A stretch of DNA of 64,000 nt from Coleophoma eucalyptorum (Eukaryota > Ascomycota > Leotiomycetes > Helotiales > Dermateaceae): the NCBI GenBank assembly GCA_026120035.1, contig JALRME010000034.1, forward strand, positions 186,001 through 250,000. Direction: 5' to 3'. The notes under the pieces are model-generated. The model made no database searches and had not been told where the DNA came from. It was given only the letters and a program-made list of their open reading frames with translations. Position 1 is the stretch's first letter, and each line of letters opens with the position of its first letter. The position numbers were made by a program, and so were the translations under genes. Shown piece by piece: positions 1-64,000 of this stretch.

Positions 1-1631
1 CAGCAAGGAGCGCAAATTTGTAAACTATGCTGCGGAGCCAGACTGCAACTTGGTGCATCAGCCATTGGCTGGCTCCTTGCACCATTCAACTCATATTGAT
101 GTGCAGGAGTGGCCAAATATTGAGCAGAATGCTCGTTCGACATTTTTCAAAGACTACTGTATTACTTCATCAAATCAAAGTCTATCTCGTGGATTCCTGA
201 ATGGCCTTGAGACTATGGTTGCTGAAGCTGGACCGACATCCGAAGTTGGAAAAGCCTGTACAATCATAGCGTTGGCCAATCTTGGGAAGAAGGCCGGAAG
301 CCCTATGCTTGTGCATGCGGCTGAGGACATGCATGCTTTGTTATTGTGGTCTTTTCGCCTGAGTATATCCGATGAAACGGCATCTGCCAGTGTCAAATCC
401 CTTATTACTGCAGTATTACTCGGTTTGTATGAGGTCAGCTTTCTCTCTGCTTCTAGAGTAGACAATTCCTGACATTCATAGATCATCATGAGTACTGAAG
501 CGTATCATGGTGCACATATAGCTCATGCGAATGGAATATCAGCCATCCTTATTAGTGAACAATCACCATTTGATTTAGTATGTGGTGGAAAGCTCTTCCA
601 ACTTGCAAATCCGTTACCACACGAGGGCCTGGAACTGAATGGTTCTGAACTGCAATACTTGCAATACTCTCTTACGAGAAACACCAAAATATCCCCGATC
701 TTTAGCGTCTTATGTACGCCATTTGTCAAGCAGACAAACTCCACAATAGAGTCAATATTTATCCAGACGGCATCTTTATTACTGAGGGCAAGACCCTTGC
801 TAGCCGCGGAAGCAACAGTAGATCAACTTTATTGCCTTAAGCAAGACGCCGAACAGCTCAACGAGAGATACGATTACTGGACGGAAAATACCACCGATGA
901 ATGGAGACCTAGATCGGTGGGGGTTATTGCATCGAAAAACGGTGAAGGAATGTGAGTAAATATATGAGCATTCTATGTTTCTGCTGGCGTTTTCGCCTCG
1001 GTAGATTTCTATCCATGGCCACAAGTGTTTTCAGTGAATTGCGAGATTCTCTAGAGCCAATACTCCTTGGATTACATGTTGCCGAAACAGCTTAGACTTA
1101 TTATTGAGAGAGCGATACTGACTTGGAACTCAAAGACCATGTGTGGGCTACTGGCCCGGTAATATCTCGTCCTATTACGATGGTAAGTTATATGTTCTAT
1201 TACTCCACGCCTAGTAACTCGATATAGCCTACATTGCTTCGATATGGGGCAATTATCGCAAAGCTCGTCTGTTACTTTTGGAAGTTATACTGGATTGCTA
1301 TAAACGGATTAACACCTTTCACCCCCTAGAAATCGACTCTTCAATACCCAAACAAACCAAAGAACTCATCGAAGGTATTGTATCCTCCATCCCATTTTTT
1401 CTAGCGGCAGATCTCCAAGTATTCCTCGAGACTGCCACGACGGGCACACCTGCTATTGTTCCTGGTAGACCAGTCGGTGGTTTACTTCTGATGAACACGT
1501 TGTGGGTGTTAACAATGATACCGATGGTTGAGCCGAAGCTTAAAGTCTATCTAAGAAACTGCTTAGTTTGGATTGGTGACCACATGGGCATTGGTCAAGC
1601 TACAATTTTATCTAAGGTCAGATATACATGA
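1..1631 (+). CDS. Fungal-specific transcription factor, 3' part (5' end outside window)
   Basis: This is the regulatory (middle and C-terminal) region of a fungal Zn2Cys6-type transcription factor; the DNA-binding domain lies off the left edge. The frame is open from base 2. Proposed exons are 1-433, 482-951, 1136-1182 and 1228-1631. Introns 434-481, 952-1135 and 1183-1227 have GT..AG ends and keep phase. The joins restore the family's typical C-terminal run SYYDAYIASIWGNYRKARLL, which crosses the third splice. The 184-nt second intron is longer than its neighbours, but its phase fits exactly. The end is uncertain: TGA at 1629 stops the frame, or a GTCAGA donor after codon SK (near 1615) could splice on to about 1829. 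No target genes can be inferred. Recognition is by domain pattern only, so the family is fairly safe and the specific function unknown. Confidence 0.6.
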
Positions 1632-2784
1632 GAACTCTCGATATTGGGAAAAACTGACGAGGTCGGTAGTGCACCACGATGGAGCTATTCGATTATACCA
1701 TGGAGGCGCATGTGGTCATCTGGGCGGGAATGCTCATATAGAGTGAGTAGTGTCTTGAAAAACAATGAGATTCTGCACAGATGTCTGGTAATACCTATCT
1801 GTTGCTGGTACACCGGAGCTTTAACGTAGTGTCACGAGGGCTCCCGCTGCAATGATAGTTTAGGGCGGTTTCGAGTCTCCGCGATGCTGACTTGAGTTGA
1901 AGAATAAAATGTTACAATAAATTCGAGCTAACTACACTGGGTACTTGCTATACATTATGTCTGTATATAAGGGATAATATTGCCCTCTTGGGATTGGAAC
2001 TGAGTATCTCATATATTCGTCCAGACTTATAAGTTCGAATTATATTTCGACGATTCGATAAATCTATGAGACTCATTCGGTGGCGAGTGCTCAGCAGAGT
2101 CAAATCGCCTGGCACATTATCAATGTACAGTTGAAGGGTTAAAGCGATAACCGATCCAATGAAGTCCTCCACCTCGGAGGGCAGGGAACGACATTCAGAA
2201 GTCCGCATCCTGGAGACTGAAATAAGTTCCAATACTCTCTACTGGCGCCATCCAAATCTTGGCATTGCTGGGGCCAACCGAAGATAAAGCTTGATCCAAC
2301 ATCCAACGCCCCAATAGAGTCCCAAGTGAGAATACTGCATAGTATCCTATTATCCGATATGGCCGTGCTTGTCTTACATAAGAACCTACTTCGGTAAGAT
2401 AATGAGGCCACCAATGCAGACGAGTATAGAAGAAGCACGCCGCATCAAGACACTGTACATGATGGGGTGATTTCTGAAGATATCGTAATCCGTCCATATC
2501 GTAGCCCTAGCGCAAGAGTATTAAGCCGCACTTGCCTTTACTAACTGCTTATGAGGGGGTTCATTGAGTTCAGAAACTTTATGGCTAGTATGCACCCACG
2601 GGTATAAGACAGAGATACGAAGAAGTTGGTCTTGAACATGCTGCCGACTGATATCTAGATTTAGCGTGATAAGCTATCGTTGGTGGTACTATAGCTGTTG
2701 GATTGTAATCTTCTAACTCTAAAAAAATAGTATAGATCATATTTCACGATTGAGGGGTAGTGCTTCTCGGCGATGGGTCTCCTA
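1632..2784. other. Intergenic region, no supported gene
   Basis: About 1.15 kb between the convergent ends of the left-edge regulator and the AsaB-like gene. Several overlapping minus-strand open frames exist at 1948-2497, but none has a recognisable domain, a consistent start or splice structure. A poorly conserved extra exon of the left gene (up to about 1829) cannot be excluded. Confidence 0.5.
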
Positions 2785-3903
2785 TCACCAGATACACCAC
2801 ACTCGCAACTCGCAACTCCGACGCGGGGGAATATCATCCGAGGCCTCGATTTGGAATGCACTGTGAGGAATCATGGCCTTTACGCTCCCATCACCTCGCC
2901 TCAAAGAATCGCTATCGTACAACTTAATCGCATAAATCTCGTCCGGCGTCTGCTCACTAAGGTAGCACCACTGGTGCTTCCCCTCTTCTCCCGCAGCCGG
3001 AGGCCGCACAACCACGTTCTCATTATAATACCCGTCGATATATCCTTTTCGATTGTTATAAGTTCGAGGCAGAACATCGAACTCGTAGTCAGACTCAGCG
3101 GCACCCATCATAGCGAGTGGGTCACGCTTTACGGTCTCCCACGGCCTCCAGACACTGAAAATACAGTATCGAGGACCCTCGTAGCCCGTACCATCCCAGT
3201 CCCATTGTCCACCTTTGCCGGTTAAGAGATCACCATCGCCCGGTTCAAGACCTGCTTTAGCCATGGCAGCATCCTCGGCGGCAATAATCTCGTCTCGCAG
3301 TTGCAGGAACTGTGCTCTTTCTTCCTCCGTCTGACTTTCATCTAACCATGCCGGTGTCATAGCCCGCAGGTGGCCTCTCGCGCCGCTACCAGTGTAGTCT
3401 CCATGCGTAATGAAGAATGGCGCCCCTCTGCTACTAGTACGTGGGTTTTTCATGTCCAGTTTAGTAAGGTCAACAGATGCGGCGTCACGCACCATGTTGC
3501 TTATCACAGCGGCTGAGCGAATGCCTAACTCTTTCTTAAGGAGTGATGTCATGGCTGGATAGTACTGCGTCGTCATGACTTTGGGGTCATGAACAGATTC
3601 GTCGGAGCTATCAATTGGGAGTTCCTGGTGGAGGATCTGGAAACCGTGGGTTTCATGGTTATAATTTGAGATGGGCGCAGATAGACTGCGTAAATCCGTC
3701 ACAGGGAGGATGTGGGAAGATACATCGGCTGAACCACCGAGTAGGATAGTCAGGTCATTCAGTTGTGGTGGGGTCGAGCCTGAGAAGTAGTTGAAAGAGG
3801 CATGCACGACAGCCGGTGTAGAATCGGTCGTTAAACCATTGACCTTAGTGGTTGTTGTTGCCGTCGCCATGATGATGGTGGCTTCAGAGTGGTCTTTCTT
3901 CAA
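2785..3903 (-). CDS. AsaB/CmcJ-like (GA4 desaturase family) oxygenase
   Basis: A 372-residue single-exon protein of the fungal AsaB/CmcJ-like family, which includes the aspergillic acid cluster protein AsaB, cephamycin CmcJ and the gibberellin GA4 desaturase. Members are thought to be iron/2-oxoglutarate-type hydroxylases or desaturases, often in secondary metabolism. Visible marks are a central FFITHGDYTGSGARGH segment carrying H-x-D, then YCIFSVWRPWETVKRDPLA (the family's VWRP..RDPLA block), then WCYLSEQTPDEIYAIKLYDS and the terminal IPHSAF. Length is close to the family's norm. The start may be the ATG at 3903 or, equally plausible, the in-frame ATG at 3870 (MATATTTTK). No synthase (PKS, NRPS, terpene) lies nearby, so its substrate is unknown. 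Confidence 0.8.
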   Translation of the reverse strand: MKKDHSEATIIMATATTTTKVNGLTTDSTPAVVHASFNYFSGSTPPQLNDLTILLGGSADVSSHILPVTDLRSLSAPISNYNHETHGFQILHQELPIDSSDESVHDPKVMTTQYYPAMTSLLKKELGIRSAAVISNMVRDAASVDLTKLDMKNPRTSSRGAPFFITHGDYTGSGARGHLRAMTPAWLDESQTEEERAQFLQLRDEIIAAEDAAMAKAGLEPGDGDLLTGKGGQWDWDGTGYEGPRYCIFSVWRPWETVKRDPLAMMGAAESDYEFDVLPRTYNNRKGYIDGYYNENVVVRPPAAGEEGKHQWCYLSEQTPDEIYAIKLYDSDSLRRGDGSVKAMIPHSAFQIEASDDIPPRRSCELRVWCIW

Positions 3904-4635
3904 CCATGAGGAGGGGTAGTACTGCGTTATATAAGGCAGTTAATGATTCTGAAATATGTCAGCAGTAAGCCATGACGTGGGAGGGTATTGCGTGGCATTG
4001 GCCCAGGGCAAATGGGGAGTGGAGACTAGAGCTACTTGCTAAGTTAATTGACGATCAGAAGCTGACTCAGCCGGAGAGAGTTGAGTTATTGCAATAACCC
4101 AATTGGTCAATGCGAAGTTATATACGTCAATTCGGTAACTTGACCAAATGCAAATTATGTTGATCCTTAACTTATCATACTTAGATATACTATAGCAATC
4201 AATTCGACATCGGTGACTAGTGCTATGTCAAATTTTTTCTTAAGATTTATTAGCTGATAAATCGTTGTATTGGCCGATTTCATTATTAGCGAGTAAGTAG
4301 GAATAGAAATAGAAGTAAGCCTAGCTCTTGACTTCGAATAGACTTCGTACTAAGTACAAGAGAAGCAGACGTTACAATGGCAATAGCCCTCTAGATTATA
4401 ATCCCGAGAATTTCACATACGCTATCAAGAATTGAAAACCTAATTTCGATTGAGGTCTTCTAAATTCTGATCACGTGTTACACGGCTAAGACCTCTTACC
4501 AGGGTATTCATATACTTGATAGGCACAAGCAAGCGCCAGCCTTGTGAGGCGCCAACTGATGTGGTGATATTTGACCAAGAAAATTCTCAGATCGTTCATG
4601 AAACCATCGCCGCTATCTGTAACAGCTTCACAGCC
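3904..4635. other. Divergent intergenic region
   Basis: About 730 bp between the AsaB-like gene (minus) and the NACHT-ankyrin gene (plus), presumably holding both promoters. It is AT-rich in 4140-4400. The frame of the downstream gene stays open back to about 4498 without an ATG, so a short upstream first exon for that gene is possible here. I see no clear regulatory motif. Confidence 0.5.
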
Positions 4636-7600
4636 ATGTCTCGAGCGCTAGAGCAGTCGTCACAACTGAAGCCCGAGATTCGCCTAGCCCAAGCTGTATC
4701 ACAGTTTGAGGCCGACCTCTCAACCGATCAGAAAGCAGCCTTGCACGCATATAAATCTCAAATTCAAGATGCGCCCCCGAGTCTCAGCGACGTGATGCGC
4801 CTCACAGCTGAAATCGACCTCCGCGCTGCTGGAAGGCTGGGCGGCGGACGTTGCGTTGGGCCAAGAATGACCAATTTCTTGCATGCGGTCCAGCAGTTCG
4901 CTGCTATTGGAGATGTCATGATAGGCGGCTCCCAGAATCTCATTGCCTGTGGTGTCTGGTCGCTTGTACGAATGACATTACTTGTGAGTATCTCTATAGG
5001 TTGTCTCCTACCAGTCACTCATACTTCTAGCAGTCTATAGTAAACTTCTCCTCCTACCTCGAGAGATTATCCAGCCTCCTCATGAATGCTGGCCGATCAG
5101 TTCCTCGTTATGAAAAATTTGCCTTGCTTTATCCCTGTTCTCAGAAACTACAAACATACCTATCCGAATACTTCATTGTGGTAGTGGGTCTTTGTCACCT
5201 GCTATTCAGATTTTCCCGGAAGTCGACTATTAAGCAATATGTATTGAGTCTTAACGATGCCGACTTAAAGAACTATGAATCGGATCTCGAAATCTGGGCT
5301 AACTTGCTCAAAGAAGAAGTCAGTCTTTTAGTGGCTGGGAGGATCGAGAGAGAAGCCCAACAGAATACACATTTTAGGGATCTTTGGAGTAAGAAATCCA
5401 AATCTGTATCCCTGGATGAAAAGTTCAAGGCAAGATTACGGGTCCTCAATTTTCTCTCCACATACGATTATCAGACGCCATGGAAGCAGAGTCGAAAGGT
5501 GGGAAACACAACACTCTGCAATCGAAATACAGATTACCAGAATTGGAAACGACGGAAAGGTTCCTGTACACTTCTATATACAGGCAAGCTAGGATCCGGA
5601 AAATCAGTACTTCTAGCAAACATTGTGGATGATCTAAATCTTCATATTCAAAGCAAGGATGTCGTAGTAGCATATTTCTTTTGCCGCCACGACATTCTTG
5701 AAAGTTTGCGCGCAGATATAGTCCTTGGGTCCCTTGTCCGACAGTTGTTACTCCATATTACAGATCTTGAGATAGTGGAAAAGATGGTGGATGACACTAT
5801 TTCGACACCAGATTTCGAAATTTTACTTGCCGTAATCCGGCGTGTTGTCCCACCGACCCAGAGAGCATATTTCATCCTGGACGGTCTAGATGAATGCGAC
5901 GTTGCCGAGAGTGACCAACTGATTTCACAACTCCGGAAGCTTCAGGATTCATTTACGCTTCTTCTATGTGTTTCAGTCAGAGTTGAGGCCAACAAGACTC
6001 TAGAATTAAGATTGGAACAGTTTGTTGCCCCTAAGAGTATCTCAATTCCCGAAAACAATCCTGACATCAAAGCTTTCATTGGGATGCAGTTGGAACACTG
6101 CTTAGAGACCAGAAAGTTGGTGATAGGAGATCCGAATCTGATACTGGAAATACAGGACGGTCTCGTTCAGGGTTCTCAGGGTATGTTTCTATGGGTAGCT
6201 CTGCAGATTATGTCTCTGTGTACTATGAAAACAGATGATGCTATCCGTAAGGCTTTACTAAACCTTCCAAAAGATCTATCTGAAACATTCTCTCGTATTC
6301 TGGTGAGATCAAACACGGCAGAACAGCCTTATCAACGACGGATCCTAGAGCTCATCAATGTGGCTCAACGTCCGTTGCAACTTGAAGAACTCCGGGAAGC
6401 TTTAAGTGTAATTCCTGGTAATACGACATGGAATCCGGCAGTTCTCATCAATGATATATACTCGATACTAGCTTTTTGTGGAAGCCTGATAATCATTGAC
6501 GAAGACGAGTTGACAGTACGACTAGTTCATCATAGCGTTAAGCAATTTCTCCTAACCGATGCCAAAGTCCCAGCGAGCGTCCGATTCACAACCGCGGAAG
6601 CAAATAGAACAATGGCGGAGACTATCCTTACCTATCTTAATTACGGCATTTTTGGAACGCAACTATCTACTGCAGTAGCTTCGCAAGTGATGGCCGGATC
6701 AGTGCCATCCACAATCATTCGTCTAAACTCCTCCGGCAATGTACGAAAGATGGCGTTGTCACTTTTGAGGTCTAAGAAGGCGCCTAATTGTGATGTTAGC
6801 AAAACCCTCTCAGCGGCAACCAACACCATTATCCCTCACTCATATTATAAACCTAAGTTTCACCCTTATGCAAAGTCACACTGGCAAGACCACATATTTT
6901 GCCTTTCAGAGCTAGATCCTGTCTTCGAAAGCTTGCTACTTCGACTATTGAAAACAAGAGCAGTGGAAGCAAATGCAAGCAATAATAGTGGTCTGACCAT
7001 TTTGTTGTGGGCGGCAAAACACGGAAACCATGCCATTTTCAAGCTTCTGCATGATGATGGCTTGGTTGACATTAATCAAAAGGATACTATGGAGAAAACA
7101 TCGCTGTTTTACGCTGTTGAGTACGGGCACGCGGTCATTTTGAAGGTGTTCCTTGACTCTGTCATTAATCAAAAGGATAATATGAAGAGAACATCGCTGC
7201 TTTACGCTGTTGAGAACGGGCATGCGGCAATCTTCAAGGTGTTCCTTGATTCTGGGAGGGCTAACTCTGGTATTAACCTGCTATGGCACGCTTCTCAGAA
7301 GGGGCATGCGGACGTTGTTAAGCTGCTCCTTGACTATGATTTGGCTGATCCTGAGATTAGAGATGAGGTTGGTAGGACACCACTATTTCATGCCACTGAA
7401 AATGGGGATACGGCTATCGTCAAGGTACTCTTGGAGTTTACCAAGGGCGATCCTAACTTGGAGGATGACTTTGGTCAGACCCCACTAGGGCAGGCTGCTG
7501 GGAAAGGGTATACGGCTATCGTTAAGCTACTGCTTGACTCTGGTAGGGTCAAGCTTCGCTTAATGGACAACTTGAGTAGCACGCCAATATGGCACGCCAC

Positions 7601-8027
7601 TGAGAATGGGCACGCGGCTGTCGTCAAGTTGCTACTCGACTTTCAGAAGGTCCTCTCTAACTCAGAATACCAGTTTGATTTGACGTCACTGCTATGGCAT
7701 GCTGTTAAATACGGACACGCGGCCGTGGTCGAAGTACTACTTAACTACTGTAGGATCGACTTTAATATGTTTGATGATTACCTTGCGGATTTATATCCCG
7801 ATCCCTTTGATTGGAAGGGACTGCTATGGCACGCGGCTGAGAACAAACATATTGCCGTCCTAAAGGTACTAGTTCGCTTCAATAAGATGGGTTCTCTTGC
7901 CGTAGAGGATAAATTTAGTAAGCTATTAATCTTAGCCGCTGCTGAATACACTCGCGAGGGCTTTTTCCAGCAGCTACACAACCTTATTGAAGACTCTAGC
8001 TGGGCTTATAGTTTGCTAGTTGATTAA
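4636..8027 (+). CDS. NACHT-ankyrin NLR-like (STAND) receptor
   Basis: Fungal NLR-like STAND protein of about 1114 residues: exons 4636-4983 and 5031-8027 with a 47-nt intron. STAND proteins act as ligand-triggered oligomerising switches in non-self recognition and programmed cell death. The N-terminal roughly 250 residues match the conserved fungal domain before NACHT (SIVNFSSYLERLSSLLMNAG, LSEYFIVVVGLCHLLF). The NACHT domain shows a P-loop (YTGKLGSGKSVLLANI) and Walker B (AYFILDGLDECD). The C-terminal third is about nine ankyrin-type repeats (..GHAAVVKLLLD..). The start is uncertain: ATG at 4636 is the first in-frame ATG, but coding-like sequence extends upstream to about 4516. The ligand and the effector partner are not visible. 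Family assignment is secure and the biological trigger unknown. Confidence 0.88.
7071..7256 (+). repeat. Two near-identical tandem ankyrin-coding units (93 bp each)
   Basis: Units 7071-7163 and 7164-7256 start with the same INQKD-coding bases and stay nearly identical through the codons for TSLxYAVExGHAxIxKVFLDS. The period is 31 codons. Neighbouring ankyrin repeats of the same protein are far more diverged at DNA level, so this pair looks like a recent duplication or gene-conversion product. Confidence 0.85.
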
Positions 8028-8393
8028 TTAAACCGCAAATTGAATGTATATTATCGTTCAGCTGCTAAAGTTTCTCCTGTAAGGTATTTGATAGATAATT
8101 CATAATAAAACCAGCTTTTAAATTCTTGTGATGAAAGTACTCAGTTTGATTTTGATCTCAACTTAGCAATAGTATTTAAGTTTGGACATTAATATGATAG
8201 AATATGCAATTATTGCGGTCCCAGCTACTAACTATAGAGTGCTTGGAATTTTACAAGAGGTTTTGTGAGGTCACGAGAACGGCACTGTAATTGAAGAACT
8301 GGATCGTTCACCCCTTCAAGGTACTTTCTTTTTCATGTGAACCTCTGTGTGTTGTTTCCCATGGGATCATTCTCATTTTCAATCTGAAGCTCA
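8028..8393. other. Convergent 3' region, no gene seen
   Basis: An AT-rich 366-bp gap between the 3' ends of the NACHT-ankyrin and glutathione transferase genes. I see nothing beyond likely 3' untranslated sequence. Confidence 0.5.
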
Positions 8394-9160
8394 TCACCAC
8401 ATTGTGAGATTATAACCATTTCCTTTTGTCAAGCCTTTCTTCCAAGCATCCCTGTTCTGGATACGTTCTCGATACGCGCCAAGCTTAGGGAAATCCTTCG
8501 AAATATCCAGCCAGTGTCTCTGTGCAATTAAGTCCAACGGCCAGCTAATGAGGAAGTCGGATCTTCCAGGAGAGCTTCCATTAAACCAATCCTTATCCCC
8601 AAGGACATCCTGTAGGTACGCCAACTGTTGCGTAAGTTCGGGCGCCGTGACATTCTTATATATCATCCTCTGGATAGCACCTGTAAGATAGGACACTGGC
8701 CATGGTGACATGCTGTGCATCATTTCAAAAATTAATTCCACGGCGCCTATTGATCCAATGCTGGATCCTGTAAATGATGAAAGCTGCTCATCCAGAATCC
8801 AATCCTTGGTCGCGAACTTCCCCTCTAAATCATATTCACGCAGGAGATATGCCATTATGGCAGACGTCTCTACAATTGACAGGCCATCCTGTGTCACAAG
8901 AATCGGACTCTTTCCCAGGGGGTGGATCTTCTTTAGCTCTGGTGGTGCTCTATAGGTTTTGGGGTCGCGAAAATATAATTTAAGGTTGTATTCGATCTGG
9001 AGTTCCTCGAGAAGCCACAGGACTCTCTGTGATTGAGATGACTTCATCAAATGTCAGCATTCTGCAGTATGTATATGAGTATAGACTCTTTAAAGAAGTG
9101 GCATACATCCAGATGATGGAGCGTGGGCAGGCCAGGCTTTTGAGTTTGTTCCATTATCAT
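8394..9160 (-). CDS. Glutathione S-transferase
   Basis: Cytosolic-type glutathione S-transferase of 233 residues, in exons 9160-9107 and 9041-8394 with a 65-nt intron (GTATGC..AAG). The splice restores the usual N-terminal beta strand and serine/arginine helix (LHHLDSSQSQRVLWLLEELQIEYNL). Next come KIHPLGKSPIL, with the cis-proline turn expected for the thioredoxin-like domain, and VETSAIMAYLLREY, with the Glu-Ser/Thr pair that binds the gamma-glutamyl group. An all-helical C-terminal domain follows to residue 233. It resembles fungal Gtt-type enzymes that conjugate glutathione to electrophiles. ATG at 9160 or 9154 could start it. The neighbours give no hint of a specific substrate. Confidence 0.88.
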
Positions 9161-10839
9161 GGGTTGAAAATTAAGAATTAGAAATCCAAATTAATAATGG
9201 TGAAATTGAACTGATTCTGTAAAGAAGTTTCAAAAAACTAGAATCTCATCAAGGGATGAGAAAGAAAGAAAAAAATAAGACTTCAATGATGAGGATCAGA
9301 CGTTATAACTGATCGTAAACGAGATACCGTACTCTAAACTTATCAATCAACCAGGCTCATCGCAAGTAGTAGCTACGGTCTGGACCAGCATGTCTTTGTA
9401 ATCAGTTGGGTAATGAACTTACAATTGGATAGTAAGTATCGTACGAAGTTGCACCGTTGACGTAACGTAACGTAATCTAACCGTAGTACTCTCTTATGGT
9501 GGAGAATTGTAGTAGAGTCGTTAATCTCTCGCCTCCGGAACGAACTGCTCCCGAATTTGGATTTGCTCGGTAGCCAGAGGTCCCCGAAGATCCGTCACTA
9601 ACAAACTAAGCGACTCTGTATTTCCTCTCATATTGCTGTTGTATTTCAAGCATTAATTGCCCAAGGCCTGGTCACCAATCTTGCTACTCTATCGTTATTG
9701 TTCACCAGACAAAGCCTAATTGAATTAACTTGGGTCAAGATTTCACACCGCGTAAGGTATAAGGAAGGTATAAGGTGGTTAGGGTTAATTGAATACTTTA
9801 ATAAAAGTCAATGTAACTAGAAGAATCTCTTTTCTCATTTTACAAAAGCCCCGTAGAGTTTGAAGCTGCGTTTACAAGGTGCCCGGAATATTTCTCCACT
9901 GTCGTATTTCAGCATAATTTCTTCGACCCTCATCAGCCGTGATCATTCTTTTGTGTCCTCTCAGCCGAGACCTATCCTCTTTAGAAATTTAAGAACTTAA
10001 ATGTTAAAGAACTCATACCCTTTAAATAGGAGGATAAAGCCTGGTTTCGTGGTAATATTATATAGGTGGAGCTTAGGTGGACGCGTTTTGGCGTTATTGT
10101 GGCGACTCGCTTGTGAATACGATATATCCTCGGCATCATCATCTTCGTCCACTTCATATTGCCGCTGCCCACCCAATTTCCTACCGATTCTCTCCTTCAT
10201 TGCCTCAACGTTTCTTTCCAGAGCCTCGAGTTAAGAAGTATTTAGTAGCTCATCCGGTCTGGCGTAAACTATTACTACTTGGGGATGGTCATCAATTTTG
10301 CTCTGCATTTGCCCAGGAGGAAGACGGCGGATGCATGAGCAGCTGGGTTTGGAAGCCAATAATGATGATTCTCTTATTATTCTTCTAAAACCACGTCCTC
10401 TTGCATCCTAGATTGAATGCTGTGATCATCAGTTCATTTATAGATGTTGAAAGCTGTGGCTAACCCGCGCACGCGCCTTACCCCACGAAGAGCTTTGCTA
10501 AACTCTGGGAAAAGAGCCGCAGTACTGAGATAATTGGCTTAACCAATCTTGTTACAGTTTGATCTACAGCACGTTTCAAAGCTTGAAATTCTCTTTACAG
10601 ACTCTTGTATGTATAGTTTGGTGTTTACAAAGAAATGGAGTAGCAAAGTAGCTCATTGACGAAAGGATAATGATATGAAAGGAATACTCTAGGTGATAGC
10701 CACCGTGATAGTAGCCAACAGTTCTTCAGAAAGGCCCAATCAAATCCAGGCAACTTATAAGCAAAGAGATTTACAAGATCTAGGCCATGCCAATTATTTT
10801 GTTCCATTCGTTCTCCGTTATCACATCCATACAACATTA
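9161..10839. other. Long intergenic region, no supported gene
   Basis: About 1.7 kb with only short overlapping open frames. The best is minus-strand 9997-10200, with an acidic run EVDEDDDAEDIS after a coiled-coil-like stretch. It ends without a domain, and upstream in-frame stops prevent extension. It could be a gene fragment, but I do not call it. Confidence 0.45.
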
Positions 10840-11874
10840 TTACGACAGAAGCACTTTTTGACTCTTCACACCACCCGCATAGCCAGCCAAGTATAGGAAA
10901 GCCTCCTCATCTCTCAGCGCTAACAACCCAGGCCAATCTGAGTGGATAGGGAAAACGGTTAACTTATTATCCCATGTTCGACCGCCGTCGGTGCTTGTAA
11001 GCAGCTTCGTAGCCGCGATTTGCGGCCAGTTCCTCTTCCTGATTTCTCTATCTTCATTCGCTGAACGATCCTCATCCGTCATAAAGCTTACTATTAATGT
11101 GCCACCAACCTTGATGATCTGCGGCGCTCCCGCATTTCTCCCCGGGGGTGGGATGTAGACGGGCCGACGATCTTCCCACGTCTCACCATGGTTGGAGGAG
11201 GAGCTGGAGTAAACACTGAAGCAACCTCCGTGGTCATTGCTCTCGTACACAGCGAGTAGAGAGCCCTCGCTGACCTCCACCACGCTCACCATGCCATCGC
11301 GGGACGTCGTTCTCTGTGCGCCCGAGACGGGTTTTCCCTCGCGCCAGGTCAGGCCGCCATCAGATGAGACGAGCAGCACGTTATCCTGGTCATCTTCCTT
11401 CAACTCACGCGAATAGTAAAGCTCGAGAGTCCCGTCATTGGCGTTGCGCAAGAATGGTTCCCAAGCCCCGTTTGTCGAGCACCGAGCATCGATCACCACG
11501 GGCTCGCTGTGGAACTCCCAGGTCAAACCCAAGTCGCGAGAGCGCGAAATCGTAATGCGGTAGGTGGTCCAGTTGTTTCGTTCGTCCTTGTCATGGTTTC
11601 TATACGCCAGCAGAATTTCGCCAGATGGAAGTTGGAGTGGATATGGATTGTCTAAACTGGCTTGGCTGATAGGCCTGGTGGCAGCCGTCCCAGTGCGCTG
11701 CCAGGTCGCGCCGTGATCTGTTGAGGTCACGAGTGTCAACTGCTGCACCCCAGGTTGCGGAAAGGCAGTGTAGGCCCCCAAGATATGGCCGTTGGCAAGG
11801 TAGTTTGCACGGGGGTAGCAGGAGCCTCCTTCGCCAACGTTAAGGGCAACGGCGTCACCAACGAGCGAGAGCAT
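10840..11874 (-). CDS. BNR/Asp-box beta-propeller glycosidase (sialidase superfamily)
   Basis: A 344-residue single-exon protein of the sialidase/Asp-box superfamily, expected to fold as a six-bladed beta-propeller. Five Asp-box motifs (S/T-x-D/N-x-G-x-T-W) are visible: STDHGATW, SRDLGLTW, SSDGGLTW, SSNHGETW and STDGGRTW. Other conserved family blocks are YPRANYLANGHILGAYT, LLAYRNHDKD, WEPFLRNANDG and RNAGAPQI..VSFMTDED. Fungal relatives act on plant or animal glycans, but their substrates are mostly untested, so I do not name sialic acid. No convincing signal peptide is encoded after the ATG at 11874. The frame stays open about 28 codons upstream without an ATG, so a secreted form with an upstream exon is possible. 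Confidence 0.8.
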   Translation of the reverse strand: MLSLVGDAVALNVGEGGSCYPRANYLANGHILGAYTAFPQPGVQQLTLVTSTDHGATWQRTGTAATRPISQASLDNPYPLQLPSGEILLAYRNHDKDERNNWTTYRITISRSRDLGLTWEFHSEPVVIDARCSTNGAWEPFLRNANDGTLELYYSRELKEDDQDNVLLVSSDGGLTWREGKPVSGAQRTTSRDGMVSVVEVSEGSLLAVYESNDHGGCFSVYSSSSSNHGETWEDRRPVYIPPPGRNAGAPQIIKVGGTLIVSFMTDEDRSANEDREIRKRNWPQIAATKLLTSTDGGRTWDNKLTVFPIHSDWPGLLALRDEEAFLYLAGYAGGVKSQKVLLS

Positions 11875-12659
11875 TGTTTTTGGCAGGTTTGGAATGCTGA
11901 TTGCAACGGCTGCACAACGCCGTGCAATGATACTAGTGGTCTCACATTTTCACGATATATATGGATATGATGACGCAACTTTTCGCAATTGACAGTCCTT
12001 CGGCTAATGCTTAGCTAAACAGTCGCCGCGGTGACATACGAGCCCTGCTGTTATTCCGAAATATTAATGGGCCTCACCGAGTAGATGGTCACTTGTAGAG
12101 TCCCGTTAATCGCTTGATCATGCTTGTGTCGGTTATGGTGATCCTTATGCCGTAAGAAACAGTATCTTATACCTCCCCTTTGCCCTTGAGCGAATCAGCG
12201 AAGGGATTCTGCGAGCCAGCAAATGGGAACGGTCATCTATGCAATTGGCGAGCTCGCAGATATCATGCTCTGATTGGTTGAGATTTGACAATCAGCAGGG
12301 CTTATATCGGACCCAGATTGGTCGCTTGTCCGGTTGGCCAACTCGCAGTTTCTCTTTGCTGATTCGTTCAAATTACAGATAGAGTAGAATGTATACATGC
12401 CGGACATGAATAGGGTACAATGATGGCCATGATTGACATAAATGATGCTAAATAAATCGCAGTGTGCTGCACACCATGCAGTCAATAAAAGCCCTTAAGT
12501 CCTTGATTCCATTATAAAAGGACAACTAGTTCCTGACCTTCGCTATGTATATTCATCCCAAATTACAAGAACTGGATTGATCATTATCACCATCTCTGTG
12601 AATAATTATCTCAATCAGTCTCTTTATCTGCCTTGGCTTTAGAACTTTGTTAATTCACC
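11875..12659. other. Divergent promoter region
   Basis: 785 bp between the starts of the Asp-box gene (minus) and the dehydrogenase gene (plus). It should contain both promoters. I see no distinct motif that I can name with confidence. Confidence 0.5.
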
Positions 12660-13580
12660 ATGGGTAACAAAGGTGTGTCCTTCAACCCAGCCACAGACAT
12701 TCCCTCTCTGCGAGGGAAAGTCATCCTCATCACCGGTGGCAACCAGGGTCTTGGTAAACAGACGGCCTTGGACCTTGCCAAACACAATCCATCCGAGCTA
12801 TGGATCGCAGCTCGCAGTGTGGATTCGGGAAATGCTGCAGTTGAGGAGATCAAGAAAGCCTCACCCGGGGTATCTGTCCAGTTCTTGCGTCTCGACCTGT
12901 CATCATTCAAGTCGGTCAAGGAAGCCGCTCAGAAATTCTTAAGCTCTGTATCCCGCCTCGATGTCTACTACATGAACGCCGGTATCATGGGCGGTCCACA
13001 CACCGCCACCGAGGACGGATACGAGCGACAGTTCGGCACAAACCATATGGGCCACGCGCTTCTGTTCAAGCTGGTCAAACCCTTGATGCTCAAGACCGCC
13101 TCAATTCCGGGCGCAGACGTGCGTGTCGTCAGCCTCAGTTCGGCAGGGCACCGGTATGGTAAGAACGAACTCAGGTTCGATAGCATGAAGGGCAATGCCG
13201 AGCAACTGTCGCCGATAGACAAGTATTGCCACACCAAGCTAGCAAACATTATTTATGCTCGGGGGCTGGCGAAGCATGTTCCACAGATTACGACGGTATC
13301 GGTGTATCCGGGAGATATAAGAACGGGACTTTTTACGTCAAATGGTGGGAGCTGGATGATAACTCTGGTACGGACGCTCGTCCTTCCATTGACGTCAGTG
13401 TCAGTGGAAGAAGGTGTGAAGACACAGCTCTGGGCCGGAACTGCGAAAGATGTCAAGAACGGAGAGTACTATGAGCCTGTGGGTGTCCTTGGAAAGGGAA
13501 GCCGCGAGGCGTACAGCGACGAGGCGGCAAAAAAGCTATGGGAGTGGACAGAAAAGGAATTGGAGGGCCATGAGTTTTGA
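12660..13580 (+). CDS. Short-chain dehydrogenase/reductase (retinol-dehydrogenase-like)
   Basis: Classical-type SDR of 306 residues without introns. The Rossmann dinucleotide-binding motif TGGNQGLG lies at residues 25-32, followed by the structural NAGIMGG block, the catalytic serine in VVSLSSAGH, and the catalytic pair Y189-x3-K193 (YCHTK). The substrate-loop PGDIRTGLF follows. The glycine motif and length match fungal proteins annotated as retinol dehydrogenase or WW-domain-oxidoreductase-like, which reduce or oxidise small lipophilic carbonyls with NAD(P)(H). The gene converges on the Zn2Cys6 regulator downstream with 158 bp between stops. Its substrate cannot be told from sequence. Confidence 0.9.
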   Translation: MGNKGVSFNPATDIPSLRGKVILITGGNQGLGKQTALDLAKHNPSELWIAARSVDSGNAAVEEIKKASPGVSVQFLRLDLSSFKSVKEAAQKFLSSVSRLDVYYMNAGIMGGPHTATEDGYERQFGTNHMGHALLFKLVKPLMLKTASIPGADVRVVSLSSAGHRYGKNELRFDSMKGNAEQLSPIDKYCHTKLANIIYARGLAKHVPQITTVSVYPGDIRTGLFTSNGGSWMITLVRTLVLPLTSVSVEEGVKTQLWAGTAKDVKNGEYYEPVGVLGKGSREAYSDEAAKKLWEWTEKELEGHEF

Positions 13581-13738
13581 CGCCGTTTGCAGGCCTCTTG
13601 GGGAATAGTTGTAATGTGTTATCTCCGGATCTTGAATAAATAATGAAGAGGTATGATAATGATCGAGAGGTGGAATGGAAAGATATGTACCGCAAAATTC
13701 GTGTCGTAATGCATTTGCTATTGGCGTAACCATCAAAG

Positions 13739-15390
13739 TCATGCGTCAAGTGCCCGGGAAATTGTTTCCCAGTTTCCATCGCCTCCTCGTCGCCGACATA
13801 TCAGCATAACTTTCCCAGTAGGATCATCAGGTAGAACAACTTCGACTTCATTTACCCGGGAGTGCTCTGGAAGTACTGGAAGGGTCAAATCTTCAGCCCT
13901 CGGAAGCTCAATATTCAGGAAGTCGTCATCGATCTGGAAACCCTGATAAAATGGCCCTTCTTCAATCTGCATCACCTCTTGAAGAATAACTTTCGCGATT
14001 TCGGAATCCCAGATGCCTTCTTTGTGCGTAGTAGAACTTAACAGTTTGATGGCATGAACCCTAATTCGATGAACACGACATTTTAGAGCTGTATAGTAAA
14101 GTAGTGGGATCCAGCCTATGTCAGCCGTGGAATGAGAAGGAAACGGGTCAATAGGAGGTGAGATGAGGATTTTTTGTACATCGATCGCCTGGGCTATGAT
14201 AGACATGAAGCTGCTGGTATAGTAGTCATAGATTGATTCTTGCGCTGTGTTGAGACAAGTCTGGACCATGATATCTGCCATAGTATGATAAATAGTCAAA
14301 AACTTGTACGGATAAACAGCTTCAATGTCTGTATGAACTCGAAGGTCAACCTCCGACGCTTTAAGTAGTCTGAACCAGTTACCAAGATCCGCTCGAATTT
14401 GGGACTGCGATTTGACCAACTCGAGAGAGGGCGAGTCTTCTGGGTACACCGCTGCCTGACGATGTAGCTTAGTGAGATCAATGGTGTCCTGCAGTATGCC
14501 ATCTAATTGTTGTCTTGCCTGAGTCAGAGTACGAAACTTGGTAGTCGCAACACTAAGATCTGAACTCTGCGGAATATGGTATATATGCTCAGTATTCTGT
14601 CCAAACATTTGTAGTTGCAGCTTAAGTCGGACAAGTGCATCCATAATGGACTGGTGGATGGAGTCGGTTGAAGTCCCTAAAATAGATCTACAGTGGTTCG
14701 CGAGCTTCAGCCCGTTCTGCAGGTGGATTCTGCCTGCCTTATAATTACCCCGAAGAAATTCTAAAGACACAAACACCAAGCAAGCGATTAGGGTAACCCG
14801 AAAAGATTGCTTGGTTTGGGCTAAGAAATGAGGTCGAAGGCCGCTGATGGCTTTGGTGTATTGTCGTAGCATGAACTGCTCTTGCTTATCAAAGGTGTTA
14901 AATGATCTCCTTGGCCCTTCAATATTAAAAACCTCCTTTCGATGAACAGCACTCAAGGCTAGGGCGGCATGAAGCACTGCTGGTTCGTCTGAGCTTGCTT
15001 GGAGCACCAGCGTCCGCCAGAACTGCGAGCCAAAAACACCCGGGAGTTTCACGATGCTGCGACGGTGGAACCATTCGAAATGGCGTTGCTCCTCTGGTGT
15101 GATACTCAACATACTAATAGAGACCGGTAGGTGACATTGCGTGGGTGCAGCTTGAGCTAGAAGTTTAGGACCAGCGATACGATCTCGGTAGGTGTTCCCA
15201 CCTCCGCCCCAGATGCCGTAACCATCGCAAACCCGACTTGACGAGCTACAACGGCAGCAGACAGGCCATCCTTCATCGCATTTGACCTTTCGGATTCTGC
15301 ACACACGATGGGTTGGTATCCCCACTCGAAACATGGTGGGCAAGATACTTACTTGCATGTCCTGCATGGCCGAGGCTTATTGCGCGCCAT
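13739..15390 (-). CDS. Zn2Cys6 transcription factor (Fungal_trans_2 type)
   Basis: A 531-residue regulator in two exons, 15390-15353 and 15296-13739. The 56-nt intron splits the zinc cluster after its second cysteine: exon 1 encodes MARNKPRPCRTC and exon 2 continues IRKVKC. Joined, all six cysteines of the cluster are present, in C-x2-C-x6-C-x6-C-x2-C-x6-C spacing. Without the splice the first two would be missing, so the ATG at 15390 is preferred. The rest matches the Fungal_trans_2 regulatory domain (HFEWFHRRSIVKLPGVFG..FWRTLVLQAS, AVLHAALALSAVHR). It acts in the nucleus. It could control neighbouring genes such as the dehydrogenase, but no operator was identified. Confidence 0.88.
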
Positions 15391-16182
15391 ATTGACGTAG
15401 ATATTCACGAGCAATTTGAACGAGCAGCTGTGTAGACTCAAGGCCAATAACTCTGATGGGGGGTTTTTGGAACCGTGTTAAGGTGAATATGTCGGTTCGT
15501 AGGTTTGTTGTCTAGTTTTTGGTTGTCCATTCTAGCTCGAAGATCAGCTCTTGCATGGGTTATGGGGTTACCTGGTAAGGGGAGCTGCGGCTAATTCCCG
15601 GTCCTAGTTGACTTCCTACCTCTTCCTCTCCTCCCCACTCCATCTTTTCTATGGCACGTGATATGTGCCGTCTCTTGTCTCTTGTCCGGTTTCCCTACTC
15701 TAGAAAGGAGATACATTCTGAATTCGCTTCGATCATCATAAATATGATTCTCCTTTAGTCTAAAGGCAGCGTGCTGGTTTGGCTACGATATCAGTGGTAA
15801 ACGACACCAAAGTGAAAATCTAGGTGCTGACAGCTTATGTGCAATGAAAACAAATTTTATCAAGTGAGTGAGATCGATAAGCTATCAGGTTAATGATCCT
15901 ATCATGCGTCGTGATCGCAAGACTGCGCCTTCGCACAGCCCACTAGGCTAATGCGGCTCTTCACACAGAGGCTACTAAAGTTATGGTTAAATTCTGGGTA
16001 TATATGTGCTCGTCACTTCTATTACGTCTTGTGTCAGCTCTCTATCCGTCTTCCTTCTCCCGATTTACGACCAAGCGCCTGGTTTGTCTTTACCAGTAAC
16101 ACGTGATTAGGTAACCTCCCAAACGTCAAAGGGCAGGAGCTTTCAAAGTCGGAATAACAGTATCTTTCTCATATTTGGAACA
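15391..16182. other. Divergent intergenic region
   Basis: 792 bp upstream of both the regulator (minus) and the CorA-like gene (plus). CACGTG-type hexamers occur at about 15655 and 16100, but a single E-box-like hexamer is too common to call a site. Confidence 0.4.
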
Positions 16183-17878
16183 ATGGATGACTATGTGTTC
16201 CAGACTTACTTGAAACAATGCAGAAGCGTTGGCGAAGAATGTCAATGTCTCGAAATATTTTCGTACTCTGTAAGGCTAACGTTCCCGTGAGTCCCCGTCG
16301 TTGCATTCTCATGAAAGATTAGGATCCAGCTTTCAATACGGCTGAAGAATACCCACTATCTCCGGACCAATTCAACGACTTCTTACACCGAAAAGTAAGG
16401 GGTTTCCATCTGACGTATCTTGGGAACATTTGGAATTGATAGGACGTCACAACGTAGGAAGCATTTGAAGAACCAACCTTGTCGCATGGAGTCACTCTAA
16501 TCGCGGCAGTACGCTTGGTGTCAGTCATCCGTTTTCTCACTAGAGCTGTTAGGGTTGACTTTGACTTATTCTTAGGCTTCAAAAGAACGCCAAAGACCCT
16601 GATACATTCGCACCGCATGTCATAAGTCTTAAGGCAAATGAATACATATCAATGGCAGAAGCGTTTCATCTATCACACAGGGCCGTTGAGAGTACTACTT
16701 GTCTTGGTCCCATGTTCTGGTCATCGCTTGATCATAACGATGAGAACCCGCACCTACGTTAGTAGCAGTTGAAGTCTTCTTACTCTGCCGCCTATGTTAA
16801 CTAGATATAGAAATCATTTACCGGAAAGCCGATGTACTGAAAAAAGGCTTCACGAGAGGGTTTGAAGTTTTGTTGAGTCACGAAATGAAGACAGGCATCA
16901 CCACTGGTTTCTGCAAAGGAACTCCTGGTTCGGATCTGGTGGAAAGCTTGACGCACCTGAAAGCTTGTGCTCTTGAGACCAGTCATGCAATGCTCCTACC
17001 AGTCATAATATTCAGCTGTGACTTATCATCAAAGACAGAAATTAAACAGCGAGATGCACGGCAGTGGCTCCGTAGGATGGAATATGCGGCATCTATACGT
17101 TCGCAGATTGCAGATAATGAAAGCATCCAAAAACCGATGCCTGTTGATCTCAACGTTATTAATAGAGATCTAATTGAATGCCATGCGCAGGTACTGTCCA
17201 AGCGACCTCTAACCTATCTTCAGGTCATAAAATCTTTCCAAGAGACAATGGAAAGCTTCCAGAGCGGACTTCCTGAATTTAGAAAGGGAGCGAAACTCCA
17301 GAAAATACACTTTAGTATTGCTTCAAGATTAGAGTTTTACGAAAAGAGACTTCTTGGTATAGAGTCTTTTACCAGCGCAACCCTGCAAAGATTGGAGATT
17401 CAAAGAGGCCTTGTGAGTTACACGGCCCATAAAATCAACTAAAACCTGATCTTGTATGAAAAGGTCACAAACCTCATTGCGCAGAGAGACAGTAAGCTCA
17501 ATTTTGAGATCGCAAGGGATCAAAAGAAGATTGCAATGGCAAGCAAACGAGATTCTTCCGCGATGAAAACGATCTCCATACTCGGCATTGTATTTCTTCC
17601 GGGAACATTCTTAGCAGTAAGAACGTAGCGGCTACCAATCCAAACCCCGCATACTAAAAACGATCTAGTCAATACTTTCGACAACATTTTTCAATTTTTA
17701 TGATGCACCGAACTTAGCTTCAGTTGTGTCTCCACGATTCTGGATTTTCTGGGCTGTAGCCGTCCCCGTCACACTGATCATTGTGGGCATCTGGTATATG
17801 TGGGAGAGGAGGCGAGCTAGGATATATGACCAGGAAGAAGAACAAATAAAGGACGAAGTTAACGTAGTAGTAGATTAG
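16183..17878 (+). CDS. CorA-like fungal membrane protein (457 aa, seven exons)
   Basis: Membrane protein with a C-terminal pair of transmembrane helices related to the CorA magnesium-transporter domain. Exons 16183-16269, 16323-16394, 16458-16519, 16576-16757, 16805-17412, 17464-17616 and 17669-17878 join in phase and encode 457 residues. The long cytosolic part is helical. The CorA-like core shows a helix ending MKTISILGIVFLPGTFLA, then a loop and FWIFWAVAVPVTLIIVGIWY. The GMN signature of true CorA channels is absent, so ion transport should not be assumed. The splice into exon 6 uses AAAAG as acceptor. A paralogue lies at 58006-60100 with the same intron positions near the first membrane helix. 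Its function is unknown. Confidence 0.8.
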
Positions 17879-18155
17879 CTTATGCCTGCAGGCTTTCCTA
17901 AAGTATCCATATGAAGGGCGATTGAGAGGATTACTAGTCCAACCAGGCAATATGAGGCATAGCACTTTTCTATATAAATTGTCAAAATTGGCCAAGCAGC
18001 GAATATATCGGGAAAATACCATTAAGGCGTTATGCCTTATTCTTTCACTTTTTTGACAAGTTTAGAAGAAATTATACAGTGATATTAGGCTAATTTTATT
18101 GTAATTTAGAGTCGGTCGACATTAAATACTGATGATTTCTTCTAGAGCACCTAAT

Positions 18156-20573
18156 TTAGTCCAGGTTCACTGGAGTAACCTCCTCAATACGAGTTGCCGC
18201 CTTCTTCTCGTCAAATCCACTTGAACTCAGTTCTTGGCTATCACTATCTGGTAATGAGTTTTCGCCTTCGCTGTCTGACGCCGCCTTGGCAGCTGCAATC
18301 CTCTTGTCTCGCCAGAGAAGGAGTTGAATGGTTATAGTTATCACAACTAGTGGAGAAGAAGAATCTGGTCAGTTTGCATTGCTTGAGATGTGCTTATCGA
18401 AGCAGACTTACCCAGTAAAATTTGAAGTACGATGGACCAAAGGTATCCCTTCCTTGCGGCAGGAAAATCGGTCGTCTTCCACACGAAATTGGGGGCCTGT
18501 GTTGAGCACGCATTGATTAGTGTGTCAATTTTGTGAAGCTAAGGGGGTGTTGTAGAACAATAAATCTCTTGCACGGCGCAGTACGAGGAAAGTGGAGAAA
18601 GTCAAAACATACAATTGCCTGAACGACATATGCAAAGTCATTGCCCATCGCAATGAGCAGTGCTCTCTTCTCCGTATCGTCTGCACAGATCTCGTTGATC
18701 CAAGTCAGGATAAGTGGACCGGCACCGTTCTAGAGAAGAAAACATTAGAGTAAGCAAAGGATCAATGAATATAAATTGATCTAGTTTCATGCATTCCACT
18801 TTTCCTCCGCAGGAGTTGGGGAAAGAAGTAAACTTACGCCAATGTTACTTAGCCAATAGACAATCGTGCGACCGTGGATGTTCTCGTAGAGAGGCATCTG
18901 ACGCAGAAGAACAGCAAAGATGATCTATACGGATTGGTCAGCAAATTATTTGACGACAATATAATATGGTATAAAAAGCTCCCGAAGCCCGAAGATGAAC
19001 TCACAGTGATGACTGCGCCGGCGTAGATGAAGGGCGAGCGTGTACCGTGGAAGGCGTCGGAAAGCCAGCCCCAGATGATAGCGATGACGATGAAGATACC
19101 AGTGGTGGGAAGGGGGACTATCATCATCAAACCAGGTTAGCCAGACTAGGTTCTTAAACTTCTCTATGTTTGGTATTTACTCACGGTCATTGATCTGCGC
19201 CACTGTGTAAGTAGTTCCTGGGACCGGCGCAGGAGTTTTGTTGAAGCTCTTCAGCCAGTAGCCCATGGCTGGCTGCAACCAGCTGTTGTTCCAGACGACA
19301 TAACACAGCGCTAAATAATATATTAGTTAGCCCAGCCCAACCCATAAGATATGTAAAGATGGACCATATGGACGAATAAGAGTAATAGCTAAGAGACATG
19401 ACAATGAAAGGAAAACTTACGCAAGAGGTAGGTATGCCAACTTAATAAGATCCTCTTAGCTTTAGCCCGTGTCCAGGGTTGCTTGCCAGCACGACCAACC
19501 GCTTCCATGCGCTTAATAGAAAGGATATGTTCCTCCTCGGTCGTCCACCACGTCTTTTGTCCGCTTTGAGGTAGATTAGGAAAGAATACAAAGCCGGCTA
19601 CAGCAAGTGGTAGCGTGATAATCCCGTCGACGATAAATAGCCACCTCCAACCGGAAAATCCATTTACGCCATCCAAGTTTGTGTATGCTGCCGCTTGTAG
19701 GAAACCACTAAATAAAGTCCCGACAGATCCAGCTAGCCAAAACACCATAGCACGCTTACCAATTTCCTGCGGTGTGTACCACGATCCGAGAAGGTAATGG
19801 ATGCCAGGATAAAAGCCGGATCTGTAATATCAATTAGTATCTGACCCCAGCTTCCAAGCTCAAATCCTCAAGTTTCGTGTATGGATCAGGGAAGAGGTCA
19901 ATGGACAAGTACTAACTCAAAGAGCCCTACGAGGAATCGTAACGCGTAGAGAGTCTTGTATGATTTCACAGTCGCCGTACAAATGGTGCAGATTCCCCAA
20001 CCAACTTCGAGCTGTGAGGCTCCAATATTAGTACAAAGGCAATGGAGGCGGGGTAGAATAGTTATTTCAAGGGTTAGGGAAAATAGAGTATACATACCAT
20101 GGGGATAACCCATCGTGGAGAGACACGCGTTAGTAGCAGGTTGGACGGGATCTGGCCAATAACATAACCGACAGTAAAGATGGATGTGCTAGTTACGAGT
20201 TGATTGCCGTACATCTCGAGGTCCTCTTCCATACCGCTGAGGAAGGCATTGCTGACATTACTTTGATCGATATTCTTGAGGAAATAGCCGATCTGAGCAA
20301 TAACATCAAATATCTATGTCAGCATTGTATGTCCTCCTCTGAGGAGACAGGCAGAAGAGCAATACTTACCGAGGCAAAAGTCAGTACGAAAGCATCCACT
20401 TTGAATAGGAGCCAGCGCTGGTCCGGTGGAAGCTCCCATGTATCCCAGAGATAACCTTTCCACGACTTAAGCGGCTTCACCACAAGCGTCTCCTGGGAGG
20501 AGTCGCCCCCAATGTGTGCAGTCTCCGCATCCCGAGAATATGGGCCAACTTCGTCCTTCTCTGCGTGTCCCAT
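18156..20573 (-). CDS. MFS transporter, pantothenate (Fen2/Liz1)-like, anion:cation symporter family
   Basis: Twelve-helix major facilitator of 537 residues in ten exons: 20573-20370, 20292-20098, 20011-19917, 19821-19421, 19310-19185, 19117-19005, 18924-18838, 18729-18613, 18496-18412 and 18346-18156. All introns are 65-116 nt and in phase. It belongs to the anion:cation symporter group (allantoate, nicotinate and pantothenate permeases). Family marks include RWLLFKVDAFVLTFAS, YFLKNIDQSNVSNAF.SGMEEDLEMYGNQL, the SGFYPG block and SGWRWLFIVDG. The C-terminal half (INDLPLPTTGIF, WLSNIGNGAGPLI) is most like pantothenate transporters of the Fen2/Liz1 type. It should sit in the plasma membrane and import an organic anion. 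The substrate is inferred from family only. Confidence 0.87.
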
Positions 20574-22461
20574 GGTAAATGAGTACTTTGCGACAATATG
20601 ATGGGATGGGGAAAACGAATGGGCAGTCTTGCGATTGAGCTCACGCAGCTACTTATCTTTGTAAAAAAAATCATGGTAAATGTATGCCATGCAAAAGGCG
20701 ATGATATCCTCATTACCCCTGCCAATCACGTCAAATAATGCTCCATAGATATGATGCGGGTTGTTGCGTCTCCTCCTACCATTGAATATTGCGCAATTGT
20801 TCGCTCATATCACATCTTTCTCCACTATCGGAGGCTGCATCTGCTATAGGGTTGAAGCGGCCAATTGAGGGGTAGACTTGTTTCCCTAAAAAGAGTTTCT
20901 CAAAGACATCACAGCGGGAAGTAGTTGCAGGAACGATAAGAATAGGGTAAAGTTGGTATGTAGTGAATTAAACATGAGGCATGAGACAACCAATCGTGTA
21001 TACTTCGCGTAGCGACGCTGATAAAAGCAAATCTAGCGCGGCTCGCACCGCACCAGCGGATTTCTGTTGCGGCGGACCGGATCGCCACCAACTTCGAAAA
21101 GCATCCGAGATTTATCAGAACACTATTTTTCTCTGCGCAAGTACGCCACATATTGTCGCCATGGCATTCTTGAGAAAATGTTCTGAAGGAGTCTGGGATA
21201 TAGCGGCTTTAGCCATAAGTCACAAAAGCTGTATAATTGGCCTGGCAATCGGCCTGCTAATCACTGGAAAACAATCAAGGCACAATGTACACCTTAAACT
21301 GAACACTCTATGAATGAATCAACAGTATAAATTGGAAGTCTGGCTGTTGACAAACTGGAACCGTTGTTCGATCTCACTGAGCTTTAAGACTAATGGATAT
21401 GTACTTGCAGCACTTGGCGATGTTATTCACTGTATGTTCAAAGGCTTTTCTGACAAAGTATCCATAAAATAGCTTCGGGGTCTGCTCAGCTAACATCCCC
21501 TAGCGTGTCAATTAAGCTGGTAATGTGCAGTCGAGGTTTACTAGGTTCTCACCCACCAACAATGGGAGCTCAGGAAGGTTGAATAATCCCGACCTGCAGC
21601 AACCCTTACATACCTACATCCTCTGTTAAAGTATTACGCGGAACGCTTTGCAATTCATATCAGTAAGAGTCCGCCAAGTGATAAGCACACATCAGATCTG
21701 CGGTTGCAAAGCTGTAACTAGCAGAAGCGGTGGCATCAACACAACAACTCTATTTCAGGTGCATATTTTAGTCGAGTTTTTAAGCTTTTAAAGGTTTTCC
21801 CCAGCAAGCCGTTTATCCAAGTAACTACTGTACCATGTCCACCCTAAATAACCATCAAAGTATGGGAATAGTGGCAAATAATGAGGGCCTAATCAAGTCG
21901 ATCCACGCTCCCGCCACTTTTTACCTTTAAACCCTCTGCAACACCCCCGCTCCTAAAGGTAAAGATCCTTTTGACTGCGCAGTGAATCGATATCATTCTT
22001 TCTCCAACCCTCATATACTATCTGAACCTTGTCCTCAACTCTAGTGATACCCAGCTGAAGCCCGATTCTCCCTCCCCTTTGTGATGATTTGTGACGAAAG
22101 AGTGCTGATATTCCACGAGATATCTAAATGTAGCCGGAAACTTTTCACTGCTGTGTTGTGACTTTCCGTCCAACTTCGAACTTCAAACCCTCTTAAGGAA
22201 CTTCAATTTTTGTTCTGCTACAGCAGTAATCCTTTAATACTTAAATCTAGGCTTTCCATATATTATCCCATTCCATATCGAGATCAAAGGAGTCGATGCC
22301 CATCTGTTCAAGAATTAGCGAGTGTCTGATAAACCTATCCAAAATGATGCTAACATCCGAATAACTGCTATCAAGCCAGTCTGATGATGTAAAGACCGCT
22401 GCACGAGTAATAGGTAGTTGTTGAGAGCGAGTGATTGGCTAACCACTCACGTAAGCTAGAG
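20574..22461. other. Long intergenic region, no supported gene
   Basis: About 1.9 kb upstream of the pantothenate-type transporter and downstream of the next regulator. A plus-strand open frame at 20981-21313 has no recognisable domain and biased composition. I see no RNA gene and no repeat. Confidence 0.45.
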
Positions 22462-24793
22462 CTAAATTATTGGCGACAGGATAGTGACGAAACCTACATC
22501 AATTTGATCTACAGAAGTCTGAGGCGTCAGGAATTGTTGGTTTAGAGAAGCGGTCTGTTGACGTCCGACGTGCTTATAATGTAGATCCAAAAATTTCTGA
22601 GCACATGAGGATTTGGCTGTTTGCCAAGTCTCTCTTCCTACATGTACCTTGAGCAGCATGATGACCGCACACATTGTGAGAAAGCACCAGGGTTCACCAT
22701 TGAAACAACGTAAGTATCTATCTTCTGTTAGTGGTAGACATTGCTCCAGAAGGTCAATTGTAGACTCGGAGCTGCTCATAATAAAGTTGTTCGAGCCTGA
22801 TCTTGATGTCAGTCTCGCGGAAATACATTCTCACTGAAACGAGGAATGTAGGGATTGAGATGGCGGTTACTGTGAGATACAGACTCTTCACGATGAAAAA
22901 AGAAAGAATGCTTACCCTTAGGTTGCAGAATGGTGATGCGGGTGATATTCAGTGACGCAAGTAGGAGGTCTTCACGGATTAATGTCAAGCTCTGAATTTG
23001 TAGCCTCCCTAGCTTGCGATTAAGAGCCAGTATATCTTGCGACATGTGATAGCAGACATTTTCTGAAAGCCAATATTTACTGTTCCCCTTCTGAAGATAT
23101 GGTCGGTGAATAGCTAAGATGCATTCCTTAAGCTGAAAATGTAGGAATGTATAGGCGAGGATAGGCAGGTTCGGGCTATTTTCCCCCGATGCCTCATCTA
23201 TATCCCAAGGCGGGAGAGAATCGATCGCTTGGGTGATCTCATGAGTGTATCGCAGGACATCGTCGTAGGTGAGTACATTGGAAAGTCTGGTACTAAACAA
23301 ACGCCGGGATATCTCGAGACGCAATGTCCAGCTGCATGAACTATAGAATTGGTAAGAAGCGTAAGTGTATCGACTTGTTGGCTTTGACATAGGAAGTATT
23401 CTCGAAGTTTCATCAAAGTCTTCGTCGTCGAGGTTCGCAGGAGCAGCAACATTAGAGTCAATGTTGTGGAGGAGGGTGGGAAGCCCATGCTCGAAAGCAT
23501 TCTGGAGATCGAATTCCCGAAGGACGGCCCAGATCCGTCTTTTCATCTCTCCCATATAGGGGCTTTCAATACTGGAAGATGGGTCAAAATGTAGACCATC
23601 TATGATTGCGTTTTGAATCAAAGACCCAGTCTCTTTCCAATATCTTTTCTTTCTAATTATGTTCATTCGTTTGGCAAGATATAACAAACAGGAAACCTGA
23701 TAGTGTACGAGTTTTCCATGTTTTGAGCTTTGCTGGCTTAGCCACAAATCACAGGCGGAAATCCACTGCACGGGTTGAGTTCGATATGTAGACGAGATAG
23801 ATGTAGAGTCATTAGGGCTGCTATAGGCAACGACAGATATCGATAGCATTGACAGAACGAGCGCTATCATCGCAGGGTAGCGAGTCCGTCCAGGCACCCA
23901 AAACTCGGCATATTCTCTTTTAAACGTTGGGATATGGACAATACGATGGAGTTGCTCAAAATTACTGAGATAGAATGAAACTAAGGCGTCCGTATCGGCT
24001 TTACGCGGAAGCAGAATCTCCATTGAACTCTCTTCTGGAGCAGGAGTGTTTATTTTGTGATCGTTTCTGCCCAGCTTGGTTTTCTTGAGAAAGACTCCGA
24101 GTGGTTTGAGCCACTCATCTGAAATCTCTTTGACGAAAGGGAAAAGTTGTGGCACCTATAACATAGGTAAACAGAGTGACCAGCGAAGTAAAGTACCCAG
24201 CAGTTTACCTCTCCGAAGAATTGGAATAGAGTGTGTTGACCGTAATATCCTCGTGGAGATTTCTCCCTTGGATCCAGGAGCTCATTATTGCTTAAACCAG
24301 CACGGTTGTCGTTTTCAAGTGTGCTGTTGAGCAGTACCACTTGATCAAAGTCGGTGTTATCGGCGTTGCGTATCGTTTCTGCAACGCCGCCCTTGGTGTC
24401 GTGTGGCAAGGGGGCCGTTCGAAGGAGTTCCTTCAGCTGAGTAATCTCAGCTCGGAGATATTGAATCTCTTCGATATTCCGCTGAGCTTCCCGTTGATTG
24501 AACTGATTGTTTGCAGCCGCTGCCTGCCCTGTTCTTGCCTCGAACAAGCAAAGCTCTGGCCTGCCAGATCGTACACATCTCTGGCAAGGCAAATTGCGAT
24601 CGCACGAAAGCTATATTCAGACAGCTCACATGTAAGTACGAATCCATTATCTAATATAGGTGATAACGGTTTTAGCTACCTTTTTCTTTCTACATTCTCC
24701 GCAGTTGAGTTGAAGACGTCGTCTTCGGTTCTGTCTGTCCGGGGTTCCACCGTCAGAGCTCACAGTAACGGACTGCTTAGCATTTGCAGGCAT
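22462..24793 (-). CDS. Zn2Cys6 transcription factor (Fungal_trans type, 696 aa)
   Basis: Regulator with exons 24793-24680, 24610-24209, 24155-22916 and 22796-22462. The first intron lies inside the zinc cluster; joined, it reads NCGECRKKK then LSCDRNLPCQRCVRSGRPELC, giving all six cysteines. A short coiled coil follows (EEIQYLRAEITQLKELL). The middle homology region contains YLSNFEQLHRIVHIPTF, SACDLWL and GEMKRRIWAVLREFDLQNAFEHGLP, which is typical of the Fungal_trans domain. The last intron (119 nt) was chosen because only the acceptor at 22797 keeps phase into FIMSSSESTIDLLEQC. It is divergent from the monocarboxylate-type transporter 511 bp away, so it is a candidate regulator of it, though no binding site was seen. 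Confidence 0.82.
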
Positions 24794-25304
24794 ACTTAAC
24801 AGATTGAACTATTATCCTGTCTCTTTTTCTTTTGGCCCCTTGGCCACGACAATGAAAAGACAGTCCGAGTCTTAGCAGAATTGGCTTTCGGCTACGCTAA
24901 TGGACTTAGCGGCGTTAATTGATTCCGCTCGACTCGCTTGTGCAGATCACCGATCATCTCCGAAGCGACGAACGGAGAACCATTCCTCTAGAGATTTGGA
25001 ATCCATCCAGCTCACCCAATGATGCGGTTTTCCAATCAACACTGAAAGGCAGTATACAGGCTTCTTCGAATGTTGAGGAGTCTGCTGCCTTGTGTAAGAT
25101 TCGGTGATGTCGGAGATGACAATGGTAGATGCAATCCAATTCCCTTCTCGATTTCTTTATATCTGTAGCAAGGGTTGTATATCTTGTAGGTTCTCAACTT
25201 TCTATCCGTTGGCATTTAGTTCTCCTTCTCCTGCGGTCTTTGTATTTATAAAAGCCCCCACAAGTCACTTTCTTGATTCTATTGAAGCAAGCAACGCCGT
25301 CACC
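24794..25304. promoter_or_regulatory. Divergent promoter, regulator / monocarboxylate-type transporter
   Basis: A 511-bp divergent gap between the Zn2Cys6 gene (minus) and the MFS gene (plus). Promoter function is inferred from position only. Confidence 0.5.
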
Positions 25305-26841
25305 ATGTCTTGCCCATCAGCGCCGGACACCTCTACTCCAACTGCCGAGCTTGACTTAGAATCCAAAGCAGGTAGTTTCCCTAGCCAAAAATCTCCAGAG
25401 TGTGGCACCGACCAGAAGCCGCAACCGACCGCATATCAATTTCCCGAAGGCGGCTTGAGGGCCTGGCTGGTCGTACTTGGTTGTTGGTGTACATCGTTTG
25501 CATCATTTGGTTATGTCAACTCGTTTGGGTAAGTACTGGATGGAAAAATATCACAACTATGGCGGCTAATTGGTTGTGCCAACCTTTAGGGTCTACGAGA
25601 CGTATTATCTCCAGACTTTCCTTTCCGATCACTCTCCATCCGATGTAGCCTGGATTGGCTCCATTCAAGCCTTCGCGCAGTTTTCGGCAACTTTGATCAG
25701 TGGCCCAGTAACAGATCGATATGGAGCAATGGTATGATGTAATATCCTCATCCTTATTACAACTTCACGTTGGTTATACTTCTTCTAACGAGGCATTCCT
25801 TGCCAGGTCGTCATTTGGCCATTCTCCCTTCTACTCGTTGTCGCCATGATGCTCACTAGCCTCTGTACTGAGTTTTATCAATTCATCCTCTGCCAGGGAA
25901 TCCTTCTTGGCCTTTCCTCCGGCCTCATTTTTGCCCCAGCGCTCTCCGTTGTCGGACATTACTTCTTCAAGAAACGAGCCATGGCCATGGCCTTCGCATC
26001 GACTGGGTCTCCCGTCGGGGGTATCATCTTTCCAGTGGTTATGACGAATCTCCTTCAAAACCCCAGCGTTGGATTCGCTTGGGCTCAGCGTGTTTGTGGT
26101 TTCCTGAGTTTCTTCTTACTCGGCATAGCTGCCGTCACTATCCGTCCCACCCCTCTGAGAAGGAAAGGCAATTTCATTCTACTTGAGGCCTTCAAGAAGC
26201 CTGCCTACTCCCTCCAGGTTGCAGCCCTATTCATGGTTGTTCTCGGGATATGGACTCCCTACTTCTACCTTGCAGAGTATGGTTTGGCGCATGGAATGGC
26301 GCCTAGCCTTTCTTCTTACCTTTTCGCCTTGATTAATGCTGGCTCATTCGTGGGGCGCATGCTTGGTGGAACTCTAGCCCAGCATCTCGGCCAATTTAAT
26401 GTCATCAGCTTAGCGTGCTACGCGTCTGCTATTCTACTATTCTGCTGGCTCAAAGTCTTCACCTCTGCCGGACTGATTGTGCTATCTATTCTATTTGGAG
26501 CGACAAGTGGAATTATCATCGCTCTAATGATGTCGACTGTGGCACACTGTGCAGACCACCCAAATAAGGTATGTATGAAATCCAGCACCAGGAGATTGTC
26601 TCGATCAACTCACTCTATTTCGACTAAGGCTTACGAATCATAGATTGGTACCTATGTTGGCATGTCAACTTTTGTCGTTGGATTCGCCGGGCTAGCTGGA
26701 ACTCCAATCACGGGTGCTTTGATTAACACCTATCATGGTTATAATGAGGGCATCATATTTAGTGCTTCTGCCATCTTGACTGGCGCTTTGATTTTCACTT
26801 GCGCACGATACGCGTTCGCCAAAGACAAACTTGTCGCTTAG
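25305..26841 (+). CDS. MFS transporter, monocarboxylate porter-like
   Basis: A 441-residue major facilitator in four exons (25305-25528, 25590-25731, 25807-26568, 26644-26841), all in phase. The N-terminus carries a hydrophilic tail and then [36 protein letters not shown], which is the hallmark of the fungal monocarboxylate porter family. Other family marks are DVAWIGSIQAF, GPVTDRYGA, the GHYFFKKRAMAMAFASTGSPVGGIIFP block and LINAGSFVGRMLGG. Relatives carry monocarboxylates, riboflavin or secondary metabolites; MCH5-type proteins carry riboflavin. A short C3 acid such as 3-hydroxypropionate is a tempting cargo given the catabolic block 2.5 kb downstream, but that is speculation. Confidence 0.87.
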
Positions 26842-27755
26842 ACGGTACAAGATTTGTGAAGAAGCAGACGAATTACCGTTGCAGTATTTGACGGAGAATC
26901 TCGTCTTGTGGCTTAAAAGGGCAAGCAGCGTCGGGAACTTCCATAAATCAAGCGAGAGAACAGGCTTACGATATGGCGGCGGAAACTCTCTACTCTACGA
27001 TCTATATTTTCGTTGTATATAAACTAAAAGCATTTATAATTGTACAAACTTAGACGTATGGTTTTTGCTTGTGCAGGCAGGCAGGTTGCTATGAGAATAT
27101 TAAGGCCATGCCATTCTAAGATAAATCTCCTTGATTCATGCCGTTAAAGATTATAGGTTAGGATGCTATTCAAGAATCCAGCCCATGGGTCCGCAATATG
27201 CGCTTGAGACAAACTTAATGACCTTCCTTTCACTCTATTACTGGTCAAGTTCAAAGCTCAGTTTCCGAAAGATAGAAGTATCCCATCAATTGGAACTAAG
27301 AATGTATCTCAAAGTAGCTCACCTTATTTTCAAGGTTTTTACCTGTACGGCCGAGGTTTATGCACGGGTTATAATTCAGTTGCCGTTGACGGATACGATA
27401 TGTATAACATCATCTATAAAACTGAGATTAGACTACTACCAGGGTGGAACCAAGTAATGAAATCATAAAGCTTAGGGGAAAGGATAGCAATCGTCGAATG
27501 CAACTAACCCGTTCACGGAAAATCTCCGATATAGTCCTTACCATTCGTGTCTAATAATCACGTGTTTCTTAAATTGTATTGAAAAGCACTATGTGGCCTG
27601 ATTAGGGTGGGGTACGAGCTAGGCAGCATATGCCTACCTAAGTAGCATGGGATAAGAATGAGAAATCAGATACCAACAACCAAATCATCTCTAATACTTG
27701 CTCATTCCCTGTGCAGCTCTCCTTAAATGCGAAATTAAGCCCACTCCCACTAATT
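26842..27755. other. Intergenic region, no gene seen
   Basis: About 0.9 kb of AT-rich sequence. Only short open frames without domains occur. The last 150 bp should hold the promoter of the next gene. Confidence 0.5.
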
Positions 27756-28746
27756 ATGGATACTCTGCCCGAAACTCAAGAGCGCATTCACAATGCTATT
27801 GAAAGATACCGCCACCAGATGCTCTCATCCAACCAACGATACATAGCCGATTGCATAACTCATGTGGAAAGTCTAAAACTTTCACCACGACTGAGCCTTG
27901 CAAAATTTGGTCGCGGCCTGCACATGGCCAGAGGTAGCAAATGGTTTCAAAAGCTCCAGCAGTTGCCTTCGCCCGAGGCACTTATAAGTGGGGAAGAAGA
28001 TATTGATATGGATGAGGCCCTTGGTGATCTTCACTACCACCCATTTACGGGCATATGGCCCGCAGCGGAAGAAGAACTACAACAAGAGTGCATTGAGGAA
28101 CTCACGAAGCGGGTCAATAGTGCCTTGGATCCTAACGGAGAGGTCACTCTTGTGGAACTCCCCCTGGAGTTTATTGCCATGCTCAAGGAGACTGATCGTA
28201 TAACGAATCCTGATCTGGCAGAGAGGGGGGATGCTGGTTTCAGAGGTACTTCAAGCTGGAAGGATCCAGATAACTGTAAGGCCCTTTTCGCCTCGAGAAT
28301 CGTTGAAGCAATTATCACGTAGAGAGGGCGGATTTCTAACGAGAATAGATTTTCCCAAGCATTCAACTCTTGAGGTACTTTATGACTGGCATAGTTATGG
28401 GCTTATGAATTTGCAAATCCTTACCGCCTGGGCCCTTGACGAAGCAGCAGACTCCTTGACCCATGTCTACTCCGCTAGCTATTTTGCGTACTGTCGTCGC
28501 AAGGACAGCGAATCGGAGGAACCTTTGGTAGCGAAGGATAGAGAATGGGGATGGAGGATTATCGTCCTAAGAGATGAAGTGGGTGTTGGTCAAGGCGGTG
28601 AATTATTGTTCGGCGGCTTAGAAGAGTACCTGGACTGGATAAGTCGCTGGTATGATCGCGATGGACTGGACTGCAAAGTTATGGCTGCTAAGCAGTTGGA
28701 TCATCCCAACTATTTTCAAGGAGCTGACAGCTCCTCGTATAAATGA
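27756..28746 (+). CDS. Hypothetical fungal protein (305 aa)
   Basis: I do not recognise the family. Two exons, 27756-28275 and 28349-28746, join across a 73-nt intron (GTAAGG donor, CTAAC branch site, TAG acceptor). Without the splice a stop would follow at about 28321. The product is acidic and soluble with no membrane segment or signal peptide. Visible features are an N-terminal helical region (ETQERIHNAIERYRHQML), an acidic stretch EEDIDMDEAL, and a C-terminal tail with EWGWRIIVLRDE..GELLFGGLEEYLDWISRW. That tail faintly recalls fungal SMI1/KNR4-like proteins, a weak similarity that I do not rely on. Confidence 0.65.
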
Positions 28747-29392
28747 CAGACAAAACCGAATCAAGCCCAGATCCCGTTTGTTAAATAGTGTTAAGGCGAA
28801 AAGGGAACATTCACCAAGACAAGAATTCAACGTGCTCCTTCCCCTTCACCTTCTTTTCACCTTGCGGTTATGTAGAAACAACCTGCAACAATTAGGCGAC
28901 CCGTCGGGCTGAAGGAACCACCTTCCAACGACAGAGTACGCTCTCGGGGCTTTGAGTTGTTACTACTCTTATTTTCCCATACAAACTTCTTATGTTTACC
29001 GTATAAACTCCACCCAAGAAAGGAATGTGGCATAAAAACAACGTCGTAACATGATCTGTAGTTAAGCGAGCACACGGCCAAGTCTCCTACAGTAGCTTGC
29101 AGGGTACGGCTATGACAGGCATTCACTAACCATCCAATTACCCTCGTGAATTCCATTTAGATCCCTATCTTATCATGTCTCCGCATTTCACAATTTTCGA
29201 AATCCGCCCACTCTAGAGCAGAGCTACTAAATGCCCCCTTCCTTTGGTATTTCTCAATTCATCCCCCCCCTCCTGATTAACCCTAACATCGAGCCTCCAC
29301 TGTTCTATATCTACACGTGATTATCGCCGCTTCAGATCTGTTGCGACCATTCTCTCGACCATTAATTGTTAGGTTACGCGCATGTGAACGAC
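28747..29392. other. Intergenic region, no gene seen
   Basis: 646 bp upstream of the semialdehyde dehydrogenase gene. A C-rich run (eight C) lies at about 29264. No coding signal was found. Confidence 0.5.
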
Positions 29393-31744
29393 ATGGAGGC
29401 AACCATAGAGGAACCATCAAGCAACATGGATTTTGGTACAGACACTGGTTTCAATATCGATGACTTCCGACAATTCATGCTTTCTTTAGAGGAAGATGCC
29501 AATCTGCATGGAGACCTCAGTAATATACCATCCCAGCCAACCAACCTTCCTACCCCTTCCACAACGAACAGCGAAGTACCTCCTGTGCGTCAAATCAAAC
29601 GCAGACGCCCCAGAACTGTGAAGCCACGAAAACTCTCCCCAACCAGGAAATTACCTCGTTCCAAATCCACTGGTGTAATTGTTAGTCATCCCACCCATGC
29701 TTAATTGCTCCAACTACGGATAGTGATGCGAATTTTGCAGACGAAGGAGTAATTCCATGACTTACAGCTTCTTATCGCAGGAAAGTAAAACTCATTTGAT
29801 CTCACGGTGACAAAGCCTTTGACTCTTTTACAGAACAATACCTTTCCGGCCGAGTCTGACGCTGTCCAACACAAGAGCGTGGCCTCTCAAGTTGCTATCG
29901 CCGTCGATCCTCACACAGCTGAACCCGGCATCGCTTCATCTCCAGCACCAAGTGTTGCTATATCACAATGTTCAAGCCAGCCCAAGAACTTCCCACCGCC
30001 TTCTGTGACATATAATTTTATCAACAATGAACTCACCCTCTCCAAGTCCAGGCATTGGACTATGGTTCAAGATCCTGTATAACGTCTCCCATAATATTAA
30101 ATATCTGGTCTAACCGTCAATAGGCAACAAGAAGGCTTCTCACACGTGTCCCAGATTCGACATACGCCGAAATTCAGGCTGCTGTCACATGCGCCCAAAC
30201 AGCATATGAGTCTTGGAGGCAAGTCTCATCTTCTCTACGACGGTCGGCTATGCTACGCCTGCTTGAAATAGTGCGGCAGAATTCGCACAAACTTGTATGT
30301 CGTCAATCACGCATGCAATTGCCATTTCTAACAACGAAATAGGCGGTATCTATCTGTACAGAGGCCGGAAAGACAATGAGCGATGCTACCACAGAGGTTT
30401 TGAAAGCCATTGGCATAATTGAGTCAGCTTGTACAATTCCAAATGAAGCACTAGGATGTCATTTTGTGCATGATTCCACCGAGATGCACACTATCACAGA
30501 ACCTCTGGTGCGTCTTTGTCGAGGCTTGATAGTTCTTTGCTAATTGTGTAACAGGGCGTTTGTTTATCGGTAACGCCATTCAATTTTCCGCTAATGGTCC
30601 CTTTGTGGTCTATTCCTTTTGCAATAGTAACAGGCAATACGGTTATACTCAAGCCTTCCGAATTTTGCCCGTCCGTTGCCATGCTTCTCGCAGAATGCTT
30701 TCTCAAGGCTGAGTTTCCTCCCGGAGTCATGAACATCGTTCATGGTGGCCCGAATACAACTGATCAGCTCCTTGCACAACCTCCTATTCAAGCTGTGTCT
30801 TTTGTGGGATCAGATATTGCAGCTGAAAGGGTATATCAGCATTCCATCGCTACTCGGAAGAGGATTCAAACCGATTGTGGCAGCAAGAATCACGGTGTCG
30901 TGTTACATGATGCGACAAAAGAACAAACATTATACGCGATTGCAGGCAGCGCCTTTGGTGCTGCAGGCCAGAGATGCATGGCACTCAGTGTTGTTATACT
31001 GGTTGGAGAGACAGCGTCGTGGCTTGACGATCTGGTTACGATCGCTTCTTCCCTTACGGTCAGCTGCGGGTCAGTTCCCGGTGTAGATATCGGGCCTTTG
31101 ATCACTCCGGCGGCGAAAGAACGAGTTGAGTGCATGATCCAGAGTGCAGTGGAAGAGGGTGCGACACTGCTCCTAGATGGCCGCAATGTGTCTGTTCCTG
31201 ATTATCCCAATGGAAATTTCGTTGGCCCGACTATTCTTTCCAACGTACAGCCGTACATGGAGTGTTATCAAATGGAAATATTTGGTCCGGTGCTGTCATG
31301 CCTGACGGTTGAAACTATGGAAGAGGCAATTGATATCATAAACAATAATAGATGTATGCTCCATGCCCCCTGGAATGACCATTAAGGTAGCTGATCACTA
31401 GTTAAGATGGGAATGGGTGTTCCATTTTTACGACAGATCCGGTCGCAGCTCAAATATTTCAACGCAAAGTGAACGTTGGTCAAATTGGGGTGAACGTTCC
31501 CATCCTTGGTAAGCTAGTTATATATTAAACAAAGGAATAAAAGCTGACACTCATTTCTAGGCTCACCCGGCCCTCTTCCTCGGACAAGTAACAAGGATTC
31601 CTTTATGGGTGGTATGTACCTGATATTAATATTTACAATCCATCCATTTTTTCGCTAACAACACCAGATTCAAGCAGTCGAAATCCCTGGCAATTCTTCA
31701 CAATGACGAAGACTATTACATCACTGTGGCGCCGACCATGGTAA
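29393..31744 (+). CDS. Malonate/methylmalonate-semialdehyde dehydrogenase-like (ALDH6 family) with N-terminal extension
   Basis: Aldehyde dehydrogenase of the ALDH6 type. Family members oxidise malonate or methylmalonate semialdehyde to acetyl- or propionyl-CoA plus CO2, usually in mitochondria. Exons 29393-29680, 29834-30076, 30124-30294, 30343-30507, 30555-31353, 31407-31508, 31561-31611 and 31668-31744 give 631 residues in one frame. ALDH6 marks include [12 protein letters not shown] with nucleophile C430, SKNHGVV (Asn where other ALDHs have the general-base Glu), [15 protein letters not shown] [14 protein letters not shown], and [14 protein letters not shown] restored across a splice. The first 170 or so residues precede the domain and are low-complexity, acidic then strongly basic ([12 protein letters not shown]). 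The neighbouring URC1 and UPRT suggest a role on the C3 product of uracil breakdown. Confidence 0.82.
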
Positions 31745-31878
31745 ATTAGGAGTTAAGGACTACATGGGACGAGAATTAAAAAGAACTGGTACGTAAACAT
31801 TGTTTGGATGGTTATAGCTATTGCAGCGCGGATATAGATGTGCATATCAACATGTTTGTATTAAATTAAGGTGCTTCA

Positions 31879-32552
31879 TCATGATAGTGCTGTCCCAAAC
31901 AACCGATCGCCAATATCCCCAACTCCCGGCGAGATATATCCATGACTGTCTAAAGTATCGTCTAATGCTCCTACATAAAACTTTGTTCTCTCTGGCCAAC
32001 TTTCTGTTGCACGTTCTAGCCCACACTTCGTAGCTAAAATTGCCAAAAAAGATATTTCCTCTACTCCCCAGTCTCTGAGAAGACAAAGTTAGACAGGATA
32101 GTTAGAACAGAGTTAAAACAATCTTACTTTAAAATTGACACAGCGGCAGCCGCTGTTCCGCCCGTGGCAATCAATGGATCTACCACAAATGCGTGTTTTA
32201 TTCTTGCATCTTTCAACGGTAACTTATTGTAATACTCGACCGGCTGTAAGGTCTCCTTCTCTCTGAACAAACCTAAGTGATAAACAGGAACAGAAACCTC
32301 TGCTGGAAGCAGTCTGAGGAAAGCATCTGACATGGCAAGGCCAGAACGAAGGATGACAATCAGCGCGATCTGCTCGCTGCTTGATGTAAGAGACTTTGCA
32401 TTAGGCGTATTATCAAGTGCATCCTTGGTCAATATTTCCGTCATTTCAGCCACCAGAAGGCGGACTGCCGATGAAGGGAGCGTAACATCCCTTAATTGTG
32501 CGAGTTTTGATTGGAAAGCCGAGGAAGCTAGATATTGTACATTGAGCGACAT
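31879..32552 (-). CDS. Uracil phosphoribosyltransferase (Upp-like type)
   Basis: Converts uracil plus PRPP to UMP. Exons 32552-32128 and 32074-31879 encode 206 residues; the 53-nt intron leaves phase intact (ILK|DWGVEE). Family marks are ILRSGLAMSDAFLRLLP, the LGLFREKETLQPVEYYNKLP block, the PRPP loop VVDPLIATGGTA, and the C-terminal uracil-binding GYISPGVGDIGDRLFGT. These agree best with bacterial-type Upp enzymes. The start is taken at MSLNVQYL. A further in-frame ATG at 32666 lies inside the transposon end and would add 38 residues. It is divergent from URC1, with a transposon between the two. The Urc6-type role in uracil breakdown is an inference from context. Confidence 0.88.
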
Positions 32553-32636
32553 GGCTGGACTGAAGAGGTTTTGGAGGAACTGCAATCTGGCTGGACCCCA
32601 GCGACGTTGTTGCAGCAGGAATATACGAATCTCATA

Positions 32637-32684
32637 ACGTATATGATAAGCGAGTGTACCATACAAGCGAGTGTACCACTTTCT
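32637..32684 (+). repeat. Left terminal inverted repeat of Fot1-like element
   Basis: 48 bp beginning ACGTATATGATAAGCG, matching exactly the reverse complement of 34447-34494. It contains AAGCGAGTGTACCA twice in direct orientation, 17 bp apart, which are likely transposase binding sites. Confidence 0.93.
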
Positions 32685-32734
32685 AGCATAACACGCTACT
32701 TTTACTTTAATAGACTATAATTCTACAACGAAAC

Positions 32735-34404
32735 ATGATAGAGCTTTCATATGAAAGCAGAGTTAACCTTGTACTCGAAATACTTCGTACGACCCCGAAA
32801 ATAAGCCTTAGGGCTATAGCAAAGACCTATAATATCTCGTATGTTACTATCCTACGGCGACGCGCCGGAATTCTTCTACGACGTGATTCTCCACCAAACT
32901 CGAAGAAACTTACAATACTCGAAGAAGAAGCTATTCTACGTTATATAATTGAACTAGCGACGCGATTATTTCCTCCTCGATTAAGTAGTGTTGAAGATAT
33001 AGCAAATCAACTCCTACGTGTACGCGACGCGCCTCCAGTTGGCAAGCGCTAGGCCTATAACTTTGTATAGCGCCAGCTAGAGCTTCGTATACGCTTTACT
33101 CGAAAATACGACTACCAGAGAGCCTTATACGAAGATCCGAAGGTTATTGAAGTATGGTTTACGCTCGTACGGAATACAAAAGCCAAGTACGGGATCGTAG
33201 ACGAGGATATATATAACTTTAACGAAACGGGATTTATAATAGATATAATATTCCCTGGAATGGTAGTTATAACTACAGAAGGTTGTGGTAGGACTAAATT
33301 AGCCCAGCCTAGGAATAGAGAATAGGCTATAGTAATATAGGGAGTTTCTACGATAGGGTGGGCTCTTCCACCTTTTATTATTCTAGTAGCCTAGTACCAC
33401 CTATAGAACTAGTACGAAGAATGCGACCTACCAGCTACTTAGGCTCTTGCAACTATAGATAATGGCTGGACTACCAATCCTATAGGCCTGGATTGGATTA
33501 AGTATTTCAATAAGCATACATAGGGTCGTACGAAAGGTAGATATCGTCTACTAGTCCTGGATGGCCATAAGAGCTACCATTCTACGAATTTTGAGCTTTA
33601 CTGCTAGGAGCATGATATTATTACCCTCTATATGCCTCCGTATTCTTCCCACCTTCTATAGCTACTAGACGTAGGCTGTTTTGGGCCTCTGAAGCAAGCA
33701 TATGGTCGACAGATAGAGGACTTGATGCGAGTATATGTTAACCATATTAGTAAGCTTGAATTCCTCTATGGATTCCGGGCTGCTTTCTTCAAAGCCATAA
33801 CCGAAAAAAACATCCAGGGAGGCTTTGCTGGAGCTGGCCTGGTACCGTACGACCTAGAGAGAGTTTTATCCAAGCTAGACGTACAGCTACGGACCCCGAT
33901 ACCACCCCTAGCTGTAGCTATAGGTAATACCTAGGTTACAAGAACACCCTAGAATCCAATTGAAGCTGACTCTTAGACTGGTCTTATTAAGACACGGATT
34001 TCAAATCACCAGAATAGCTTACCAACACCAATTTTGGATGCTATAGACCAGTTTTCAAAGGGGGCAAAGGCAATAATGCACGAAGTAGCCCTTCTTCGAG
34101 CCGAGAACTCTACGCTACGAAGGGCAAATGAAGCCCTTAGTAAACGTCGACGGACTAAAAAAACTAGGCTACAGCATGGAGGAACCCTTACAGTAGAAGA
34201 AGGTCAGGCGTTAGCTAACCAGAAGGCTATAAATGATTAGGTAACCCAAGAAGTTCGTCAGGGTAGAAGAACTAAAAGTGGGGCTCGTACAAAGACCAGG
34301 TGCTGTAGGGTATATGGAAAGCCTGGTCATAATGCCCGTACGTGTCGAGAAGCTAGTTCATCATTAGATTTAGTGATTTCAGATACTATAGTAGTTGATT
34401 CATA
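32735..34404 (+). pseudogene. Degraded Fot1/Pogo transposase
   Basis: The reading frame from ATG 32735 keeps one register through the element but carries about 18 in-frame stops, all TAG. Intact pieces show the N-terminal helix-turn-helix (LRAIAKTYNISYVTILRRR), the CENP-B-type region, and DDE parts: NFNETGF (usual NFDETGF, Asp to Asn), VLDGHKSYHS, and DVGCFGPLKQAYGRQIEDLM. A basic coiled coil and a zinc-knuckle remnant GKPGHNARTC follow, with one cysteine changed to tyrosine. Stops replace expected Gln or Trp codons, as RIP would produce. The element cannot encode an active enzyme. Confidence 0.9.
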
Positions 34405-34446
34405 GGGTTGGTATAGTAGATTTAGTAATTTCATATAGGGTAGTTA

Positions 34447-34494
34447 AGAAAGTGGTACACTCGCTTGTATGGTACACTCGCTTATCATATACGT
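34447..34494 (-). repeat. Right terminal inverted repeat of Fot1-like element
   Basis: Exact inverted copy of 32637-32684, followed by TA at 34495-34496. The perfect match of the two ends contrasts with the heavy mutation of the coding part. Confidence 0.93.
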
Positions 34495-34963
34495 TATAGA
34501 AATTATCGAATGCAGCTCTAAAATGTCTTGCCAGCCTATCAAATACAGAGGATAGATTTATGCCAGTAGTTGACTAAATTGTTGTAGTCTATACCAGGCG
34601 CAGGGGCAGGAAAGATGGGGGTAAGGAAAGTGGTGGAACGAAGTTCATGCCTATATAGTTAGGCATCGCTTCGTCGTTTCTAGCAAAATCTCCCGATAAG
34701 ATCTTAGCGATATTATTATAGTTAGTTCTGGCTGCAGTACCCCTCTCGATCTTATCGAAGGTTCACTTGTATTCCAAATTACCAATACCTCCAAGATCCG
34801 TCTTTCGAAGAAGTACCTCGGATATACCATGACAGTGAGTTACAGTCTGTCAGGCTGCCTATAATTTCACGGCCACGAACACGAAGGCGTAATAGCGAGC
34901 CTTCCTTGCCTAATCCACTCTCATTGCCTTGAACCTTGTCTCCTACCTGTGAGCGATTATAAG
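34495..34963. promoter_or_regulatory. URC1-side promoter remnant
   Basis: 469 bp between the transposon end and the URC1 start. With the 84 bp left on the other side of the element, it would make a divergent promoter of about 550 bp before insertion. No operator was recognised. Confidence 0.5.
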
Positions 34964-36568
34964 ATGGGTGGAGGGACTCTCCCCCTAATAAACACATCTG
35001 ATTCGAGTCAAACCGAAACTGATACTTCGCCTCCTGCCCGAAAGCGCGTGAAATTAGATATGGCTCCGATTGCTCTTGAGCCGGAAGAAAAGCAGTTAGA
35101 TAAGGTGGTAAAGCCATTGCCTAACACTCTTGCAAAACAATATGGCAGCCGGATCATTGTAAGAACCCCTATGATCATAGCTAGACTTAAGCTGGAGCAG
35201 GGAGTTAAACTGACAATCCTCTAGCTGACAACTTATCCTGGACAAAGTGTTGTTGACCCGGTCCCGTTAAACTGGGGTGCTTCAGACCCAAAAGTACGAG
35301 GACCAGTACTGGTCTCCCGTAGCAGTGGTACTCTGAAGAAAAGAAATGCGATTGGTGCTCACGGGGGAAGCTATAGTGTGTATAATGCCCTGGCTATCGC
35401 CGCTGGTGACCTACCGCCAGACTTCCTTCCTGATTTCAAAAACACCCAGCCGACGTTTGAATTTCCTCAGCAAGAAGCATGGGGAGATCCAACAAAGATA
35501 GCCTCTATGGATCCTTTTGGGCATGATGTCGTTCGTCACTATAGCCAGTACTTAGACCAAGGCCTTGATGTACGACCGACGATCGCTATTACCAGAGCCA
35601 ATATGAGAGTTGCGGAAATTGCCGAGGCTGTCCGAGATGGTAAGATCGAGGTAGACGGAAATATCGTTGTTAATAAGACTGGAGATGTTCGAGTAACCAA
35701 GGTCGCTGTGGAGCCAGTATGGTATCTACCAGAAGTTGCTGCACGATTTGGAATCGCCGAAGGTGTGCTACGACGTGCACTGTTTGAATACATGGGTGGA
35801 AGTTACCCAGAGCTCATCACACGAACTGACCTGAAGGTCTTCCTCCCACCAATCGGTGGCTTGACCGTTTATATATTTGGCAATCCAGAGCGTATTTCCA
35901 ATCCAGATCTCCGAATCGCGCTTCGTGTACACGACGAATGCAATGGCAGTGACGTATTTCAGTCAGATATCTGTACATGTAGGCCATACCTTACCTTTGG
36001 TATCCAGGAAGCAATCAAGGAGGCCCAGAGTGGTGGCAGTGGTATTGTGATATACTTTAGAAAAGAAGGCCGTGCTCTTGGGGAGGTTGTCAAATATCTC
36101 GTCTACAATTCTCGCAAGCGCGGGGGTGACACGGCGGATAAATACTTCCAACGCACTGAGAATATTGCTGGAGTCCGTGATGTAAGAAGATTCACATCTA
36201 TTTCTCGATTGCTGCTAATCACATTGATCAGATGCGATTCCAAGCCCTGATGCCAGATATCCTCCACTGGTTGGGTGTAAAGAAGATTGACCGCATGCTC
36301 TCTATGTCAAATATGAAGTACGATGCCATCGTGCAGCAAGGAATTAGCATCGTCGAACGTGTTCCAATTCCCGATGGTGGGTTGTCTAATACAAGGTCCC
36401 TACCACGGTTGCTGATTGACCATAGATATGATACCAACAGACTCTCGTGTCGAGATTGATGCAAAGATCAATGCCGGATATTTCACATCTGGAAAGCAAA
36501 CAACGGATGAAGCCCTCAAGGATGTCAAGGGGCGAGGGTGGGAGGAATGGGAGGATACTTTACATTAA
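34964..36568 (+). CDS. URC1: URC1-type uracil catabolism protein (GTP cyclohydrolase II-like)
   Basis: GTP-cyclohydrolase-II homologue of the URC pathway, the non-reductive uracil catabolic route described in Lachancea kluyveri. Exons 34964-35158, 35225-36181, 36232-36376 and 36426-36568 encode 479 residues in phase. The catalytic zinc cysteines are present as C304, C315 and C317 (ECNGSDVF..ICTC), the spacing of bacterial RibA. The URC1-specific N-terminal half includes TTYPGQSVVDPVPLNWGA, GAHGGSYSVYNALA and MDPFGHDV. The C-terminus includes RFQALMPDILHWLG and DSRVEIDAKI.AGYFT. It is a riboflavin-type cyclohydrolase relative that is believed to act on the uracil-derived nucleotide rather than GTP. 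The UPRT genes on both sides fit that role. Start ATG 34964 is the first in frame; an upstream exon is possible. Confidence 0.92.
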
Positions 36569-37226
36569 CAATAGCTTCGCAATAATCAGCACTGTCTTCA
36601 AGTATAATCTGGTACCATTTATCAGCATTGTGAGCTGTGGTGAAACTGCTCAATTTGCGTGCATATCAAATCTACCAGAATGTCTATCTTCATTTTATTT
36701 CTTATATTTTTGCTCTAAACTCAATTGCCAATGTGATTACCCTCTAGTTAATGAAAGTGCTTGATCATGCTGCATAAATGAGAACATATATCTTCATTTT
36801 GCGTGCTTTACTCTAACAATTTCTGAATACTCTTAGTCTATATCAAGTAAAATATACTGTAAAATAATCTCAATTCTCATCCGGAAAGCAATAAAACGAT
36901 AAGGAATTTAGCAATGACACCTTTACGAGTTAATCGACGCCGACGTGAAACGCCGAGGCGACAAGGGACGTGCAATCAATAAAACTGAATGCCTAAATTT
37001 GCAGCTTGATGCCTAATCTTGTGCGAGGAACAACCTTCACACAGTCTTTTCATAATCCCTTCATAACCGTAGTTTTATTTGTCCAAAAGATAAGAAAAGT
37101 CTTGGAAAAGATCAGCGGGGCCAAGATCTTATTTAGGCTCTACCAAAATAGCTTATGGAAATAGCGTGATGAAAGGACCTGAAATAAAGCTGTTATCCCA
37201 GCCAATTTGTGAGTTTCAATGCCGCG
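36569..37226. other. Intergenic region, no gene seen
   Basis: 658 bp of AT-rich sequence between URC1 and the second UPRT, both on the plus strand. It should hold the URC1 3' end and the UPRT promoter. No coding potential beyond short open frames. Confidence 0.5.
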
Positions 37227-38113
37227 ATGGGGTCTGTAGAAATGCCCTCCAATAGCAATGCCTCGCATATCTCAACCCATCTCCTCCCGCAAGATGCACA
37301 GTTACTGTCATTGATGACACGATTGCGCGATGTCAACAGCACTGGAAATGATTTCGTGCGCACGGCCAACATAATCGGACGACAGTTGGTTAGTGAAGGT
37401 ATAATATAGCACGTGTCTCTTTCGAGCTGAAGTCTTGCTTACAGTATTCAAAGCATTAAATCACGTCCCGTATATAAAGGAAGAGGTCAAAACGGCCACA
37501 GGCACTTCATACGTAGGCCTAAGACCGGCAAAGGGCGTGTGCGGGATAAGTATATTGAGAGCTGGGGCAAGCTTAGAACAACCATTAAGAGACTGCTGGG
37601 AGTAAGCGAACCACGGGAGAATAAAGTAGACTCGGTCATTAATCATTTTCAGTGGTCCATTGACTTTTGGCAAGATTCTTATACAGCGTGATGAGAAAAC
37701 GTGCCTTCCTACTCACCTATATTCGAAATATCCGCCAAATCTACAATCCCAGAGTTAGTACTTTTATAGAATCCTATTGAATTTGACTAAATATTTGTAG
37801 TTGTCTTATTGCTCGAACCCATGTTGGCTACCGGTGGATCGGCTTGTAAGGCAATTGATATTATCAAGGAACAGGGTGTCGATGAAGAGAACATCATATT
37901 TGTCAATTTCGTGGCCTCAAGGAAAGGACTCCAGGTCATCAACGAGCGATATCCGCGCCTTAAAGTTGTCACAGCGGCTGTGGACGAACATCTAGATTCT
38001 CACAGGTAAGATTCAAATCTGACAAAATAGCAGAGTATATTTTAACGAAACCTTCTAGCCACGTGGTTCCAGGATTGGGTGACTTTGGGGATCGGTATTA
38101 TGGGACAGAATAG
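37227..38113 (+). CDS. Uracil phosphoribosyltransferase (Fur1-like type)
   Basis: Second uracil phosphoribosyltransferase, 229 residues from exons 37227-37398, 37445-37601, 37653-37753, 37801-38005 and 38059-38113, all in phase. Family blocks are LRPAKGVCGISILRAGASLEQPLRDCW, FGKILIQRDEKTCLP, the PRPP loop LLLEPMLATGGSACKAI and the C-terminal HVVPGLGDFGDRYYGTE. These match the fungal Fur1 type, unlike the Upp-like copy at 31879-32552. The first acidic residue of the PRPP loop is Glu where Asp is usual. It probably makes UMP from uracil. It may feed salvage or the URC1 route; neighbours (URC1 before, PRPP synthetase after, same strand) favour the latter. Confidence 0.9.
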
Positions 38114-38418
38114 CATGTCAGAAATATTCCAATATGCACTTTGACTAGATTATCATGACTCAATTTAATGAAATTGGAGACGTTTAGACGATACCACGTC
38201 AAGATGATGGGAAAATGGTAAAGATAAGAGCGTTTTGAGGTGATCAATGATATCTTCTAACTGCAATTTGATATTGCTATGTCAACCACTAAAATCTCCA
38301 AAATTACTAAGATCCACCTGCTAAAATCTCTATACTGAAATATTTTGCCTTATCAATTTGTTACAATTGGCCTGATATGTCACAATGTTAAGAGTCAAGA
38401 AATATATAAAGGTCTTCA

Positions 38419-38460
38419 CCTCCCTCCCTCCCTCCCTCCCTCCCTCCCTCCCTCCCCCCC
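38419..38460 (+). repeat. (CCTC)n microsatellite
   Basis: About ten CCTC/TCCC units ending in a run of C, 25 bp before the PRPP synthetase start codon, so probably in its 5' leader. Confidence 0.95.
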
Positions 38461-38484
38461 AAAGATTCACGGTCAACCGAAGCG

Positions 38485-39721
38485 ATGTCGAATTCCTTGA
38501 AGCTCCTCTCTGGTATATCACACTACTGATGCTGACAAAACAATGACTAACACCTCACAAGGCAGTAGCCATCCTAAGCTGGCTAAATTGGTGTCTCGAC
38601 AGTAATTTATGGAATACTCTTTCTCTTGAACGATTGCTAATGTGAGACAGACTTTCACATCAATTTGGAACGTTGTCTTCCAGCCGATTCTCCAATGGGG
38701 AGACCCTTGTTACCATCCGTGAATCAGTGAGAGACCAGGATGTCTTCATCATACAGACCGCCGCTGAACCTGTTAACGATATGCTTATGGAATTACTAAT
38801 CTCAATAAGTGCATGCAAGATAGCGTCTGCTCGACGCATTACAGCCGTTATACCTTGCTTTCCATACGCTAGGCAGGACAAGAAGGATAAAAGTCGAGCA
38901 CCAATCACCGCGAAACTGGTGGCAAATATGTTGGAATGTGCTGGCTGTCACCATGTGATTGTAAGTCATAATGCTTGTAAAGCTTACAAGACTAACATAT
39001 GTCATTCTTTGTAATTAGACTATGGACCTCCATGCTTCTCAGATCCAAGGTTTTTTCAATATACCCGTGGACAAGTATTTCATCCCACGCGATATGCCAT
39101 AGGGGACATGCTAACGAATTTAACAGTGTAAGACCGAAATAACTTTTCTCATAACCCTATCGCTAACGATTTTAGCTATATGCGGAGACCACTATGGTAG
39201 AGTATGTTCGGCAAAACTACGATACCAACAACGCTATCATCGTTTCCCCTGATGCTGGCGGTGCAAAGAGGTAAGCTATCCTCGTCCCATATTTCTTCAA
39301 GCCGGCCATCTTACAAAAGACCAGAGCCGCAGCGATAGCCGACAAGCTGAAAATTGATTTCGCACTCATTCACAAGGAGCGGAAAGTTGCAAACCAGGTC
39401 AGCCGAATGATCTTGATTGGCAATGTGGTTGGGAAGGTGGCTATCATCGTGGATGATATTGCCGACACCTGTGGCACGTTGGCCTTGGCGGCGGGGATCC
39501 TGAAAGAGCATGGGGCTGCAGAGTGTATCGCTTTAGTCACCCATGGGTTCTTGAGTGGAAAGGCCATTCAGGTCATTCAAGAGAGTGCTTTGGGAAAAGT
39601 CGTCGTAGCCGATACGCTTCCGCTCTCGTGTGAGGCGATTGCTTGTGAGAAAATTGCTACGATGAATATTTCCGGGGTCATCGCAGAGGCAATTCGAAGG
39701 ACGCACAATGGAGAGTCGTGA
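38485..39721 (+). CDS. Ribose-phosphate pyrophosphokinase (PRPP synthetase)
   Basis: Makes PRPP from ribose 5-phosphate and ATP. Exons 38485-38512, 38562-38601, 38651-38960, 39019-39074, 39127 (one base), 39176-39270 and 39325-39721 give 308 residues. Family marks are [86 protein letters not shown] and the PRPP loop [11 protein letters not shown]. The highly conserved VDNLYAE is only obtained if a single T at 39127 is an exon (AA|T|CTA). PRPP is the co-substrate of both neighbouring UPRTs, so a dedicated catabolic copy is plausible. A housekeeping copy elsewhere in the genome is expected. Confidence 0.9.
39127..39127 (+). other. Predicted one-nucleotide exon (T) in PRPP synthetase
   Basis: Flanked by intron 39075-39126 (GTATTT..CTAAC..ACAG) and intron 39128-39175 (GTAAGA..CTAAC..TTAG). 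Both have full splice signals. The joined codon AAT restores Asn in VDNLYAE. Removing the whole 39075-39175 span as one intron leaves the frame shifted by one base. Confidence 0.75.
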
Positions 39722-40122
39722 GTGTTCTCCATGCTTTATTGGGATGGGACTGATAATATTATAGGATATCACAGCTGTTTTTATGATGTAAAGCTCTGGC
39801 TTTTTTGCTGGCCGGAGTTCCAAGGTTATAATCAAGTGATTTCGGGTCAGCATGAGGCATTAGAACATACTATTTACCTATACTTAACCTTCAATCAGAT
39901 TATGTAGTCCTTGGTAGATCCGTTTATAAGAGATTAGATATTACAATGTTTTGTTTCTCCAACGTATAGATTGCAATTGACAACAACAAAGAGAAGATCT
40001 TATTGTATTTACGGCACGCACTATAGAAAGCTTTATCATGTGTGGTATCAAAGGGACTGAATTACACAAATGATGAAAGTCACCAAGCTTGTACTTTTAT
40101 ATTTTATTAATGGTAAAATTTT
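39722..40122. other. Convergent 3' region, no gene seen
   Basis: 401 bp between the ends of the PRPP synthetase (plus) and decarboxylase (minus) genes. It is presumably 3' untranslated sequence. Confidence 0.5.
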
Positions 40123-41229
40123 CTATCCCAGCCGTAGAACCCTCATAGCATTTCCACCCATCGCAAGCTCCGCACTTTCTGTGCCCTTTCCAAACGCCAT
40201 ACCAACAGCATTTACATTTGTGCTCACACTGGGCCACTCCGTCTCACCGTTCAAAGGCGGGAAGAATGGATGATCAGTTCCAAACATAACTCTATCCCGA
40301 CCACTCGCTTCAACAGCTGCATTTAGTCCCACCTTATCATAGATAACCGCATCCAGATAGATGTTTGTCTTCAGGACGTTCCCGATAGTCTGCCGCTCAG
40401 GTCCAAGTTTTCCCTCGGCTTTCAAGTGACCATCGTGCTCAATACAACTTTCTATTCGTCCGGCTAGGAAGGGTAGGGTGCCGCCACTATGGGCAAGAAT
40501 CATTTCTAGTTTGGGGACCTGACTAAAGGCGCCGGACAGGATCATAAGAGTAACTGCGATGGTCGTCTCCAGCGGAAAGCCAAGGGCCAACGGTAATACG
40601 TGGCCGTAATCGTTGCTACGAGGTCCCCACACGGAGGATGGGAGGCCATAGTGAGGGTGTAAAAAGATAGGGAGTTGTGCGTCGGCCAGCGCATGGAATA
40701 TAGGGAGAAGATTCGGATCGTCAAGCCCCTCGCCCAGTCCAGTTGTTCCGAGGATAATACCACGTACGTACTTCAGAGTTAACAGGCGTGAGATCTCTTC
40801 CAGTACGACAGGTGCTGGAGCACTTAATGGTAGGGTAGCAAAGAAGAAGAGTCGCCCAGGATATTGGCCACAGATAGAATCGACTTCGTCGTTGATGGCC
40901 TTCGCTACACTACTCGCTTCATTTGATGGCAGCCAGTCTAACCACGGGTTTGCAAGAGAGATGACAGAAATATCTATGCCGTGCGTGTTCATAAACTCTA
41001 TCTTCTTCGCAATATTATAATACTCTGGCCCGACGGGACGGCCCCGAGAGGTGCTTTCCGTATCCTCGGCGGGCAGAATCACAAGTCGGAGCTCCTCTGA
41101 AGGTGGGAAAGCGCGGACATAGGGAATTGCCGAGCGTGATTGCAGAAGCGAGATGTACGATGGAGGGTAGACATGCGTGTGAATATCGACTACTTGCATT
41201 TTCGCTGGCGGTGGGGTTGAAGGAGGCAT
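40123..41229 (-). CDS. Iso-orotate (5-carboxyuracil) decarboxylase
   Basis: Amidohydrolase-superfamily (ACMSD-type) decarboxylase, 368 residues, no intron. Iso-orotate decarboxylase removes CO2 from 5-carboxyuracil to give uracil, the last step of fungal thymine salvage. Zinc ligands are visible: H17 and H19 in DIHTHVYPPSY, H191 in FLHPHYGLP, and D319 in MFGTDHPFFPP. The long blocks RGIILGTTGLGEGLDDPNLLP, YGHVLPLALGFP and LAHSGGTLPFLAGRIESCI agree closely with what I recall of the characterised Cordyceps/Metarhizium enzymes. The start MPPSTPPP fits the usual length. It is divergent from thymine 7-hydroxylase, its metabolic predecessor, which strongly supports the call. It is cytosolic, with no targeting signal. 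Confidence 0.94.
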   Translation of the reverse strand: MPPSTPPPAKMQVVDIHTHVYPPSYISLLQSRSAIPYVRAFPPSEELRLVILPAEDTESTSRGRPVGPEYYNIAKKIEFMNTHGIDISVISLANPWLDWLPSNEASSVAKAINDEVDSICGQYPGRLFFFATLPLSAPAPVVLEEISRLLTLKYVRGIILGTTGLGEGLDDPNLLPIFHALADAQLPIFLHPHYGLPSSVWGPRSNDYGHVLPLALGFPLETTIAVTLMILSGAFSQVPKLEMILAHSGGTLPFLAGRIESCIEHDGHLKAEGKLGPERQTIGNVLKTNIYLDAVIYDKVGLNAAVEASGRDRVMFGTDHPFFPPLNGETEWPSVSTNVNAVGMAFGKGTESAELAMGGNAMRVLRLG

Positions 41230-42125
41230 GATTATCCTCGTTAAGATGGTAATACTGAAGCTCTATATGGAACCTGAATTTTGTGGATTCAGCTTTCGCG
41301 GTTGAGCTTACTCAATATGATGCTTCTGAGGAAGTCAATGGGAGCAGTTTGAAGTACAAGGAGTTCGAGCGCGATATGATTCAATAGTATTATGCCGGCT
41401 TGTGTAATTTATTCTACTGACTCTCAACCAAGCCATCTCTCCCTTTGCCTTATCTCTGATTTTTCATGAAGCAAAATTACTAGATAGGTGTTGTAGCAGA
41501 AGTCGCTGCTCAAGCGTGGACACCAAAAATGCCGTCACGATTTATCGCGATACCTTAAATATTAGGCTTCAGGTCTCCAATCTTAGGCACCTCGTCAAAC
41601 GTTATGAGAATACTTCGTCTTCCAGCAATGCTTATCTTATCTTGCAGAAAGTCATACACAGTAGTCAGACATTAAAGTAACCCTAGAAGGAAACCGAATA
41701 CACGCTACTCGTCGTCGTTGAGCTAGGTGTTGTGTTGGCCGAATTAGGAGCAACAGTCGCGGAATCATCAGCTATACCCCAGTTTCAATCCCAATATCAT
41801 GCCCTACTCACACCATAATTATCTCTAATTGTACTACTCGTACCATACTTATCTTGTCTGCCCGACTCGCACCACACTTATCACTGCTGATTATTCTACA
41901 CTGTGCAACATCATTGATAGCCTACACGCTTTTGAATCATGACGCACAAGCAAATAACCCGCGGCGCGCTGGACGTGTAAGCATATAAAGTGAATAACCT
42001 CTCTCCGAGATTGTGATAAAGTACCCCAGTCTCATCATCAACGCTATATCTGACGTGTCCCATTTGACACCTCCCCAGCTATAACTAGTGGAGTTTCCAA
42101 TCAAATCAAACCAAACACCAAAAAG
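41230..42125. promoter_or_regulatory. Divergent promoter, iso-orotate decarboxylase / thymine 7-hydroxylase
   Basis: 896 bp between the two starts. Promoter function is inferred from layout. Around 41820-41880 the phrase CTACTCACACCATA / CTCGTACCATACTTATC / CTCGCACCACACTTATC recurs with small changes, a possible cluster of binding sites. Confidence 0.5.
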
Positions 42126-43200
42126 ATGGAGCCAGCAACAAGTGCCACGGATTCGTCCAAGCTCATTATTCCTGTCAGACTCTCCCGTATCTAAAAATGG
42201 CTGTTGTTGGGCACTGGTCTAACTCATCACGTAGGTCATTGACTTTGGCATGTTCCAGAACGGCAGTCCAAGCGAGCGTGCTCAGACGGCAGCGGCATTG
42301 CTGGCGGGCTTTCAGACTGCCGGGTTTGTCTACCTCAAGCATCTACCTATCAGCAACTCGACCATCAGCACGGCCTTCGCCACTTCAGCCAGCTTCTTCC
42401 AGCGATCAACCGAGGAGAAACATTCTCTATCATGGACAACTCCGGCGGCGAACCGTGGCTACAGCGCACCCGGCCGGGAGAAGACCAGCACCCTGTTGAG
42501 CAAAGATGACGTGGAAGCCCTCCGATCGCAAGCACCCGACCTCAAGGAGTCCTTCGAAATCGGACGGGAAGGCGATAAGGAGCACCCTAACCTGTGGCCC
42601 ACATCCGACGAAGCATCCAAGGAGTACAAGTCAGTGATGCTCGACTTTTTCAAGCAGTGCCGTGACCTCCACGTGAATGTCATGCACGCAATTGCAGTTG
42701 CCATGGGTTTGAACGAGAACTACTTTGATGGCTACACAGATCTGGGCGACAACACCTTGCGCCTACTGCACTATCCTGAGGTGCCCAAGTCGGTGTTTGA
42801 TTCCAACAAGTTACAGGTACGCGCTGGCGAGCATACGGACTTCGGCTCCATCACACTGCTCTTCCAAGATGATCGCGGCGGGCTTCAAGTCAAGAGTCCT
42901 GATGGTACGTTTGTTGACGCGACACCCATGCCGGGTACGGTGGTTGTGAACGCTGGAGACCTTTTGGCTCGATGGTCAAATGATACTATCAAGAGCACGT
43001 TACACCGAGTCGTGGAGCCGCCGGCTCCAGCAGAGGAAGATGTGCACCCCGCAAGATACTCGATAGCCTATTTCTGTAATCCTAACCGCGAGAGTCAAAT
43101 TGATGTCATTCCGGGCACCTTTGGGCCAGAGAGAGAACGAAAGTATAAGGGTATCAATTGTGGAGAATATCTGGTCCAACGACTAGCTGCTACCTATTAG
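42126..43200 (+). CDS. Thymine 7-hydroxylase (thymine dioxygenase)
   Basis: Fe(II)/2-oxoglutarate dioxygenase of 337 residues: exons 42126-42173 and 42235-43200, with the join giving KLIIPVIDFGMF. Thymine 7-hydroxylase oxidises the thymine methyl group in three steps to 5-carboxyuracil. The iron triad is H216-x-D218 (GEHTDFGSITLLFQD) and H273 (STLHRVVEPP), with the 2-oxoglutarate arginine in PARYSIAYFCNPN. Long stretches such as NRGYSAPGREK, DNTLRLLHYP, VVVNAGDLLARWSNDTIKST and the terminal EYLVQRLAATY match the Neurospora enzyme as I remember it, making a generic isopenicillin-N-synthase-like role unlikely. It sits head to head with iso-orotate decarboxylase. The donor GTCAGA is slightly unusual. 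Confidence 0.94.
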
Positions 43201-44308
43201 ATAATGTCCCTTGTACGTTCTATTGTTGTTCTATTTTAGCTCTAGCATAGTTATATATTTAAATAAGCATGTGCGTTTACGAAAATAGTGCACTTTCTAT
43301 TCTGTGATTAAATGAGCTTATGGCACAGATATATGAAGTGTAATATCATTATAACTGACCATTAGTATACAACCTAACCTGTTGTGTTGTGTACATATCT
43401 TTGGCATTCACCTATCATAGTTCTAGTGAATACTTCAAACGCCCATTTTGTTATGGTGAAATGGCTATAATGACTTGCCTGAGACACAGAAGAAAAAATC
43501 AAAGTTAAATTAACCAAATCACTGCGGGATTATGCACCACATGTAATCATGATATGTTGAGAGTTTCAGACAATACATACGAGTTAAGAGAGAAAGACTG
43601 CACTATTCAATATCGCTCGTTAAATTTAAAGAATAGAATGTAGACAGGGCGTTAATGTATAGAATTTGATTAAAGTGTTCACACTATCGCCGAATCCACA
43701 GATTAATGGGCTTGGCTTCATCACTACTGTATAAATGTATAAACACGACAGCTTTTGAGTTTGAGTTCCAGCTCTACTCAGCTAGGACAAGCCTGCTTAG
43801 ATTTCTTGGAGAACCCGATAGATCGCTTATTTTGTTATGCTATAGGCACAATAAGTATATTGTAAAGTAGCGGAGTTGCCAAGTCACTCTCTTATGTACT
43901 GTTGGCAACCCTTACTAGATAACAGGCAATGTTCTAGTCGCCACGTAGGCCATTATGGAGGGATTCTCGGCAGCGGGTGGCGGGGTATTCGCTTATCGAG
44001 AGAAGGGAGTATAGAAACAAATGCACTATTCCACAGACCTATGCGACCGGGCTCGTTTGACACATGGCTGAAACTCAACGTGGTAGCCCATGCGATGCGA
44101 GCTAGCTGCCGAGGTCTGTCCTACTTACCTTGACTACTTATTAAGTTCAACAGCAATTGTTTCTACAAAATTTAAAAAAAATAGTGTTCACTTCTCTCAG
44201 ATTCTTTCTACTATTTCATTTAACTATCTCTTGCTAGAGTAGAAGTGTGTATGTTGTCGGTTGCAGCATTATAGCTCATTCCTTCATAGCGTTCGGATAT
44301 CAGAAACA
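43201..44308. other. Intergenic region, no gene seen
   Basis: About 1.1 kb between thymine 7-hydroxylase and the Sec14-like gene, same strand. A short open frame at 43876-44133 has no domain. Nothing else is evident. Confidence 0.5.
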
Positions 44309-45812
<1,504 letters not shown>

Positions 45813-46254
45813 TTGACCCGAAAGATAGTCAAGGATAAACGGTTCCTATATCGTTCGTGCATTGTATTTAGCTAATTGATAACCCGGCCAATAGACTTTA
45901 CTCAAAATCATAACGCTTTAAATCGATATATGTGACCTAAGACATTTCTGAAAATTTTCTTAATCATGGCATTTTTTCAATTTGGTTGTGGTAAGGCAAA
46001 AGCGTCAGATTTATAACCTTAAATCAACTCCATACTCAGCGACTTCGAATTTATAGTGGTTTCTAAATTTCCAGAGTTAGTTAGATATTGATATGAGAAA
46101 TTCCTAAGTAAGCAAAAGAACATTTAGGTATTTTGATTTCTCGAATTTATGTTAGTATGTTATGGAATTTCGGTCACAAGAATAGTTAGAAAGCACGACA
46201 TGCTGCCACAGCCAGATTTCAAGTACGCGAAAACTATTTTTGTTTGAATAAAGT
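45813..46254. other. Convergent 3' region, no gene seen
   Basis: 442 bp of AT-rich sequence between the Sec14-like and aldehyde dehydrogenase stops. Nothing recognisable. Confidence 0.5.
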
Positions 46255-47745
46255 CTATCCATATCTAGCATTTTCAACCTTGTCATCAAACCATGCAGGC
46301 AATACGCCATGGTTGAGCACAGTACTTTTGACCTTCGTGTAGCTCTCAAAGGCCTCTCTTCCATTCTCCTTGCCAATCCCACTCTGTCGGAACCCACCCC
46401 ACGGAGATGATGGATCATTCAGATGATGGCCATTGACCCAAACTACTCCGGCATCAACTTTCTCTGCAACCCGGTGCGCCTGTGTGAAGTCTCGCGTCCA
46501 GATGGAAGCGCCGAGCGCAAAGTCAGTTCCATTTGCAACTGCAATCATGTCCTCTTCCGAGCTGCATTTGAGGATGGCGATCACGGGGCCGAAGACCTCG
46601 TTGCAGGAGAGATCCGATTTGGAATGGGTTTCGATAAGAGTGGGCTCGAAAAAGAAGCCTTTCCGCACGGATGGCTTGCCACCACACAGAATCTTCCCGC
46701 CGTCCTCAACAGCTCGCGCGACAAAAGCAGAACACCTCTCTACCGAGGCCTTGTTGATGACAGCACCGATCTGTGTCTCGATATCGGTTGGGTCGCCAAC
46801 TCGCAATGCTTTGGTTCTCTGGACGAGCAGCTTCACAAAGTCGTCGTAGACATCGGCGTGAACGAGCAACCGGCTTCCAGTCACGCAGGTCTGTCCACTG
46901 GCGATGAAGCTTGCAAATAATGCCGCCTTGACGGCCTGCTCAATATCGCTGCCCATGCTCGGGAAAATACACACCGGGGCCTTTCCACCTAGTTCGGCCG
47001 TCATGGGGATCATGTTGTATGCGGCCACCGGAGCGATAGCGCGATAGGTTGCAAGACCGCCGGTCAGGTCGATGCGGGCCAGGTGTGAGTTCTCGCAAAG
47101 GAACTTGCCAGTATCCCTTCCATAGCCACTGATGATCTGGAGGGCGCCATCGGGCAGACCAGCGGACTGAAACAATTCACCCAGCTTCAACACGGACAAG
47201 GGAGCGAGTTCGGAAGGCTTCACGATAACGGTATTGCCAGCAGCCAGCGCGGCCCCGATCTTCTTGATAGCGATGAGTAGCGGGTGGTTCCATGGGGTGA
47301 TCTGGGCAACGACGCCAATGGGCAGACGGGTCAGGGTGTTGATAACGGGACCTTTGAAGGGCGTGACGGTGCCTTCGTGGACGCGAGCCAACCCTGCAAA
47401 GTACTCCAGCCATTCCGGAACGCGTGCCAGCTGCGTCTTCATTTCCCGTACCGGCCGGCCGGTCTGTCGCACCTCGAGATCCACGAACTCGGCCAGTCGA
47501 GATCGGAGCAACGAAGCGGCCTTGACCAGGACGGCGAACCGATCGGATGCTTCGGCTCGCGACCACGAACCACTGGCAAACTGCTGCTGCGACTTGGTGA
47601 CGATCTCAGCCACGACATTGTGGGGAGTGGCATCGATGGTGGCCAAAGGTAACTCGGTGGCCGGATTGATCACAGCAATACTCTCGGGCGATGGGGGAGC
47701 ATAGGCTCCATTAACCCAATTGGCAACATGTGGAAGATCAGTCAT
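46255..47745 (-). CDS. NAD(P)-dependent aldehyde dehydrogenase
   Basis: Standard ALDH-superfamily enzyme, 496 residues, intronless. It oxidises an aldehyde to an acid. Marks are TPWNHPLLIAIKKIGAALAAGNTVIVKPSE for cofactor binding, the general base E251 in MTAELGGKAP, the nucleophile C287 in SGQTCVTGSR, EVFGPVIAI, and SPWGGFRQSGIGKENGREA near the C-terminus. It is unlike the ALDH6-type copy at 29393-31744, having Glu at the base position and no CoA-dependent signature. No organelle signal is apparent. In the pyrimidine block it could act on an aldehyde intermediate, but substrate specificity is not readable. GC content is visibly higher than in its surroundings. Confidence 0.9.
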   Translation of the reverse strand: MTDLPHVANWVNGAYAPPSPESIAVINPATELPLATIDATPHNVVAEIVTKSQQQFASGSWSRAEASDRFAVLVKAASLLRSRLAEFVDLEVRQTGRPVREMKTQLARVPEWLEYFAGLARVHEGTVTPFKGPVINTLTRLPIGVVAQITPWNHPLLIAIKKIGAALAAGNTVIVKPSELAPLSVLKLGELFQSAGLPDGALQIISGYGRDTGKFLCENSHLARIDLTGGLATYRAIAPVAAYNMIPMTAELGGKAPVCIFPSMGSDIEQAVKAALFASFIASGQTCVTGSRLLVHADVYDDFVKLLVQRTKALRVGDPTDIETQIGAVINKASVERCSAFVARAVEDGGKILCGGKPSVRKGFFFEPTLIETHSKSDLSCNEVFGPVIAILKCSSEEDMIAVANGTDFALGASIWTRDFTQAHRVAEKVDAGVVWVNGHHLNDPSSPWGGFRQSGIGKENGREAFESYTKVKSTVLNHGVLPAWFDDKVENARYG

Positions 47746-48351
47746 GGCGGCGGCAGCGTGACGTGGAATTATTGATCCGGGACTGAGAGTCAGGGTTATA
47801 TGTTAGAAAAAGTGTATAGTTGGTCAAACCCCACTTCTCCTTAAGTACCAAGCACCTCATCCTTTACCCGTCAGCGTCAGTGTCATGCTGTACGACATTC
47901 CTGGAATGTTAGGATCCTGTCGATTGGTCTCCACAATTCTGTCGCATGTAACCTTCCTTATCTTCTGTCTTAGAATTTGAGTTACGATATTCTATCACTA
48001 CTCACTGCTATCCAAATTAAATAACATCTGTTAGAAGCCATCCTTTCGAGCTATGGTCTATGGTGGGGGTGGGATTCTGTAATCACATGACATGGACTGA
48101 TTGCCTATTACCTGAGAGTATGCATTTAATAATGACTTTAGAAGTATCTAGTCAAAAAATCTAATACAGCGGATAGCTAGAGTATTCGCTATCTCTCAAA
48201 TATTGTATCCCCTGGGTATATGGAATTAAACAACAGGACTCATTTCATGGTTGCTTGCACGTTAGGCCAAATAAATGGACTAACTACACAACAACGTCTT
48301 TATTCCGGCGAATAAAATTCCACGATAAATCAGCCCTTAGTGATTATGCGA
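47746..48351. other. Intergenic region, no gene seen
   Basis: 606 bp upstream of the aldehyde dehydrogenase and downstream of the deoxyribosyltransferase-like gene. Promoter function is inferred from position only. Confidence 0.5.
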
Positions 48352-49104
48352 TCATAGAAGTCCCTTTGACAGCTTTTTCTGCATGAAACTGAGAATACGA
48401 TCTCGGTTTACCTCTGCGCTCTCGACCTCGAGTCCAGGCATCAATGCCAACCAGTCATAAACGGCAGGTCGGAGGTTCGCCGGCAATCTTGGCTCCATAC
48501 TCAAGACCTTCTCAAATTGAGCAATGACGGCTTCTGCCGCTACGTTTCTGGAATTCGTTCCAAAAGTTGGATTTTCTTGTTTCCTTTCGGCCAATTCAGC
48601 AAGATCCTCCTTGTACAGCCATAGCCCGTTCATGACCACCTTCTCGGTCCTAGGCCAAAAGTCACACATCAAGTTCCAGGGACTCCCCCATTGATCGCCG
48701 GCATTGCGATAGTCGGTTCGAAGAACCACGGCGGGGATGTCCGCCATTTTGGCAATCATAAACTCCACGACCGTCCCGGAGTCCGGGTCTTGCCCATCGA
48801 AGACAAATAGCGCAAGGTCGGAATTCAGCAGGGCATAGATGTCATTATCGCGGATCTTTTGGGCGGATGCATCTCTTTGCTCGTGATCTTGAGGTAAATT
48901 GCCCTTGAATTTACCTCCGGATAACCGTGAAATGGCTTCCGAGAGGTGGACGTTATAATGTAGCTCAGCGGAGCTAAACAGTGGCCCAGCGTGATAATAA
49001 GTGTATGTCTTAGCAGTTTCGGGCTCTGATTGTGTCACGATGTCGCCCGGCGTTTCTGCGTTTGAAGACGACATTTGGTTTGGTGGCCGGCTTGTTTGTG
49101 CCAC
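48352..49104 (-). CDS. Nucleoside 2-deoxyribosyltransferase-like protein
   Basis: Member of the nucleoside 2-deoxyribosyltransferase family, 250 residues, single exon. Such enzymes cleave the N-glycosidic bond of deoxynucleosides through a glutamyl intermediate, swapping or releasing the base. The fold's start is YTYYHAGPLFSSAELHYN (the YxAGPLF motif). The active-site Asp cluster is NDIYALLNSDLALFVFDG, and the probable nucleophile Glu lies in DSGTVVEFMIAKM. An N-terminal tail of about 35 residues is low-complexity; the ATG at 49074 (MSSSNAETPG) is an alternative start. Placed beside thymine and uracil catabolic genes, it could release thymine from thymidine. That role is inferred. Confidence 0.83.
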   Translation of the reverse strand: MAQTSRPPNQMSSSNAETPGDIVTQSEPETAKTYTYYHAGPLFSSAELHYNVHLSEAISRLSGGKFKGNLPQDHEQRDASAQKIRDNDIYALLNSDLALFVFDGQDPDSGTVVEFMIAKMADIPAVVLRTDYRNAGDQWGSPWNLMCDFWPRTEKVVMNGLWLYKEDLAELAERKQENPTFGTNSRNVAAEAVIAQFEKVLSMEPRLPANLRPAVYDWLALMPGLEVESAEVNRDRILSFMQKKLSKGLL

Positions 49105-50668
49105 TGGTACTCAATAATAACCGTTCTCGTAAAGGAAGGTGAGTAAGACGAAGACACAATAACTCCTATACTATGTTCTCGTACGAACAATAAAGTACGG
49201 TGGAAGATGAAAGATGATTGGTCAACCAATTGAATATCGCGATTTATTAAATCTGGGCGAAATGCAAAGCAACTAATCCGAATGGCAAGCATAAACTACA
49301 GCAATAGCTATTATATTTCTATACCTAAGGATCATGCTGTCCAAGAGACCGCCAAGAACCTACGAACTTACGAGTTAGCAGAGTCGCTCCACATACCGGA
49401 GACCTCCGCCAGCACCGTCGCTTGTCGCTATGAATTGTGTGCCTAATAATTCAGGTATCAGTCTTGGGATCTGAGAATTTGATGCCTAATACTTTAGGAG
49501 TGAAAGTGAGCCGTAGCAAGGACCACTGCAGCTGGCGACCCAGGCATATACACAATTAGAACTTCCGTCCCTAACTAGCTCTTTACCCATAATATACAGC
49601 TATTAGTACGCTGGTATTAGCTGGTATTATTCATTGCATCATTTGCCTTAAAATTTATAACACCTTGGGTTAAAAAGCTGCACTTTAGCAAGCGTTGTAA
49701 GATCACATGATCTGCTTCACGTGGTTTGGCCAGTCCTAAATGCGACAGGTCTGGGATACGCTCAAGTTGTGATGCTTAACATCCGGAGTCTTATGTCTTT
49801 ACAACCAAGTTAATCTGGAACATCTTTAACCATGTTTACTGTCGCATTAAAGACCTACAACACTTGAAGGTAGAGAAAGATTGTTCGTTTATTGTATTGC
49901 TTACACTAGGTCTACCTGGGTTGTTCAAGTTTATCACTCGTCAATCCGTCGCTTCTGATCCGCTTATGCTTCTCACTAATCAGAAGCTTGGTATATTTAA
50001 GTCTAAAGCGAATTCTTCTTACGAATCATGTGGTTAATTTCCACTCACCCAATGTAATTTCTATCAGGTTAGTAACATACTTACAGCTACTGGACTTTCA
50101 CGCGAAACACCCAATCCTCGCTCTATATTATAGATTTTGCCTGGCATTTGATAAGTTATCACCCATATTCCGGACATTAGAAGGCCTCAAGCGGCCACCC
50201 TAGGAACCCCTTACGAGACTTCTGCTATACCATGAGCATCATTCTCGCTTTTTGAGCTACAGCCGTTCGAGATAGATAACAAGACTACGGGAGGTACTGC
50301 AACCAGTCAACCTGTCAACCAGTCCACCATCTCAAAGTCGTGCATGATGCAAAACATTCTGCTCCATCTTAACTGGTCCCATTTGTCATCTTGGCACTCC
50401 CGCCTCCGTAAACATATGTCACTGAGTTGCATAGCGCATGGCAGATAAACGAACCGAGCTGTGTTTGACGCGGCCCTCGGTGTGCCTCGCAATTCTTAAC
50501 CTCCGTCCTTCTCTCATTGGCCTGCTCGTACAAAGTCTATTTTACGGCAGCCATCACCGTATATATCAATACACAGGGTGCATCAGTTTCCCAGATGAAC
50601 TTTCCAGTCTCCTACTTTTATCCATCTCTGTATTACATTTTCTACTTTCATCGAGACCTATTGCAACA
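49105..50668. other. Long intergenic region, no supported gene
   Basis: About 1.56 kb upstream of the deoxyribosyltransferase-like gene and of the next plus-strand gene. It is AT-rich with scattered short open frames. In the 3' end an open frame runs into the next gene from 50438, but the ATG at 50669 is preferred there. Confidence 0.45.
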
Positions 50669-52029
50669 ATGCCTCCCAAAACCCCACCCAAACGTGTTGG
50701 AGCCGAACTCGATGTTTTTCAGCCACTGGTTGAACACGATGATATCGGTACCGACGACGAAGGAGAGGACGTACAACAACTACGGGGTTATCTTGACCGT
50801 AGCAAGAAAGCCCGAGTTAGGAAGAATGTGTTTTTGCTTGCAGGCTTGGCAATCTTTGTTGTCCTCGCAATCGTTTTCGCACATTTCTGGAAGAAACATC
50901 ATCATTGTACGGGAAACCACACTCACCCCTATCATCATTTCCTAGCACTTCTCATCCTATTCATCCTATTTATAACGATAAAATAAAGAAAGATACTAGC
51001 TGACATTAGTCATACTAGCACTACGAATTCTCCAGGTTACAGATCAAGAACCGCACTTCTTCCCCGAACATAAACCCAAGCGTATTCAGGTCAAGTACGG
51101 GCCAATGAAGGTGCCAGGGAGCGGGCACCACGGTGGAATGAAAAACTTCAAGCTGAAGGACGTGGCGCCACCGTGTCGAGGGTGCACGATTGTGTGGATG
51201 CAGGCAGGACTGGAATTCTTGCATGGTGGTGAAGCGGAGGTGAAACATGGCATGTGGTTACATCACACGGTGCTTAGGAACGAGGGGAGAGTGGCGGCGA
51301 AGAGTTGCAAAGAGGGAGGAAAGGAGAGGTTCTTTGCTAGTGGGAATGAGAAGACAGTGGTTGATTTGGGGAAGAATGGGTGAGTTTTAATTTGTTAACT
51401 TGTGATAATTTGTCTGGAAGATGAAGGTCGATATACTGAACTGGCAATGCGCTGCAAATAGGACTGAGAAAGCTGGCTACTGGTTCGGTGAAAAAGATCG
51501 CATGGCCATGGGAACCGAACTTATGAACACGAACAAAGAGCCACAGACAGCGGTGCTTACCATCACCTACGAGTACATCCCATACCAAGCAGATGACTTT
51601 TCCGCCACAACACCTATCTGGATGGATATCGGGGGCTGTCATTCATCGGTTCCGGTTCCTTCCGATAAAATCTTGTTCGAAATAGAGAGTCCAGCTTGGA
51701 CATCAACGATCAACGGCCGCATTGCCACTGTTCTTGGCCATTTGCACGATGGGGGCGAGTATCTCAGTTTGCAGAGAGATTCGGAGACAGTGTGTGATAT
51801 CAAAGCTGATTATGGTATGAAAAATGAATTCGAACATCATGATGAAGATATGGATATGAGTCATATCACCAGCATGTCGAAGTGCGATAACACTGGTCGG
51901 ATGATAGTTGGTGAGGAGTGGACGATCAAAGCACATTATGATATGGAGAAACACAAGCCTATGGTTAATGGGCATGGGGAGCTGGAGCCTATTATGGGCA
52001 TTGATGTTGTGTATGTTATAAAGGATTGA
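50669..52029 (+). CDS. Single-pass membrane protein with His-rich jelly-roll-like ectodomain
   Basis: Fungal protein of about 380 residues: exons 50669-50906, 51043-51379 and 51462-52029. A cytosolic N-terminus with acidic patch (DIGTDDEGEDVQ) and basic stop-transfer RSKKARVRK leads to one transmembrane helix (NVFLLAGLAIFVVLAIVFAHFW), so the rest is outside or luminal. The ectodomain has conserved family blocks KYGPMKVPG, PPCRGCTIVWMQAGLEF, GMWLHHTVL, ERFFASGNE, GYWFGEKD and the histidine motif VLGHLHDGGEYL. These recall copper type II monooxygenase-like jelly rolls, but no activity is known to me. The first intron (136 nt) was chosen for phase: T|GTACGG..TTACAG|AT. A frame running into the first intron ends in a hydrophobic tail that I regard as intronic. 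Confidence 0.72.
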
Positions 52030-53313
52030 TTTTGGAGTACTGGATGAGATATTAGTATAAGAACTAGGGCGATACATTGTAACAAGGTAATAGGAGTGAA
52101 GGCTAGGTTTAATATGAGTATTGGAGATATTTACTTGATAGCATAATTATGGAATAATGAAAGTTTTCTGAAACCATCTCTATAGAATATGTTGATTGAT
52201 TTACGTTCGCATTACGATTTGACAAGTTAAACAAAATTCTCGCGTCCCACAAAGCATTTAGATTTTAATTTCCATCGAGACAGCCCCTTCTTTTCGCAAG
52301 ACAACGTACAAAATATAGTAGCAACTACATAAACAAGAACACCCTCCAGGCAACAACCCAGATTAGTAAATGTAAGGGCAAACGTCGCATAGTCGACTAG
52401 ATTAGTTGCTCGCTTAGCTGTGTGCCAGCCTATCATCCACTGAATGGTTTGGGGTTAGTACTTCCAAACTAGAGACTGGAGGACCTTCGAGGAATACAAA
52501 TAGAACGACAAAGTATAGTTATATAACAACGATAAGTTCCTAGTTCGCTATACTGAAGAGTAAGTATACTTATCACGAACGTATATACACATCACTTCCT
52601 CCATGACTTGGGAGGAGCTTCTAAGTTAGTCCTTACATTGAATATGATAACATATTATGCAATTAATTAAAGGGGCATGAAATGTTGTCGAATGAAAAGA
52701 CTTTATGAGCAGGTAATAGGCACCGATCTCTAGTCACTCGAGACCCAAGAATCTGCCTAAGGGAACAGAGCCGATGTATGCCGATGCCGCGAACGGCTGG
52801 GTGTGGCGCACTTCGTGGCGAGTGTGCCTGACGTGTATTGGATATTTTTAATAGCTCAGTGAGTAAGCTGGGTAGTAAGTGAGAAATTGAACCACGCTTG
52901 AACGTAAATGGCAGGTTATTTCACAAATGTATGCCCTCAATTGCTATATACTGATTTAACTGCTAAGGTAGGAGAGATATTGAAATAGATCCATACACCC
53001 GGGGTATTAACTATTCTCATATATGCAAACGCCGAATACAACGACAACACACCGGCTATGTACAATGCAGTAAGCTCCGGTGTCACACTTTTATGTCCCA
53101 AAATATCAAAACGCCAGACCCAAATACGCCCGAACAGTTTGCAATATCTAATATGCAATGAGGTATCTCTATATTAGAATAACTGAGTTTAAAATAACTC
53201 GAAGCAAATGCAACATGACTTCGTGTATCAAATATGTCGAATTGGAACGCCAAAGTGTGGCTCTGTATACCCATACACCAAAATTCGAGGCTCTTGGTCA
53301 TTAGGTATTCAAA
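52030..53313. other. Intergenic region, no gene seen
   Basis: About 1.28 kb of AT-rich sequence between the convergent membrane protein and kinase genes. It is longer than other convergent gaps in the window, but only short open frames without domains occur. Confidence 0.5.
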
Positions 53314-56300
53314 TTATTCCTCCTTATTAGCTGCTATCATGCTGGATGAAGAGCTTGGAAGATTATCATACTTTCCGACGTGCTTGTCACGAATTTTGTC
53401 GAAGGAGTCGTTGATAGCACCAAGCAGCATCTTCCAAACGTTCCCATTCCAAGGCTCCGTGTCAACAATATCACTGGCTGAGATTAGCTGTTGCCACATA
53501 CGCACCAGAATGAGTACACTTACAGCTTTGTACTTAAGCCCGAATCCAAGCGCTCCATGCGTCTGAGGCCCACAGGGTCTTTACCGAAAGAAATGAACTG
53601 TATGCCCACTTTCCCCCTGTCATTGTTACCCGAAGTTTCTAGCTTTTCAACAAAATTCTCGATTAATTGGCTCGGGTCGCAATGTCTCTCCCAGACACCG
53701 TCTGTCAGAACATACAGGCTTAAAGGCTTGACTGGTTTCGACAGAATGGATAGACGTCTTGCCCTCGGCCGTTGTAGATTCTCGACATAATTGTTGAATA
53801 TTGGACGAAGCTTAAAATTAATGTCAGTTGTACCAAGCTTCCTTCTTAATTCAACGACTTGCAACGCTGTTGTGCTCTTCTTGCAGTTTTTCAACGGCTC
53901 TCCAGATCCTGTGAACCAAAGGTCAAACCCATTCGGGTCTACCTCCTTCACAATGTACGATAGTGTTTCGAATACCTTTTGTACGCTCTCCCAGTGTCTT
54001 CTCATGGTAAGGGAGTCATCAATCAAGAACACCTGTCCAAATCGATTAGCGAGTTCTGATGATAATATCATTGCGGTCAATAGAAAACATACATGGTCCC
54101 GCTCCTTCAGCCTGTCCAGATATTGCGAATCTTTCAATGGCCTCTTCTGTCCGTTGCCCTTTCTTTTCCTCCTCCATTCAAGAGCATCTTCAAGGGAAAT
54201 ATTTGGTAGGTCTGGGGATCCCTGTATTCCGAGAGGCTTGTTGTGTAATGCCTTTTCTGGTGATACCTGCGGGGGTGTAGGGTCATCGGCTGCATGAGTA
54301 GACGAGCCGGGACTGGCAGCATCTTGCGAATGTTGCGCCAAATTTACACTACTATCTATTGGTTTTCCGGATGTCGCATTGAAAAAAGGATCGGTATCTT
54401 CGAGCTCAATGTGTGTTATGTTTGGTAAGCCTTGTGGCCTTGAGTATGCAGACTCTCCAGAGCTATGTGATATTACCGGGCTTGTAGGAGAAAGCTGTGG
54501 ATTTTCGATCCTGTCAGGCTCGGAGGTCATGTCGGGGGGGTTCAAGATGCGTGAAAACGTGTTTTTGCTTGGTGACACAGTTGGTGAATGAAAGAATTCC
54601 ATATTTTGAGGACCTGCATGAAAATCAACCGTGGGAAAGTGACCGGGCGGTGGATTTGGCGGAGCTGGAGGTCGGGAACCAGGATCCGGAGCAGTGAAGC
54701 TTCTAGTGCTTGGCCTTCTGGCAGATCTTGAAGAGCTGAGATATTCAGATTCTGTCCTCGGATTGTGCAGTTCTTTTTTAGCCTCGAAGACCAAATTCTT
54801 TGATCTCTGGTAGAGTTGGAAGGCATTAGACCGCGCTTCTGGCATACCCAACATATCCAGATTGATCAGCCCTTCCACAACGCGACTAGTAATGTAGTCT
54901 TCGAGCCGCAGGTTTCGCATGCTTTTTTTATGGCATTCATGTACGCAAGTAAGCCTCTTCTCACCATCGTGGAAGCAGTCTCCATCACGGAAACCCTGAA
55001 TCCGGGATGTCTCTGCTTGTCGTTCTTGCCGATATGCCTGAATTCCTCGATATCCATCTTTGAGCCAACGGACAGCTTCACTGTAAATGCAACCTAGCGA
55101 CCAGATATCAGAATTCTGCCCTTCTCGAAGAATGTCATGTACATCTGTGCAATCAGGTCTGTAACTTTCTGGTGCGCCTGCATGACACGTCAGTATGATA
55201 TTTGTCGATTTTAATTGGAGCACCACTAACCATAAGTGCGGGTACCGCGGGCGTACTTGTCGCCAGAGTTCTGTCGCCCTCGTTTTCTCCCTTTAAAGTT
55301 ACTTATTCCAAGATCGGCGAGCTTGAAAATCCAGTCGCGACGATCTTCTGAGCCGTTACTTACGACCAATATGTTCTCAGGTTTTACATCTTGATGTCGA
55401 CTATTTGGAGGGGATAGTTAGAATTACTATTTCTAAGTATCGCACTGCGCAAGGTTTTAACATACCCTCGAAATACTTGAGGTCCATCTTCCCCTTCCTC
55501 ACCAACCTCGTGTATGCGTCGCAGTGCATCTAACAGCCTGAACATAGCTTCCCAGAATCGGATTATCTCCTCCCCCTCTGAAGGCGGTGATTCGTTTTTA
55601 AAGTAGTCCGCCAAGGTACCTTTATCCGCATATTCGAGAAGGACATTGTAGCTATCGCCCCTAATGAAGCTTCCATGGAACTTTATTATACTGGGATTGG
55701 GTCCCAGATGCCTGAATGCTGCGACTTCGGTGTTGTAGTATCTTTCGGCCTCTGAAGTGAAGTATGTCTTCATGACAAACGTGTTGGCAAGCTCTCCAAG
55801 TCTCTATGAAGCTTTAGCGGCTGCTCTTTCTCGCACTGGGAAACATATAGCATATGCTTACTTTTTTTTCTTCGTCAGATATCAGATCATTGTATGCGGG
55901 GTGTATTGTAATACGCCAGAGAAAGGCACTACTGCCCTCGGAATTGAGAGTTTCCTTGAAATTGATAGGTAGAACCATTTCCTTTGGAAAACGCTTTCCT
56001 ATAAATGGTTTGTGGAGTACTGGTGCACAAAACTTCCATTGTGCTTCACAGAACTGTGGCAGAAAGTCTGCTCCATGCGCTGGCCAGTTCGGCGGCGGCC
56101 TTATGGGATCAAAGGGTAGCGCGGTATCACTCAAATCGCGGTGATGACAGAATTGTGTCATCCAAGGGCCCTGCGAAATGCTTAACAGTATACAAAAGAC
56201 CGCGACGTAATCCGGCACAATGTCGTCTATCCAGAGTTTACCTGGCTCCCGGAAAAGAGCTGAAATAAGCTGCCTCAACACACGATAGTTGTGGTTCTCA

Positions 56301-56449
56301 AAATACTTCTTCATCTCATCTGCGACAATGAATGCGCGTATGACACTAGTATCAGGGTCAATGACCTCGCAAGATTGGATCGACGGTATCCAGGACAGGA
56401 AGGCTTGAATAGCCTCCTCATAGTTTGGCTGCTCCCGTGAGTCTCCCAT
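53314..56449 (-). CDS. Protein kinase-like / vWA-like domain fusion protein
   Basis: About 967 residues, exons 56449-55862, 55803-55466, 55400-55231, 55177-53534 and 53477-53314. After a 150-residue N-terminal region comes a Ser/Thr kinase fold: VMKTYF with the ATP lysine, catalytic loop HQDVKPEN (Arg of HRD replaced by Gln), ADLGIS in place of DFG, GTRTYGAPES, and SDIWSLGCI. A Pro/Ser-rich linker follows. The C-terminal third is von Willebrand A-like: VFLIDDSLTMRRHW with a D-x-S-x-T metal site, then LYVLTDGVWE and the terminal DIVDTEPWNGNVWKMLLGAIND. The last intron needs a weak GTACAA donor; the nearby GTAAGT donor would give an early stop. The family is widespread in filamentous fungi and lacks a known function. 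Confidence 0.75.
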
Positions 56450-57441
56450 CGTGGTACCGCTCAGGGCCGTTAATCGAATTCGACGAGCCTAAATGTTTAC
56501 GATACCGTGCATCCGATATAGGTGTATCCAGACGATATTTTATGTATGCTTCGAAACGGGACTTGGAGCGACGCATCGCCAGTAGGGCCGAGCAGAGATA
56601 ACATCAGTAAGACAGAGCCGCAGCAAAATGTGCTGACCTTTCCTTCGGACTGGACTTGCCCTGTCCAGCCCTGCCCTCCTCCTTATCATATACCATCCTT
56701 ATCACACCACACTTTACGGTCTAGAGGGCGAATGAAGCAGGTGTGAGGGGTAATGGCGCAGCGCATACAGTTACTGGGGTGGAATGATGCGCTCATCCTC
56801 GTATTGGCTCAGTCCTGGGGTATTGAGCAGTGCGCAATACCCGATTCCCACGATCCAGCCCTTTTGAATGAGTTGCATGCTGGGGGGTGGTGAGCCGACA
56901 GCTGATGGAGGCTTAATTAAGCTTTGCATTCCGTCACATATCTATCACCTGGGCAGTGAATATGGAATCGCCTTGGAGACTCGCTGTGCGCTGGTCGAGG
57001 GCAAAGCACATGGAGCAGTGCGATCATGATTCGGGTGCAGTATGCTGGCCCCCAAAACTCATCCGGGATTGGAGCTGAAGATAATTCTGCCCAAAAACTG
57101 CACTCAAGATGGGGCTCTGTCAGACGGGAGGGGGTGTAGGTCCATTGGCTCCGCTCTTCTGCCCCAGTAATGCACTCCGAATTCCCATGCGCGCAAAAGC
57201 AAGGCGCTTCGACGGCCTAGTGCCTCAATTGCCTCGATTGCCTTGTCTGCCTCGATTATTCGATATAAAACCTTTAGCAAAGAATAATAGGATAGGCTTT
57301 CTCTCACGACCTTCACGGTTACCAACTCCGCCAGATAGTTGCTACTTCATCGCCCCTGCATAGCGTGACGGCGCCCCAAGAAAACTGTATAGATCTTGGA
57401 TTCCCGCAGCATTTTGCACCGCCCCAGACCCTGCCACCGAA
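56450..57441. other. Intergenic region, no supported gene
   Basis: About 1 kb upstream of the kinase-vWA gene. An open minus-strand frame at 57104-57325 has no domain and biased composition. Promoters for both flanking genes are probably here. Confidence 0.45.
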
Positions 57442-57839
57442 ATGGATTGGTCAAGGGCCGCATGGGACACAATTCCTGCTTATCACCTCACTGAAGAGAG
57501 CGTGAATGAATTTCTACGGACTATCTTTGGGTATTATGACTTTTACACCTCAGTAAGTCGCCAAGCCCTGCAGCGCAATACTTACTAACTCTTTGGTAGT
57601 TACAGACGGACCATTACAATTTTTGGATCCCAAGAGCCTTGAGCAAAGTAAGATTTCAATGATAGACTTAAATGACATTTAAGGCTCCGAAGCACATTCA
57701 GCTAACCACAGGGGTAGGAGGAACGCAAGAGGCTACTTGAAAAGCGGGTGGAGTCTTCATTGGTGAGCTGATCATGCTTGAAGCACTCGACTACAGGGTT
57801 TTACAGCTCTGTGGCTTGTACCCCTATGAATCTGCCTAG
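57442..57839 (+). CDS. Putative small protein (about 78 aa, four exons)
   Basis: Possible small gene with exons 57442-57552, 57600-57647, 57718-57762 and 57807-57839, ending in TAG. Introns are 47, 70 and 44 nt and keep phase. The product begins MDWSRAAWDTIPAYHLTEES and continues VNEFLRTIFGYYDFYTSLQTDHYNFW. This resembles short aromatic-rich proteins seen in fungal genomes, which have no known role. It is soluble with no signal. The sequence after the stop (SAFGEKW then a good GTGAGT) suggests it might once have been longer, so a truncated gene is possible. It sits just before the second CorA-like gene. Confidence 0.4.
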
Positions 57840-58005
57840 TCGGCCTTTGGTGAAAAGTGGGTGAGTTCGGCTTAGTCTCTAAGACAAGGCGCTGAACTTG
57901 ATTCATGTATGATAAACAGGTGCTTCAATCCATTCTATATCTTTACTTTCAACCATAAAATAAAATCCAATCTCAGATTGTTTAGCCGTAACATTATCTA
58001 AAGCC

Positions 58006-60100
58006 ATGTCCAGACTTACAGACTTGGAGTTGCTTGACAACTCATGTTCTCATGCAACACAATTTCCGAACAATCTTGTTCATCAAACGACACCCCGATA
58101 TCATTTAGATGCATATGGCAAACTTTTAAAAGAACGGGAGCGGGAACTCTTTAGTGAAGATGGCTTTGCTGCTCTCGACATACTTGAATATGATGATCAT
58201 CTTAAGGGTAGGGGAAAACACTTGGACAGGAATTGGACTTGCCTAACAAAGAGGCAGACTTTCAATACACCTGCGCAGCCAATGTCTTCCAACTAAGGAT
58301 TAGGTTAGAAGGGGAACCATTACACAGTCGGGAAGATCCACGATGCAGATTCATGTAAGATAAATTAAAATCCTCGTTGAGATCATGTGCTAAAACGTGA
58401 CGTTCAGATTCCCAACTGCTGCTCACGCTCGTGATCGCCTTAAGATCAGCCGCCAAATGCTTGAAGCAGCGCTAACACACCACCAAGTAATGGCTCCCTT
58501 CTTAGACTTCATATTCCCTTTTGGCATGCAAGAGTATCTGGAAGACTTTTATTTTAGCGGGTTTCGCGAAGAAACTAGACTGTCAAGCCCTGCCACAGGA
58601 CTGGTTATCCCCACGTTAGGTCGATCAGGTCAAGATATTAGAGTATGCTACAATCTCAAGTCTGTTGAAAGATCGTCAGATAAGCACTGGCCCTGGTCTA
58701 TTCGCCAAACAGCCGTCTACCACTCTTTTGACGTCAAAAATGGGAAAGCATTCTGGGTCGTGGTTAAAGGTAATAAGTTGATGAAACAAAGAATTCAAGA
58801 TTCAACTAGCAAGGACGCCGTAGGACCATTGGGTCTGAAGCGCTTTGGATCGAACTGCGATGCGCTTGCATCTTCTCTAGCAACCCATCTTGTGTTTGCT
58901 GATTGGTGCGATGAGGAATGGCGGTGGTATCTGAACTATGTTGAAGAGCGTGTTCAAATTGCAACTCGGAGGGCAGCAGCAATCCCAATTGAGAAAGAAT
59001 CAAGTATATATGGCTTTCCAACTGGCCAGAATATGAGATCAAATACTACACCTACAATCGCTGATAGAGTGGTAACAGTTGTCAAGAAAACATTCTCAAG
59101 AAAGCGTGACGAGTCTCACTCAGATCCAGAGCTTCCTCTTGCGCACATTCAAGTACAGACACCATTCCCGATGGCCACAGGGCCACCACCTCCACCACCT
59201 GTGCTGCCTCCAGGAATGCCAGGCTCAGTACCAGTGGAAAAACAACAATTTCAAAAAGAAGATCAAGACTTTACGTTGAAGGACTTACAACTCGTGCAGC
59301 ATCTCGAAGAAAAGGCAATTGAGGTCTCTCCAGTCCTTACTGCCAATATCGACATCCTCCGTGAACTAAGCGAGCACTACACATCGGTGCTCAGCTCAGA
59401 CGACTGCCCTGACGAGCTAAGATGTGGATGCCAAATATCCCTCAGACATTTTGAAAAAAGGACAAAGAGTATTATCACAGACTTAGAGAGACAGAAATCT
59501 AGAACACAGATTTTGCTTGGCCTGCTCTCAAACAGGAAGAATTTAGTAAGTTGAAACAAACCTATAAATACTGTTTATCGAACAGAAAGCTAATAACATA
59601 ATAGCTCTATGAAATATCTAATAAACGCGCTGTTGAAACCAGTAGAATCTATGCTAAGCGCGCTCAAAAATCCACTGATCGTATGGAACAGATGAGCAAA
59701 GCCATGTTTGAAATCGCAAGAAAAACACAACAGGACACCGTTTCCATGAAGATAATCACTTTAGTGACTCTCTTCTTCTTACCCGGGACATTTATCTCCG
59801 TAAGTCTCCTAAATCAGTTCAGTAAGGGCCAGACCTAACGGGTTTGCTAATCTGAAGTATGTCTTAATCCAGACCATTATGAGTACCGACATCATTCAAT
59901 TCCAAAACAACGTCAAGGAGTATCAATGGGGCGCGCTAAAATGGTATATAATTATTACAGTTCCATTTATGGTTGCCACATTTATGGCTTGGTATGGATT
60001 TTATTTGTGGTCTGCAAAGAAAGAGAAGCTTGAATTAGACGGGGTTGAAGACCTTGAGAAACAGAATAACTGGAACTCCTCAGATGTGTCAAGCCCATAA
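58006..60100 (+). CDS. CorA-like fungal membrane protein (619 aa, five exons)
   Basis: Second CorA-like protein, exons 58006-58207, 58258-58354, 58408-59545, 59605-59799 and 59873-60100, all in phase. The N-terminal domain is the one common in fungal CorA-like proteins: FPTAAHARDRLKISRQMLEAAL, HHQVMAPFLDFIFPFGMQE, DFYFSGFREE. A middle region holds a polyproline patch (GPPPPPPVLPPG) and a coiled coil. At the end are two helices: MKIITLVTLFFLPGTFISTIMST and WYIIITVPFMVATFMAWYGFYLW, with no GMN motif. It shares the position of the last two introns with the copy at 16183-17878, showing common ancestry, but the N-terminal parts differ. Magnesium transport should not be assumed. Confidence 0.85.
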
Positions 60101-60822
60101 TGCTGGATATGGTAAGCATATTTCAGCACAAGGTTTGGATTCCACGACCTATTGCACCTTTGGGAAAGTAACAAAACTTAAGATGTTCGGAAATGGGTAA
60201 CCTAGTTGCAGGCAACCTAGGTTGTCCCTTTTAAGCTCAACCTTATACTAAATGCTAGCTCAATTGTGCTAGGTGTTAGAATGAGTAACAAAGGCCAGAG
60301 ACTGAGAAATTGAAAAATGTAATGCATTGGGAACTGTTTTTATAACGGAGGATTTGGAGGCAGGTTGATTTATAATTGTACATTTCCTTGGACAAAGTTA
60401 TTCTCTAAGCTCGAGTTTTGTTGTTTGGAGGAAAAGGGCTCAGGAGGTTTAAACGACTACAATTATAGCTAAATCGTTCTTTGTTCTTTTTAAGTTAAAC
60501 TTCTTATAAGTCAGCTTAGGTAGTGACGTGACAGGGTCATTGAGCTTGACGAGGGTATTCCGATAGTTAGATGCGAGATATCACCGGCCAACAGCAGGTT
60601 GAATTTTGAACATACTGTTCCAGAATTAAACACTTTAATCAGGAGGAAGGTCTCCCAACTACACTTCAATGCAGTAAGCAATGTTGGGGGGCCAAGATTC
60701 CAGTAACGCATCAGCTGCAGCCATCTATAGCCTCCTAGCCATATTTACACATAGCTAGTCACGTGTAGTCCACAATTTGCGGCGGCCAGAGTCGACCACA
60801 CTGCAAATGACCAATCCAACTT
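60101..60822. other. Convergent 3' region, no gene seen
   Basis: About 720 bp between the CorA-like gene and the next minus-strand gene. Nothing recognisable beyond short open frames. Confidence 0.5.
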
Positions 60823-62160
60823 TTAATTATAGGCTTCTCTCTCATCGTAGACGCCCGCCCTCGGCAGAGGCGGCCAAAGTTCTTTCGGGACGTCTCTCTT
60901 CTTGTACAGCTGGTGTAACTTCTCCGTCCTGTAGCGTAAGTCTTGGTATCTTTCTCGAGTTTCCCAAGTATTACGCTGCCCTCTCTCTGATCTATACTTG
61001 GCTGATTCCCAACTCCCTGCTTCACGGAAACCTGGGCCCATCATCTTAGTCTTCTCATCAACCGCTTCTTTGGTCAAATATGGATGTAGTGGAGCCTCTG
61101 GCCACCGTGTACCTTCATATACTTTATGGGTGTCCTTAAATAGAACCTCACCTGTTCCCACAGTATCGCTCTCGGCCTTCTCGCGTCGGAAATATTGAAA
61201 GTGTTCGTCAATATTCTGTCGATAATATGCCTCAATGACACGGTCTGCATTACTCAGGTATGAAGACGCTACTCCTGGTTGCTGCCGGATCTGATGCAAA
61301 AGCAATTCGTCATGCGGTATAGAGTCGAGGGTCCAGTTTGGATCCTCCGGCCAGGCATGTCCATAGTTCTCTGGTGGAATAGTCGGTACAACGCTCCACT
61401 TGTCAGAGTCGGTCAATTCAGCACCGGGAGCGGCCTCTCGCCAACGCGTTGGCACCATACGCAGTCTGTTATCGGTTCGGCGTTGCTCGGCGGTTGTCCA
61501 CGCACCATAGCCTCCCGATCCATCCGCCACATATACAATCCTAGCGAAGTCATATCCGAGGCCATTTTCCTTCCCGACTCGAGCAAGCTGGGCTTTCTGC
61601 TTGTCAGGAGGCGCGTTAAAGTCCCATTGCTCCGAGAGGTTGAGCACGTCAAGATAGAACGGCTGCCCCAGGTGTTGTAGAAACTCAAATGCCTCCGGAA
61701 GGAACATATTGTTTCCAAATGGTTTCGGTAAGCCAGATTCGCGTGGTAAGTGCGGCACAAGTCCATTTGGCCCGGGTCGATACTGGAGCGGCAGGTTGCC
61801 ATACCTTCTTGTTTCTTTCTGTTTGCCGTCGGTATCCTTCTTAAGCCCAGCAAAGTTATAGTCCATGGACCATGTACTATACCCGTTCGGTAAGGCTTGG
61901 TGATAACAATCGCGACAAAGGTTCGTGACATCAAGGTTCAATACTGGTCGGAATTTGGAACCTGGGGCAGAGTCTGGAAAGTCGGGAACGAAATCTTTAT
62001 GGAAGAAGAAGCCGATGCAGTATGGTACGCAGTCATCTCGTCCGGGTCTCAATTTTGGTTGGTGTGGGCATACGTGATTTTGACCCTGCAGTAATGAAAG
62101 GACGTACTCGGCTGAACCCCGCACAAGGCCACTGCCGTGCTCTTGCGACATGCTATCCAT
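60823..62160 (-). CDS. Hypothetical cysteine-containing fungal protein (445 aa)
   Basis: Long intronless open frame of 445 residues. I do not recognise the family. Cysteines cluster in the N-terminal quarter: CPHQPKLRPGRDDCVPYC and later LCRDCYHQ, a possible zinc site. The rest is rich in Trp, Tyr, Arg and Pro, has no membrane segment or signal peptide, and ends in a charged helical tail (TWETRERYQDLRYRTEKLHQLYKKRD). Its length, absence of stops and ordinary codon use argue for a real gene. No function can be stated. Confidence 0.7.
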   Translation of the reverse strand: MDSMSQEHGSGLVRGSAEYVLSLLQGQNHVCPHQPKLRPGRDDCVPYCIGFFFHKDFVPDFPDSAPGSKFRPVLNLDVTNLCRDCYHQALPNGYSTWSMDYNFAGLKKDTDGKQKETRRYGNLPLQYRPGPNGLVPHLPRESGLPKPFGNNMFLPEAFEFLQHLGQPFYLDVLNLSEQWDFNAPPDKQKAQLARVGKENGLGYDFARIVYVADGSGGYGAWTTAEQRRTDNRLRMVPTRWREAAPGAELTDSDKWSVVPTIPPENYGHAWPEDPNWTLDSIPHDELLLHQIRQQPGVASSYLSNADRVIEAYYRQNIDEHFQYFRREKAESDTVGTGEVLFKDTHKVYEGTRWPEAPLHPYLTKEAVDEKTKMMGPGFREAGSWESAKYRSERGQRNTWETRERYQDLRYRTEKLHQLYKKRDVPKELWPPLPRAGVYDEREAYN

Positions 62161-62990
62161 GATGTGATGAAGAGTGAAGCCGAAAATAGACGCAAATTCG
62201 TTATAGAAAACAGCCAGTTCGACTGGGAAATGAAAGAAAGAAAAAGGGAAAACAGAAAAGGAGAAGAGAGCTGTCAGAATGAGAATGGGAACCTGGCCAT
62301 AACTGAGAGAGCGCGTGGTAGGCTTACATTGGCTGCATTAGGCCATGATGCTAACTGGCTCATCGACTCCTGCCAAAGGTTATATTTGTTTTTTTAGCCC
62401 AAGGCACTCTGGGCTGCCGTGCATTTCACAGTGACTGCATAGCCGGGCGAAACACTTTGGGCGTGCTTCTCACAGCCTCAAGGCATGTTGATTTCCGCTA
62501 CATTATGGCCACATCAATACAGGAAGCATAAGCCTTGTTCTTCGTAGGGTTTCTGTTTGGTTACACTAAGTTTTATTATTTTCTGATGAGGCGTTGCTCG
62601 ATTATTGATTGGCATAGCACCGCCAATTCTGCTGGCATATTTTGCAAGCTTAACTGGCTATAATTTCTCAGATTCTTTTTATTCGCTGCTTTAAACAATA
62701 GTCCCCAAGTATAATGTACGTGGTCGAGGCTACAGCTTTCGGTGAATGCGCATAAAGTTAAACAAGGCTCACATCATTGCATGGCATTTGGATTTCTCAT
62801 CTGCCATTTGGTCATGCCTAATGAGATGAAGTCGCTCAATTATGCTCAAATTATCATAGTATATAGCCCCGTGGTAGTAGATATAAATATCGAGCATTGT
62901 TGTGTATTTAGTCCCATCCTTTCAGCATGCTGTGGCGATCTCCTTGTTCCCTCATTATGTGCAATTGATACTCATTAAAGCTAGTCCAAC
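62161..62990. other. Divergent intergenic region
   Basis: 830 bp between starts of the cysteine-containing gene (minus) and the right-edge membrane protein (plus). An AG-rich stretch lies at 62230-62290. No gene seen. Confidence 0.5.
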
Positions 62991-64000
62991 ATGTTTCCAG
63001 TCTTTCAACTTCCAGCTCTTGAGATTTGGGCCCAGCAGCTTGCCAGTATTCTCCCCTTGGCGGTGCTACTGGAGTTCGCTGACCTCGAGACCAAACTGCA
63101 CGTCTTCGAGCTCAGTGGGCTTAATCCACTATGGAACTGGCCCGTAACGCCTAAAGGTGCCAGGCTCCTTTTATCGGACGAAGATACAAGCGACGCTTGC
63201 TGTCTCGACCGGCCAGGGCGGACCGCTGAGCTACACTGCATGGACTGTAAATTTGGCAACTTTTACCCTTGCAGTACACCTACAACTACGAGGCTTTATG
63301 TCAAAGCAAAGAGTATCGATACTAGAGTCAGAAGCGGTTGGTCCAATGGCCTGTCACCAAATGGGCGGATGCACAACCTTCATCTTCTGGTGATAACACA
63401 GCATCCATCGCGAAATACGGCAGGTTCCTCGCTATGGATCCTAAACGGCTGGAAGTCTAGACGTCTGTTCCTCACAACTACCTGCGGCTGGCTCTTCTGG
63501 CTCGGCCTTTTGGCTGTCAGCTTTTTGGCGGGGCTATACATCGCAAGCGCATACCTGGCATCGATGCCACTGACTGGAATAGCCGTCGTCCTTCGCTTTG
63601 GCGGCCAGCCACGTGAGCCAATGGGTGGTAGTGAAGGTGGCGATATCAATCGGCTCGCTGTTGTAACTAACAGCGTTAATAGTTGTGAATGGTTCGCATT
63701 CTTCGGACCAAAGGAACCAATAAATGGTCTCCTAAATAGACCTCTACTGCGATCAGGGAAATCAGGGAGCCAGGCACTTACAGGTTGGATGATCAGGATA
63801 TGTGTTGCAAGCCAGTGGGGCCTCGCTATTGCAGCCTGTGTGTTTCAGGGCTGGGATGCCTTCTCTGTCACCATCTGGGTTGCCTTTTGTGCACTAACGA
63901 CAGAGTATATCTACCCACCTGAAAGTGCTGCCCATGACTGGCTCGACTTAGTATGTGGACTGGAGCTCTACCGTATGAAGATCCCCTTCACCTCTCGCCG
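62991..64000 (+). CDS. Fungal multi-pass membrane protein, 3' end outside window
   Basis: The frame is open from ATG 62991 to the window end (336 residues seen), so the gene is cut. The first 170 residues are mixed, with a soluble cysteine-containing part (LHCMDCKFGNFYPCST). Then come hydrophobic segments: LFLTTTCGWLFWLGLLAVSFL, then LYIASAYLASMPLTGIAVVL, and later WGLAIAACVFQGW and FSVTIWVAFCALTTEYIYPP. The pattern WNWPVTPKGARLLLS..LVITQHP..LLNRPLL is shared by an uncharacterised family of fungal membrane proteins. No function is known. The end and any introns are beyond view. Confidence 0.7.
   Translation, partial: MFPVFQLPALEIWAQQLASILPLAVLLEFADLETKLHVFELSGLNPLWNWPVTPKGARLLLSDEDTSDACCLDRPGRTAELHCMDCKFGNFYPCSTPTTTRLYVKAKSIDTRVRSGWSNGLSPNGRMHNLHLLVITQHPSRNTAGSSLWILNGWKSRRLFLTTTCGWLFWLGLLAVSFLAGLYIASAYLASMPLTGIAVVLRFGGQPREPMGGSEGGDINRLAVVTNSVNSCEWFAFFGPKEPINGLLNRPLLRSGKSGSQALTGWMIRICVASQWGLAIAACVFQGWDAFSVTIWVAFCALTTEYIYPPESAAHDWLDLVCGLELYRMKIPFTSR

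What the first reader, a model, noticed from the sequence alone, without database searches (positions are those of the whole stretch)
29393..49104. Candidate thymidine/thymine-to-uracil-to-C3 catabolic gene cluster
Eight genes in 20 kb fit one route. They are a deoxyribosyltransferase-like protein (thymidine to thymine), thymine 7-hydroxylase (thymine to 5-carboxyuracil), iso-orotate decarboxylase (to uracil), PRPP synthetase, two uracil phosphoribosyltransferases (to UMP), URC1 (opening of the uracil-derived nucleotide), and an ALDH6-type semialdehyde dehydrogenase suited to malonate semialdehyde from 3-hydroxypropionate. A further aldehyde dehydrogenase is adjacent. Thymine salvage and the URC pathway are each known in fungi, but I know of no description of both physically joined with their PRPP supply. 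The enzyme identities are strong; the joint pathway is inference.
Basis: partly seen in the sequence, partly recalled or inferred. Interest (0 to 1): 0.92.

Follow-up and report, generated by a model that had tools for sequence, protein, structure and literature searches.

The report
Thymine and uracil breakdown gene cluster
A filamentous fungus carries, side by side, the genes that would turn thymine into uracil and break uracil down for nitrogen and carbon; they look intact, share likely nitrogen-control sites, and duplicate genes kept elsewhere in the same genome.

Summary
In a 45.3 Mb ascomycete genome (close to Coleophoma by two proteins), window 29.8-43.2 kb holds seven fitting genes: MMSDH/ALDH6, two uracil phosphoribosyltransferases (UPRT), URC1, PRPP synthetase, iso-orotate decarboxylase and thymine-7-hydroxylase. 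Frames are intact; two 5' ends are unsettled. Six promoter stretches hold 12 GATAAG (nitrogen GATA-factor) sites, more than any other 6-mer or any of 1000 resampled sets. It is a second set: a conventional URC locus (transcription factor, URC4, UPRT, URC1) and another decarboxylase/hydroxylase pair lie on other contigs. URC4 was not found here. The PRPP synthetase belongs to a distinct fungal clade; in 4 of 8 species seen in both lists it shares a contig with URC1, in two of them four locus tags away. Joining to the thymine genes was not seen elsewhere, but the test was weak. Best reading: a nitrogen-regulated accessory thymine-to-uracil-to-C3 cluster, a new variant of the known URC cluster. 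The deoxyribosyltransferase-like gene and second aldehyde dehydrogenase are weakly tied to it. A DNA transposon splits the URC1/UPRT promoter. The hydroxylase has Phe for Tyr217; in the Neurospora enzyme this change slows mainly the last oxidation step.

The parts
29834..31744 (+). ALDH6-type CoA-acylating (methyl)malonate-semialdehyde dehydrogenase, 7 exons modelled, 5' end not settled (a further exon from 29393 is possible)
   Evidence: TIGR01722 511.8 bits, cut-off 448.5; 55% to its nearest paralog, on C5; stop position counted by hand
31879..32552 (-). uracil phosphoribosyltransferase 1 (URC type), 206 aa, one intron
   Evidence: (47% to the UPRT of the C10 URC locus; both have one intron, after the matching Lys)
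32634..34497 (.). multicopy DNA transposon with 51-base exact terminal inverted repeats, 82 bases from the UPRT1 start and 467 bases from the URC1 start
34964..36568 (+). URC1 (GTP cyclohydrolase II-like), 479 aa, three introns
37227..38113 (+). uracil phosphoribosyltransferase 2 (closest solved relatives 1upf and 1bd3), 229 aa, four introns
38485..39788 (+). PRPP synthetase of the URC1-linked clade, 314 aa; the model needs a one-base exon at 39127
   Evidence: stop codon (last three bases) counted by hand
40123..41232 (-). iso-orotate (uracil-5-carboxylate) decarboxylase, 369 aa, single open frame
42197..43200 (+). thymine-7-hydroxylase; main exon 42235-43200; an ATG at 42197 (hand count) is a possible 5' exon, not settled; NcT7H Tyr217 is Phe here
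41449..41882 (.). five GATAAG sites in the divergent decarboxylase/hydroxylase promoter (41449, 41631, 41636, 41848, 41877)
34695..34756 (.). two GATAAG sites upstream of URC1 (34695, 34751); the other core sites are at 29169, 36898, 37089, 38223, 38349
44243..45812 (+). CRAL-TRIO (Sec14-like) protein, no evident part in the pathway; two open frames, gene ends not modelled
46255..47745 (-). second aldehyde dehydrogenase (betaine/hydroxymuconic-semialdehyde-like, below the NCBIfam cut-offs shown); membership doubtful
   Evidence: start counted by hand
48352..49074 (-). nucleoside deoxyribosyltransferase-like protein; membership doubtful

Best explanation
A second, accessory pyrimidine-catabolic cluster under nitrogen control. 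Thymine is oxidised in three steps by the hydroxylase to 5-carboxyuracil, which the decarboxylase turns into uracil. PRPP synthetase and the two UPRTs convert uracil to UMP, URC1 opens the ring of the uracil nucleotide, and the ALDH6-type enzyme takes the released C3 unit (malonate semialdehyde) to acetyl-CoA. The remaining ribosylurea part would be cut by URC4 coded elsewhere (C10 or C13), giving urea for nitrogen. Shown: gene families, open frames, joining, GATAAG enrichment, contig sharing of URC1 and this PRPP synthetase type in four other fungi. Inferred: substrates, fluxes, co-expression, nitrogen control in fact, and that the thymine and URC halves act as one pathway.
For: Families and open models; best PDB relatives are the expected enzymes; 14 of 15 metal, cofactor and substrate residues of NcT7H kept; 12 GATAAG in 3130 promoter bases, in 5 of 6 stretches: 0 of 1000 first-order resamplings and 0 of 2000 random genomic sets reach 12, 0 of 1000 GC-matched sets, commonest of all 6-mers (next 10), 6 in 8940 bases of gene bodies; PRPP synthetase in a 23-row clade with 100% SH-aLRT apart from the other fungal enzymes, four members sharing a contig with URC1; the four linked URC1s all fall in the 53-row clade that holds the window URC1 and not the C10 one; 72 of 80 bacterial URC1 loci carry URC4 and 68 a UPRT, so URC1-URC4-UPRT is a widespread core.
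Against: No URC4 found in the cluster, although 72 of 80 bacterial loci have it beside URC1. None of the 113 PF02133 permease matches lies on this contig. Thymine-URC joining was not seen in another species: 0 shared contigs between 119 URC1 and 120 hydroxylase rows (weak, the species hardly overlap). A transposon lies 82 bases from the UPRT1 start. The 53-row URC1 clade has modest support (83/69) and holds 53 of 92 rows, so four of four falling in it would happen by chance about one time in nine (hand calculation). GATAAG was tested after GATAAGA came up as the top 7-mer, and in that first blind scan 9 of 100 resamplings did as well. The C10 URC promoters hold no GATAAG. A. nidulans HxnY, which acts in nicotinate breakdown, also keeps the iron, 2-oxoglutarate and ring-stacking residues of thymine hydroxylase (PMC9304392, passage), so those residues alone do not prove the substrate.
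Confidence: 0.7

Rival explanations
1. Two independent sub-clusters that became neighbours by chance: a URC1-UPRT-PRPP synthetase unit and a decarboxylase/hydroxylase pair, each working in its own route without a joint thymine catabolism.
For: The other pair stands on C24 between reading frames that look like a flippase and an arrestin (my reading), and the fetched stretches of the C10 and C68 URC1 loci gave no match to the pair. Joining of pair and URC1 was not seen in other species (weak test).
Against: Both halves have GATAAG-rich promoters (5 sites in the pair's promoter, 7 in the others); random placement of both beside one URC1 is rare (1 of 200,000 draws, post hoc); uracil, the pair's product, is the URC substrate.
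Confidence: 0.2
2. A decaying or silenced duplicate cluster, with the C10 and C24 sets doing the work.
For: Redundant genes exist; transposon in the shared URC1/UPRT1 promoter; best listed matches only 84% (URC1, 78% covered), 75% and 76%, while the C24 hydroxylase is 94.5% identical to a Coleophoma protein and the C10 URC1 lies on a short branch beside one.
Against: The modelled frames are open through many introns, hydroxylase residues are kept and GATAAG sites are dense.
Confidence: 0.12
3. Pure salvage: the cluster feeds thymine-derived uracil and PRPP into UMP synthesis for growth, and URC1 and ALDH6 are incidental.
For: The thymine hydroxylase belongs to the thymidine salvage route in PMC4787775 (passages); two UPRTs and a PRPP synthetase would suit it.
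Against: URC1 and the MMSDH-type enzyme belong to degradative families and lie in the cluster; GATAAG sites suggest nitrogen scavenging.
Confidence: 0.1

Closest known systems
URC uracil-catabolic gene cluster (Lachancea kluyveri URC genes; S. pombe urg1/urg3 locus; this genome's C10 locus)
   Same: URC1 with UPRT; PMC3869809 (passages) describes a widely conserved cluster with UPRTs, transporter and zinc-finger regulator responding to nitrogen availability
   Different: No URC4 found here and no regulator shown to belong; adds a PRPP synthetase, an ALDH6-type enzyme and the thymine-to-uracil pair
Fungal thymine/thymidine salvage enzymes (Neurospora thymine-7-hydroxylase; solved fungal uracil-5-carboxylate decarboxylases 4hjw, 4hk5, 4lak)
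   Same: Hydroxylase and decarboxylase of the same families; divergent pair as on C24
   Different: Here joined to uracil-degrading genes; hydroxylase has Phe for Tyr217 (0 of the 120 listed relatives do)
URC1-linked PRPP synthetase of Exophiala, Fonsecaea and Aspergillus cavernicola
   Same: Same PRPP synthetase clade, URC1 on the same contig
   Different: Thymine genes not shown to be there

Membership tests
Thymine-7-hydroxylase | Iron ligands His214, Asp216, His271 and 2-oxoglutarate ligands Arg190, Tyr194, Arg286, Ser288 (NcT7H numbering) | tested here: met
   all kept
Thymine-7-hydroxylase | Substrate residues Asn87, Glu122, Tyr217, Phe292, Asn294 | tested here: inconclusive
   four of five kept, Tyr217 is Phe; the paper reports Phe or Trp there in some species and an active Y217F mutant (passages)
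Thymine-7-hydroxylase | Oxidises thymine | not testable with these tools
   no assay; HxnY, a related enzyme of another pathway, keeps many of these residues
Iso-orotate decarboxylase | Closer to uracil-5-carboxylate decarboxylase than to other amidohydrolase decarboxylases, with the stretches DIHTH, LHPHYG and FGTDHPF | tested here: met
   487.9 bits against 98.2 for the next family; the stretches align; their role as metal site is recalled
URC uracil-catabolic cluster | URC1 present with an open frame | tested here: met
URC uracil-catabolic cluster | UPRT next to URC1 | tested here: met
   two UPRTs
URC uracil-catabolic cluster | URC4 (DUF1688) next to URC1 | tested here: not met
   PF07958 matches only on C10 and C13; so it works like a URC cluster but is not a complete one
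URC uracil-catabolic cluster | Genes induced by uracil and needed for growth on it | not testable with these tools
   no expression or growth data
Methylmalonate/malonate-semialdehyde dehydrogenase (ALDH6) | Score above the curated MMSDH cut-off over the full profile | tested here: met
   511.8 bits, cut-off 448.5, profile 4-477 of 477
Nucleoside deoxyribosyltransferase | Pfam family and catalytic Glu | tested here: inconclusive
   PF05014 46.9 bits (cut-off 28.8); a Glu aligns with solved transferases (its catalytic role recalled); substrate and reaction unknown

The most novel reading that the evidence does not exclude
A self-contained thymine-to-acetyl-CoA nitrogen-scavenging locus in which oxidation of the thymine methyl group is shared: the hydroxylase's Phe for Tyr217 slows 5-formyluracil oxidation, and the neighbouring aldehyde dehydrogenase (46.3-47.7 kb) completes it to 5-carboxyuracil, while the dedicated PRPP synthetase pays for ring opening through UMP.
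Probability: 0.12. Interest if true: 0.75.

Novelty: new variant of a known kind. Interest (0 to 1): 0.6.

Why it matters
The papers seen describe the fungal thymine enzymes as a salvage route (PMC4787775, passages; PMC6305744, start of abstract in a listing) and uracil breakdown as a pathway of its own (PMC7530994, passages). A locus that joins both, with a PRPP synthetase and likely nitrogen-control sites, makes a full thymine nitrogen-scavenging route testable by a few gene deletions. The recurrent URC1-linked PRPP synthetase clade also fits the idea that uracil is opened as a nucleotide, steps that PMC7530994 calls not characterised.

Tried and rejected
Shared Zn2Cys6-type (CGG/CCG) pairs in promoters: no spacing in more than 2 of 9 regions. 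Blind 7-, 8- and 9-mer scan over the 9 regions: no word beyond what resampled sets also gave (GATAAGA in 6 regions; 9 of 100 resamplings reached 6); only the later count of GATAAG sites in the 6 window regions stood out. Footprint between the two decarboxylase/hydroxylase promoters: only matches of 9-13 bases, though both carry GATAAG (5 and 4). Bacterial precedent for thymine-URC joining: of 80 loci, 0 with the decarboxylase, 1 with a distant (29%) dioxygenase, 0 with PRPP synthetase, 3 with an ALDH6-like gene (7 of the 80 are shorter than 9 kb). A linked permease: none of the 113 PF02133 matches is on C29. Paralog of the deoxyribosyltransferase-like protein: none by sequence; one other PF05014 gene, on C8. 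tBLASTn of the decarboxylase on plasmids: the 20 rows listed of 306 records are amidohydrolases or unnamed at 30% identity or less. tRNA scan of the window: none. Literature searches for a fungal thymine-URC cluster listed none that names one; the library lacks most subscription journals, and the primary URC papers are only recalled here. The contig flanks L022 and L023 were used only as background and not annotated. No structure was predicted.
Full report
Setting. The window is C29:186001-250000 of a 45.26 Mb genome in 101 contigs. It is an ascomycete fungus close to Coleophoma: its C10 URC1 lies on a short branch beside a Coleophoma crateriformis protein and its C24 hydroxylase is 94.5% identical to the Coleophoma protein. 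No record name was given, so the species is not stated.

What is there. Pfam on ten long reading frames gave aldehyde dehydrogenase, UPRTase, GTP_CH_N plus GTP_cyclohydro2 (URC1), PRPP synthetase domains, Amidohydro_2, DIOX_N plus 2OG-FeII_Oxy, CRAL-TRIO, a second aldehyde dehydrogenase and a deoxyribosyltransferase domain. I built spliced models by hand with GT..AG introns of 46-66 bases; URC1, both UPRTs and the PRPP synthetase read through without a stop, and so does the ALDH6 from 29834 on, 535 aa. The ALDH6 start and the hydroxylase 5' exon are not settled. NCBIfam places the ALDH6 above the MMSDH cut-off, URC1 above NF005536, both UPRTs above NF001097 (but below TIGR01091), and the PRPP synthetase above two family cut-offs, NF002320 and TIGR01251.

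Thymine enzymes. The hydroxylase matches Neurospora thymine dioxygenase (5c3p) at 453.6 bits, the best different enzyme being at 111.5. Of 15 active-site positions taken from the structure paper (PMC4787775, section 11 read), 14 are kept; Tyr217 is Phe, which neither the 120 listed relatives nor the C24 copy shows. [quoted passage not shown] So this enzyme may still work but be slow at the last step. A caution: HxnY of Aspergillus nidulans, of the nicotinate pathway, is structurally close to thymine hydroxylase and keeps the iron, 2-oxoglutarate and ring-stacking residues (PMC9304392, passage). The decarboxylase matches 4hjw at 487.9 bits, the next family at 98.2.

A second set. Whole-genome searches show other copies of several of these genes. 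C10:629-637 kb holds a fungal transcription factor, URC4, a UPRT and URC1, a conventional URC locus; the window URC1 is 75.8% identical to its URC1 over 421 aa and UPRT1 47% to its UPRT. C24:1748-1751 kb holds a second divergent decarboxylase/hydroxylase pair, 73.5% and 72% identical, between reading frames that look like a flippase and an arrestin (my reading). C68 holds a third, many-exon URC1-like gene some 2 kb from a UPRT. A second URC4 is on C13; no URC4 match lies on C29.

Relatives. Among the 120 rows listed per search, the best matches to the window proteins reach 84% (URC1, 78% covered), 75% (PRPP synthetase) and 76% (hydroxylase); with the closer Coleophoma kin of the C10 and C24 copies this points to a patchy distribution (inference). 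In the URC1 tree of 92 rows (90 of the 120 listed, those of 380-520 aa, plus two models) the window copy falls in a 53-row clade (support 83/69) and the C10 copy in another. In the PRPP synthetase tree of 64 rows (63 chosen of the 120 listed, plus the model; quick method) the window protein is in a 23-row clade with 100% SH-aLRT, apart from the other fungal enzymes. In the hydroxylase tree (79 rows, quick method) the window copy groups with four unnamed metagenome rows at support 80.

Linkage elsewhere. The lists give contig lengths and, in some names, locus tags. URC1 and PRPP synthetase rows share contig length and species in four cases: Exophiala spinifera (PV08_05868 and PV08_05872), Fonsecaea monophora (AYO21_07279 and AYO21_07283), Aspergillus cavernicola (200 kb contig) and Exophiala viscosa (3.6 Mb contig, distance unknown). 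By my reading of the truncated names, eight species occur both in the URC1 list and in that PRPP synthetase clade; the other four (Aspergillus californicus, Penicillium lividum, Clonostachys rhizophaga, Clonostachys rosea) show different contigs. The four linked PRPP synthetases are in the window's clade, and the four linked URC1s in the window's URC1 clade, which however holds 53 of 92 rows. Hydroxylase rows share no contig with URC1 or PRPP synthetase rows (119, 120 and 120 lengths compared; one URC1 row has none), but the species hardly overlap, so this does not decide the matter. Among 80 bacterial URC1 loci, 72 had URC4, 68 a UPRT, 3 an ALDH6-like gene, 1 a distant dioxygenase, 0 PRPP synthetase and 0 decarboxylase.

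Regulation. The six core promoter stretches (3130 bases) hold 12 GATAAG/CTTATC sites in 5 of 6 stretches. Of 1000 first-order resamplings 0 reached 12 and 7 reached five stretches; of 2000 random genomic sets 0 reached 12 and 3 reached five stretches; the looser HGATAR gave 24 against a mean of 12.9, reached by 2 of 1000. GATAAG is the commonest of all 6-mers there (next 10), the next permutation of its letters has 5, GC-matched sets average 1.9 with 0 of 1000 reaching 12, and gene bodies of the cluster hold 6 in 8940 bases. GATAAG is the binding core of AreA/Nit2-type nitrogen regulators (recalled). The second aldehyde dehydrogenase has 1 site, the deoxyribosyltransferase-like gene 0, so I draw the cluster at about 29.4-43.2 kb. 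Against this: the motif was tested after GATAAGA came up as the top 7-mer in a scan where 9 of 100 resamplings did as well, and the two C10 URC promoter stretches have none.

Transposon. Between UPRT1 and URC1, which diverge, lies a 1.86 kb multicopy element with 51-base exact terminal inverted repeats; copies about 96% alike lie on other contigs. It lies 82 bases from the UPRT1 start and 467 from the URC1 start.

Chemistry and prior knowledge. [quoted passage not shown] That malonate semialdehyde precedes 3-hydroxypropionate and is reduced by URC8 is recalled from Rasmussen 2014, not seen. On that basis an ALDH6-type enzyme is an oxidative alternative to URC8.

Verdict. What no paper listed in my searches describes, as far as the listings and passages seen show, is the joining of the thymine pair and a PRPP synthetase to URC1. 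It is a variant of a known kind. Whether it acts as one pathway is untested. On this check I lowered confidence from 0.72 to 0.70 because the blind motif scan, the size of the URC1 clade and the HxnY caution had been left out.

Noticed in passing
window 39075-39175: The PRPP synthetase frame is kept only if a single T at 39127 is an exon of one base between GT..AG introns of 52 and 48 bases, each with a gctaac stretch; this restores the conserved VDNLYAE motif, which the C22 paralog has without an intron there.
   Followed up: partly
window 42235-43200: Phe in place of NcT7H Tyr217 in the thymine hydroxylase; the 120 listed relatives all have Tyr.
   Followed up: yes
L024 914-5984 (C68): Third URC1-like gene, split into about nine matching pieces, near a UPRT that is 45% identical to UPRT2 over 132 aa.
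   Followed up: partly
P0047 and similar rows (Aspergillus): Several Aspergillus URC1 proteins carry a PF00701 aldolase-type domain as well, perhaps a hint at a later step.
   Followed up: no
window 5031-8027: NACHT/NPHP3 plus ankyrin-repeat protein, NLR-like, 998 aa open frame.
   Followed up: no
window 22809-24155 and 25789-26643: Fungal transcription factor domain and MFS transporter upstream of the cluster; no link shown.
   Followed up: no
window 34964-35158: URC1 has an N-terminal extension with PARKRVKLD, resembling a nuclear localisation signal (recalled motif); one of four fetched relatives, P0005, has KKRPRLD.
   Followed up: no
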